Assembly (NCBI RefSeq): GCF_024710765.1
Contig: NZ_JANJUE010000143.1
Coordinates: forward strand, 1 to 40,809
Source of the DNA: Pseudoxanthomonas sp.
GTDB taxonomy: Bacteria > Pseudomonadota > Gammaproteobacteria > Xanthomonadales > Xanthomonadaceae
Length of the DNA stretch: 40,809 nt
Reading direction: 5' to 3'
A program made the translations under genes and the position numbers. How positions within the stretch are numbered: the stretch's first letter is position 1; every line of letters begins with the position of its first letter. Under the pieces are notes generated by a model. It ran no database searches. It saw nothing but the letters and a program-made list of their open reading frames with translations, and was not told the origin of the DNA. This document shows, one piece after another, positions 1-40,809 of the stretch.

Positions 1-903
1 CGCGCGGGGGCGGGGGGGCCGGGGGCTGTGTCGCGGGGTGCCCGCTAGCGCCGCTGGCCCCACCGCCACCGCTTGTTTGTTGCGGCCGCCCACCCCGCCG
101 CCGGCCGCCCACACCCCCCCCACGCCGGTTTCGCCGTGCGCATCCACCCGCAACTCGCCGCTTTCGCTCAGCGCCGCGCCCAGGTCGGCTCCCAGGCTGG
201 CCTCGGGCAGGGCGCCCAGCACCGGGTAGACCGCGTCGAACCACGCCTGGCCGCCATCGCTGAACACCGCGATGCAGCGTCCATCGCGAAGCTGCAGGCG
301 CTTCAGTGACGGCCATGCCTGGATGCCGTGGCTGCGCGCGCGCGCAAGCCATCCATCGTCCTCGCTGGCCTGCTCGGCCGCGGACACCGGGATGAGACCG
401 ACTGACGCCGAATAGGCCCGCAGGAAGATGGCGTGTTCCAGCGCCCGCGCCACCGGCCCCAGCACCGCGATGTGGCCGTCCGTGACCTCGTAGGCATCGC
501 AGATCGCGCACAGGCGGATCGCGCCGCAGGCGATGGCCGGCTCCAGGGCCTCCATCTCCGGCATCACGTCGTTGACGCCGGTGGCGAGCAGGACGGCTTG
601 CGCGCGCCATTGCCGGTGATCGTCGAGCAGGCTGAACCCCGCGTGGTCCCGGTGGACGCGGTGGATGCGGGTACGTTGGAACGTCACTCCGTGGGCAGCA
701 GCCTGGTCGCGCAGGCGTCGCAGCAGGTCGTGCCCGCTGATGCCATGCGGATAGCCGGGACAGTTGTGCGTGCGTGGAATCCAGCGCGCACGGCTGTCGC
801 CACCGTCGAAGACCAGCACGCGGCGATGGTAGCGGGCCAGGTAGGTGGCCGCGGTCAGCCCGGCGGGGCCGGCACCGACGATGGCGCAGTCCAGCATGTC
901 CAT
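1..903 (-). CDS. Thioredoxin-reductase-like FAD/NAD(P) oxidoreductase (3' end off window)
   Basis: Reading leftward from ATG at 903 the frame stays open to the window edge, so the C-terminus is missing. The N-terminus has the FAD-binding Rossmann motif GAGPAGL (residues 10-16). Residues about 133-136 form a CAIC pair followed by DAYE, at the place of the redox-active CxxC of thioredoxin reductases, and a second nucleotide-binding region (HIAVLG) follows. The family moves electrons from NADPH through FAD to a disulfide; the partner here is unknown. A second in-frame ATG lies at 897. It follows the RES gene on the same strand after about 106 bp that hold nothing evident. The last ~35 codons are odd: the expected AAGD..GG.NQ..VA.G.A segment reads AAGGGVGGRNKQAVAVG and then becomes Pro/Arg-rich in G/C homopolymers, which looks like contig-end sequence error. 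Family call is firm; exact substrate is not known. Confidence 0.8.
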   Translation of the reverse strand, partial: MDMLDCAIVGAGPAGLTAATYLARYHRRVLVFDGGDSRARWIPRTHNCPGYPHGISGHDLLRRLRDQAAAHGVTFQRTRIHRVHRDHAGFSLLDDHRQWRAQAVLLATGVNDVMPEMEALEPAIACGAIRLCAICDAYEVTDGHIAVLGPVARALEHAIFLRAYSASVGLIPVSAAEQASEDDGWLARARSHGIQAWPSLKRLQLRDGRCIAVFSDGGQAWFDAVYPVLGALPEASLGADLGAALSESGELRVDAHGETGVGGVWAAGGGVGGRNKQAVAVGPAALAGTPRHSPRPPRPRA

Positions 904-1009
904 GCGCGCAGCCTCGCGGTCGCGGCGTGGCCGACACGTGAACACACGCGGATCGAGCTGGAACGCGATGGCCCGCTGCGACCCGCGTGAGCACCGATAC
1001 CGGCGGGAA

Positions 1010-1465
1010 TCAGCCCAGCCGCTGATCCATCCGGAAGCGGTGCGCCGCCAGATACCGGATCCGCGCGAACAGCGGGTGCCGCGGATTGATCAGCAGGTTG
1101 TGCTCGCAGGGACACAGCGCGCTCGGCACCTGCGCGAGCAGGGTGTTGCCGGTGGCCAGCCAGGCATCGCCGAGCGCCTGTACCTCGCCGCGATAAGGAC
1201 GTTCGCGCCACGGCAGGTCCTCGCCGACTTCGATGACATGCAATGAATCGGCTGGCAGCCTGGCTTCAATCAACTTCAGTTCGTTGACCGGCGTGCTTTC
1301 CAGGTGCGCGCGGTACTCCAGCATCGCTGCCGCCGCCGCGCGCGCGGCGTAGATCACCGGTTGTTGCCCGGAAGTCCAGCGGCCGGGCCGTTCGCTGGCG
1401 GGAAACACACCGGTGATGGCGGTGTCTTCCACCATCACGAAGGCGGGGATGGTGTCGTTCGACAT
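1010..1465 (-). CDS. RES-domain protein (toxin / NAD+ phosphorylase family)
   Basis: The 151-residue product is almost entirely a RES domain: GRW at 28-30, VIYAA at 37-41, the LEYRAHL helix at 49-55, and the C-terminal signature NLLINPRHPLFARI. Arg29, Tyr39 and Glu50 fit the conserved Arg/Tyr/Glu of this family, whose studied members degrade NAD+ and act as toxins with an Xre-type antitoxin. The start at ATG 1465 is chosen for its strong ribosome binding site (AGGAGG about 8 nt upstream); an open extension to 1540 has no such site. No Xre-like antitoxin is next to it: downstream is a flavoprotein, upstream a divergent channel gene. It could be an orphan toxin, a domesticated enzyme, or one neutralised from elsewhere. 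The domain call rests on motif recognition only. Confidence 0.75.
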   Translation of the reverse strand: MSNDTIPAFVMVEDTAITGVFPASERPGRWTSGQQPVIYAARAAAAAMLEYRAHLESTPVNELKLIEARLPADSLHVIEVGEDLPWRERPYRGEVQALGDAWLATGNTLLAQVPSALCPCEHNLLINPRHPLFARIRYLAAHRFRMDQRLG

Positions 1466-1593
1466 GGGTGTTCCTCCTCGTCGCTGCCTCGATGTTCGGA
1501 CGGGCCACGCGAAGACGGCGTGGAATCGGCGACTCTTCACATGACCGGCCGGTGGGCTCGGTTAGGGTCGGAATCCTCCATCTCCGGCCCACC

Positions 1594-3651
1594 ATGCGCG
1601 CGTTCGACGCATCAAACCGCCTGAATCCTTCCATTCCGGGACCGCGCCGCGGCGTGCGCCAGGGCGGGTGCCGATGCCGCGTCGCGGCGCTGCTGGCGAT
1701 GTTGGTGCTTGCTGCGACCGCCACGGCCAGTCCGGCGAAGCCTGCGCCCGACGCGGCCGATCGCGTGCAGGGCACCGCGCGCGAGGTGCTGGAAGAGGTG
1801 GGCGAGCGCGACAGCGCGCCGCTGTACAGCCGTCGCCTGTGGCGGGGCGCGTTGCATGACTGGGACCGGGCGGCACCGGCGATCCGACGCGATGTCGCCG
1901 CCGCGCGGGACGATCTCCGCGCCCAGTCGGGTCCGCGCACCTGGAGCCTGGCGCTGCTCGTACTGGTGCTGTGGGCCGGCGCGTTGTGGGGCATCCCGCG
2001 ACTGGCGGCGCGCTTGCGCCCGCGCTTGCCGGAAGGACGCATTCGGCGCTCCCTGACGGCATTGCTGCGGGTGGTCGGGGCCACCCTGGCCAGCGCGATC
2101 GCGGTCACCGCGCTGCTGCAGATCCTGGCATGGGGCGCGCCCGCGCGCTCGCCGATCCCGGGCCTGTTGGGTCCGCTCATCGGCGTATCCGTGTTCGCGG
2201 TGTTCATGGCCAGCCTGGGCCGCAACGTGCTGTCCTGCGGCGATGCCGGCCTGCGCCTGCCGGATATCCCCGACGAGGTGGCCGCGCGCATGCGCCATGT
2301 GCCCTGGCTGCTGGCCGGCGCGGTCGCGCTGGCGACCGGGGCGGAAATCCTGCTGGTGCGCTGGCTGCCCGCGCGTGGCCAGGCCATGCAGCTGTCCACC
2401 GCGATGCTGACCCTGTTCCTCGCCGCCGCGATGGCCAGCGTGTGGTCGCGGCTGGGGCTGGCCCTGCGCGCGGATCCGGCCGGTTCGCCGCAGGGGCGGC
2501 ACCGGGTGCTGCTGCGGCTGGTGGTCCTGCTGGGCTGGCTGCTCATTGTCGGCAGCCTCGTCGCCACCGTGCTCGGTTACTACGCGGCCGGTGGATTCCT
2601 GATCAAGCAGACCCTGTGGGGCGGCGTGGTGGTGGTGTTCATCTACCTGCTGGCGGTCGCCACGGGCGATGTCGTCGATGCCTATCTGGGCGCCAGTGGC
2701 AAGGCGGGCCGGGTGCTGGCGTGGCGGTTGGGACTGGAACCACGCAAGGTCGACCAGTTCGGCGCGCTGGTGTATGGCGCGGTCCGGCTGTTGCTGGTGC
2801 TGGGCGCGCTGGTGTTGCTTGCCGCACCCTATGGACTGGGACCATCGGAGCTGTTCGGCCGCCTGCATCCAGGCTCGGCGGTGCTGGTGATGGGCCAGTT
2901 GAGGCTGGGCGCGGGCGATCTGGTGCGCGCGTTGTCGGTGTTCGCCGTGGTCATCCTGGCCACGCGCCTGTTCGGTCACTGGTTCAATGGCCGCTACCTG
3001 CCGACCACCCGGCTGGACCCGGGCATGCGCGCCTCGCTGGTGTCGGTGATCCGCTACGCCGGCGTGGTGATCGCGTTGTCGATGGCGCTGGCGGCGATGG
3101 GCGTGGGCCTGGACAAGATCACCTGGATTGCCAGCGCGCTGACGGTGGGGATTGGTTTCGGCCTGCAGGCGATCGTGCAGAACTTCATTTCGGGCCTGAT
3201 CCTGCTGGCCGAACGGCCGGTGCGCGTCGGCGACTGGGTGGTGGTCGGCGACGCCGAAGGCGACGTGCGCCGCATCAACGTGCGCGCCACCGAAATCACC
3301 ATGGCCGATCGCACCACCGTGCTGGTGCCCAATTCGGAACTGATCACCAAGGTGGTGCGCAACCGCACGCTGACCCGCGCCGAGGGACTGGTGAAGATCC
3401 TGCTGCCGTTGCCCGCCGCGACCACCGATGTCGAGAAGGCGGTCGGGGTGGCGCGCGAGGTGATCGACGCCAACCCGGACGTGCTGCCGCGCCCGGAACC
3501 GCTGGTGCTGGTGGAAGAGGTCAAGGACAACAAGATCTTCTTCAACCTGTCGGTCTACGTGGAGGGGCCGCGCCGGGTCGCGGCGGTGCGCGGCGCGCTG
3601 CTGTACGAACTGCTGCGCCGGTTGCCGGCGGCGGGAGTGCCGCTGGCCTGA
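1594..3651 (+). CDS. MscS-family mechanosensitive ion channel
   Basis: The product is a 685-residue inner-membrane channel. A signal-like hydrophobic stretch (VAALLAMLVLAATATAS) sits near residues 29-45, followed by a charged periplasmic segment and many transmembrane helices. The diagnostic MscS pore and beta-domain region lies at about residues 505-610: a Gly/Ala-rich helix (ALTVGIGFGLQAIVQNF), then LAERPVRVGDWV and VLVPNSELI. The length is well above E. coli MscS (about 286 residues), so this is one of the large MscK/YbiO-like forms with an extra N-terminal domain. Such channels open under membrane tension and release osmolytes on hypo-osmotic shock. ATG 1594 is the best start near the signal-like stretch; frames upstream to 1468 stay open. 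It converges, with 3 bp between stops, on the trehalose operon, which fits an osmotic-stress neighbourhood. Confidence 0.9.
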   Translation: MRAFDASNRLNPSIPGPRRGVRQGGCRCRVAALLAMLVLAATATASPAKPAPDAADRVQGTAREVLEEVGERDSAPLYSRRLWRGALHDWDRAAPAIRRDVAAARDDLRAQSGPRTWSLALLVLVLWAGALWGIPRLAARLRPRLPEGRIRRSLTALLRVVGATLASAIAVTALLQILAWGAPARSPIPGLLGPLIGVSVFAVFMASLGRNVLSCGDAGLRLPDIPDEVAARMRHVPWLLAGAVALATGAEILLVRWLPARGQAMQLSTAMLTLFLAAAMASVWSRLGLALRADPAGSPQGRHRVLLRLVVLLGWLLIVGSLVATVLGYYAAGGFLIKQTLWGGVVVVFIYLLAVATGDVVDAYLGASGKAGRVLAWRLGLEPRKVDQFGALVYGAVRLLLVLGALVLLAAPYGLGPSELFGRLHPGSAVLVMGQLRLGAGDLVRALSVFAVVILATRLFGHWFNGRYLPTTRLDPGMRASLVSVIRYAGVVIALSMALAAMGVGLDKITWIASALTVGIGFGLQAIVQNFISGLILLAERPVRVGDWVVVGDAEGDVRRINVRATEITMADRTTVLVPNSELITKVVRNRTLTRAEGLVKILLPLPAATTDVEKAVGVAREVIDANPDVLPRPEPLVLVEEVKDNKIFFNLSVYVEGPRRVAAVRGALLYELLRRLPAAGVPLA

Positions 3652-3654
3652 GCG

Positions 3655-5778
3655 CTACTGGCGGATGCACACCGCCAGGCCGGGCGCACCTTCGCCCTCG
3701 GCGAACACGCTGATGCGCTCGCCGACCTTGCGGAACGCCAGGTCGAAGCGCCGTTCGCCCAACCGGAGATCGCTGACGGTCACGTCCTCGATGCCCGGCG
3801 GCAGTTCGGGCTGGTTGATCTCCACCATCTGCCGGCGACCGTCGATCTCGATGCCCAGGCAGGCCTGCAGCAGCATCAGCGCCGAACCGGCCGCCCACGC
3901 CTGCGGCAGGCAGGCGACCGGGTAGGCCACCGGTGGCGCGCCCTGGGTGCGCGAGAAACCACAGAACAGTTCCGGCAGGCGCATGTCGAAGTGCACGGCG
4001 GCCTCGAACGCGCCGCGCAGCAGCCGCGGCGCACCGCCCCGGAATCCGGTGCGCGCGATGCCGGCCGCGCAGATCGCGTTGTCATGGGGCCACACCGATC
4101 CGTTGTGGTAGGAGATGGGGTTGTAGCGCGCCTCGCCGCGGGCGACGGTACGCATGCCCCAGCCGGTGAAAAAGGACGACGACAGCAACTGCGCGGCGGT
4201 GCCGGCGGCGCGTTCGGGCGTGGCCAGGCCGGTGTAGAGCAGGTGGCCGGGGTTGCTGGTGCGCACCCGGCAGAGCTGGCCTTCGCCATCGATCGCCAGG
4301 CCGTAGAACTTCAAATCCTCGTCCCAGAAGCGCGCTTCCACGGTCTGGCGCAGGCGCTCGGCGCGCGCCGTCCATTCCTCGGCGTCGCGCGCGTTGGCAT
4401 CATCCACGCGCGCCGCCAGCGCCGCCATCCCGCACAGCGCCGAGTACGCATAGCCCTGTACCTCGACCAGCGCGATCGGACCCGGCGCGAGCCGGCCGTC
4501 GGCATGGAAGACCGAATCGCCGCTGTCCTTCCAGCCCTGGTTGCTCAGGCCGCTGCTTTCGCCGCGCGCGTAGTCCAGCAGGCCCAGCGGGTTGGCATCG
4601 CAGACGCGCTCGACCCAGCCGATGGCGGCGGTGAGCGAGGGCCACAGCCCGCGGATGAAGGCATCGTCGCCGGTGCGGCGCCAGTACGCATGCGCGAGCA
4701 TCACGAACAGCGGCGTGGTATCGACACCGCCGTAGTACAGCCCGAACGGCAGCTCGCGCAGGCTGGACATCTCGCCCTTGCGGGTCTCGTGCATGATCTT
4801 GCCGGGCGAGGCGTCCAGGAACGGCGCATCCTCCTTGGCCTGGTGTTCGGCGAGGAAGCGCAATACGCCGCGCGCCAGCCCGGGATCCACCCACAGGGTC
4901 TGCAACGCGGTGATGACCGCATCGCGCCCGAACGGCGTGGAAAACCAGGGAATGCCGGCATACGGATAGGGGCCTGTCTCCAGGTCGCTGGTCAGCAGCG
5001 CGAGGTCGGAACGCGACTGGCGCATCCACTGGTCGAACAGCGGTCCGCTGCTGACGATGCGCGCGCCGCGCCGCTGGCGCGAACGCATGCGGCGGCGGGC
5101 GAGGGCGGCCTGGTAGCGATAGCGTTCGCGCGAGGGCGGCTCGCCCGCGTCGGCGCCCGCCTCGACGTAGAACTCGCGTACCTCGTCCGACTCCAGCACC
5201 AGCGGAAACTCCAGTTCGCCGTGGCCGACGAAGCGGGGCGCCATGGAAAACCGGATGAAGGACGCGCGCTCCACGTTGTCCAGGCCCACGTAGCGGAAGC
5301 CGTAGCCGATTTCACCGGGTTCGGGTTCCATCAGGCGTCCGCGGGCCGGACGCCGGCTGCCGCGGACCTCGAACATGTCCCAGAAATCCGCCGCCAGTCG
5401 GAACCGCAGCGGCAGGGTGACCCGCTGTTCGCCGTAGTTGACGCAGGTGATGCGTTCATACATCCGCTCCTGGCACAGGAAGCGGTTGCGGCTGATGTGG
5501 ATCAGGCCCTGCGGCGTGCCCGCCTCGTCCAGCGGCGACAGGGCGCGATTGGTGAGGTGGGCAACGAAGAACACGTTGTCCTGGGTGACCGCCGCGCTCA
5601 ACAGCGTCGGCGCCTCGTCGCCCAGTTGCAGTTGGTAACCGGACAGCAGGCGGGTATCGCTGATGAACAGACCTTCGGCCGGACCGGCGATGTCGCCATA
5701 GCTGTTGGCGACCAGGAAGCTGTCACCGTCCTTCAGCACGTAGCGGGTGTACAGGGCGGCGTCGGCGGCTGAATCCAT
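3655..5778 (-). CDS. Amylo-alpha-1,6-glucosidase / glycogen-debranching-like protein
   Basis: The 707-residue product has an N-terminal beta-rich GDE_N_bis-type domain (about 15-205, starting LKDGDSFLVANSYGDI and FISDTRLLSGY) and a C-terminal (alpha/alpha)6 barrel (about 240-690). Barrel signatures include PFGRDA near 280, GWKDSGDS near 413-420 where the acid residues of this clan are expected, and NGSVWPHDNA near 558. No signal peptide is visible, so it should act in the cytoplasm on an alpha-glucan or glycoside. It is the last gene of the operon otsB-otsA-GT4-this gene, starting 3 bp after the GT4 stop. Enzymes of this shape beside a GT4 gene are common in proteobacteria, but their substrates are poorly known; debranching of glycogen itself is not shown. 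Confidence 0.85.
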   Translation of the reverse strand: MDSAADAALYTRYVLKDGDSFLVANSYGDIAGPAEGLFISDTRLLSGYQLQLGDEAPTLLSAAVTQDNVFFVAHLTNRALSPLDEAGTPQGLIHISRNRFLCQERMYERITCVNYGEQRVTLPLRFRLAADFWDMFEVRGSRRPARGRLMEPEPGEIGYGFRYVGLDNVERASFIRFSMAPRFVGHGELEFPLVLESDEVREFYVEAGADAGEPPSRERYRYQAALARRRMRSRQRRGARIVSSGPLFDQWMRQSRSDLALLTSDLETGPYPYAGIPWFSTPFGRDAVITALQTLWVDPGLARGVLRFLAEHQAKEDAPFLDASPGKIMHETRKGEMSSLRELPFGLYYGGVDTTPLFVMLAHAYWRRTGDDAFIRGLWPSLTAAIGWVERVCDANPLGLLDYARGESSGLSNQGWKDSGDSVFHADGRLAPGPIALVEVQGYAYSALCGMAALAARVDDANARDAEEWTARAERLRQTVEARFWDEDLKFYGLAIDGEGQLCRVRTSNPGHLLYTGLATPERAAGTAAQLLSSSFFTGWGMRTVARGEARYNPISYHNGSVWPHDNAICAAGIARTGFRGGAPRLLRGAFEAAVHFDMRLPELFCGFSRTQGAPPVAYPVACLPQAWAAGSALMLLQACLGIEIDGRRQMVEINQPELPPGIEDVTVSDLRLGERRFDLAFRKVGERISVFAEGEGAPGLAVCIRQ

Positions 5779-5781
5779 CTT

Positions 5782-6837
5782 TCAGGCCTTGGCCATGCGC
5801 AGATCCGGACGCGCGAGCAGGGTCTGGTACAGCGCGACGTAGTCGTTCGCCATCGCGGTCGCCGAGAAGCGCCGCTCGAAAGTCTCGCGGATGCGCGCGC
5901 GCGGCAGCCGGTCCACCTGTTCCACCGCCGTGACCGCCGCCGCGATCGAGTCGACGATATGGCCGGTGACGCCTTCCTCCACCACTTCCGGAACGGCGCC
6001 GCAACGCCATCCGATCACCGGCGTGCCGCAGGCCATGGCCTCGATCATCACCAGCCCGAAAGGTTCGGGCCAGTCGATCGGGAACAGCAGCGCACGCGCG
6101 TTGCCCAGGAACGCCGGTTTCTCGCTGTCGCTGATTTCGCCGATGAATTCCACGCCGTCCTGTTCGAGCAGCGGACGGATGGTCTCGCGGAAGTACACCC
6201 GGTCATGGGTATCCACCTTGGCGGCGATGCGCAGCGGCAGGCCGACCCGGCGCGCGATCGCGATGGCGCGATCCAGCCGCTTCTCGCGCGACACGCGGCC
6301 CAGGAACGCGAGGTAGTCGCCGCTGGGTGCCGGCGCCGGCGCGTACAGGCCCTCGGGCAGGCCGTGATAGACCGTGCCCAGCCAGTTGGCCCAGGGGATC
6401 GGCCGGCGCTGGCTCTCGGAAATGGACACCAGCGGAAACTCCGGCCAGCGCCGGTAGTAGGCGGGCAGGTCCTTCTTGTCCTGGCGTCCGTGCAGGGTGC
6501 TCACGGTATGCGCGGCATGGGATTCGAACAGCGGGAACGGAAGCAGGTCGATATGGAAGTGCAGGATGTCGAATTCGTCGGCGCGCCGGGCCACGTCGGC
6601 CAGCATCGCCAGGTGGGCGGCGACCGGTGACTTCAACGGCGACTCGTCCAGCCGGATCGCGCACTCGCGCCCCGGTGCGAGGACGGCCGACGTGCGCGAG
6701 TCGCCGGAAGCGAACAGCGTCACCTCATGGCCAGCGGCCACCAGTGCCTCGGTCAGATAGGAAACCACCCGTTCCGTGCCGCCATACAGGCGTGGCGGCA
6801 CCGCTTCCAGCAGGGGGGAAATCTGCGCGATCCTCAT
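5782..6837 (-). CDS. GT4-family glycosyltransferase
   Basis: The 351-residue product starts MRIAQISPLLEAVPPRLYGGTERVV, the usual GT-B N-terminal strand with a Gly-rich loop, and has the C-terminal GT4 donor motif EPFGLVMIEAMACGTPVIG near residues 256-274 (E-x7-E type). It transfers a sugar from a nucleotide-sugar donor with retention of configuration; donor and acceptor are unknown. The start at ATG 6837 overlaps the otsA stop in an ATGA, implying translational coupling. A much longer open frame upstream (to 7869) is the antisense-like shadow of otsA in another phase and should not be annotated as a fusion. Placement between OtsA and a debranching-type glucosidase suggests a job in trehalose or alpha-glucan chemistry, but this is inference. 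Confidence 0.85.
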   Translation of the reverse strand: MRIAQISPLLEAVPPRLYGGTERVVSYLTEALVAAGHEVTLFASGDSRTSAVLAPGRECAIRLDESPLKSPVAAHLAMLADVARRADEFDILHFHIDLLPFPLFESHAAHTVSTLHGRQDKKDLPAYYRRWPEFPLVSISESQRRPIPWANWLGTVYHGLPEGLYAPAPAPSGDYLAFLGRVSREKRLDRAIAIARRVGLPLRIAAKVDTHDRVYFRETIRPLLEQDGVEFIGEISDSEKPAFLGNARALLFPIDWPEPFGLVMIEAMACGTPVIGWRCGAVPEVVEEGVTGHIVDSIAAAVTAVEQVDRLPRARIRETFERRFSATAMANDYVALYQTLLARPDLRMAKA

Positions 6838-8294
6838 TGCGGCGTTGCTCCGGCTAGCGCGCCGACGCGTGGTCCGGGCGGCGCGGGGGTGATGGCGCCG
6901 GCGCCGCCGCGAAGCCGCGGGCCGCTGCGCAGGGTGTCGAGGAAATGGCGTGCCCAGTGGCCGACATCGTTGCCGCGCAGACGCGCCATCAACGCGTGCC
7001 AGCGGTCCTGGCGTTCGCGCAGCGGCATGCCCGCGGCGATGTCGATGGCTTCGGCGACCGCGTCCAGATCGTGCGGGTTGACGATCAGCGCCTCGGTCAG
7101 TTCCTCGGCGGCGCCGGCGAAGCGCGACAGCACGAGGACGCCGGGATCCTGTGGTGCTTGCGCGGCCAGGTATTCCTTGGCGACCAGGTTCATGCCGTCG
7201 CGCAGCGGCGTGACCAGGCCGACGGCGGCGGCGCGGTGGAAACCCGCCAGCACCGGCTGCGGAAAGCTGTCGTTGATGTAGCGGATTGGCGTCCATTCCG
7301 GCTTGGCATGGCGACCATTGATATGACCGGCCAGGCCTTCGAGTTCGCGACGCACGTCCTGGTATTCGGGGACACGGGTGCGGCTGGGCGGCGCGATCTG
7401 CAGGTAGGTCAGCTGGCCCGCCGATGGCGCACCGCTTTCCAGGTGCCGCTCGAACGCGCGGAAGCGTTCCGGCAGGCCCTTCGAATAGTCCAGCCGGTCC
7501 ACGCCGATCGCCAGCCGGCGTCCGGACAGGCTGGCGCGCAGTTCGCGCTCGGCTCGCTGCGCCTGTTCGCTTCGCGCATGGGACACCAGTGCCTCGACAT
7601 CGATGCCGATCGGGAAGGCGCCGCTGTGGCCACGGCTGGCGATGCCGTGCTGGCGCAGCGCATGGCGATAGTTGTCGAGATCGGTGCGGGTCTGGAATCC
7701 GGTGAGGTCGTGGCAAGCCAGTGCATCCAGCAGATCGCGGTGGACGGGCAGGGCATGCAGCACGTCCGGCGGAGGCATCGGGATATGCAGGAAGAAGCCG
7801 ATCCGGTTGGACACCCCGAGCTCGCGCAGGCAGCGCGCCAATGGAATCAGGTGGTAGTCGTGGATCCACACCGTGTCGTCCGCGCGCAGCTGGCCGGCCA
7901 ATGCCTCGGCGAAACGGCGGTTCACCCGCAGCCAGGCCTCGTGGTGCTCGCGGTGGTAGTCGACCAGGTCGATCCGGTAGTGGAACAACGGCCAGAGCAC
8001 GCGATTGGCGAAGCCGTGGTAGTACGCGTCGAAGTCATCGGCGGGCAGATCCAGGAGCGCGTACTCCAGGCGTCCATCACGCACCGACTCCAGCGGTCGC
8101 CGCGCGTCGCTGGCCATGCGCCCGCTCCAGCCCAGCCAGAGCGCCGGACCATCGTCCATCGCCGCCGCCAGCGCCACCGCCAGGCCGCCGGTCTGGGTTT
8201 CCCCCGGCAGCGCCACGCGATTGGAGACCAGCACGATACGTCCCCTATCGCCGCGTTCGCGAAGCGGTGGCCGGGGTCGTGCATCGATGTTCAT
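6834..8294 (-). CDS. otsA: Trehalose-6-phosphate synthase
   Basis: OtsA (GT20) joins UDP-glucose and glucose-6-phosphate to trehalose-6-phosphate in the cytoplasm. The 486-residue product has the full set of family marks: VSNRV (23-27) and TGGL (35-38) at the glucose-6-phosphate site, WIHDYHLIPLA, FFLHIPMPPPD, the GVDRLDYSKGLPERF loop, and RDGMNLVAKEYLAAQ in the donor domain. Length is close to E. coli OtsA. It starts at ATG 8294, inside the last codon of otsB (ATGA overlap), and its stop overlaps the next gene's start in the same way. The C-terminal ~25 residues are Pro/Gly/Ala-rich and look like an unstructured tail. Confidence 0.96.
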   Translation of the reverse strand: MNIDARPRPPLRERGDRGRIVLVSNRVALPGETQTGGLAVALAAAMDDGPALWLGWSGRMASDARRPLESVRDGRLEYALLDLPADDFDAYYHGFANRVLWPLFHYRIDLVDYHREHHEAWLRVNRRFAEALAGQLRADDTVWIHDYHLIPLARCLRELGVSNRIGFFLHIPMPPPDVLHALPVHRDLLDALACHDLTGFQTRTDLDNYRHALRQHGIASRGHSGAFPIGIDVEALVSHARSEQAQRAERELRASLSGRRLAIGVDRLDYSKGLPERFRAFERHLESGAPSAGQLTYLQIAPPSRTRVPEYQDVRRELEGLAGHINGRHAKPEWTPIRYINDSFPQPVLAGFHRAAAVGLVTPLRDGMNLVAKEYLAAQAPQDPGVLVLSRFAGAAEELTEALIVNPHDLDAVAEAIDIAAGMPLRERQDRWHALMARLRGNDVGHWARHFLDTLRSGPRLRGGAGAITPAPPGPRVGALAGATPQ

Positions 8295-9055
8295 GCGATT
8301 ACCTCGTTGTTCAATGAGTCAAGCAGCCAGCGCCGGACGTCACCCGGGTTCGCCAGCCGGTAGCGCGCGACGGTGGGACGCCTGGCGCCGACCAGTACGC
8401 TGATGCCGCCCAGTGCATTGACCTGCGCGAATCCGGGTTCATCGGCCGGGTCGTCGCCGATGAAGGCGGGCCGCCGGCCCTGGAACGGCGGGATGGCCAT
8501 GAACGCGGCGATGGCTTCGCCCTTGTCCATGCCCAGTGGCCGTATCTCGATGCCATGCGCGCCGGGATGCAGCCGGTGCCGCGGCAACCGCGATCGCACG
8601 CTGTCGGCGAAGGCGCCGAGCGCCGTTGCCGCTTCCGGCGCCGCGCGCCAATGCAGGAACAGGCAACCGCCACGACACTCCACCAGCGCGCCCGGATAGC
8701 GATTGGCGATGTCCTCCGCTTCCGCCGCCAGGGCGAGGAAGGCCGCATCCATGGCGGGCGCGGGCTCCCAACCGCCCGGCGTGCGCCGTTCCAACCCGTG
8801 CAGGCCGGCGGCCACCGCGATGCCGGTCGGCGCGAACAACGCATCCAGCGCCGCGACCGTGCGCCCGCTGACCAGCGCCAACGCACCGCCACATCTGCGT
8901 GACAGCACGGGCAGGGCCTGTTTGATCGCGGGATCAATCCGCACCGCATCCGGCGTGGGCGCATGTTCGGCGAGCGAACCGTCGACATCCAGGAACAGCG
9001 CCCAGTCATCCTCGATCAGCGGTGGTTCCGCTGCCAGGGTACTTTCGCTTTCCAT
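8291..9055 (-). CDS. otsB: Trehalose-6-phosphate phosphatase
   Basis: OtsB dephosphorylates trehalose-6-phosphate to trehalose. The 254-residue HAD-superfamily protein shows all catalytic motifs: DVDGSL with nucleophile Asp23 and acid/base Asp25, the motif II serine in VSGR (Ser63), a lysine in GMDKGEAI (Lys178), and the acidic metal pair in IGDDPADE (Asp201, Asp202). Ribosome binding: AGGA lies a few bases before ATG 9055. It is the first gene of the four-gene operon, so its promoter should be in 9056-9184. OtsBA trehalose is a compatible solute in osmotic, cold and drying stress, matching the MscS channel at the far end of the operon. Confidence 0.95.
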   Translation of the reverse strand: MESESTLAAEPPLIEDDWALFLDVDGSLAEHAPTPDAVRIDPAIKQALPVLSRRCGGALALVSGRTVAALDALFAPTGIAVAAGLHGLERRTPGGWEPAPAMDAAFLALAAEAEDIANRYPGALVECRGGCLFLHWRAAPEAATALGAFADSVRSRLPRHRLHPGAHGIEIRPLGMDKGEAIAAFMAIPPFQGRRPAFIGDDPADEPGFAQVNALGGISVLVGARRPTVARYRLANPGDVRRWLLDSLNNEVIA

Positions 9056-9184
9056 GTTTTCATCCTAGGTATCGTGGCGTGAGCGTCGCGTGGATGGACC
9101 TTCATCCATCGGCAACATTTCGCGCACGGCTCGTTTACCGCGTCCGCGCGAGGCTGCGACGACGCAGCGTGGCGGAACGACGAC
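9056..9184. promoter_or_regulatory. Divergent otsB / mgtC-like upstream region with inverted repeat
   Basis: This 129-bp gap must hold the start signals for the leftward trehalose operon and the rightward MgtC-like gene. It contains an inverted repeat, GATGGA at 9093-9098 and TCCATC at 9105-9110, with a 6-nt spacer, about 40 bp before the otsB start. This could be an operator or just a weak hairpin. I see no convincing -35/-10 pair for a housekeeping sigma factor in either direction; control by a stress sigma factor is possible but unproven. Confidence 0.3.
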
Positions 9185-9685
9185 ATGTCATCTGAACTGG
9201 GTGGGCAGCTGAACGTTTTGCTGGAGGTGCTGTACGCGATGGCGCTGGCCGGCAGCATCGGGGTGGAGCGCGAGATCAAGAACCGGCCCGCCGGATTCCG
9301 CACCCACATGCTGGTCGGTGGCGCGGCCGCCTTTCTGGTCGGCATCGGCGGCATGGTGATGAGCGAGAGCATGCGCGAGGCAAGTCCGACCCTGGTGGTG
9401 GATCCGTTCCGCCTGGTGGAGGCGGTGATCGCGGGCGTGTCCTTCATCGGCGCCGGAACCATCTTCGCCCAGCGCGGGGCAGGGACCGTGGTGGGCATCA
9501 CCACCGCCGCCTCGCTGCTGATGGTCGCGGTGATTGGCGTGGCGGTCGGCTTCGACTACAACCTGCTGGCCTTCCTCGTCACCGCCGCGACCCTGTCGGT
9601 GCTGGTGCTGCTGGCCTGGATCGAACGCCTGATCGCCCGGCGCCGGCCGCCGGGCGGCGGTTCGCCTCCGCGGGCTTCCGCTTGA
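9185..9685 (+). CDS. MgtC/SapB-family membrane protein
   Basis: This 166-residue protein has four to five hydrophobic helices and the MgtC/SapB family signature: GSIGVEREIKNRPAGFRTHMLV near residues 21-42 and GVSFIGAGTIF near 87-97. Salmonella MgtC is longer and has a C-terminal ACT-like domain; that domain is absent here, so this is the short SapB-like type. MgtC proteins help survival in low magnesium and inside host cells by affecting ATP synthase and membrane potential; the function of the short versions is less clear. It stands alone between two leftward/rightward units, with the EAL-protein gene beginning about 70 bp after its stop. Confidence 0.85.
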   Translation: MSSELGGQLNVLLEVLYAMALAGSIGVEREIKNRPAGFRTHMLVGGAAAFLVGIGGMVMSESMREASPTLVVDPFRLVEAVIAGVSFIGAGTIFAQRGAGTVVGITTAASLLMVAVIGVAVGFDYNLLAFLVTAATLSVLVLLAWIERLIARRRPPGGGSPPRASA

Positions 9686-9757
9686 GCGCCATCGGGGGTA
9701 TCTTCCGGGGCTGGGGGACGTTTGACCATTTCCGCTGCCTGGCCACTCACCGTTGCC

Positions 9758-12718
9758 ATGACGGATACGCGCAAGGATTTGCCTATAGTTCGCTCCACCC
9801 GCTCAGTCGCCTGGTCGGGCGTCGTGCTGGCGCTCGTGCTCGCGTACCTGCTTGGCTATCTCGTCTACCGGGATCACCAATTGCGCCTGGACGCCGCCGA
9901 GCGCCAAAGCATGGCGCTGGCCGAAGGCACCGAACGCCTGCTGCGGCTTGAACTGCGCAATCTCGAACGCGCCATGGCCGGCATCGCCGGCGATGCCCAG
10001 CAGGCTTTCCGCACCGTGCCCGAATCGGCGCCCGTCCTGCTGGGCGAAGCCGTGGCCGGGGTGGTGCAGCGCCACCAGGAACTGCACAGCATCGTCATCG
10101 TGGATGGACGGGGCCAGGCGATCACGCGGGGCAGCGGATTGCCGATCCCGCCACCGCCCCTGTCCGGCGCCGCCCCGTCGCGCGCACTGCGGTTCGGTGC
10201 ACTGCAGCAGGTGGACGGCGAATGGGTGCTGCCGCTGCTGATGGCGATGGAAGACGGACGCTGGATCGTGACCCGGCTGCGGGTGGCGGAAATCCAGCGC
10301 CTGCTCGCGGGCCTGGATACCGGCCGGGACGGCGTGGTGACGGTGATGGATCACGCGGGCACGGTGCTGGCGCGCAGCCGTGACGCGGCGCGCTACATCG
10401 GCCATCGCTATCCGGAAATCCTCCCATCCGGTCCACCCTACGCCGCGAGCGTGATGAGCCGGCGCAGCGGCGTGGACGGAGTGGTCAGGATCACCTCGCG
10501 CATGCACCTGGACGACTACGGCGTGTTCGTCAGCGCGGGCCTGGGGCGCAGCGAAATCCTGCGCGACTGGTATCTGCTGCTGTTCGGTTCGCTGGCGGTG
10601 TACGCGTTGTACTGGGCCGGCTTCCTGTACCTGTTGCGCCACATCCGCCAGGCCGCGCGCGCGCAGAACCGGCTCCTGTCCGAAGTCGGGCGTGCCGCGG
10701 AAGGATTGCGGCTGGCCCAGCGCATCGGCCGGACCGGCAGCTGGAGGGTGCATCGTTCGCCGCCGCGGGTCGAATGGTCCGAACAGGTATCGGAAATCTT
10801 CGGGCTGGGGCCGGAACGCAACAGCGCCTGCAGCGAGGAGTTCTACGCGCTGGTGCATCCGGAGGACCGCGAGCCCCTGCGGGCGCGTTTCGCCCAGGCC
10901 TGGCAGAGCCGCGAGCCGTTCGTCGCCGAATACCGGGTGGTCCGTCCCGACGGGCAGGTGCGCTGGCTGCTGACCCGGGGCGGCACGGTCGAGCAGGCCG
11001 GCGACGTCACCGGCATGGCCGGCACCCTGCTGGACATCACCAACGAACGCAGCGCACAGGCGCGGGCGCTGGAAACCGAGCGCCAGTACCGCCTGCTGTT
11101 CGAGCGCAACCCGATGCCGTTCTGGGTTTTCGACCTGGAGACACTGCGATTCCTGGAGGTCAACGACGCCGCGGTCCGGCGCTACGGCTACAGCCGCGAG
11201 GAATTCCTGGCGATGACCGTGCTGGATATCCGTCCGCCGCGCGATTCGGTGGATGTCCTGCAGTCGTTGAGCGAACCGGCGCCCTCGCCGGAGGGCGAGC
11301 TGTGGAAGCACCTGAAGAAGGACGGCAGCGTCATCGACGTGCACGTGCGTACCGAAACCATCAATTACAACGGGCGGCCGGCGCGGCTGGTGCTGGCCGA
11401 GGACATCAGCGAAACGCTGGCCTACGAGCGCGAACTCAACTACCGGGCCAGTCACGACGCCGCCACCGGCCTGCTCAACCTGCCGGGACTCAAGACCCGG
11501 CTGGCCGCGGAAGCGAAGGGGCCGTACGCACTGGCCTATCTGCAGCTGCGGGGACTGGAACTGGTCACCGACAGCCTGGGCCAGGCGGTGGCGACCCGAT
11601 TGCTGGATACCCTGGCCAACCGCCTGGAGACGCTCGCCGATCCCTGGGGCGAGACCGCGTTCGTGCCCTCGGAAGCCTTCGTGGTGGCGTTGCGCCCCGA
11701 CGTGGACGTGGGCGCCGCCGTTGATGCGCTGCACCGCGCGATGACCCTGCCGGTCGAGCAGGGCGGATCGCGGCGTACCCTGGAAGCCTGGGTCGGCGTC
11801 GCCCATTTCGACGGCGCGGGATTCGAGAACGCGATCAGCCATGCCGCGCTGGCGGCGCACGTGGCACGCGCGCAGGGCATTCCCCATTGCACCTTCGACG
11901 CGCGGATGGCGCAGGCGGCCAGTGAACGCCTGCGCATGATCGGGCGCATCCACGTCTCGCTGGAACAGCGCGACTTCATGCTGTACTTCCAGCCCATTTA
12001 CCGGCTGCAGGACCGCTATCCGGTCTGCCTGGAGGCGCTGCTGCGCTGGCCGCAGGCCGATGGCAGCTTCGTGCCGCCGTCGCAGTTCATTCCCCTGTCC
12101 GAGGACGCCGGCCTGATCCCCGCGCTGGGCGACTGGGTGATGGAAGAGGCGGCGCGTTGCCACCGCAAGCTGGTCGAAGCGGGCTGGGGAAACCTGCCCA
12201 TCGCGGTCAACGTGTCGCCGGCGCAACTGCGCCGCGCGGATTTCGCCGACCGCCTGATCAGGCTTCACGAACGCTTCGGCCTGCCGCGCGGCGCGCTGCA
12301 CATCGAAGTCACCGAGAGCATGCTGCTCGACAGCCCTGAAAGCACCATGCGTACGCTGCGGACCTTGCAGAAGCACGGCATCTGCACGTCGCTGGACGAC
12401 TTCGGAACGGGTTTCTCCAGCATGTCCTACCTGCACCAGTTGCCGCTGGACGCGCTGAAGATCGACCAGGCGTTCGTGCGCAACGTCGCCGACGATGACC
12501 GCAGCGCGGCGATCTGCCATGCGATGATCTCGCTCGGGCACAGCCTGGGCCTGACCCTGGTCGCCGAAGGGGTGGAGACCCAGGCGCAACTGGACTGGCT
12601 GCATCGCCACCACTGCGATCAGGTGCAGGGGTATCTGCTGGCGCGGCCGATGGACCTGGCCCGTACCCTGGAACACCTGGCATCGACGGAACTCCCGGAG
12701 CGGCGCCAGGGCCGCTGA
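9758..12718 (+). CDS. Membrane sensor PAS-PAS-GGDEF(degenerate)-EAL phosphodiesterase
   Basis: The 986-residue protein probably hydrolyses cyclic-di-GMP. Order: membrane helix (about 18-37), periplasmic sensory domain (38-268), second helix (270-293), PAS (about 325-430), second PAS (441-555), GGDEF-like domain (565-715), EAL (741-977). The EAL domain keeps LEALLRW, VNVSPAQ, EVTES, DDFGTGF, LKIDQAF and AEGVET, so the metal and substrate ligands are present and it should be active. In the GGDEF-like domain the signature is replaced by VPSEAF near residue 635, so it should not synthesise c-di-GMP; it may bind GTP as a regulator. The start is uncertain: ATG 9758 is taken because it sits well before the first helix, but an in-frame TTG at 9722 has a better GGGGGA leader. 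In Xanthomonads c-di-GMP controls Clp, a regulator of exopolysaccharide genes, which makes a link to the cluster at 15-32 kb plausible. Confidence 0.9.
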   Translation: MTDTRKDLPIVRSTRSVAWSGVVLALVLAYLLGYLVYRDHQLRLDAAERQSMALAEGTERLLRLELRNLERAMAGIAGDAQQAFRTVPESAPVLLGEAVAGVVQRHQELHSIVIVDGRGQAITRGSGLPIPPPPLSGAAPSRALRFGALQQVDGEWVLPLLMAMEDGRWIVTRLRVAEIQRLLAGLDTGRDGVVTVMDHAGTVLARSRDAARYIGHRYPEILPSGPPYAASVMSRRSGVDGVVRITSRMHLDDYGVFVSAGLGRSEILRDWYLLLFGSLAVYALYWAGFLYLLRHIRQAARAQNRLLSEVGRAAEGLRLAQRIGRTGSWRVHRSPPRVEWSEQVSEIFGLGPERNSACSEEFYALVHPEDREPLRARFAQAWQSREPFVAEYRVVRPDGQVRWLLTRGGTVEQAGDVTGMAGTLLDITNERSAQARALETERQYRLLFERNPMPFWVFDLETLRFLEVNDAAVRRYGYSREEFLAMTVLDIRPPRDSVDVLQSLSEPAPSPEGELWKHLKKDGSVIDVHVRTETINYNGRPARLVLAEDISETLAYERELNYRASHDAATGLLNLPGLKTRLAAEAKGPYALAYLQLRGLELVTDSLGQAVATRLLDTLANRLETLADPWGETAFVPSEAFVVALRPDVDVGAAVDALHRAMTLPVEQGGSRRTLEAWVGVAHFDGAGFENAISHAALAAHVARAQGIPHCTFDARMAQAASERLRMIGRIHVSLEQRDFMLYFQPIYRLQDRYPVCLEALLRWPQADGSFVPPSQFIPLSEDAGLIPALGDWVMEEAARCHRKLVEAGWGNLPIAVNVSPAQLRRADFADRLIRLHERFGLPRGALHIEVTESMLLDSPESTMRTLRTLQKHGICTSLDDFGTGFSSMSYLHQLPLDALKIDQAFVRNVADDDRSAAICHAMISLGHSLGLTLVAEGVETQAQLDWLHRHHCDQVQGYLLARPMDLARTLEHLASTELPERRQGR

Positions 12719-12739
12719 ATGGACGCCAGGCCGTCGGGT

Positions 12740-13069
12740 TCAGTGCAGGCTCCAGATGTCCGGTATCAGCGCTTCGGCCGATTCGCGGAAGCCATCCTCG
12801 AAGTGTGGCGGCAGGCCAAGCGGGAAGTTCTCCGCGGCCACCTGCAGGCAGGCGATCAGGCGCGTCTGCACGGGTTCATCCACCGACTGCATGACGGTGG
12901 AGGCCACGTAGCCCATCACCGCCAACTGGCCCTGTAGCCTGCCGAAATGTTCCAGCATGTTGGCCACGAGCTGGTCCTGTCGCTGGATACGCTGCTCCAT
13001 CGCAGGCTCCAGCCGACGGCAGGCCACCTCCAGTTCGGCCAGCCGGGTTTCGATCGAACGCTTGTCCAT
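12740..13069 (-). CDS. Small hypothetical protein with N-terminal coiled-coil
   Basis: I do not recognise this 109-residue protein. Its first ~55 residues are charged and helical (RLAELEVACRRLEPAMEQRIQRQDQLVANML) and likely form a coiled coil; the rest is mixed, with no membrane segment or metal motif. ATG 13069 is chosen because AGGAGAGG lies about 5-12 nt before it; an in-frame ATG further up (13102) lacks this. It ends 21 bp from the stop of the convergent EAL-protein gene. The structured element at 13144-13219 lies 75 bp upstream of its start. Confidence 0.6.
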   Translation of the reverse strand: MDKRSIETRLAELEVACRRLEPAMEQRIQRQDQLVANMLEHFGRLQGQLAVMGYVASTVMQSVDEPVQTRLIACLQVAAENFPLGLPPHFEDGFRESAEALIPDIWSLH

Positions 13070-13143
13070 GCACCTCTCCTGCTTGGCTTGGCAGGACTCC
13101 ACTTTGCGGTGCGGGCATCAAGAGAACGTGTGCAGCGGAAAGC

Positions 13144-13219
13144 GGAGAACCGGATGGCGATCCAGACGAGGGTTGACCCGCCATTCCTCGCGGCCGGCAT
13201 GGCCTGAGGCCGGTTCTCC
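13144..13219. ncRNA. Candidate three-way-junction structured element, copy A
   Basis: This 76-nt stretch lies in the 349-bp gene-free gap 13070-13418. It can fold into three stems around a nearly closed junction. P1 is 13144-13153 (GGAGAACCGG) with 13210-13219 (CCGGTTCTCC), 10 bp. P2 is 13154-13159 (ATGGCG) with 13179-13184 (CGCCAT), closing a 19-nt loop, ATCCAGACGAGGGTTGACC. P3 is CCTC/GAGG plus GGCC/GGCC (13186-13209). Only one base (13185) is left unpaired at the junction. A second copy at 32532-32610 shares the P1 ends and the loop but has different P2 and P3 sequences that still pair. It could be a small RNA, a cis element, or a mobile palindromic repeat; the transcribed strand is unknown. 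A weak hairpin (GACTC-GCGAA-GAGTC, 13244-13258) follows on the + strand. I see nothing else clear in the gap. Confidence 0.5.
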
Positions 13220-13418
13220 TTGTGGGGCTGCCGGTCAAGGCTGGACTCGCGAAGAGTCGTTTCCACTGAATGCGCAGCCGGCCGGGATGTTCTCCGGTAT
13301 CCACGCGGGAAAGTCTGCGCCCGGCGGGGGAAACCTGGGGTGCAGGAGCGGTCCATGCTTCGTTAACAAGCAGGCACGGCCGCGCGCGTTCATCACGCAA
13401 TAGGGCCGTTCGGGGAGT

Positions 13419-13715
13419 TCAGTTGATGGGCGCGGCACGCAACAGGCGCGGTTCATGGCCCAGCGGATGCGTCGTCAAGCCGCTGCAATCCACGCAGGCG
13501 TCATCCAAGGGCGCCAGCGGCTGGCGCCAGCCCAGCACGTACCAGCCTTCATCGTCCTCGGCGGGAAAATCGGCATGCCAGGCCCGGCCGTCGTAGCGGC
13601 CGTTGAACCAGCCGGTGATGTCGTCGATGGAACAGGCGTAGATGGCCAGCGGCACGTTCACCGGCGGCGCGCGTTCGGGCAAGTAACAGCACGGGGAATC
13701 CGCAAGCGGACTCAT
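13419..13715 (-). CDS. Small hypothetical protein
   Basis: This 98-residue protein is not one I can name. It has Cys-Cys near the start (DSPCCYLPER), a central aromatic/acidic stretch (GWFNGRYDGRAWHADF, then DDEGWYVLGW) and a C-terminal CVDC pair. No signal peptide or membrane helix is seen. The start at ATG 13715 is supported by AGGAGA 6-11 nt upstream. The Cys pairs could bind a metal, but there is no family to support that. Confidence 0.5.
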   Translation of the reverse strand: MSPLADSPCCYLPERAPPVNVPLAIYACSIDDITGWFNGRYDGRAWHADFPAEDDEGWYVLGWRQPLAPLDDACVDCSGLTTHPLGHEPRLLRAAPIN

Positions 13716-13880
13716 GTGGTCTCCTGCGTGCCGCGCACGCGATGACAGGGAAAGTCGCTTCTACTCCCGAGGCCGGCAAGAGCGTGTATGCATCCGCGGT
13801 GGTTTCCGTTAAGGGCTGATGCACGCATTCGCACGCGGTTGTCACGGCGTGTTTGCACACGGAACGCTAGAACATCACCA

Positions 13881-13897
13881 GCGCGGCTTGGCCGCGC
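13881..13897 (+). other. GC hairpin in leader of ferritin-like gene
   Basis: GCGCGGC (13881-13887), loop TTG, GCCGCGC (13891-13897) is a perfect 7-bp stem followed by GATTTTCT, about 35 bp before the ferritin-like start. It could be a weak intrinsic terminator or a leader hairpin. The T-tract is short and interrupted, so a terminator is not certain. The rest of the 13716-13931 gap shows no clear promoter. Confidence 0.35.
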
Positions 13898-13931
13898 GAT
13901 TTTCTCCCCACCCGACGGCAAGGAGTATCCG

Positions 13932-14543
13932 ATGGCACGCTCATCCATGACCGACCAGACCCAGGTGAACGAACTGCTGCTGCAGGCGCTGGAAACCGAG
14001 CGCGGCGGCATCCAGGTCTATACCGCGGCGATCGAGGCGGCGCAGAACGAGGACCTGAAGGAAGAATGGCAGAAGTACCTGGACGAAACCCGCCAGCACG
14101 AGCAGATCCTGCTGGACGTGTTCGAACAGCTGGGCAAGGACCCGGAAGCCGCCAGTCCCGGTCGCGAAGTCGTCGCCCATCATGGCCGCTCACTGGTGAA
14201 GGCGATCCGGATGGCGATGGCCAGCGCCGATCCCGCGGCGGCGGAACTGGTGGCGGCCGAATGCGTGGTGCTGGCCGAAACCAAGGATCACCAGAACTGG
14301 GAGCTGATCGGCCGGGTCGCCGAGAAGGCGGGCAAGCAGGAAGGCAAGATCCTCAAGGCAGCGCACGACCAGGTGGAAAAGGAAGAGGATCATCACCTCT
14401 ACCACACCCGCGGCTGGGCGCGTGAACTGTGGATCCAGTCGCTTGGCCTGCCGGCGGTATTGCCTCCGCCGGAAGAGGAACGCAACGTCGAAACCGCAAT
14501 CGGCGCCGCGCGTGCCGAGCAGTCGCGCGACAAGATGATGTAG
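13932..14543 (+). CDS. Ferritin-like domain protein
   Basis: The 203-residue product is mostly helical and carries spaced Glu/His pairs of a ferritin-like four-helix bundle: LETERGG in helix 1, DETRQHEQ in helix 2, VVLAETKDHQNWEL in helix 3 and EKEEDHHLYH in helix 4. Such E..ExxH sets bind a di-iron or di-manganese centre and often serve iron storage or peroxide defence, though the activity here is not known. The start at ATG 13932 has AAGGAG 6-11 nt upstream; the frame is open further back to 13788 without a matching site. It is followed after 9 bp by a small basic protein gene, likely in one transcript. Confidence 0.75.
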   Translation: MARSSMTDQTQVNELLLQALETERGGIQVYTAAIEAAQNEDLKEEWQKYLDETRQHEQILLDVFEQLGKDPEAASPGREVVAHHGRSLVKAIRMAMASADPAAAELVAAECVVLAETKDHQNWELIGRVAEKAGKQEGKILKAAHDQVEKEEDHHLYHTRGWARELWIQSLGLPAVLPPPEEERNVETAIGAARAEQSRDKMM

Positions 14544-14552
14544 GAGATGACC

Positions 14553-14756
14553 ATGGATACCGTTCGCAAGCCGGCCGGAGGCGGCAAGCGCGAGTTCATC
14601 GCGCCGAATGGCGACAAGCGCCTGGTTCGCCGGGATGAGCGTGGCCGTTTCGAAGAAAGTGACGATCTGGGCCGTTCCCTGTCCAGGGACGTCCGGACCC
14701 ACGCGACGCATCCGGCCAAACCGGGGCAGGGCGACCGCGGCGACCGCCGCCGCTGA
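14553..14756 (+). CDS. Small basic conserved hypothetical protein
   Basis: This 67-residue, highly charged protein contains KREFIAPNGDKRLVRRDERG followed by GRFEESDDLGRSLSRD, a pattern I recognise from small conserved proteins in many proteobacteria that carry no established function. The tail (PGQGDRGDRRR) is disordered and basic. TAGGAG at 14541-14546 favours ATG 14553 over the in-frame ATG at 14547, which would touch the ribosome binding site. It directly follows the ferritin-like gene and is probably cotranscribed with it. Nucleic-acid binding is possible from the charge only. Confidence 0.7.
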   Translation: MDTVRKPAGGGKREFIAPNGDKRLVRRDERGRFEESDDLGRSLSRDVRTHATHPAKPGQGDRGDRRR

Positions 14757-14860
14757 GGCCATCCGCGACACCCTTCCGTCGCATTCCGGTTGGCGCCGGG
14801 ATGCGGCGGTGCCCCCATCGTGGAAGCCGCGGGTACCGCCGCCGTCTGCGGCCTGGCCGC

Positions 14861-15154
14861 TCAGAACTCGTCGACGAATTCGACCGCCATGCCCAGGCTC
14901 TCCGCGCTGCGGATGATCAGTTCGCGGACCTCGTCGCCCGCACGCGGCCCGGGCACTTCTATCTCCAGGGCGTGAATGCCACCGCTGCCCTGATCATCGA
15001 CCAGTCCCGCGGAACTGGAATCATCGTCGTCCATGTGCGGCATCAGGTCCGCCACTTCCTCCACCCGTTCGACGCCGTCCACGCCGTGCACCACGCTGAT
15101 CACCGTGGCGGCATCGGCTTCACTTCCGGTCAGGCGAACTCTCAGCACGGCCAT
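14861..15154 (-). CDS. Small acidic hypothetical protein
   Basis: A 97-residue acidic protein. It begins with a beta strand and helix (MAVLRVRLTGSEADAATVISVVHGVDGVERVEEVADLMP split by a Gly-Val turn), has an Asp/Ser-rich linker (MDDDDSSSAG), and ends with a second beta-alpha unit (HALEIEVPGP...VRELIIRSAESLGM). The pattern suggests a ferredoxin-like alpha/beta fold. No function is known to me. It converges on the 67-residue gene across 104 bp; that gap has GC-rich self-complementary stretches but no T-tract terminator. Confidence 0.6.
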   Translation of the reverse strand: MAVLRVRLTGSEADAATVISVVHGVDGVERVEEVADLMPHMDDDDSSSAGLVDDQGSGGIHALEIEVPGPRAGDEVRELIIRSAESLGMAVEFVDEF

Positions 15155-15240
15155 GGGGAGGTCTCGGGTTCGGGGAATGGGGGAAGTACCCGATGAATCG
15201 GGGACGGGCCGGGTTTCGTTGCGGACGCTGTCCGCGCGAC

Positions 15241-15266
15241 GGATTCACGTTTTCGCTGGAATGATG
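15241..15266. repeat. Degenerate intergenic palindromic repeat (GGATTC...GGAATGA type)
   Basis: The segment GGATTCACG-TTTTCGC-TGGAATGATG is close to the widespread proteobacterial intergenic hairpin with GGATTCCCGC and GCGGGAATGACG arms, differing at about four positions, so the arms now pair poorly. It lies in the 288-bp gap between the acidic protein and the phosphatase gene. A second similar scrap (CCGGAATCCCGGGCATTC) is at about 15309-15326. These appear to be remnants of a dispersed repeat. Confidence 0.45.
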
Positions 15267-15442
15267 AGGAAGGACTTTCGGCATCCCGCATGAGCCGGGA
15301 CCGCGACTCCGGAATCCCGGGCATTCATCCAGCTGTCCACCTCTTAAAGCGGATGCGCTGACGAGCACGTGAAGAATATCCACATACACGCTCGACACGC
15401 CCGTACTGGCAGGCTGCGCGTCATCTCATCCTCGAAGTGACG

Positions 15443-15916
15443 ATGTACCGGGTCCTGATTGTCTGCGTCGGCAATATCTGCCGAAGTCCGATGGCCGAAG
15501 CCATCCTGAGCGCGCGGCTGGGCGGCGACGTCCATGTGCGATCCGCCGGCCTGGCGGCGCGGATCGGTGATGGCGTGTATCCGATGGCCGCCGAGTTGTT
15601 GAAGGAAAATGGTCTGGGATTGGATCACCATGCCGCGCGCCAGATCGATCTGCAGATGCTGGCCGAGGCGGATCTGATCCTGGCGATGGAGAATCGCCAG
15701 CTCCGCGCACTCGCGGCGATCGCGCCACCGCTGCGCACGCGCATGCACCTGCTGGGGCGGTGGAAGGGGATGCGCGAGATACGCGATCCCTGCGGACGGC
15801 CGCGCGAGGAGTTCATCCGCACCTTCGAACTCATCGATTCGTGCGCACGCGCGTGGTGCGATCGCATGCCGATGAACGCCAGTTCACGAATGTGCGCGGT
15901 GCCTGCACACAGCTGA
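15443..15916 (+). CDS. Low-molecular-weight protein tyrosine phosphatase (Wzb-type)
   Basis: The 157-residue product has the phosphatase loop CVGNICRS at residues 8-15 (Cys8-x5-Arg14) and the general-acid DP in EIRDPCGR near residue 116. Partners in this family (Wzb, EpsP, Etp) dephosphorylate the tyrosine-rich tail of Wzc-type kinases and so control polymer length and export. A Wzc-type kinase with such a tail is two genes downstream, which strongly suggests that pairing. ATG 15443 is used; an in-frame GTG at 15437 is an alternative, and both have weak ribosome binding sites. It opens the polysaccharide cluster, 162 bp before the WecA-type gene. Confidence 0.9.
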   Translation: MYRVLIVCVGNICRSPMAEAILSARLGGDVHVRSAGLAARIGDGVYPMAAELLKENGLGLDHHAARQIDLQMLAEADLILAMENRQLRALAAIAPPLRTRMHLLGRWKGMREIRDPCGRPREEFIRTFELIDSCARAWCDRMPMNASSRMCAVPAHS

Positions 15917-16078
15917 GCGATTGCCCGTGCGCACGTCGCGCTTTCATGCGCTCATCAAGATGCTGTCCGTAGATTCGCAACGGAACGAACCACTAACACG
16001 CGTATCACGTGGGACGGTGGTTTTGCCAGGGATGACCGGTTGGACAGGATGCCATCACGGACAAACGAGGAATTCTGG

Positions 16079-18388
16079 ATGGAGCATCCGAGGATCATCG
16101 CCGCCAGCGCGATCGCGCTGGCGGTGACATTGTTCGCCATCTTCTCGATGCGACCGTGGGCGCGCCGGGTCGGCCTGGTGGACCGCCCCGACGACGACCG
16201 CAAGCACCACAACGGCCGCGTGCCGCTGATTGGCGGCATCTGCTTCTTCATCGGGCTGCTGGTGGGACTGGCCTACCTGGGCTTCATCGACCGCTTCGTC
16301 ATGAGCGTGATGATGGGCGCCGCACTGATCGTGGCGATGGGCGTGGCCGACGACGTGGTCCACCTGACGGTGCAATCGCGGCTGCTGATCGAATCGGCGA
16401 TCGTCGCGCTGGTGATCCTGAGCACCGGCTACTACGTCGACAATTTGGGCGGCCTGTTGCCGGGCGACATCCGCCTGGGCATCTGGGGCATCCCGCTGAC
16501 CATCTTCGCGGTCATCGGGCTGATCAACGCCTTCAACATGCTGGACGGCATCGATGGCCTGGCCGCCTCCGTGGCGCTGGTCTGCATCGGCTCGGTGCTG
16601 ATGTACGACCGCGCCGGCTGGACCGCGGTGGGCGCCATGCTGATGCTGCAGGTGCTGTTCGCCGCCCTGATTCCATACATCTTCGCCAACCTGGGCTGGC
16701 CGGACGGGCGCAAGATCTTCATGGGGGACGCCGGCAGCATGGCGATCGGCTTCCTGCTGGGCTGGAGCCTGATCTACCTGAGCCATTCGCGGGTCGGCCG
16801 GCTGGCGCCGGTGGACGTGCTGTGGTGCGTCGCGCTGCCGGTGATGGATACGCTGGCGGTGATGTACCGGCGCATCCGCGTGGGGCGTTCGCCATTTGGC
16901 GCCGATCGCCAGCACTTGCATCACCTGCTGATGGACGAGGGCTTCTCGGCACGCACGACCCTGGCCCTGATGGTTGCCGCCGGCATTGGCCTGGCGCTGC
17001 TGGGCTTCGTGCTGCGCGCCGCCCCCGACCTGCTCAACCTGGCGTGCTTCATCGCCGCCACGGTGATGTATGTCGTGGGCCTGCCGCGCCTGCTGGAAAC
17101 GCGCAAGCGCGGTTTCCGCTGGCGCTGGCGCCCGTCCACCGGGCTGGCGCGGTTCGTGCCGGCGCGCAACGCGGCGCGGGCGATGTCGGCGCCCGCCAGC
17201 AGCGAGGATCACGAGCCGTACCCGCTGGCCCGGGACGCCGATGGCAACGAACCCCTGCGGGCCCTGTGCGTGGTCGCGGCGACGCCGGAAGCGATGGGCG
17301 TGGCGCCGATCGCGCAGCGCCTGGCCGATGACGGCCGCTTCCAGACCAGCGTCTGCCTGGCCGAGGTACCCGGCACCGACGGCGAGGCCGCGCTGCGGCT
17401 GTTCGGCCTGGAGGCCCAGGAACGCCTGGCCGGCGACGATGGCACCGACGCGCTGGTCAACGGCGTGCGCGAGCTGCTCGATCAGTTGCGCCCGGATGTG
17501 GTGCTGGTGCCCGGCAACGGTCCGGCCACCTTCGCCCTGAGCCTGGCCGCGCATGCCGATGAAGTACCGGTGGTCTGCGTGGACGGCGATGCCAGCGTGG
17601 CCACGCCGTCGCACTGGCCCAACGAGGCCAGCCGCCGCATCGTCCAGTCGCTGGCGGCACTGCACGTGGCCGCCAGCGAGGACGCCGGCCAGCGCCTGCT
17701 GCTGGAAGGCGTGCCGGAAGACCGCGTGCTGGTGCAGGACGGCATCGTCGCCGAAAGCCTGCGCACCGGCCTGGACACCCTGCGCGGCGAACCGCGCTTG
17801 GGCAGCGCGATCGCCTGGCGATTCCCGTTCCTGCGCCCGGACAGCCCGCTGCTGATGGTGGCCTGCACCGCCGACCGCGCCGACGCCGCGCCGCTGGTCG
17901 AGGCATTGGAGATGATCGCCCGACGCCGTCCCGACGTGGACATCGTCTGGCCGCGCGAAGCCGCCGAGGCGAACGAGGCATCCGGCGCGCTGCACGCCTT
18001 CAACAACGTGCACATGCTGGAGCTGTCCGACTACCTGGCGTGGCTGCACCTGCTGGAGCGCGCGCAACTGGTGCTGGCGGGGCAGGGCAGCACATTCCCC
18101 GGACAACTGCCCGGCAAGCCGGTCCTGCGGGTGTGCGATACGCCGGGCAGCGACGGCATCGCCATCGGTACCACCGCGCTGGCCATCGCCGGACGGGTGC
18201 TGACCCTGCTCAGCGAGCCCGCCGTCTACCAGTCGCTGGCCACCGCGACCACCAACGACCCGCGCGCCGGATTGCCCGGCGACGAGGTTCCGGACGCGCT
18301 GATCCGCCTGCGCGCGGGCAAGCACGAATCCCAACCGCGCGAAGCCGACGACGTCCGCTACGCCTATGGCGTGCGCGAGGCGTCCTGA
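16079..18388 (+). CDS. WecA-type phosphoglycosyl transferase fused to degenerate WecB-like domain
   Basis: The 769-residue protein has two parts. Residues 1-345 are a polytopic MraY/WecA-family enzyme with all key motifs: GVADDVVHL (about 87-95), NAFNMLDGIDGLA (150-162), IFMGDAGS (212-219) and HLHH (279-282). This part loads a sugar-1-phosphate onto undecaprenyl phosphate to start the repeat unit. After a basic linker (345-394), residues 395-740 follow the UDP-GlcNAc 2-epimerase (WecB) fold in order: VVAATPEAM in place of GTRPEaiK, LRPDVVLVPGNG (474-481) in place of kPD.vlVhGDT, VCVDGD (499-504) in place of .veAGLRT, and WPNEASRR (513-520) in place of P.PEE.NR. The catalytic positions are changed (Asp to Asn480; the GHR histidine region reads ACTADR near 597; no SGG-EE). 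So this part is probably not an epimerase; it may bind nucleotide-sugar or protein. The start has GAGGA 7-12 nt upstream. WecA is usually about 350 residues and separate. Confidence 0.85.
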   Translation: MEHPRIIAASAIALAVTLFAIFSMRPWARRVGLVDRPDDDRKHHNGRVPLIGGICFFIGLLVGLAYLGFIDRFVMSVMMGAALIVAMGVADDVVHLTVQSRLLIESAIVALVILSTGYYVDNLGGLLPGDIRLGIWGIPLTIFAVIGLINAFNMLDGIDGLAASVALVCIGSVLMYDRAGWTAVGAMLMLQVLFAALIPYIFANLGWPDGRKIFMGDAGSMAIGFLLGWSLIYLSHSRVGRLAPVDVLWCVALPVMDTLAVMYRRIRVGRSPFGADRQHLHHLLMDEGFSARTTLALMVAAGIGLALLGFVLRAAPDLLNLACFIAATVMYVVGLPRLLETRKRGFRWRWRPSTGLARFVPARNAARAMSAPASSEDHEPYPLARDADGNEPLRALCVVAATPEAMGVAPIAQRLADDGRFQTSVCLAEVPGTDGEAALRLFGLEAQERLAGDDGTDALVNGVRELLDQLRPDVVLVPGNGPATFALSLAAHADEVPVVCVDGDASVATPSHWPNEASRRIVQSLAALHVAASEDAGQRLLLEGVPEDRVLVQDGIVAESLRTGLDTLRGEPRLGSAIAWRFPFLRPDSPLLMVACTADRADAAPLVEALEMIARRRPDVDIVWPREAAEANEASGALHAFNNVHMLELSDYLAWLHLLERAQLVLAGQGSTFPGQLPGKPVLRVCDTPGSDGIAIGTTALAIAGRVLTLLSEPAVYQSLATATTNDPRAGLPGDEVPDALIRLRAGKHESQPREADDVRYAYGVREAS

Positions 18389-18431
18389 TCGGCGTGCGTG
18401 ATTTCCCTTTGGCAACGAGGTGACTTCCCCC

Positions 18432-20693
18432 ATGGCCACTCAACTCATCACCCGAACGTTTCCGCCCGGCCCCGAGCTGACGCCCGCGCCCCGCGAGGGT
18501 GACGTCGATCTGCCGACCCTGGTGGCGACGCTCAACGAGAACAAGCGCGTGATCCTGTTCGGCACGGCGGTGTTCTTCCTCGCCAGCCTGCTGTACCTGG
18601 CCATCGTCACCCCGACCTACGAGGCCAACGCCGTGGTCCAGGTCGAGAACCGGCCCGCGATTCCGCCGGGCGTGAATCCCAATGCCGCCATGCAGGGCCC
18701 GCCCCCGATCTCCACCTCGCCGGGCGCGACCGAAGTGCAGTTGCTGACTTCGCGCCGGGTGATTGGCGAGGCAATGAGCCGGCTGGATCTGGACGTGGAC
18801 GTGCAGCCGGCGCGGCTGCCGTTGCTGGGCGACTTCATCGCCCGTCGCTACCAGAAGTCGCATCCCGGCACGCTGGCCACGCCCTGGCTCGGCCTCGACC
18901 GCTATGGCTGGGGTGGCGAGGTGCTGGACATCGGCCGGATGGAAGTGCCGCGCGGGATGACCGGCACGCGCCTGCAAGTGATCGCCGGCGAGAACGGCCA
19001 GTACGTGCTGGCTTCCTCGGGCGGCGATGTGCTGCTGCGCGGCCGCGCCGGCGCGGTGGCGCAGTCCGGCGGCATCGTCATGCAGGTACAGCGGCTGGTC
19101 GCCAATCCGGGCATGCGTTTCGACGTGACCCGGCGCGATCCGTCCACGGTGATGGCGGCGCTGAAACAGGACATCACCGCCACCGAGCAGGGCCGCAACT
19201 CCGGCGTCATCGCGCTGACCTATGCCAACGCCGACCCCGAGCGTGCCCGCGCGGTGCTGGACGAGGTCACCCGCGAGTACGTGCACCAGAACGTCGCCCG
19301 CACCTCCGCCGAGGCCGCGAGCCGGTTGAAGTTCGTGACCGAGCAACTGCCCAACGTGCGCGAGGAGCTGGACAAGGCGCAGGCCGCGCTGCGCAATTTC
19401 CAGTCGCGCACCCAGACCCTGGACGTGGCGGTGCAGAACCGTGCGCTGCTGGACCAGACCATCGCGCTGGATTCGAGCATCCAGCAGCTGCGCATCCAGA
19501 TGACCGAGGTCGCCAACCGCTTCACGCCCTCGCATCCGACCTACCAGACCCTGCAGAAGCAGATCAGCCAGTTCGAAGGCGAGCGCGCGGCCCTGCAGGG
19601 CAAGATCCACAACCTGCCGGATACCCAGCAGGGCCTGTTCCGCCTGAATCGCGACGTAGAAGTCACCAACCAGACCTACGCCAACCTGCTGGATCAGGCG
19701 CAGCAGCTGAACATCGCCCGCGCCAGCGCGGTCGGCAACGCACGCGTGATCGATCCGGCCGCGGTCAACCTCAACAGCCCGGCCTGGCCCAAGCCGCTGC
19801 CGGTGCTGGCCGCCGGCACCGCGCTGGGCGCGGTGCTGATGATCGCCTTCGTGCTGATGCGCCAGCTGTTCCGCCGCGGGGTCGAGGATCCGGTGGACAT
19901 CGAGTTGCTGGGCCTGCCGGTGTATGCGTCGATTCCCTTCAGCGAGAAGGGCCACGAGCTGACCCAGCGCACCGGCAACCGCCGCCGCGAACGGCGCCAG
20001 CGCCTGCTGGCCCTGAGCGCGCCGTCCGACCTGGCGATGGAGGCGCTGCGCACGCTGCGCACCAGCCTGCACTTCGCCCGGATGAAGACCCGCAACAACC
20101 TGCTGATGATTTCCGCGCCCAGCCCGGGCGTGGGCAAGACCTTCGTCTGCGCCAACCTGGCGGTGACCATCGCCCAGACCGGGCAGCGGGTGCTGCTGAT
20201 CGATGCCGACATGCGTCGCGGCACGCTGCATGACGCGGTCGGCGTGCGCTGGGAGGGCGGACTTTCCGATCTGATCATGGGCCGGATCGAACTGGAGGAT
20301 GCCGTGCGCCGGGTCGCCGGCGCCGACAACCTGTCGTTCATTTCGCGCGGCGCGATTCCGTCCAATCCGTCCGAACTGCTGATGCACGAGAACTTCACCG
20401 CGTTGCTGAAGGACGTCGCGCAGGACTACGACATCGTGCTGATCGATACCCCGCCGGTGCTGGCGGTGACCGACGCGGCGGTGATCGGCCAGCACGCCGG
20501 CACCTGCCTGCTGGTGGTGCGCTGGGGCCTGAACCAGCAGCGCGAGATCGCCCTGGCCAAGCAGCGCCTGGAGCAGAACGGTGTCGAGGTGAAGGGCGCC
20601 ATCTTCAACGGCGTCGAGAAGCGCGGGGCAGGGCAGTACGCCTACACCTACTACGAGTACCTGCCCGCGCCACGCACCGCCGGTTCCCGCTGA
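18432..20693 (+). CDS. Wzc-type polysaccharide copolymerase and tyrosine kinase (BY-kinase)
   Basis: A 753-residue inner-membrane protein that, by family, sets chain length and energises polymer export with Wza. It has a first membrane helix (about 39-59), a large periplasmic region with Wzz-type N-terminus and coiled coil (about 300-400), a second helix (about 456-476) and a C-terminal cytoplasmic kinase. The kinase shows Walker A SAPSPGVGKT (around 562-569), Walker A' LLIDADMRRG (around 588-595), Walker B DIVLIDTPPV and a tail with clustered tyrosines (YAYTYYEY, around 735-742), the normal autophosphorylation site. The periplasmic part is longer than in E. coli Wzc, and kinase and copolymerase are in one chain. 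ATG 18432 is preferred because GAGGTGA lies about 8 nt before it; an in-frame GTG 18420 overlaps that site. The upstream phosphatase is the expected partner. Confidence 0.93.
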   Translation: MATQLITRTFPPGPELTPAPREGDVDLPTLVATLNENKRVILFGTAVFFLASLLYLAIVTPTYEANAVVQVENRPAIPPGVNPNAAMQGPPPISTSPGATEVQLLTSRRVIGEAMSRLDLDVDVQPARLPLLGDFIARRYQKSHPGTLATPWLGLDRYGWGGEVLDIGRMEVPRGMTGTRLQVIAGENGQYVLASSGGDVLLRGRAGAVAQSGGIVMQVQRLVANPGMRFDVTRRDPSTVMAALKQDITATEQGRNSGVIALTYANADPERARAVLDEVTREYVHQNVARTSAEAASRLKFVTEQLPNVREELDKAQAALRNFQSRTQTLDVAVQNRALLDQTIALDSSIQQLRIQMTEVANRFTPSHPTYQTLQKQISQFEGERAALQGKIHNLPDTQQGLFRLNRDVEVTNQTYANLLDQAQQLNIARASAVGNARVIDPAAVNLNSPAWPKPLPVLAAGTALGAVLMIAFVLMRQLFRRGVEDPVDIELLGLPVYASIPFSEKGHELTQRTGNRRRERRQRLLALSAPSDLAMEALRTLRTSLHFARMKTRNNLLMISAPSPGVGKTFVCANLAVTIAQTGQRVLLIDADMRRGTLHDAVGVRWEGGLSDLIMGRIELEDAVRRVAGADNLSFISRGAIPSNPSELLMHENFTALLKDVAQDYDIVLIDTPPVLAVTDAAVIGQHAGTCLLVVRWGLNQQREIALAKQRLEQNGVEVKGAIFNGVEKRGAGQYAYTYYEYLPAPRTAGSR

Positions 20694-20713
20694 TCCCCCC
20701 ACAAGGACGCGCC

Positions 20714-22129
20714 ATGCAGATCACGATGTCCCCGTACTACGGGAAGCCCGACTTTTCCCCGCTGGCGGCGGCGCCGGCGCAGCGCATCGACCCCGTGTCG
20801 GTGGCCGACCTGCTGCGCAATGCCTTCGTCTATCCGCCGCACTCCATCTATGAAGGCATCAAGCTGGTCACGTTCGGGTTCTCGCCCGAGCAGGACATGC
20901 ACACCACGCCGCGCTTCCGCTTCAAGTTCCGCAATGCCGGCGAGGTGCCCGAGGTGGCCAGCCATCCGCAGGACTGGATCGCCGTCTATCACCGCAAGCT
21001 GTGCGAGGCGATCGAAAAATCCTGCGCATCGATGGCCTCGCCCTGGCTGCTGCAGAGCGGCGGCAAGGATTCGACCACGCTGGCCATCGCCCTGGCCGAC
21101 GCCCGTCCCGATGCCACCTGCATCACCTATCTGGGCGGGCGCGAGGAGAACGAGGTCGATTCCGCCCGCCAGGTCGCGCGGCGACTGGGCCTGCGCCACG
21201 AATCGCTGGTCTGCGATCCGGGTCGCGCCTATGACCGCTACCTGGCGCTGGCGGAGCGAATGCCCCTGCTCACCGCGGACTTCGCCCTGCTGTCTTACGC
21301 CGACCTCGGTACCGAAGTACGTGCGCGCGGCGGCGACGGCGTGATCGACGGCCTGGGTGCCGACAGCTACTTCGGCACTCCGGTCGATCGGCAGCACCAG
21401 GTCCTGGGCAGGCTGGCGCGCGACGTGCGGCTACCGCTGGATCTCACCGCGCTGCCCGGGGTGGACCGCAGCTTCGAGGCCTGTTTCCTGCTCGGCACCC
21501 TGCAGATGACCCCGATCGAACGTGTGTTCCCGGGCTCGCGCTTCAGCGATGCGGAAGTGGACGCGCTGTTCGGGCATCCGATCTCGCGTCGATCGCGGGC
21601 GCGGATGACGCTGTTCCAGGAAGAGATCGCCACCGCCACCAGCGAATGGGAATGGCGCGACATGTCGATGTCGATCGCCGGTTCGGCGGGTGCTTTCGCC
21701 AAGGGCCTGTACACCGCCGACGCGCTGGGCCTGGAAGCGGCCTATCCGTTCTGCGACTACGATCTGCGCGAGTGGATCCACCATGAGGTGCCGCGGCGGC
21801 AGAAGGTCGATCCGGAAACGGGCGTCAACAAGATGCTGATCCGGCGCCATATCGCCACCCATTTCGCGGAACTGCCGTACGTCCAGCGCAAGGGCAGCTT
21901 CCGCTTCGACCTGTGCGGCCTGGCCGCGCAACGGTTCGACCAGGTCCATGACTACGCGCGCGCGCTGGCGGAGTTGTTGCCGGGCGCGGCGCCGTGGCTG
22001 GAACGCAACCGGCGCCGGCTGGACAACAAGTACCACGCCTCCAAGTTCTACCTGCTGGCCATCGTCTTGCCGTGGCTGGCGGCGCGTGGCGCGGCGGCGA
22101 CACCGGTCGCACGCGAGGAAGCGGCCTGA
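20714..22129 (+). CDS. Asparagine-synthase-like ATP-pyrophosphatase lacking glutaminase domain
   Basis: The 471-residue protein has the PP-loop ATP-pyrophosphatase signature LLQSGGKDSTTLAIALA (SGGKDS at 115-120) and the downstream pattern of asparagine synthase C-terminal domains (GGREENEVDSARQVARRLGL; GVIDGLGADSYFG; ARMTLFQEE; GLEAAYPFCDYDLREWIHHEVPR split over two helices). Class-B asparagine synthases begin with a Cys2 glutaminase domain; here the N-terminus has no such Cys and is too short, so ammonia would have to come from free NH4+ or another protein. In this polysaccharide cluster it more likely adenylates a carboxylate on a sugar and amidates it than makes free asparagine. That is inference; no uronic-acid-forming enzyme is in the window. 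It sits between kinase and beta-helix genes with short gaps. Confidence 0.8.
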   Translation: MQITMSPYYGKPDFSPLAAAPAQRIDPVSVADLLRNAFVYPPHSIYEGIKLVTFGFSPEQDMHTTPRFRFKFRNAGEVPEVASHPQDWIAVYHRKLCEAIEKSCASMASPWLLQSGGKDSTTLAIALADARPDATCITYLGGREENEVDSARQVARRLGLRHESLVCDPGRAYDRYLALAERMPLLTADFALLSYADLGTEVRARGGDGVIDGLGADSYFGTPVDRQHQVLGRLARDVRLPLDLTALPGVDRSFEACFLLGTLQMTPIERVFPGSRFSDAEVDALFGHPISRRSRARMTLFQEEIATATSEWEWRDMSMSIAGSAGAFAKGLYTADALGLEAAYPFCDYDLREWIHHEVPRRQKVDPETGVNKMLIRRHIATHFAELPYVQRKGSFRFDLCGLAAQRFDQVHDYARALAELLPGAAPWLERNRRRLDNKYHASKFYLLAIVLPWLAARGAAATPVAREEAA

Positions 22130-22131
22130 CG

Positions 22132-23223
22132 GTGGACCGCCATCGACGCCGCTGCCTGCACGGCCTGCTGGCGGGTGGCCTGCTCGCCGGCACCGCGTGG
22201 CCAGGCCTGGCGAAATCGTCGGCGCCCGCTGGTGCGCGCCTGGACGTGCGCGACTTCGGCGCCCGCGGCGACGGCCGCCAGGACGATACCCGCGCGTTCC
22301 AGGCGGCGATCGACGCCTTGCCGGATGCCGGCGGAACAGTCGTCGTGCCGGCCGGCAACTATCTGATCAATCCGTTGCGCAGCGTGCGACTGCGCAGCCG
22401 CGTGCACCTGTCGATGGCGGCCGACACCCGGCTGGTCGCCATGAGCAACGCCGCCCCGCGCGCCTATGTCCTGCTGCTGCAGCAGGTGGAGGACGTCGAA
22501 GTGTCGGGCGGCCGCATCATCGGCGACCGCGAGCGGCACCTGGCCACCACCGGTGAATGGGGCCACGGGGTGATGGTGCGCGGCAGCGGGCGGATCCGCC
22601 TGCACGACCTGCACATCACCCGCTGCTGGGGCGACGGCATTTCCGTCGGCGGCCTGTCCGGCGTGGCGGGGGGCGCGCCACTGCCCAGCCGCGACGTACT
22701 GATCCAGGACGTGGTCTGCCAGGGCAACCGCCGCCAGGGACTCACCATCGGCCGTTCCCGCCAGGTCCGGGTGCGGCGCTGTTCGTTCGTGGATACCGGC
22801 GGGATATTGCCCGGTTGCGGCATCGACATCGAACCGGATCCGGGGGGCGACGCGCGCGACATCGTGATCGAGGACTGCCTGGCCCAGGGCAATCACGGCG
22901 CCGGCATCCAGTTGTACGAGCGCGTCCACGACGTCACCATCCGCCGTTGCCGCATCCTCGACAACCGCGGCGACGGCATCCACCTGCGCGCGGCGCGGGG
23001 CGGTGTCATCGAGGGCAACGAGATCCGCGGCAACGGCCTGCGCGGGATCGCGATCCGCGCCGCCAGCCGCGACTTCCATCTGCGCGACAACCGGATCGGC
23101 GGCAACTCCGGCGCGGTGGCCGCACGCAGGCGCGAAGCCGGCGAGCGCGGCTGGATGAACGTGGACGTTGCCCGCGGCGCGGATGGCATCCGCATAGAGG
23201 CCAGCAGCCGTCCAGGCCGCTGA
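22132..23223 (+). CDS. Exported right-handed beta-helix protein (pectate-lyase-like), paralogue 1
   Basis: The 363-residue protein starts at GTG 22132, 2 bp after the previous stop; GAGGA lies 13-17 nt upstream. An N-terminal RRR then CLHGLLAGGLLAG resembles a Tat or Sec signal. The mature part opens with LDVRDFGARGDGRQDDTRAFQAAID, the pectate-lyase_3 start, followed by repeated parallel-beta-helix turns (ISGG-, GDGI-, GNGL-type repeats with Arg/Asn/Gly ladders) up to about residue 340. Conserved shared blocks with the next gene include [24 protein letters not shown] and CGIDIEPD. Proteins of this fold inside polysaccharide clusters usually cut, epimerise or modify the polymer in the periplasm. 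I cannot assign a substrate. The fold is recognised; enzymatic activity is not shown. Confidence 0.8.
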   Translation: MDRHRRRCLHGLLAGGLLAGTAWPGLAKSSAPAGARLDVRDFGARGDGRQDDTRAFQAAIDALPDAGGTVVVPAGNYLINPLRSVRLRSRVHLSMAADTRLVAMSNAAPRAYVLLLQQVEDVEVSGGRIIGDRERHLATTGEWGHGVMVRGSGRIRLHDLHITRCWGDGISVGGLSGVAGGAPLPSRDVLIQDVVCQGNRRQGLTIGRSRQVRVRRCSFVDTGGILPGCGIDIEPDPGGDARDIVIEDCLAQGNHGAGIQLYERVHDVTIRRCRILDNRGDGIHLRAARGGVIEGNEIRGNGLRGIAIRAASRDFHLRDNRIGGNSGAVAARRREAGERGWMNVDVARGADGIRIEASSRPGR

Positions 23224-23242
23224 TGATCGGTGGAGCCCTTGT

Positions 23243-23305
23243 GTAGGAGCGACGTGAGTCGCGACGCCGCTGCGGTTGATGGGGCGCGACTCACGTCGTT
23301 CCTGC
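23243..23305. repeat. REP-type inverted pair (GTAG-headed, SMAG-like)
   Basis: GTAGGAGCGACGTGAGTCGC begins at 23243 and its near-reverse complement (GCGACTCACGTCGTTCCTGC) ends at 23305. Each arm is itself a small hairpin (GCGAC-GTGA-GTCGC). This matches the GTAG-headed REP family of Stenotrophomonas/Xanthomonas/Lysobacter genomes, which occurs as inverted pairs in intergenic DNA and is tied to RAYT transposases. No RAYT gene is in this window. It lies between the two paralogous beta-helix genes and may limit readthrough. The gene-free gap 23224-23546 holds this element plus the promoter elements listed next. Confidence 0.8.
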
Positions 23306-23413
23306 AGGGCGAATCATGTTGGAAAAAGCGCGCGAACAGCGGACTCGACCATGGAATCGGGTAAAGGAAACCCGCTGTTTCCTCCCTCAACCTGAATCAT
23401 TTTGCGCGCGGTT

Positions 23414-23429
23414 TTTGAGCATGCTCACA
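23414..23429 (+). promoter_or_regulatory. Clp/CRP-like binding site upstream of second beta-helix gene
   Basis: TTTGAGCATGCTCACA fits the CRP/Clp consensus TGTGA-N6-TCACA with a single mismatch in the conserved bases (T for G at position 2). Its core TGAGCATGCTCA is a perfect 12-bp palindrome. The centre (23421.5) is about 60 bp before the start point predicted from the -10 box at 23469, which fits a class I activator position (-61.5). In Xanthomonads Clp is a c-di-GMP-responsive regulator of exopolysaccharide and extracellular enzyme genes. Binding is inferred from sequence alone. Confidence 0.55.
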
Positions 23430-23468
23430 GATACGAAACCAGCATCTGTACGACGCGCGTGGAACCCC

Positions 23469-23498
23469 TATAGTCACACCGTCGCGGGTACCCGCGAC
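23469..23498 (+). promoter_or_regulatory. Putative -10 box followed by 18-bp palindrome at predicted start
   Basis: TATAGT (23469-23474) is a good -10 box; no good -35 lies 17 bp upstream, as expected if an activator bound at 23414-23429 helps RNA polymerase. The predicted start (about 23481) coincides with a perfect 18-bp palindrome, GTCGCGGGTACCCGCGAC (23481-23498). In DNA this could be a repressor site; in RNA it would form a hairpin at the very 5' end (stem GUCGCG/CGCGAC), which can protect a message from decay. Confidence 0.45.
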
Positions 23499-23522
23499 AT
23501 CTCCTTGGTTTTCCTTTAGTGA

Positions 23523-23547
23523 CGGGTCAATTGACCCGCAGGGGTCA
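23523..23547 (+). promoter_or_regulatory. Palindrome with alternative hairpin over ribosome binding site
   Basis: CGGGTCAATTGACCCG (23523-23538) is a perfect 16-bp palindrome just before the second beta-helix gene. GGGTCA occurs again at 23542-23547, covering the GGGG ribosome binding site and the A of ATG. TGACCC (23532-23537) can therefore pair upstream (23524-23529 side, ribosome binding site free) or downstream (loop GCAG, ribosome binding site closed). The two hairpins exclude each other. This is either an RNA switch or a tandem protein operator. Confidence 0.4.
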
Positions 23548-24743
23548 TGGCTGTGAAAAACAATGCACTCGTGCACGACGTGCGCGAGGCAGGGACGCCT
23601 CGGCGCGAATTTCTGCGCAAATCCTTGCTGCTGGCGCTGCCGGCGGCGCTCTACGCGACAGGCGTTCCCAAGGTGCTGGCGGCGGTCTACTCGCCACCCG
23701 CCCGCGTGCGGGGCAGCACCACCCTGAGCGTGCGTGACTGGGGCGCCCGTGGCGACGGCGCGACCGACGACACCACCGCGTTCCAGTACGCCATCGATGC
23801 GCTGCCCTCCACCGGCGGCACGGTGGTGGTGCCGGCGGGCGATTACGTCATCGATCCGACCCGCAACGTCCGCCTGCGCAGCAACATGCACCTGCTGTTG
23901 CAGGACGGCGCCCGGCTGCGCGCCAAGCGCAACGACAAGGAGCGCGCCTACGTGCTGATGGCCTACAAGGTCAGCAACGTGGAGATTTCCGGCGGCCAGA
24001 TCATCGGCGACCGCGAAACCCACCTGGGCACGACCGGTGAATGGGGCCACGGCATCATGATCCGGGGTTCCTCGAAAGTCACCGTGCGCGACATCCATGT
24101 GTCCAAGTGCTGGGGCGACGGCATCTCGATTGGCGGCGCGATGGTCACCAATGCACCGACCATCGCCTGCAGCGACGTGGTCATCGCCAACGTGGTCTGC
24201 ACCGGCAACCGTCGCCAGGGCCTGACCATCGGCCATGCGATCGGGGTCAAGGTCTACGACAGCGAATTCAGCGACTGCAACGGCATCGCGCCGGCCTGCG
24301 GCATCGACATCGAACCCGACGTCGGCGACCTGCGCACCACCTCCAACGTGCACATCGAGAACTGCCACATCCACGGCAATGCCGGCAACGGCATCCTGGT
24401 GTACAAGCGGGTCAAGGGCGTCACCATCAAGCGCTGCACCATCGAGTACAACGGCGGCCACGGCATCCTGACCATCGGTCCGGAAAGCGGCTACATCGCC
24501 CAGAACACCATCCGCCACAACTACCTGGTCGGCATGATGTTCGGCAGCGCCACCCGCAGCTACCAGTACAGCGGCAACATTTCGCGCAACAACAACACCC
24601 GCCTGCATGGCGTCAACAAGACGGTTTATCCGCTCACCTACATGACCGGGTTCGTTGACGGCAACAAGGGCAACGGCGCGCACGTGGCGCGGGTCAGCGA
24701 CGTTTACGACATCCGGGTGACCACCAACGGCTACGCCAAATGA
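23547..24743 (+). CDS. Tat-exported right-handed beta-helix protein, paralogue 2
   Basis: The 398-residue protein starts at ATG 23547 with a clear Tat signal: PRREFLRK (Arg19-Arg20, Phe22, Leu23) then [19 protein letters not shown]. The mature part begins [21 protein letters not shown] like its neighbour and shares long blocks ([50 protein letters not shown]). By eye about half to two thirds of aligned residues match, so the pair arose by duplication. Turns of the helix carry Asn/Gly ladders (NAGNGI, YNGGHG, RHNYL). It most likely works on the polysaccharide in the periplasm. The 323-bp upstream region has its own promoter-like elements and palindromes, so it may be controlled apart from the genes before it. 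A strong terminator follows. Confidence 0.85.
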
Positions 24744-24787
24744 TCCACGGGTGAGCCGGCGCTCAGCGTCATGACGAGCGCGTGCAG

Positions 24788-24814
24788 AGGCGGCCTCCGG
24801 GCCGCCTTTTTATT
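24788..24814 (+). terminator. Intrinsic terminator after second beta-helix gene
   Basis: AGGCGGCC (24788-24795), loop TCCG, GGCCGCCT (24100s, 24800-24807) is a perfect 8-bp GC stem followed by TTTTATT. It lies 45 bp after the stop at 24743 and before the GT4 gene at 24917, so part of the cluster downstream needs its own promoter or readthrough. Confidence 0.88.
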
Positions 24815-24916
24815 GCCTGTTTGTTGCATGACGCGCCGGTTTGGTGGTGAGCGCGTGAACGGTTTTGCGGACTCGACTTTCTAGAATCGGCACGACGCTT
24901 CCCCTACGGCGCCTGC

Positions 24917-26077
24917 ATGAAGTTCATCCTGTTCGCGAATACAGACTGGTACCTCTACAACTTCCGACTTTCCACCGCGCTGCAGCTCCGATCGATGGGC
25001 ATGGACGTGGTGATGGTGTCGCCTCCGGGCGACTTCGGCGACCGCTTCCAGACGCATGGCATCCGCTGGCGGCCCTTGCCGATGCAGCGTTCCAGCCTGA
25101 ATCCCTGGCGCGAGGCCGGCACCCTGGCGCGGTTGGTGCAGCTGCTGCGCGAGGAACAGCCGGACCTCCTGCACAGCTTCACCCTCAAGTGCGCGGTGTA
25201 CGGCGCGCTGGCCGCGCGCGTGGCGCGGGTGCCGGCGGTGGTCAACGCGGTCACCGGCCTGGGCTATGTGTTCTCCAGTGATCGCGCCAAGGCGCGGATG
25301 CTGCGGCCGCTGGTCTCGCTGCTGATGCGCGGCGCGCTGGGTGGCGAGCGTTCGCGGGTGATCCTGCAGAACCCCGACGATGCGCAGGCCTTCGCCGATG
25401 CGCGCCTGGCGCCACCGCACAACATCCGCCTGATCCGCGGCTCCGGCGTGGACCTCACCCGGTTCCTGCTGCGGGAGCCCGATGGCGCCACGCGACGCCC
25501 GCTGCGGGTGTTGCTGGCCGCGCGCCTGCTGCGCGAGAAGGGCATCCACGAGTACGCCGCCGCCGCCGCGCAATTGAAGGCGCAGGGCAGGGACATCCGG
25601 TTCCTGCTCGCCGGCATGCCCGACACCGGCAACCCGCATTCGGTGGCCGACGGGGAAGTGCGGGCCTGGCACGCGCAGGGCACGCTGGAGTGGCTGGGGC
25701 ATGTCGACGACATGCCCGCGCTGCTGCGCACGGTCGACGTGATGGCGCTGCCGAGCTATTACCGGGAAGGCGTCCCGAAGAGCCTGATCGAGGCAGGCGC
25801 CTGCGGCATCGCGCTGGTCACCACCAACCTGCCGGGTTGCCGCGAGGTGGTCAGCCGCGACGGCGAGGACGGGCTGCACGTGGAACCCCGCAGCGCCGCC
25901 TCGCTGGCGCAGGTGATCGCCCGCCTGGATGATGACCGCGACCTGCTGCGGCGACTGGGCGAGCGCGCCCGTGCCCGCGCGCTCAGCGACTTCGACGAAC
26001 GGGTGGTGATCCGCAAGACCTGCGAGGTCTATGGCGAACTGCTGCCGCTGCGGCTGCAGGGAGCGATGGCCGGATGA
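24917..26077 (+). CDS. GT4-family glycosyltransferase (polysaccharide cluster)
   Basis: A 386-residue GT-B enzyme. The N-terminus (MKFILFANTDWYLYNFRLSTALQL) and HSFTLKCAVYGALAAR are typical of PglA/TuaC-like transferases; the donor motif EGVPKSLIEAGACGIALVTT (283-302, E-x7-E type) and the following CREVV.RDGEDGL are clear. It should add a sugar to the undecaprenyl-linked intermediate on the cytoplasmic face. Donor is unknown; relatives use N-acetylated hexosamines or uronic acids. It begins a tightly coupled run (ATGA overlap with the flippase gene) and follows a terminator by about 100 bp, so a promoter is expected in 24815-24916, where I see only a TAGAAT at 24882 without a matching -35. 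Confidence 0.9.
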   Translation: MKFILFANTDWYLYNFRLSTALQLRSMGMDVVMVSPPGDFGDRFQTHGIRWRPLPMQRSSLNPWREAGTLARLVQLLREEQPDLLHSFTLKCAVYGALAARVARVPAVVNAVTGLGYVFSSDRAKARMLRPLVSLLMRGALGGERSRVILQNPDDAQAFADARLAPPHNIRLIRGSGVDLTRFLLREPDGATRRPLRVLLAARLLREKGIHEYAAAAAQLKAQGRDIRFLLAGMPDTGNPHSVADGEVRAWHAQGTLEWLGHVDDMPALLRTVDVMALPSYYREGVPKSLIEAGACGIALVTTNLPGCREVVSRDGEDGLHVEPRSAASLAQVIARLDDDRDLLRRLGERARARALSDFDERVVIRKTCEVYGELLPLRLQGAMAG

Positions 26078-27375
26078 TGCACAGGATCCTGCCCATGCCG
26101 CTGCGTCCCGCCCTGAGCGCGCTGTCCCTGCTGTGGTTGGCCACCGCCGTCGGCGCGGTGATGGTGTTCGCGGCGCAGACGCTGCTCGCGCGCCGTTTCG
26201 GTCCCGCCGAGTACGGCCTGTTCGCATCCTCGCTGGCGACCATCACCCTGGTCGCGCCGCTGGCCGGGTTCGGCCTGTCCCAGTTCCGGCTCAAGGCATT
26301 CGGCACGGAGGGCTGGCAGGCCGAACGCTGGCGTCGTGCTTCCGAGCGCTTCATCGCCGCCAGCACCACGCTGGCCGTGGTCGGCGTGGCCGCCTGGGCC
26401 GAATGGGGCCCCCCGGTCGATGCGCGCACCCGGCAATTGCTCTGGCTGCTCCTGCCGGTGGTCGTGGGATTGCTGGCGGTCGAGCAGATTGGAAGCAAGC
26501 TGCGGCTGGAGGAACGCTACGGCGCGCTGGCCGCCTGGCAACTATGGATGCCGCTGGGCCGGTTGCTGGTGGCGGGCTACGCGCTGGCCTGGTCGGGCAT
26601 GCGGGTGGAGATGGTGGCGCTGGGCTACAGCCTCATCGCGGTGCTCGCGGTCCTCGGCGCGTGGCCGCAATGGCGGGCGATGGCGCGGGGTCGCTGGACC
26701 CTGCGCGGACATGGCGCGAAGCAGGAGGTGGCCTTGCCCGCGACGCTTCCCGGGGTGCGCGAGCTGTGCGTGCAGGCCTGGCCCTACGGCATGGCGGCGG
26801 TGCTGTACCCGGTGTTCTTCCAGATCGGTACGGTGTTGTTGAAGTACCTGGCCGGCGATGCGGCGGCGGGCCATTTCGGCATCGCGCTGGCGGTGATGAC
26901 CGCGATCTACCTGTTCCCGGCCACCGTGTACCAGAAGTTCCTGCTGTCCAAGCTGCATCGCTGGGCGGTCCACGACAAGCCCCGCTTCCGCCAGGCCTAT
27001 CGCTGGGGGGGCATCGCCATGCTGGCCAGCGGCATCGCCGGCGGCGTCGCGTTGGCGTTCGGCGCGGCGCTTGCACCGCAGATTTTCGGCGCCGGCTATC
27101 GCACCGTGGTGCCGCTGCTGCAGGTGCTGGCGCTGTGCGTGCCACTGCGTTTCCTGTCCACCGCGGTGGGTTCGGTGCTGCTCACCGAAGGGCACATGCG
27201 CTACCGGGTCGGCGCGATGGCGCTGGCCGCGCTGGCGGCGGTCCTGCTCAACCTGGCGCTGATTCCCGCGTTCGCCGAACTGGGCGCGGCCATCGCCACC
27301 GTCATCGCCGAAGCCTTGCTGCTCGGTCTCATGTACCGCGGTGCCCGTCGGGTCGACGCGCTGGAGCTGGACTGA
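26074..27375 (+). CDS. Wzx-type oligosaccharide flippase
   Basis: The 433-residue product has about 12 hydrophobic helices and the flippase start VMVFAAQTLLARRFGPAEYGLFASSLA, with further family features such as FGAGY and a C-terminal helix pair. Wzx proteins move the undecaprenyl-diphosphate-linked repeat unit across the inner membrane. Its first ATG overlaps the stop of the GT4 gene, and its stop overlaps the next start (TGATG). A second ATG lies at codon 2. Role fits the Wzy-dependent pathway with the polymerase and Wzc/Wza here. Confidence 0.88.
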   Translation: MMHRILPMPLRPALSALSLLWLATAVGAVMVFAAQTLLARRFGPAEYGLFASSLATITLVAPLAGFGLSQFRLKAFGTEGWQAERWRRASERFIAASTTLAVVGVAAWAEWGPPVDARTRQLLWLLLPVVVGLLAVEQIGSKLRLEERYGALAAWQLWMPLGRLLVAGYALAWSGMRVEMVALGYSLIAVLAVLGAWPQWRAMARGRWTLRGHGAKQEVALPATLPGVRELCVQAWPYGMAAVLYPVFFQIGTVLLKYLAGDAAAGHFGIALAVMTAIYLFPATVYQKFLLSKLHRWAVHDKPRFRQAYRWGGIAMLASGIAGGVALAFGAALAPQIFGAGYRTVVPLLQVLALCVPLRFLSTAVGSVLLTEGHMRYRVGAMALAALAAVLLNLALIPAFAELGAAIATVIAEALLLGLMYRGARRVDALELD

Positions 27376-28523
27376 TGGATAGACCGCGTATCGCCTTCAC
27401 CGGTTACTACGGAATGCGCAACTTCGGCGACGACCTGTTCGGCGTGATCTGCACGCGGGCGGCCGAGCGCTACTGGAACGCGGCGCCGCGCCTGGTCGGC
27501 CCGCCATTGGCGGGCATGGCCGGGGTCAGCACCGTGCCGGCGTTCTATCCCCGCGATTGGTACGGCGCGATGGGCGCGCTGGGCAAGGGCAGCCGCTTGC
27601 TCAGCTTCGCCAGCGCCACGGTGGGTTCGGATGTCCTGGTGATGGGCGGCGGTTCGGTGATCACCGCGCGCGAATCCTTCCGCAAGCCGATGATGCAGAC
27701 GGCACGGCGCCGGCGCGGCCTGGAGCTGGCGGCGATCGGCGTTTCAATCGGCCCGTTCGCCAACCCGCAGCAGGAAGCGGCCTCCGCCTCCTTCCTCGAT
27801 CGCTTCAGCTACATCTCCGTGCGCGATCGCCGGTCGTACGAATGGATCCAGCGCATGGGCCTGTCCACGCGCGCCCATCCCGGTTGTGATCTGGCGGTGC
27901 TTCTGCCGCGCCTGGCCGCGATGCCGGTGCGCGCGGAGCAGGCGCCGGAGGCGCCGATGCGGGTAGGCGTGGCGCCGTGCCGGTATGCCGAGGGCGGCGC
28001 GCATGGCGCACCGGCGATGCGGGCATGGGAGGACGCCTTCGTCGAGTCGATCCTGGCCGAAGCGCGCTCGCGCCGGCTGGTGGTCGATGTGTTCAGCCTC
28101 AACGAACATCCCCGGCACGGCGACGGCAACCTGGCCGAGACACTGGCCAGTCGCCTGCGCGCCGGTGGGGTGGCGGCAGAGGTGCTGCGCTATACCCAGC
28201 CGGATCCGTTGGCGATGGTGGCCGCGATTGGTCGTTGCGACGTGATGGTCAGCGCGCGGCTGCACGGGGCGATCGTCGCCTGGTTGTGCGGCGTGCCGTT
28301 CGTGATCATCGACTACCACCGCAAGTGCCGCGACTTCGCCGACGACATCGGCCTGCCACAGCGCCGCCGCATCACCACCGCGCAGGGCCATCCGTTCAGC
28401 GATGTCGTCGCCACCTTGCTGGCCGAACGGCGGTTGGAGTGCTCTTCACCCGGTGTATACGCCGATCGGGCGGAAGACATATTCAAATGCGCGCCATGGG
28501 CGCAGGAGCACGCATACGCATGA
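27375..28523 (+). CDS. Polysaccharide pyruvyl transferase family protein
   Basis: The 382-residue protein begins RIAFTGYYGMRNFGDDLFG and has VLVMGGGSVIT and the C-terminal VMVSARLHGAIVAWLCGVPFVIIDY, all marks of the CsaB/PssM-type pyruvyl transferases. They use phosphoenolpyruvate to form pyruvate ketals on polymer sugars, giving negative charge. ATG 27375 overlaps the flippase stop in TGATG. It implies an acidic, pyruvylated exopolysaccharide. Some family members instead reduce or modify other substrates, so the exact reaction remains inferred. Confidence 0.88.
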   Translation: MDRPRIAFTGYYGMRNFGDDLFGVICTRAAERYWNAAPRLVGPPLAGMAGVSTVPAFYPRDWYGAMGALGKGSRLLSFASATVGSDVLVMGGGSVITARESFRKPMMQTARRRRGLELAAIGVSIGPFANPQQEAASASFLDRFSYISVRDRRSYEWIQRMGLSTRAHPGCDLAVLLPRLAAMPVRAEQAPEAPMRVGVAPCRYAEGGAHGAPAMRAWEDAFVESILAEARSRRLVVDVFSLNEHPRHGDGNLAETLASRLRAGGVAAEVLRYTQPDPLAMVAAIGRCDVMVSARLHGAIVAWLCGVPFVIIDYHRKCRDFADDIGLPQRRRITTAQGHPFSDVVATLLAERRLECSSPGVYADRAEDIFKCAPWAQEHAYA

Positions 28524-29362
28524 ACCCGCATCTTTCGCCGGATTCCGCGGCCGCGCCGGTCAGCGTGGTGATTCCCTGTTATCGCTGCGCCGATACGATC
28601 GCCGCCTCGGTGGCATCGGTGGCCGCGCAGACGCGGCGACCCGCCGAAGTGATCCTGGTCGACGACGCCAGCGGCGACGGCACGCTCGACGCACTGCATG
28701 GCGTCGCCGCCGCCTATCCACCCGGATGGGTGGTGGTGGTCGCCGCGCCCGCCAACGGCGGCCCGTCGCAGGCGCGCAACCTGGGCTGGGAACGCGCTCG
28801 CCAGCCGTACCTCGCGTTCCTCGATGCCGACGACACCTGGGCGCCGCAGAAGATCGCGTTGCAGATCGCCGCGCTGGAGGCGGATCCGGGATTGGCCCTG
28901 ATCGCCCATCGCATGGCGGTCCGCGAGCGTGGGGCCGGGCCGCTGCCATTGCACCCGCCGGTACGCACCATCCCGATCGGCCGGCGCCGCTTCCTGCTCA
29001 ACAATCCTTTCCCGACCGCCTCGGTGATCCTGCGCCGGGATCTGCCATTCCGTTTCAACGAACGCTTCCGGCGGGTGGAGGATTTCCTGCTGTGGGCGGA
29101 GATCGGCTTCTCCGGCTATCGCTGCGCCAAGCTCAACCAGGTGCTGGCGTACTGGCACAAGCCCACCTACGGCGCCGGCGGCCTGAGCGGCGATCTGGAC
29201 GCCATGCATCGGGCCGGACGAGAGGTCCGGCACGAACTGCTGCGGCGCGGGCTGGTCAGCCCGGCCGAACACTGGTTCGCGCGCGGCGTTGGCATCGTCC
29301 GGCGCACCCGTCGGCGGCTGCTGCTGGCGATGCGTTCGCGCCAGACCGGAGTGGCTTCGTGA
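28520..29362 (+). CDS. GT2-family glycosyltransferase
   Basis: A 280-residue GT-A enzyme with VSVVIPCYRCADTI at the N-terminus, LVDDASGDGT (46-55) and the metal-binding DADD at 102-105 in FLDADDTW. The later ED in RRVEDFLLW (about 190) is a candidate catalytic acid region. No membrane helix is present, so it acts at the cytoplasmic face. ATGA overlap with the pyruvyl transferase gene shows coupling. Together with the WecA-type enzyme and the GT4 it gives only three sugar-adding steps in this cluster. Confidence 0.9.
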   Translation: MNPHLSPDSAAAPVSVVIPCYRCADTIAASVASVAAQTRRPAEVILVDDASGDGTLDALHGVAAAYPPGWVVVVAAPANGGPSQARNLGWERARQPYLAFLDADDTWAPQKIALQIAALEADPGLALIAHRMAVRERGAGPLPLHPPVRTIPIGRRRFLLNNPFPTASVILRRDLPFRFNERFRRVEDFLLWAEIGFSGYRCAKLNQVLAYWHKPTYGAGGLSGDLDAMHRAGREVRHELLRRGLVSPAEHWFARGVGIVRRTRRRLLLAMRSRQTGVAS

Positions 29363-30417
29363 ACACCGTCCTCGCGCGCGATCTGCAGACCAGCCGGCGC
29401 AGCCAGATCGATACGATGGCGCGCGGCTGGCTGGGCCTGATCCTGCTGGTCGGCGTGGCACTGTTCGCCTGCTGGCTGGTGGGTACGCGCTCGCTCGACA
29501 TCGGCAGCGACACCGAAACCTACGCCGGCTTCTTCGAGAACCTGGTGCAGGGCGTGCCGGAGACCCGGCTGGAGCCGGGTTTCGTCTACCTGAGCTACGC
29601 CTTGTATCAACTGGGCCTGGACGTCACCGGCTACCAGTTCGCCTTGTTCGCCCTGTTGCTGGTGCTGGTGGCGCTGGCGGTGCGGCGCTATCAGCGCTAC
29701 CTGGAAACGCCGGTCACCTGGCAGACCCTGCTGTGCGCCTCGCTGCTGCTGCTGTTCGTCTCGCCGATGTTCACCAATGCCTCGATCAACGCGATCCGGC
29801 AAGGGCTGGCGGCGCCACTGGTGTTCGTGGCGCTGCTGGCCTTCCATCGGCGGCAGTGGGGCGGATTCTTCCTGGCCGGCGCGCTAGCGGCCAGCCTGCA
29901 CCTTTCCTCCGCGATGTACCTGGTATGCGCGCCCGCGCTGCTGCTCAGCACCCGCTGGCTGCGCGTGCTGGCCGCCGGCGCGTTCCTGGCCTATGTATCC
30001 GGACTGTCGATGCTGGCGGTGCGCATGGCCACGCCGGGCTTCTACGACGTGGTGATGGAGTACACCGCCAATCCGCTGTATCGCTCGGGCGTGCGGGTCG
30101 ACTTCGCGGTGTTCACCATCTTCTGGTACCTGCTGCCGCACCTGCTGGCGCCGCTGATCCAGGCCGGCTGGCGCCAGCGCATCATGGACAGCACCTCCGT
30201 CTATCTGGTCATGTCGCTGCCGTTCTTCATCATCGGCTGGGGCTTCTTCTCCAATCGCTACCTGCTGCCGGCCTGGCTGGCGGTCTCGATGATCCTGGCC
30301 GCGGTGCTGTGCCACGCGCGCATCGCGCCGCTGCGCAATCCGTTGCTGATCCGGATCGGCCTGCTGGCCTCGTGCGCGGTGTTCTACGTCTACGTCAGCC
30401 GCGGAATCGTCATATGA
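29359..30417 (+). CDS. EpsG-family polysaccharide polymerase (Wzy-like)
   Basis: The 352-residue product is a polytopic membrane protein with about ten helices. Family marks are SLDIGSDTETYAGFFE near residues 45-60 and the long periplasmic loop region with EPGF, and SINAIRQGLAAPLVFVAL. EpsG proteins polymerise lipid-linked repeats in the periplasm. The start is GTG 29359, overlapping the GT2 stop as GTGA; an internal ATG (29416) is less likely because it would lose the coupling. Sequence divergence of Wzy proteins makes this a fold and context call. Confidence 0.85.
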   Translation: MNTVLARDLQTSRRSQIDTMARGWLGLILLVGVALFACWLVGTRSLDIGSDTETYAGFFENLVQGVPETRLEPGFVYLSYALYQLGLDVTGYQFALFALLLVLVALAVRRYQRYLETPVTWQTLLCASLLLLFVSPMFTNASINAIRQGLAAPLVFVALLAFHRRQWGGFFLAGALAASLHLSSAMYLVCAPALLLSTRWLRVLAAGAFLAYVSGLSMLAVRMATPGFYDVVMEYTANPLYRSGVRVDFAVFTIFWYLLPHLLAPLIQAGWRQRIMDSTSVYLVMSLPFFIIGWGFFSNRYLLPAWLAVSMILAAVLCHARIAPLRNPLLIRIGLLASCAVFYVYVSRGIVI

Positions 30418-31181
30418 GTGGAGGCGCGATGTCGATGTTCAGGGATTTCGCGGTTTCGCTGACCTATCCACCCACGCTGACACTCACGCTGCTGGTGCTG
30501 GCGGCACTGCTGTGGTTGTGCCGTCGGCGCAGGCTTGGTGCGGGCGTGGCGATGGCGGCGTTGTTCTGGTCGGCGCTTTGGTCGTTCCCGTTCGCGTCCG
30601 ACACCCTGCGCGGGCTGCTGGAAAACCGCTACCCGGTGGTGCGCGACGCGGCGCTCCTGCCATCGGCCGACGCCATCGTGGTGCTGGGCGGCGGCAGCCA
30701 CTACGCCTGGCTGGATCGCCCCGACGTGCGTCCGGAGGATCTGCGCTACAGCCGGCTTGCCGCCGGTGCGCGCGCCTGGCAGGCCGGGCGCGCACCCATC
30801 GTGATCCTCAGCGGCGGCGGCGAGGGCGATACCACCGAGGCGCGCCGGATGGCCGATGCGATCGTGCGACTGGGCGTGCCGCGTTCGGCGCTGGTGCTGG
30901 AGGAACGCAGCCATAACACCCGCGACAACGCGCGCTACAGCCTGCCGTTGGCCGGCACCGCGCATCCGCGCCTGCTGCTGGTCACTTCCACCCTGCACAT
31001 GCCGCGCGCGGCGCTGTTGTTCCGCCAGGCCGGTGCGCAGGTCATGCCGATGCCGGTGCCGGAGGGCAGGGCGCCGAAGCGCTGGTGGCGTTACTGGCTG
31101 CCGTCGCCGCGTGCGCTGTGGCGGAGTGGACGGGCGTTCAAGGAAATCGTCGCCCTGACCGCCGCGCACCTGCGTTTGTGA
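30414..31181 (+). CDS. YdcF/ElyC-like (DUF218) membrane-anchored protein
   Basis: The 255-residue product has two N-terminal helices (about 15-60) and a periplasmic or cytosolic DUF218 domain with DAIVVLGGGSHY, PIVILSGGGEGDTTEARRMAD, LEERSHNTRDNARY and LLVTSTLHMPRA, the classic conserved blocks. The family is involved in envelope precursor or lipid-carrier balance (ElyC) but its chemistry is not firmly known. The 4-bp ATGA overlap suggests start 30414; however, GGAGG at 30420-30424 favours the in-frame ATG 30435 or 30429. A role in handling undecaprenyl carrier during polymer production is plausible. Confidence 0.85.
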   Translation: MSGGAMSMFRDFAVSLTYPPTLTLTLLVLAALLWLCRRRRLGAGVAMAALFWSALWSFPFASDTLRGLLENRYPVVRDAALLPSADAIVVLGGGSHYAWLDRPDVRPEDLRYSRLAAGARAWQAGRAPIVILSGGGEGDTTEARRMADAIVRLGVPRSALVLEERSHNTRDNARYSLPLAGTAHPRLLLVTSTLHMPRAALLFRQAGAQVMPMPVPEGRAPKRWWRYWLPSPRALWRSGRAFKEIVALTAAHLRL

Positions 31182-31336
31182 ACAGGCGGTCCCCGCGCGT
31201 GCGCGCATCGGCGACACGCGTTCATCCGCCATTGTCTTCCCGCCGCCGTTCTTTTCACGCACTGCTTGCCACCATGACCGAGCGAACCCGGCCATGCCGG
31301 GGTTGCACATCGTTTTCCGCAGACAGAGGTGTGCGA

Positions 31337-32416
31337 GTGAAATCCCTAACCACTTCGTTGTTGCTGGCGGCAGTGTTGGCCGGTTGCGCCGGCCAGCGCA
31401 TGACCCACGTCAGCGCGTCAGCCGACGGCACGGTCGAGGGCAGCGATGCCCGCATGATCGCGATCACGCCCGAACTGGTCGCCGCGCCCCGGCAGGCGGT
31501 CACGCTGCCGACCGCGCTCGCCGGCTACAAGCCCGAGATTTACCAGATCCAGCCCGGCGACACGATCCTGGTCACGGTGTGGGATCACCCCGAACTGACC
31601 ACCCCCGCCGGCAACCAGCAGCAGGCCGTCACCAACGGACGGCTGGTGCAGCCGGACGGCACGTTCTTCTACCCGTATGCCGGCAAGATGAACGTCAAGG
31701 GCATGACCATCGAGGAACTGCGCAGCAGCCTGTCCACGCGCCTGGGCCAGTACCTGCGTTCGCCGCAGATCGACGTCAACGTGGTCGGCCATGGTGGTCG
31801 CGTGGCGCTGCAGGGCGCATTCGTCGATACATCGCCGCAGGAATTCACCACCGTGCCGCTGACCCTGGCGCAGGCGGTGGGCAAGGCGCGCATCAACGTG
31901 GAGGAAGCCGATCTGGCCGGCTTCGTGCTGACCCGCGACGGCCAGGACTATCCGCTGGACCTGGATGCGCTGAACCGCGACGGCAAGGTCGCCGCGGACG
32001 TCTACCTCAAGCCCGGTGACCGGCTGTACCTGCCGTTCAACGATCGCAAGGAGGTCTACGTGGTCGGCGAGGTGATGCGCCCGCAGGCAATCAACTTCAA
32101 GACCACCGACATGAGCCTGACCCAGGCGCTCGGCCGCACCGGCGGACTGAATCCGATCACCGCCAAGGGCAGCGCGGTCTACGTGATCCGCGGCATGGAG
32201 GATCTGCAGCGCGAGCCGGCCACCGTGTATCACCTGGATGCCAGCTCGCCGGCGGCGTTCGCGCTGGGCGATCGTTTCCACCTGCGTCCCGGCGACGTGG
32301 TCTGGGTCGGCCCGGCCGGCGTCACCCGCTGGAACCGCTTCCTGACCCAGCTGCTGCCGCTGTCGGGCATCATCAGCAACGCCGCGTCGGCGCAGTACAA
32401 CTTCGACCGCAACTGA
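31337..32416 (+). CDS. Wza-type outer-membrane polysaccharide export lipoprotein
   Basis: The 359-residue product starts at GTG 31337, with GAGGT 7-11 nt upstream. The signal MKSLTTSLLLAAVLAGC has a lipobox with Cys17, so it is a lipoprotein. Then come a polysaccharide-export domain (IQPGDTILVTVWDHPELT; GTFFYPYAGKMNVKGMT), SLBB-like domains (VALQGAF..; EVYVVGEVMRPQAINF) and a C-terminal segment (WNRFLTQLLPLSGIISN) like the amphipathic helix that forms the outer-membrane pore of Wza. It partners with the Wzc-type kinase. The 155-bp upstream gap contains an imperfect hairpin (AACCCGGC-CAT-GCCGGGGTT, 31285-31304), possibly in its leader. It is the last gene of the cluster, followed by a terminator. 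Confidence 0.93.
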   Translation: MKSLTTSLLLAAVLAGCAGQRMTHVSASADGTVEGSDARMIAITPELVAAPRQAVTLPTALAGYKPEIYQIQPGDTILVTVWDHPELTTPAGNQQQAVTNGRLVQPDGTFFYPYAGKMNVKGMTIEELRSSLSTRLGQYLRSPQIDVNVVGHGGRVALQGAFVDTSPQEFTTVPLTLAQAVGKARINVEEADLAGFVLTRDGQDYPLDLDALNRDGKVAADVYLKPGDRLYLPFNDRKEVYVVGEVMRPQAINFKTTDMSLTQALGRTGGLNPITAKGSAVYVIRGMEDLQREPATVYHLDASSPAAFALGDRFHLRPGDVVWVGPAGVTRWNRFLTQLLPLSGIISNAASAQYNFDRN

Positions 32417-32472
32417 CGCACGCCTGTCCCCGGTCGCATCACGCGGCCGGGGAGCGGGTCCCCGGACAAACC

Positions 32473-32504
32473 AAAGGCGACGGCCGTTTCCGGCCGCCGC
32501 CTTT
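32473..32504 (+). terminator. Hairpin terminator at end of polysaccharide cluster
   Basis: AAAGGCGACGGCCG (32473-32486), loop TTTC, CGGCCGCCGCCTTT (32491-32504) forms a 14-bp stem with one mismatch and ends in TTTG. The T-run is short, but the stem is strong and lies 57 bp after the wza stop. The A-rich 5' side and T-rich 3' side suggest it can work in both directions. Confidence 0.75.
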
Positions 32505-32531
32505 GTCATGTGCCCTGCGAAAGGCTCCTGT

Positions 32532-32610
32532 GGAGAACCAGGGGGCCATCCAGACGCGTGACCGGCCCCCTTCGCACCGGACGAGAAGCGGGCGTCCGGC
32601 GAGGTTCTCC
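32532..32610. ncRNA. Candidate three-way-junction structured element, copy B
   Basis: This 79-nt stretch lies in the 441-bp gene-free gap 32417-32857, after the terminator. P1 is GGAGAACC (32532-32539) with GGTTCTCC (32603-32610). P2 is GGGGGCC (32541-32547) with GGCCCCC (32564-32570), closing the loop ATCCAGACGCGTGACC. P3 is CCGGACG (32577-32583) with CGTCCGG (32593-32599), with a small lower helix and 2-nt bulge as in copy A. The P1 ends and loop match copy A (13144-13219) at the same offset (loop starts at base 17 in both), whereas P2 and P3 differ in sequence but pair fully. A short hairpin (CGACC-GAT-GGTCG, 32616-32628) follows. The rest of the gap up to 32857 shows only the ribosome binding site of the next gene. 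Confidence 0.5.
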
Positions 32611-32857
32611 TGTGGCGACCGATGGTCGAAAAGCCCGGAAACTGCGGAAAACGGACTTTGCTGAATCTCGGTCTGGCCGGCGTATCGTCAAAGGAGGGTT
32701 GCCGGTGCCACGCGTCCACCATGCCGCGCGCGATGGCAAGAGCAGGTGCATCCCGCGTCGCGAAAGCGTTATCGCGGGGCACCGTTCAGGCCGCATTTGA
32801 CGATCTGAATACAGCGGCGGTGCTATTCCATGTCCATCGTCAGAGGAGGAATGCACC

Positions 32858-33229
32858 ATGGGATCCATCCATCCCCCGGCCCGCCGCTGGTACCGCTGCG
32901 AAGTCGTCGACATCCAGGCCGAACTGCGCCACTGGAAGCTGGAATACGTGACCCACGACTTCCACGAACCCGGCACGCCATTCTCGCGCTACGAGCCGGC
33001 GCTGCGGTTCGCGTACGACGCCTATCTACACCATCACGCCCAGCCCCTGGCCGACGTGCTCGACGTCCTTCACCACAAGTACGTCGAAAGCTTCGACAGC
33101 TGGAACATGCTGGCCTGGCCGAAAGCCGAGGCCATTCTCCGCGAGGTCTGGTTGCGCATGGGCGCGCCACTGGAAAGCCTGCGGGTGAGGACAACGCCGG
33201 AAACGGGGCGCCGTTCGCACGTGCATTGA
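32858..33229 (+). CDS. Hypothetical protein, His-rich N-terminal half
   Basis: A 123-residue protein of unknown function. It contains WYRCEVVDIQAELRHW, HDFHEPGTPFSRYEPALRFAYDAYLHHHAQ, and a C-terminal helical part (LDVLHHKYVESFDSWNMLAW). His and acidic residues are frequent (HHH at about 59-61, LHHKY), which could bind a metal, but I see no named motif. AGAGGAGGA 6-14 nt before ATG 32858 is a strong ribosome binding site, which supports it as a real gene. It converges on the PfpI gene across a terminator-like hairpin. Confidence 0.65.
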   Translation: MGSIHPPARRWYRCEVVDIQAELRHWKLEYVTHDFHEPGTPFSRYEPALRFAYDAYLHHHAQPLADVLDVLHHKYVESFDSWNMLAWPKAEAILREVWLRMGAPLESLRVRTTPETGRRSHVH

Positions 33230-33231
33230 GG

Positions 33232-33258
33232 CCGGGAACGCCGCATCCGCGTTCCCGG
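33232..33258. terminator. Bidirectional hairpin between convergent genes
   Basis: CCGGGAACGC (33232-33241), loop CGCATCC, GCGTTCCCGG (33249-33258) is a perfect 10-bp inverted repeat between the stops of the hypothetical gene and the leftward PfpI gene. There is no T-tract on either side, so termination would be weak or protein-assisted. Confidence 0.55.
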
Positions 33259-33276
33259 ACATGGCGCATCGCGACA

Positions 33277-34119
33277 TCAGTCGAGCCGTTCCAGCATGGC
33301 CTCGGCGACATCGTTCGCCGACGCCGGATTCTGGCCGGTGATGAGCTCGCGATCGATCACCACGTTGGCGGCCCAGGGGGTCGCGTTGCCCACATGGTGC
33401 GCTCCCGCCGCTTCCAGCGCGGTCTGCGGATAAAACTTCATCCGTCCTCCCTGCAGCGCGCCCTTGGCCAGTTCCTCTTCCTGGTTGCTGATGACGGTCA
33501 ACCGGTAACCGGCGTAAATCCATCCGGAAGGCGGCTGCGGGGTCTTGCCATCGGCCAGCGCCGCGATGAATGCGGAATTGGCCGGCAGCGTGGACAGCAG
33601 CGCGATCGGGCCGTGGCAGACCAGCGCGGTGATCTTGCCGCGGCGGTGGAAATCGGCCAGCAGGCGGCCCAGGGCGGGATCGCTCAGCAGATCCTGCATG
33701 GGCGCATGGCCGCCGGGTACGTACACGGCATCGAACTGGCCGTAGCCGATCTGTTCCACCCGCGCCAGGCTGAGCACCGGTGAATGCGTCGGCCTGGTCA
33801 GGGCCAACCGGTCGAGGAGCTCCTGGTGCACCTTCAATGCCCCGGCATCGCCTCCGAAGTACATCGGGTCCAGTGACCCGCGATCGACGGTCGGCGCCAG
33901 GCCGGATGGCGTGGCGAAGGTGACCTGGTGGCCGGCGTCGATGAACCGCTTGACCGGCTGCATCAGTTCATTGAGGTAGAAACCGGTGGGAAACACGCGG
34001 TCGTCCCTGAGATCCAGGTGATCCGAATCCGAGAGGATGACCAGCACATTGGCTGCCTGTGCATGGCCGGCAGGAAGCGCCAGCACGAGCGCGGCGGCCA
34101 GGACGTTGAGTGATTTCAT
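33277..34119 (-). CDS. Exported DJ-1/PfpI-family protein
   Basis: The 280-residue product starts with a Sec signal (MKSLNVLAAALVLALPAGHAQA) and continues as a DJ-1/PfpI (class I amidotransferase-like) domain: NVLVILSDSDHL, the insertion LDPMYFGGDAGALK, YVPGGHAPMQDLL and the nucleophile elbow ALVCHGPIALL with the conserved Cys-His near residue 165. Hsp31-like and YhbO-like relatives act as glyoxalases, deglycases or stress proteins; the presence of a signal peptide would place this in the periplasm. The start at 34119 is chosen for the signal peptide; the frame extends to a GTG at 34137. It is divergent from a LysR regulator that probably controls it. Confidence 0.88.
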   Translation of the reverse strand: MKSLNVLAAALVLALPAGHAQAANVLVILSDSDHLDLRDDRVFPTGFYLNELMQPVKRFIDAGHQVTFATPSGLAPTVDRGSLDPMYFGGDAGALKVHQELLDRLALTRPTHSPVLSLARVEQIGYGQFDAVYVPGGHAPMQDLLSDPALGRLLADFHRRGKITALVCHGPIALLSTLPANSAFIAALADGKTPQPPSGWIYAGYRLTVISNQEEELAKGALQGGRMKFYPQTALEAAGAHHVGNATPWAANVVIDRELITGQNPASANDVAEAMLERLD

Positions 34120-34183
34120 GGAGCGGACCTTCGACACGGAGCCGCGGACGCGGCGGGAGTGGCCGGCACTCTATTCCGCCTCG

Positions 34184-34201
34184 GCGAGGGTATAAACTCG
34201 C
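34184..34201. promoter_or_regulatory. Inverted repeat in PfpI / LysR divergent region
   Basis: GCGAG (34184-34188), GGTATAAA, CTCGC (34197-34201) is a 5-bp inverted repeat around an AT-rich core, in the AT-rich gap between divergent genes. LysR proteins often bind such sites and regulate the divergent gene. TATAAA at 34191 could serve as a -10 box for the LysR gene. No good -35 is seen. Confidence 0.35.
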
Positions 34202-34235
34202 GCGAAGGCAATATATTTTTCCTCAAGGAGCAATA

Positions 34236-35180
34236 ATGGCGCGCCGGTTCGATCATCTGGGCGACGCGGAGGCTTTCGTGACCGTGGTTGAGCAGGGCTC
34301 GCTGACCGCGGCGGCGGTCACGCTGGGCACGACTCCCTCGGTGATCAGCCGCGCCATCGCGCGCCTGGAAAACCATCTCGGCAACCAGTTGCTGCGAAGG
34401 ACCACCCGCCGGCTCGGACTGACCGAGGCCGGCCAGCTCTACCTGGAGCAGGCGCGCGCGGCGTTCGCATTGTTCGACGACGCCGAGCGCGCGGTGCAGG
34501 GACGCTCCGGCACGCTCGCCGGCCGGGTCCGCCTGAGCGTGCCCACCACCTATGGCCATCATCGCCTGCCCGAAATGCTGGCGCGGTTCTCACGCGAGCA
34601 TCCGCAGGTCCGGATCGAGCTCAACATTTCCAACCGCAACGTCGATCTGGTCGCCGAAGGTTTCGATCTGGCCATCCGCCTGGGCGCGCTGCCCGACAGC
34701 GGCCTGGCCGCGCGCCGGTTGGAGGACGCGGCCTTGTGCGTGGTCGCCTCGCCCGCGTATCTGCGCCAGACCGGCACGCCCGTGCGGCTGGAGGACCTGG
34801 CGGGACACGCCTGCATTCCGTTCGTGATGCCCAGCAGCGGGCGCATCGCGCCGTGGCTGTTCCGCGACGGCGACGAGGACATCGAATGGATGCCGCCGGA
34901 TCGCCTGTCGGTATCCGACGACGTGCTCGGCGTGGTGTCGCTCGCGGCCGGCGGCGCGGGTCTCTGCCAGACCTACGACTTCATCGTGGCCGACGCCCTG
35001 CGGCAGGGGCGCCTGACCGAAGTCTTGCCAAGGCTGCGCGGACGGTCGCGCCCGTTCTCCCTCATCTACGCGCCGCATCGACGCCTGTCGGCGGCCTCGC
35101 GCGCTCTCATCGACAGCCTCGCCGGAGCGGCGCAAAGACCGCCGCCGCCCGTGCGAGCGGCGCGGCAAGCAGATCCTTAG
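34236..35180 (+). CDS. LysR-family transcriptional regulator
   Basis: The 314-residue product has a winged helix-turn-helix (about 5-64: DAEAFVTVVEQGSLTAAAVTLGTTPSVISRAIARLE in two helices) and a substrate-binding effector domain from about residue 92. The pattern with FDLAIRLGALPDSGLAARRL is typical of the AaeR/DmlR-like group. AAGGAG lies 6-11 nt before ATG 34236. It probably controls the divergent PfpI gene in response to an unknown small molecule. Its 3' end overlaps the convergent VOC gene by 4 bp. Confidence 0.92.
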   Translation: MARRFDHLGDAEAFVTVVEQGSLTAAAVTLGTTPSVISRAIARLENHLGNQLLRRTTRRLGLTEAGQLYLEQARAAFALFDDAERAVQGRSGTLAGRVRLSVPTTYGHHRLPEMLARFSREHPQVRIELNISNRNVDLVAEGFDLAIRLGALPDSGLAARRLEDAALCVVASPAYLRQTGTPVRLEDLAGHACIPFVMPSSGRIAPWLFRDGDEDIEWMPPDRLSVSDDVLGVVSLAAGGAGLCQTYDFIVADALRQGRLTEVLPRLRGRSRPFSLIYAPHRRLSAASRALIDSLAGAAQRPPPPVRAARQADP

Positions 35181-35716
35181 CGCGGGGGTGCGGCAAAGCG
35201 CTCCCAGTAGCCGGCCTCCGGCGCGATCTGCTGCACCACGTCCACCCGCACGCCGGCCGGATCCCGGGTCATGAAACGGCGCTGGCCCCAGGGCTCGTCG
35301 GTCAGGGGATGCAGGATCGGCGCGCCTTCGCCGCGCAGCTTTTCATGCAGGGCGGCCGCATCGGCGACTTCGACGGTCAGGATCATGCCGTCGCCGTCGA
35401 AGGCTTCGGGCCCCGGTGGACGGGAAGGATGGTCCGGTGTCATGAACGCCAGCGTGGCACCGCGGCTCCCGTCATCGGCCGGCCCGGACAGGTAGACGAA
35501 CCAGCTCGCTTCGAACAGCACCTCGAAGCCGAAATGGCGCACATGGAAATCGCGCGCGGCCGCCATTTCGGGCGTGGTTATGAGTGGATAGAGATCGCGC
35601 ACGCGCACCTCGGAGGAGGCGGCCGGTGTCGCCGGAACATCGCGCGCCTGCGTGGCGGCGGAGATCAGCAGGCAGGGCACGAGCAGGGAGCGCAAAGCGG
35701 CGCGGGCAATGGACAT
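35177..35716 (-). CDS. Exported VOC-family (glyoxalase-like) protein
   Basis: The 179-residue protein has a hydrophobic signal (MSIARAALRSLLVPCLLISAATQA) then a vicinal-oxygen-chelate domain: LITTPEMAAARDFHVRHFGFEVLFEASWFVYLSG and GMILTVEVADAAALHEKLR plus RRFMTRDPAGVRVDVVQ, with expected metal/His and acidic positions only partly conserved. VOC proteins include glyoxalase I, dioxygenases and resistance proteins. An exported form is less usual. ATG 35716 is used, with GAGGA about 9 nt before it. Activity is unknown. Confidence 0.8.
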   Translation of the reverse strand: MSIARAALRSLLVPCLLISAATQARDVPATPAASSEVRVRDLYPLITTPEMAAARDFHVRHFGFEVLFEASWFVYLSGPADDGSRGATLAFMTPDHPSRPPGPEAFDGDGMILTVEVADAAALHEKLRGEGAPILHPLTDEPWGQRRFMTRDPAGVRVDVVQQIAPEAGYWERFAAPPR

Positions 35717-35770
35717 GTCGGAGTTCCTCGCATGCGGCGACAATCCGCCGGTGCAGGCACCTTGCCCGGA

Positions 35771-37003
35771 TCAGGTTGACAGCAGTTGCTCGATTGCGGC
35801 GACCGCCTCGCCGGCGCCGTCCTCGGCGGCCATTTGCCTGCCCAGTTCGGCGGCGCGGGCACGGGTGTCGGCGCGATCGGCGAACGCGATGGCGCGGCCC
35901 AGCGCCCGCGCTTCCAGCCGCCTGCCGTTCACCGGGGCGTCGGCGACACCGAGGCGATGCAACTGGGCCGCCCAGAACGGCTGGTCGCCGGCGAACGGCA
36001 CGACCACCGAAGGCACGCCGGCGCGGCTCGCCGAATGGGAGGTCCCGGAACCACCGTGATGCACCGCCATCGCGGTGCGCGGGAACAGCCAGGGGTGCGG
36101 CGTATCGCCGACGATGAAGAAATTGTCCGGCAGCATGCCTGCGTCCACGCCGCTCCAGCCGGGATGGAACACGACGCGACGCCCGGCGGTCGCCTCGATC
36201 ATCGCCTGCGCCAGCCGCGCCCGATCGAAACCGGCCATGCTGCCGAAGCCGATGTAGACGGGCGGTTCGCCGGCGGCGAGGAATTCCTCGAGCGCGGGAG
36301 GCGGCGTCCAGGCGGGCACCGGCAGTTCCCATTGGCCGCACATCCGCGCGTTGTCGGGCCAGTCGCGTGGACGCGGCAGCAGGGCAGGGGAGATTCCATA
36401 GAGCATCGGATGTCCGGTCCACAGACGCTTGCGCGGTGGCAGCGACAGGACATGCTCGCGCGCGGCGTTGGTGGTCGTGCGGAACGCCCGCCACAGAAGC
36501 CCGTTCACCGCCTGGTGGCTGAACCTGCGAAGCGGGCGCGGAACTGCGCCTGGCGCCAGGAACGGCGAGGCGAATGCCTGGGTGGGGGTGATCGGAATGA
36601 GGCCGGTACCGATCACGGGGATATCCAGCGCTTCGGCCACCGAGAACCCGGCGAACGCGGCCAGGCCGGAGAGGATGAGCGCATCGCTGCCGGCCGCGGC
36701 GTCACGGATTTCCTGCATCCAGTTCATGACATTGGCGTTGGCGATATCCGCCAGCGCCCGCGCCGTCTGGCTGAAACCGCCCTTGCGATCCACCGCCGTG
36801 GCCAGGGCTTGTCCCGGTGCGAGCGCACCGCGGATGTCGCCGGAGAGCGGCGTCGCGGGAATGCCGGCGGCCCTGGCACTGCCCAGGGTATTGGCGTCGG
36901 CGAGCAGGCAGGTCTCATGGCCGGCCGCCCGCAGCGCGATGCACAACGCCGCCAGTGGGCGGGTATCTCCTTCGGTACCGTAGGTTGCAACCGCAAGCTT
37001 CAT
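35771..37003 (-). CDS. GT1-family (UGT/MGT-like) glycosyltransferase
   Basis: A 410-residue GT-B enzyme with MKLAVATYGTEGDTRPLAALCIALRAAGHE at the N-terminus and the C-terminal donor signature around residues 312-345 (VHHGGSGTS, AGVPSVVVPFAGDQPFWA). It resembles bacterial UGTs that glycosylate macrolides, sterols or rhamnolipid-like small molecules. The start at ATG 37003 has GGAGAAG 4-10 nt upstream. It is divergent from a TetR gene across a palindromic operator, as is common for small-molecule modification or detoxification genes. Substrate unknown. Confidence 0.9.
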   Translation of the reverse strand: MKLAVATYGTEGDTRPLAALCIALRAAGHETCLLADANTLGSARAAGIPATPLSGDIRGALAPGQALATAVDRKGGFSQTARALADIANANVMNWMQEIRDAAAGSDALILSGLAAFAGFSVAEALDIPVIGTGLIPITPTQAFASPFLAPGAVPRPLRRFSHQAVNGLLWRAFRTTTNAAREHVLSLPPRKRLWTGHPMLYGISPALLPRPRDWPDNARMCGQWELPVPAWTPPPALEEFLAAGEPPVYIGFGSMAGFDRARLAQAMIEATAGRRVVFHPGWSGVDAGMLPDNFFIVGDTPHPWLFPRTAMAVHHGGSGTSHSASRAGVPSVVVPFAGDQPFWAAQLHRLGVADAPVNGRRLEARALGRAIAFADRADTRARAAELGRQMAAEDGAGEAVAAIEQLLST

Positions 37004-37050
37004 GATCTTCTCCGGGAACCGGCACGCCGCCGGCCTGTACATGAAAAAGT

Positions 37051-37078
37051 ATACGACGTATATTAATTTACGTCGTAT
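37051..37078. promoter_or_regulatory. Palindromic TetR-type operator between GT1 and TetR genes
   Basis: ATACGACGTA (37051-37060) and TACGTCGTAT (37069-37078) are a perfect 10-bp inverted repeat with an 8-bp AT-rich spacer. Each arm is itself nearly palindromic (TACG-A-CGTA), so two TetR dimers could bind. The site lies midway in the 95-bp divergent gap and would cover start signals in both directions, allowing autoregulation by the TetR protein next to it. AT-rich bases here stand out from the GC-rich surroundings. Confidence 0.78.
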
Positions 37079-37098
37079 TTGAATTTCCGGAGCAGATC

Positions 37099-37710
37099 AT
37101 GACCGAGGCCGGTGAGCCCGGGCGGCGGGCGCGCAAGCGGGCGCAGATGCGGGAACTGCTGGTGGACACCGCCGCACGCCTGTTCGAGCGGCAGGGCTAC
37201 GAGGCGGTCACGATGGAAGGGATCGCGGCCGAAGCCGACGTGGCCAAGCGCACGCTGTACAACCACTTCCCGACCAAGGAGGCGATCCTGGCCCGATGGC
37301 TGGACGCCCGGTTGGCGCAGGACCTGGCGCATCTCCAGGCCAGCTTCGCCCGGCGCCGTACCTTCGCGTCCCGGGCCGCCTGCATCCTGGATGCCTCGGC
37401 GGAGTGGTGCACCGCGCATCCGGAACATCTGATGGCCTATCTGCGCTACCGCTTCACCAGCCTGGGGGAGGCGCCCGGCCAGGAGGACATCGAGGATGGC
37501 GGCATCGTCGCGCTGTGGGAGCGGTTGATCGCCGCGGCGCAGGACGCCGGCGAACTGGACGCCGCGTTCGCAGCGGCGCAACTGGCCACCTGGTTCCACC
37601 ATCTATACCTGGCCGCGCTGCTGCGCTGGCTGACCGTGCCGGGCCTGTCGCTGCGGCGCGAATTCAGCGACGCGGCGCGATTGTTCATCGGAGGAGCGGG
37701 GGCACGCTGA
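37099..37710 (+). CDS. TetR/AcrR-family transcriptional regulator
   Basis: The 203-residue product has an N-terminal TetR helix-turn-helix (about 20-65: LFERQGYEAVTMEGIAAEADVAKRTLYNHFPTKEAIL in two parts) and a helical ligand-binding C-terminus. CGGAG lies 7-11 nt before ATG 37099. It should repress itself and the divergent GT1 gene by binding the palindrome at 37051-37078, with release by an unknown small molecule, perhaps the GT1 substrate. It ends 19 bp from the convergent sigma-54 activator gene. Confidence 0.93.
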   Translation: MTEAGEPGRRARKRAQMRELLVDTAARLFERQGYEAVTMEGIAAEADVAKRTLYNHFPTKEAILARWLDARLAQDLAHLQASFARRRTFASRAACILDASAEWCTAHPEHLMAYLRYRFTSLGEAPGQEDIEDGGIVALWERLIAAAQDAGELDAAFAAAQLATWFHHLYLAALLRWLTVPGLSLRREFSDAARLFIGGAGAR

Positions 37711-37729
37711 AGCCCGTCACCCGGCGTGA

Positions 37730-39622
37730 TCAATTCCGCCGTGGCGTCTGCCCGAGCCGGCGGTACAACGTGCTCCGGCTGATGCCGAGCTGGCGCGCCG
37801 CGCGGGCATAGTTGCCTCCGCAGGCCTCCACCGCCGCGCGCATGGCCATCCGGGTGACCGCATCCAGCGGTTCCGCCCCGGTGGATGCGGACGCACGAGC
37901 GATCGCATCGCCCGATACGCGCGCCTGCAGGTAGGCGGGCAGGGCGTCCACGCTGATCCGGCTGTCCGGCTCGCTCAACGCCGCCAGCGTGCGCAGGCTC
38001 GCCACCAGTTGGCGCAGGTTGCCCGGCCAGGCGTACTGCGCCAGCAACACGGCCGCGTCGTCGTCGAGGCGACGGCCCTGGCCGATGCGTTGCCACAGGG
38101 TACGAACGAGTTCGTCGCGCGCGGGCATTTCGCGCAGCGGCGTCAGCGCCACCCGGTGGTGGGAGATGCGGTAGTAGAGGTCGGCCCGGAACCGGCCCTC
38201 GGCCACCGCATCCTCGAGATCGCGGTGGGTTGCGCAGACCAGGGCGAAATCCAGCTTCACCGGCTTGCCGCCGCCCAGTGGCGACAGTTCGCGATCCTGC
38301 AGGACCCGCAGCAGGCGCGGCTGCAGGGCCAGCGGCATGTCGCCGATCTCGTCCAGGAACAGCACGCCGCCATCGGCCTGGCGCAGCAGGCCGGTGCTGC
38401 CTTCCTTGCGCGCGCCGGTGAAGGCGCCGCTCTCGTAGCCGAACAGTTCGGCCTCGATCAAACCCTCCTGCAACGCAGCGCAGTTCACAGCGACGAAGGG
38501 CCTTCCGGCGCGAGCACTGCGGCGATGCAGCTCGCGCGAGAACACTTCCTTGCCGGTACCGGTCTCGCCGAGGACCAGCACCGGAATGCCCGCATCGAGC
38601 ACACGGCAGGCGCGGGCGAGCTCGGTATCCAGCCGGGTGTCGAACAGCGGCGCTTCCGCCGTTGCGGCGGTGGTCGAGTTCGATACCGTGATCGGCGTCG
38701 CGGCGCGGGCGCGGCGTGAACGGGTTGGTCCGTCGACGTGGCCGTGCAGCAGGCGGCCACTGCGATCCTGCAGGACGCCATCGTCGTGCAGTCGCGACAA
38801 TGCGCCATCGAACAGCGCTTCGTAGGAGGCGCGCCCCAGGTCGCCGCGTTCCAGGCCGAACAGCGCCAGGCCGGCCCGGTTGGCCGCCACCAGCCGGCCG
38901 TTGCGGAATGCCAGCAGCCCCTCGCGCGCACTGCCCAGCAGGGCGGGGTTGACGTGCACGCGCAGCAGATCCGCATCGACGATGCCTTCATCGAAATAGC
39001 GGTGCTCGATGTTGGCGACCGCCAGTTGGGCCAGGCCCAGCGCGTGCATCGGAGCGACCCCGGCATCGCCGGAAATGTCCAGCACTCCGACCATGCGTCC
39101 ATGCGGATCGAACACCGGCGCCGCCGAACAATTGAGGATGCGGTGCGGCGCCGCATAGTGTTCCGCTCCACGCACCTCGACCGGAACGGCGTCGGCGATG
39201 GCGGTGCCGATGGCGTTGGTGCCCACCCGTGCTTCGTTCCAGCACGCACCGGGCATCAACGCGACCCGTCCCGCCTTGTCGAGGAAGTCGGCGTTGCCCT
39301 CCGCATCCAGGATCCAGCCTTCGGCGTCGGTGAGCAGGACGATGCTGCCGGTGTTGGCGGCATCGGCGGCAAGCATCTCCACTTCCGCGCGCGCCAGTCG
39401 CCAGAGCTGTTCGTGCTGCTCGCGCATCGTGCGCAGGCGCGGCGCATCGACAGGTTCGATCGCGGGCCGCGCATTGGCCGCCAGGCCAAAGCCCAGGCTG
39501 CGCCGCCAGGATTGCAGGATGGCCGCGGATACCTGGCCCACCGGCGCGCGCCCGGATTCGAAGAAGGCGCGGCGGGCCTGGGCGATGCGCTGCTCGTCGG
39601 GAGCGGCGGGTGAACGGGACAT
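37730..39622 (-). CDS. Sigma-54-dependent activator, AcoR-like
   Basis: A 630-residue enhancer-binding protein. The N-terminus (about 60-200) is a GAF-type sensor with [14 protein letters not shown] and VLDISGD, as in AcoR-like activators. A PAS-like linker follows. The AAA+ domain has Walker A GETGTGKE (about 350), the sigma-54-contact loop GAFTGA (about 397) and Walker B LFLDEIGD (about 424). The C-terminal Fis-type helix-turn-helix is [23 protein letters not shown] 39622 has GAGGA 8-12 nt upstream. It is divergent from an aldehyde dehydrogenase with a -24/-12 promoter and a TGTCGC/GCGACA palindrome, so that gene is the probable target. AcoR relatives respond to acetoin, alcohols or aldehydes; the inducer here is not known. 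Confidence 0.92.
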
Positions 39623-39645
39623 GCCGGAATCCTCGCCGGACGATG

Positions 39646-39662
39646 TGTCGCATTTTGCGACA
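39646..39662. promoter_or_regulatory. Candidate activator (AcoR-like) binding palindrome
   Basis: TGTCGC (39646-39651), ATTTT, GCGACA (39657-39662) is a perfect 6-bp inverted repeat placed about 150 bp upstream of the -24 element at 39802, within the usual range for a sigma-54 enhancer. A further GCGACA half-site is at about 39701. Binding by the neighbouring activator is inferred from position and symmetry. Confidence 0.55.
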
Positions 39663-39801
39663 GCCACACCGCCCGCTGTACCGATACACAGCACACCCGG
39701 CGACACTCCGCAAGCATGACGGATGTTGCGTCGCGGAAGTTCCGGCGAAGTTTCCGCATCCAGCCGGGGCCCGCTGCGTGGCGCGGCGCAGCAACAAAAG
39801 C

Positions 39802-39817
39802 TGGCATGCGGCCTGCG
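39802..39817 (+). promoter_or_regulatory. Sigma-54 (-24/-12) promoter of aldehyde dehydrogenase gene
   Basis: TGGCATG (39802-39808), CGGC, CTGCG (39813-39817) fits the TGGCACG-N4-TTGCA consensus with the key GG and GC doublets at the correct 10-nt spacing. The predicted start is near 39827, about 32 bp before ATG 39859. A dedicated sigma-54 activator gene lies directly opposite, which supports the call. Confidence 0.75.
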
Positions 39818-39858
39818 TCGGGACCTGCACCCCCACGTGGACCCACCAGGAGCTTCCG

Positions 39859-40809
39859 ATGAACACAGTCGCCACCCCCCGTCCCCATGCCGTCGATCCG
39901 TCCAGCCTGTTCAAGCAACGCTACGCCAACTTCATCGGCGGCCGCTGGGTCGAGCCACGTTCCGGCCAGTACTTCGACAACGTCAGCCCGGTGACGGGCA
40001 AGGTGATCACCCAGGTCCCGCGCTCGAACGCCGAGGACATCGAGGCCGCGCTGGACGCCGCGCACGCCGCGCGCGAGGCATGGGGCAAGACCTCGACCAC
40101 CGAGCGCGCCAACGTGCTGCTGCGGATCGCCGATCGCATCGAACAGAACCTGGAAGTGCTCGCGCATGCGGAAACCTGGGACAACGGCAAGCCGATCCGA
40201 GAAACCCTCAACGCCGACATCCCGCTGTGCGTGGATCACTTCCGCTACTTCGCCGGCGCCATCCGCGCCCAGGAAGGCGGCATCAGCGAAATCGACCACG
40301 ACACCATCGCCTACCACTTCCATGAGCCGCTCGGCGTGGTGGGGCAGATCATTCCGTGGAACTTCCCGCTGCTGATGGCCTGCTGGAAGCTGGCGCCCGC
40401 GCTGGCCGCCGGCAACTGCGTGGTGCTCAAGCCGGCCGAGCAGACGCCGGCCAGCATCCTGGTGCTGATGGAGCTCATCGGCGACCTGCTGCCGCCGGGC
40501 GTGCTCAACGTGGTCAACGGCTTCGGACTGGAGGCGGGCAAGCCGCTGGCGAGCAATCCACGCATCGCCAAGATCGCGTTCACCGGCGAGACCACCACCG
40601 GCCGGCTGATCATGCAGTACGCCAGCCAGAACCTGATCCCGGTGACCCTGGAACTGGGCGGCAAGTCGCCCAACATTTTCTTCGCCGACGTCATGGCCGA
40701 GGACGACGATTTCCTGGACAAGGCGATCGAGGGCTTCGTGCTGTTCGCCTTCAACCAGGGCGAGGTCTGCACCTGTCCGTCGCGGGCGCTGATCCAGGAA
40801 TCGATCTAC
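39859..40809 (+). CDS. NAD(P)+-dependent aldehyde dehydrogenase (3' end off window)
   Basis: The first 317 residues are present; family members have about 500. Motifs: [44 protein letters not shown] near the cofactor site, LELGGKSPN with the base Glu265, and GEVCTCPSR with the catalytic Cys304. This fits the acetaldehyde dehydrogenase group (AcoD/ExaC-like). It oxidises an aldehyde to a carboxylate with NAD+. AGGAG lies 9-13 nt before ATG 39859. Divergence from an AcoR-like activator and a sigma-54 promoter points to induced expression during growth on ethanol, acetoin or related compounds. Confidence 0.93.

Follow-up and report, generated by a model that had tools for sequence, protein, structure and literature searches.

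What are the two similar, stem-rich segments that lie between genes on a Pseudoxanthomonas sp. contig: RNA genes, gene leaders or folded DNA? The window analysed is the whole stretch of 40,809 nucleotides (NZ_JANJUE010000143.1, forward strand), and the two segments are designated copy A and copy B.

Two copies of one homologous unit

The cores of copy A (13144-13219) and copy B (32532-32610) are present letter for letter as first reported, with GGAGAACC and GGTTCTCC at the ends and ATCCAGACG at base 17. The length of 76 to 79 nt given in the preliminary description was too short: by alignments and a covariance model the homologous unit measures about 147-154 nt, and A and B share the letters TGTGG, GGTC, CTGAAT and CCGG beyond the 3' arm. 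The unit and its core are placed as follows, without assignment to a strand.

13142-13288: full homologous unit of copy A, matched by the B-only covariance model R1
13144-13219: core of copy A (P1, formed by GGAGAACC and GGTTCTCC; P2; P3), from sequence, fold and covariation
32530-32682: full homologous unit of copy B, the source of R1 with its three orthologues, and a pattern match
32532-32610: core of copy B (P1, P2, P3), from sequence, fold and covariation

R1 was built from the four B sequences only, with A excluded. It recovers the A of the same genome over its whole length with 46.7 bits (E 1.3e-8 for the sequences searched and 6.5e-7 for the genome, the E-values of such models being rough here), and the A copies of two relatives with 42.9 bits (G031) and 38.1 bits (G012). 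As A did not enter the model, this recovery is the strongest result of the analysis: a B-only model matches A end to end, so the two are paralogous copies whose homology extends over about 150 nt. A looser pattern, GAACC...ATCCAGACG...GGTTC, has two matches in the window, a count reached by none of 100 dinucleotide shuffles, and across the 443 contigs of the genome A and B are the only places where the pattern is found with both full arms. A third match in this genome, with two mismatches (C188:21218), was not counted because it is missing the 3' arm and is located in a REP-like palindrome. That stretch (L003, 1440-1570) carries a partial look-alike of the 5' end of A within a palindrome of GTAGGAGCGACGTGAGTCGCGACC and its near complement, which we take to be REP-like. 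Copy A itself is flanked by near-copies of the P1 arms (GAGAACG, 13122-13128; GTTCTCC, 13289-13295) that are kept in all three A sequences.

Fold and covariation

The P2 letters are as previously given, ATGGCG/CGCCAT in A and GGGGGCC/GGCCCCC in B. The proposed three-way junction is the fold of both cores in this genome, whereas the plus-strand minimum free energy (MFE) structure of the A core in G012 and G031 is not a three-way junction. Compared with 200 shuffles, the fold of A has z-scores of -3.7 on the plus and -3.8 on the minus strand (0/200 shuffles reach A on either strand), and that of B of -3.1 on the plus (0/200) and -3.9 on the minus strand (1/200). A 2-nt 5' bulge in P3, proposed for both copies, is found in the MFE structure of B; in that of A the bulge is 1 nt beside a G-U pair, and 2 nt if this pair is left open. 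The ends and the loop are conserved between A and B as described, but ATCCAGACG is not kept in the B of G005, the most distant B copy.

Stems that change while pairing is kept were the central claim of the preliminary description, and the alignment bears this out. Among 189 alignment cells 92.1% are paired, and covariation scores 0.296, compared with 0.155 on average in shuffles (none of 500 as high) and 0.015-0.083 in controls slid by 1-3 columns. P1 is invariant (8/8 pairs never vary), and the pairs changed on both sides, 10 of 28, fall in P2 (3), P3 (3) and P4 (4); the shuffled mean is 6.2, and 4/500 shuffles reach ten. Pairing is kept through both-side changes in 18 cells (0/500 shuffles), and further standard pair types are not unusual in number (67/500 shuffles). 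The set holds only seven sequences, which are related, and its alignment was fitted to the model, so the covariation is support and not proof. Both alignments A10 and A11 were fitted to the plus-strand model, and one row of A10 (L005) is poorly aligned around P5. On these seven related sequences, pairs are kept through changes on both sides, as in a structured RNA, and the evolutionary change of A and B suggests a putative, previously undescribed small regulatory RNA.

Downstream of the core lies a 3' domain, again given without a strand.

13226-13283: 3' domain of A, read from sequence and alignments
13226-13231 with 13274-13279: P4 of A, GGCTGC with GCAGCC
13244-13248 with 13254-13258: P5 of A, GACTC with GAGTC
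13233-13236 with 13280-13283: possible pseudoknot of A, GGTC with GGCC
32617-32678: 3' domain of B, from sequence, alignments and shuffles
32617-32622 with 32668-32673: P4 of B, GACCGA with TCGGTC
32630-32637 with 32652-32659: P5 of B
32624-32627 with 32675-32678: possible pseudoknot of B, GGTC with GGCC

P4 occupies the same position in A and B with different letters. For two A/B pairs, shuffling of the 3' side, in segments chosen after the helices had been seen, reproduced its co-position in 118 and 100 of 20000 trials; for the three sequences combined, two of them related, it did so in 0/20000. The helix looks real. P5 in B is formed by three different stems around a near-invariant loop that keeps GAAACTGC, and its co-position in three B sequences, with one mismatch allowed and segments likewise chosen afterwards, recurred in 13/20000 shuffles. 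GGTC has two possible partners, GACC in the P2 loop and, to give a pseudoknot, GRCC after P4, each option being present by eye in 7/7 sequences; the pseudoknot is possible, and variation hardly tests it.

In keeping with the preliminary description, no Rfam family accounts for these features. Rfam 15 gave no match in the window at the gathering threshold, permissive scans gave two matches in the A region, seven in the B gap and one in the G005 copy, each far below the gathering score, and the element was not recognised in the open-licence literature searched. Together with the kept pairing, this suggests that A and B represent an undescribed, putative family of structured RNA. Lineage-specific structured sRNAs are a familiar kind of RNA; what is unusual here is that the copies come as a pair and may have a pseudoknotted domain.

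Genomic setting and distribution

The gene-free gaps agree in size with the earlier figures, 349 bp around A (13070-13418) and 441 bp around B (32417-32857) by the gene reading used, and all copies border one exopolysaccharide cluster.

12740-13069, minus strand: P0001, a 109-aa protein with no family match, in whose leader a minus-strand A would fall
15437-32416, plus strand: exopolysaccharide cluster between A and B, from Pfam and NCBIfam
32858-33229, plus strand: P0002, a 123-aa protein downstream of B, with no Pfam or NCBIfam match

Copy A sits between P0001 and a convergent small gene, and copy B between the Wza-like gene and P0002. The cluster encodes an LMW phosphatase, a WecA-like/WecB-like fusion, Wzc, an Asn-synthase-like protein, a beta-helix protein, a glycosyltransferase and the Wza-like protein; a flippase-like gene is just below the cut-off, and no polymerase was identified by Pfam and NCBIfam on part of the ORFs. 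In the fusion, a single plus-strand ORF (16040-18388) joins a WecA-like transferase to a WecB-like epimerase domain. A direct repeat of 300 bases with 70% identity (22239-22538 and 23723-24022) suggests two adjacent related genes, the second of which encodes a right-handed beta-helix protein. P0001 has a match in 4/38 genus genomes, and P0002 has matches in 34/38, with up to five per genome. In G005 the equivalent of 13070-15200, from P0001 to the cluster, is shorter and carries no A, and a 97-aa gene (14861-15154) is inverted; copy A falls in the stretch that differs in that genome.

The pattern with both arms was found in 3/38 genus genomes (this genome, G000, with G012 and G031), as two syntenic matches each, about 19 kb apart. 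R1 matches four of the 38, three with A and B and the fourth, G005, which is about 75% identical over the cluster, with a diverged B alone and no A. The same three genomes were returned by R1 from a family sample (3/247) and by R2, a model built from five of the seven sequences, from an order sample (3/398); the genus, family and order samples overlap, and the family and order scans, which used stricter filters, did not return G005, whose membership of these samples is not shown. The preliminary description had predicted many hits for a covariance-model search; the outcome was one or two copies per genome, with a maximum of two across the 38, in four genomes of one genus. Further candidates were rejected: two other matches from a GTDB scan of one genome per species (L022, L026) are chance, lying inside long ORFs with nothing found by the model, and a family pattern search matched 8/395 genomes, the five outside the known three being read as chance from the matched letters. 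Two of these five (G090 and G114) had no R2 match in the order scan. The DNA match at G005:C2 is 25 bases long.

The Wza-like gene, the last of the cluster, has some match in 30/38 genus genomes, and a strong one (E 5e-55 or better) in 12 besides the four. Within about 1.1 kb at and behind this gene in those 12, no convincing B was present among 52 matches (to E 10, filters off), the best of them having 15.0 bits and E 0.017 over 60 bases. In what was searched, the element is restricted to one lineage, four Pseudoxanthomonas genomes.

This distribution bears on the proposal of a mobile palindrome. REP and MITE palindromes are intergenic imperfect palindromes with many dispersed copies, and integron attC sites have conserved ends, the boxes RYYYAAC and GTTRRRY, around a variable paired middle. 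The elements share with the former that they are palindromic and intergenic, but they occur as at most two syntenic copies per genome in the 38, without dispersal, and A is much less similar to B than either copy is to its equivalents in G012 and G031. We consider a dispersed palindrome unlikely. With attC they share the plan of conserved ends and a variable paired middle, but GGAGAACC and GGTTCTCC differ from the attC boxes in both arms and the unit extends past the palindrome. A folded DNA element of either type, marking the borders of the polysaccharide island as a cruciform or a site of single-strand recombination, is quite improbable on these grounds, even though two direct copies with invariant ends and variable paired stems flank the cluster and the gene order from P0001 to the cluster differs in G005. 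No further copies occur in the 38 genus genomes or the family and order samples, the viral contigs searched lack the exact pattern, and there is no integrase among the proteins tested, which are part of the window ORFs. The A and B sites seem not to exchange, since orthologues are far closer than paralogues.

Strand, signals and the class of RNA

We give a probability of roughly one half to the reading that A and B are paralogous structured RNAs, with B a putative minus-strand sRNA gene and A its sibling ahead of P0001; this value reflects the mixed strand signals. The signals at B, like the P4/P5 domain and the shared border with the polysaccharide cluster, were absent from the preliminary description.

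32664-32691, minus strand: putative sigma-70-like promoter of B RNA (TTGACG 32691-32686, 16 nt, GAGATT 32669-32664)
32465-32657, minus strand: proposed B sRNA of about 193 nt, inferred, with start and end set and unmapped
32472-32505, minus strand: terminator-like hairpin, also downstream of the Wza-like gene on the plus strand

Transcription would start near 32657, and the RNA would open with the hairpin P5, continue into the three-way junction P1(P3,P2) and end at an intrinsic terminator that it shares with the convergent exopolysaccharide operon. TTGACG-N16-GANATT is present on the minus strand in 4/4 B copies, two of them nearly identical, and a consensus scanner applied to three copies passes it in G005 (9 of 12) and fails it in this genome and G012. 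If the start is put on the 7th base past the -10 and the end 8 bases past the stem, the four RNAs would be 193, 196, 196 and 173 nt long, and the first P5 arm starts 5, 6 and 7 bases beyond the -10 in this genome, G012 and G005. The T-run behind the hairpin stem is longer on the minus than on the plus strand in G012 (TTTGTTTTTTT), G031 (TTTGTTTTT) and G005 (TTTTGTTTT) and weaker in the window (TTTGGTTTG); a terminator scanner applied to the minus strand of three copies passes G012 and fails this genome and G005. Conservation in the B gap peaks over 40 nt (32680-32719), where this genome, G012 and G005 are identical at 34/40 positions; this stretch takes in the -35 and adjoining upstream DNA and may be a site for a regulator ahead of the minus promoter. 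The short ORF that follows AAAGGAGGGT (GTG at 32705) is open in this genome and G012, but G005 keeps neither its start nor its frame, and it was not taken as coding.

Folding energies and pair types divide over the strand. By alifold the B region with the hairpin favours the minus strand (-83.4 against -75.0 kcal/mol), as do three of four B-only stretches, the fourth being level (-58.5 against -58.1), whereas both A+B alignments (-30.4 against -23.1; -36.9 against -33.4) and A alone (-87.4 against -79.0) favour the plus strand. Counts of G-U against A-C also lean towards plus, with 13 against 2 cells on A10, which was fitted to the plus model, 7 against 4 on A9 with P5, and 7 against 4 in hand-listed helices of six of the seven sequences. 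P4 has its 3' strand in the spacer and -10 edge of the putative minus promoter. Neither P4 nor the GGTC/GRCC pairing could form in the minus transcript, because both include bases upstream of its proposed start.

These plus-leaning signals, with P4 co-positioned in different sequence and GGTC/GRCC possible in 7/7 by reading alignments, suit a doubtful alternative in which the plus strand gives an RNA from all 150 nt of the unit, a three-way junction with a pseudoknotted P4/P5 domain. This RNA, made at B by read-through from the polysaccharide operon, would act in cis or, once processed, as a 3' sRNA. In Xanthomonas campestris numerous sRNAs are reported to derive from mRNAs, one from a 3'-UTR, in the part of PMC7694677 consulted. 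Against it, no plus promoter was found near A or B by the scanner on the copies of this genome or by eye, the hairpin precedes the unit, separated from it in G005 by a short stretch alone, and A on the plus strand points into a convergent gene.

Copy A has no TTGACG, and the scanner finds no promoter-like site there and no terminator-like site on its P0001 side, which speaks against the minus strand. Under the preferred reading of paralogous RNAs, A would be a sibling RNA ahead of P0001 on the same strand, or the leader of that gene. That minus-strand A is simply a cis-acting P0001 leader, riboswitch-like or controlling translation, with B a decayed or exapted relative, is unlikely. In its favour, A is placed between P0001 and a possible start, the scanner found no terminator-like site in between, the leader would measure about 190 nt, and the first bases of the P0001 Shine-Dalgarno sequence are predicted to pair in a local hairpin in 3/3 A sequences. 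Blocking the 5' arm of P1 leaves this hairpin unchanged in 3/3 printed folds, so in silico P1 does not switch the ribosome site, and that idea was dropped. The P0001 orthologue of G005 does without A, and B is kept though no gene lies downstream of it on the minus strand. A same-strand gene directly downstream in every copy, as of a riboswitch or cis leader, was found on neither strand: on minus A precedes P0001 and B precedes no gene; on plus A precedes none and B precedes P0002 but lies behind a candidate P0002 promoter (TTGACG 32797-32802, TGCTAT 32821-32826), which was seen by eye in the alignment and is not reported by the scanner.

EAR and JUMPstart/ops are RNA or DNA elements in the 5' leaders of polysaccharide operons. 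A and B share the polysaccharide-operon link, but B follows the terminator hairpin of its operon, A lies upstream with other genes between, and Rfam gave no match. For sRNAs of Xanthomonas campestris pv. vesicatoria, strong structure and the absence of extended single-stranded regions are described (PMC3771888, as consulted in part), and the predicted folds of A and B fit this shape. The sRNA sX13, which is reported in Pseudoxanthomonas as well, is strongly structured, with three stem-loops and C-rich loops, and lies downstream of polA (PMC3771888, same part). It shares with A and B the bacterial family and the strong structure; A and B, unlike sX13, contain a three-way junction and occur as two copies in a narrow lineage, the sequences having been compared only via Rfam scans. 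By analogy with such structured Xanthomonas sRNAs, the RNA of A and B may work via exposed loops or protein binding, and from position its plausible targets would be exopolysaccharide or neighbouring genes.

RsmU, a GGA-bearing Xanthomonas sRNA that processing releases from the 3'-UTR of a predicted comEA mRNA (PMC7694677, part consulted), would resemble A and B as a UTR-derived sRNA with GGA, the two being set side by side by description. An RNA that sequesters RsmA/CsrA via GGA motifs is highly improbable here. The minus strand carries AGGAG at P1 and, by eye, CTGGAT in the P2 loop of six of the seven copies, and an RsmA-binding sRNA is reported in X. campestris in the same part of PMC7694677; against it, P1 buries one of the GGA motifs, and the P2 loop of G005 lacks one.

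Bolder, and rather unlikely, is the proposal that the three-way junction and a pseudoknotted P4/P5 form a new architecture, in which matched regulators bracket the island, B as an sRNA and A as a leader, and respond to the same signal.

The four genomes with the element, set beside the 12 genus genomes that have a Wza-like relative and no such RNA behind it, provide a comparative set. If transcribed, A and B would represent an unannotated, complexly folded RNA family that is linked to polysaccharide genes and seemingly confined to part of one genus. A duplicate with one copy before a terminator and the other ahead of a gene would lay the step between a stand-alone sRNA and a leader open to direct study.
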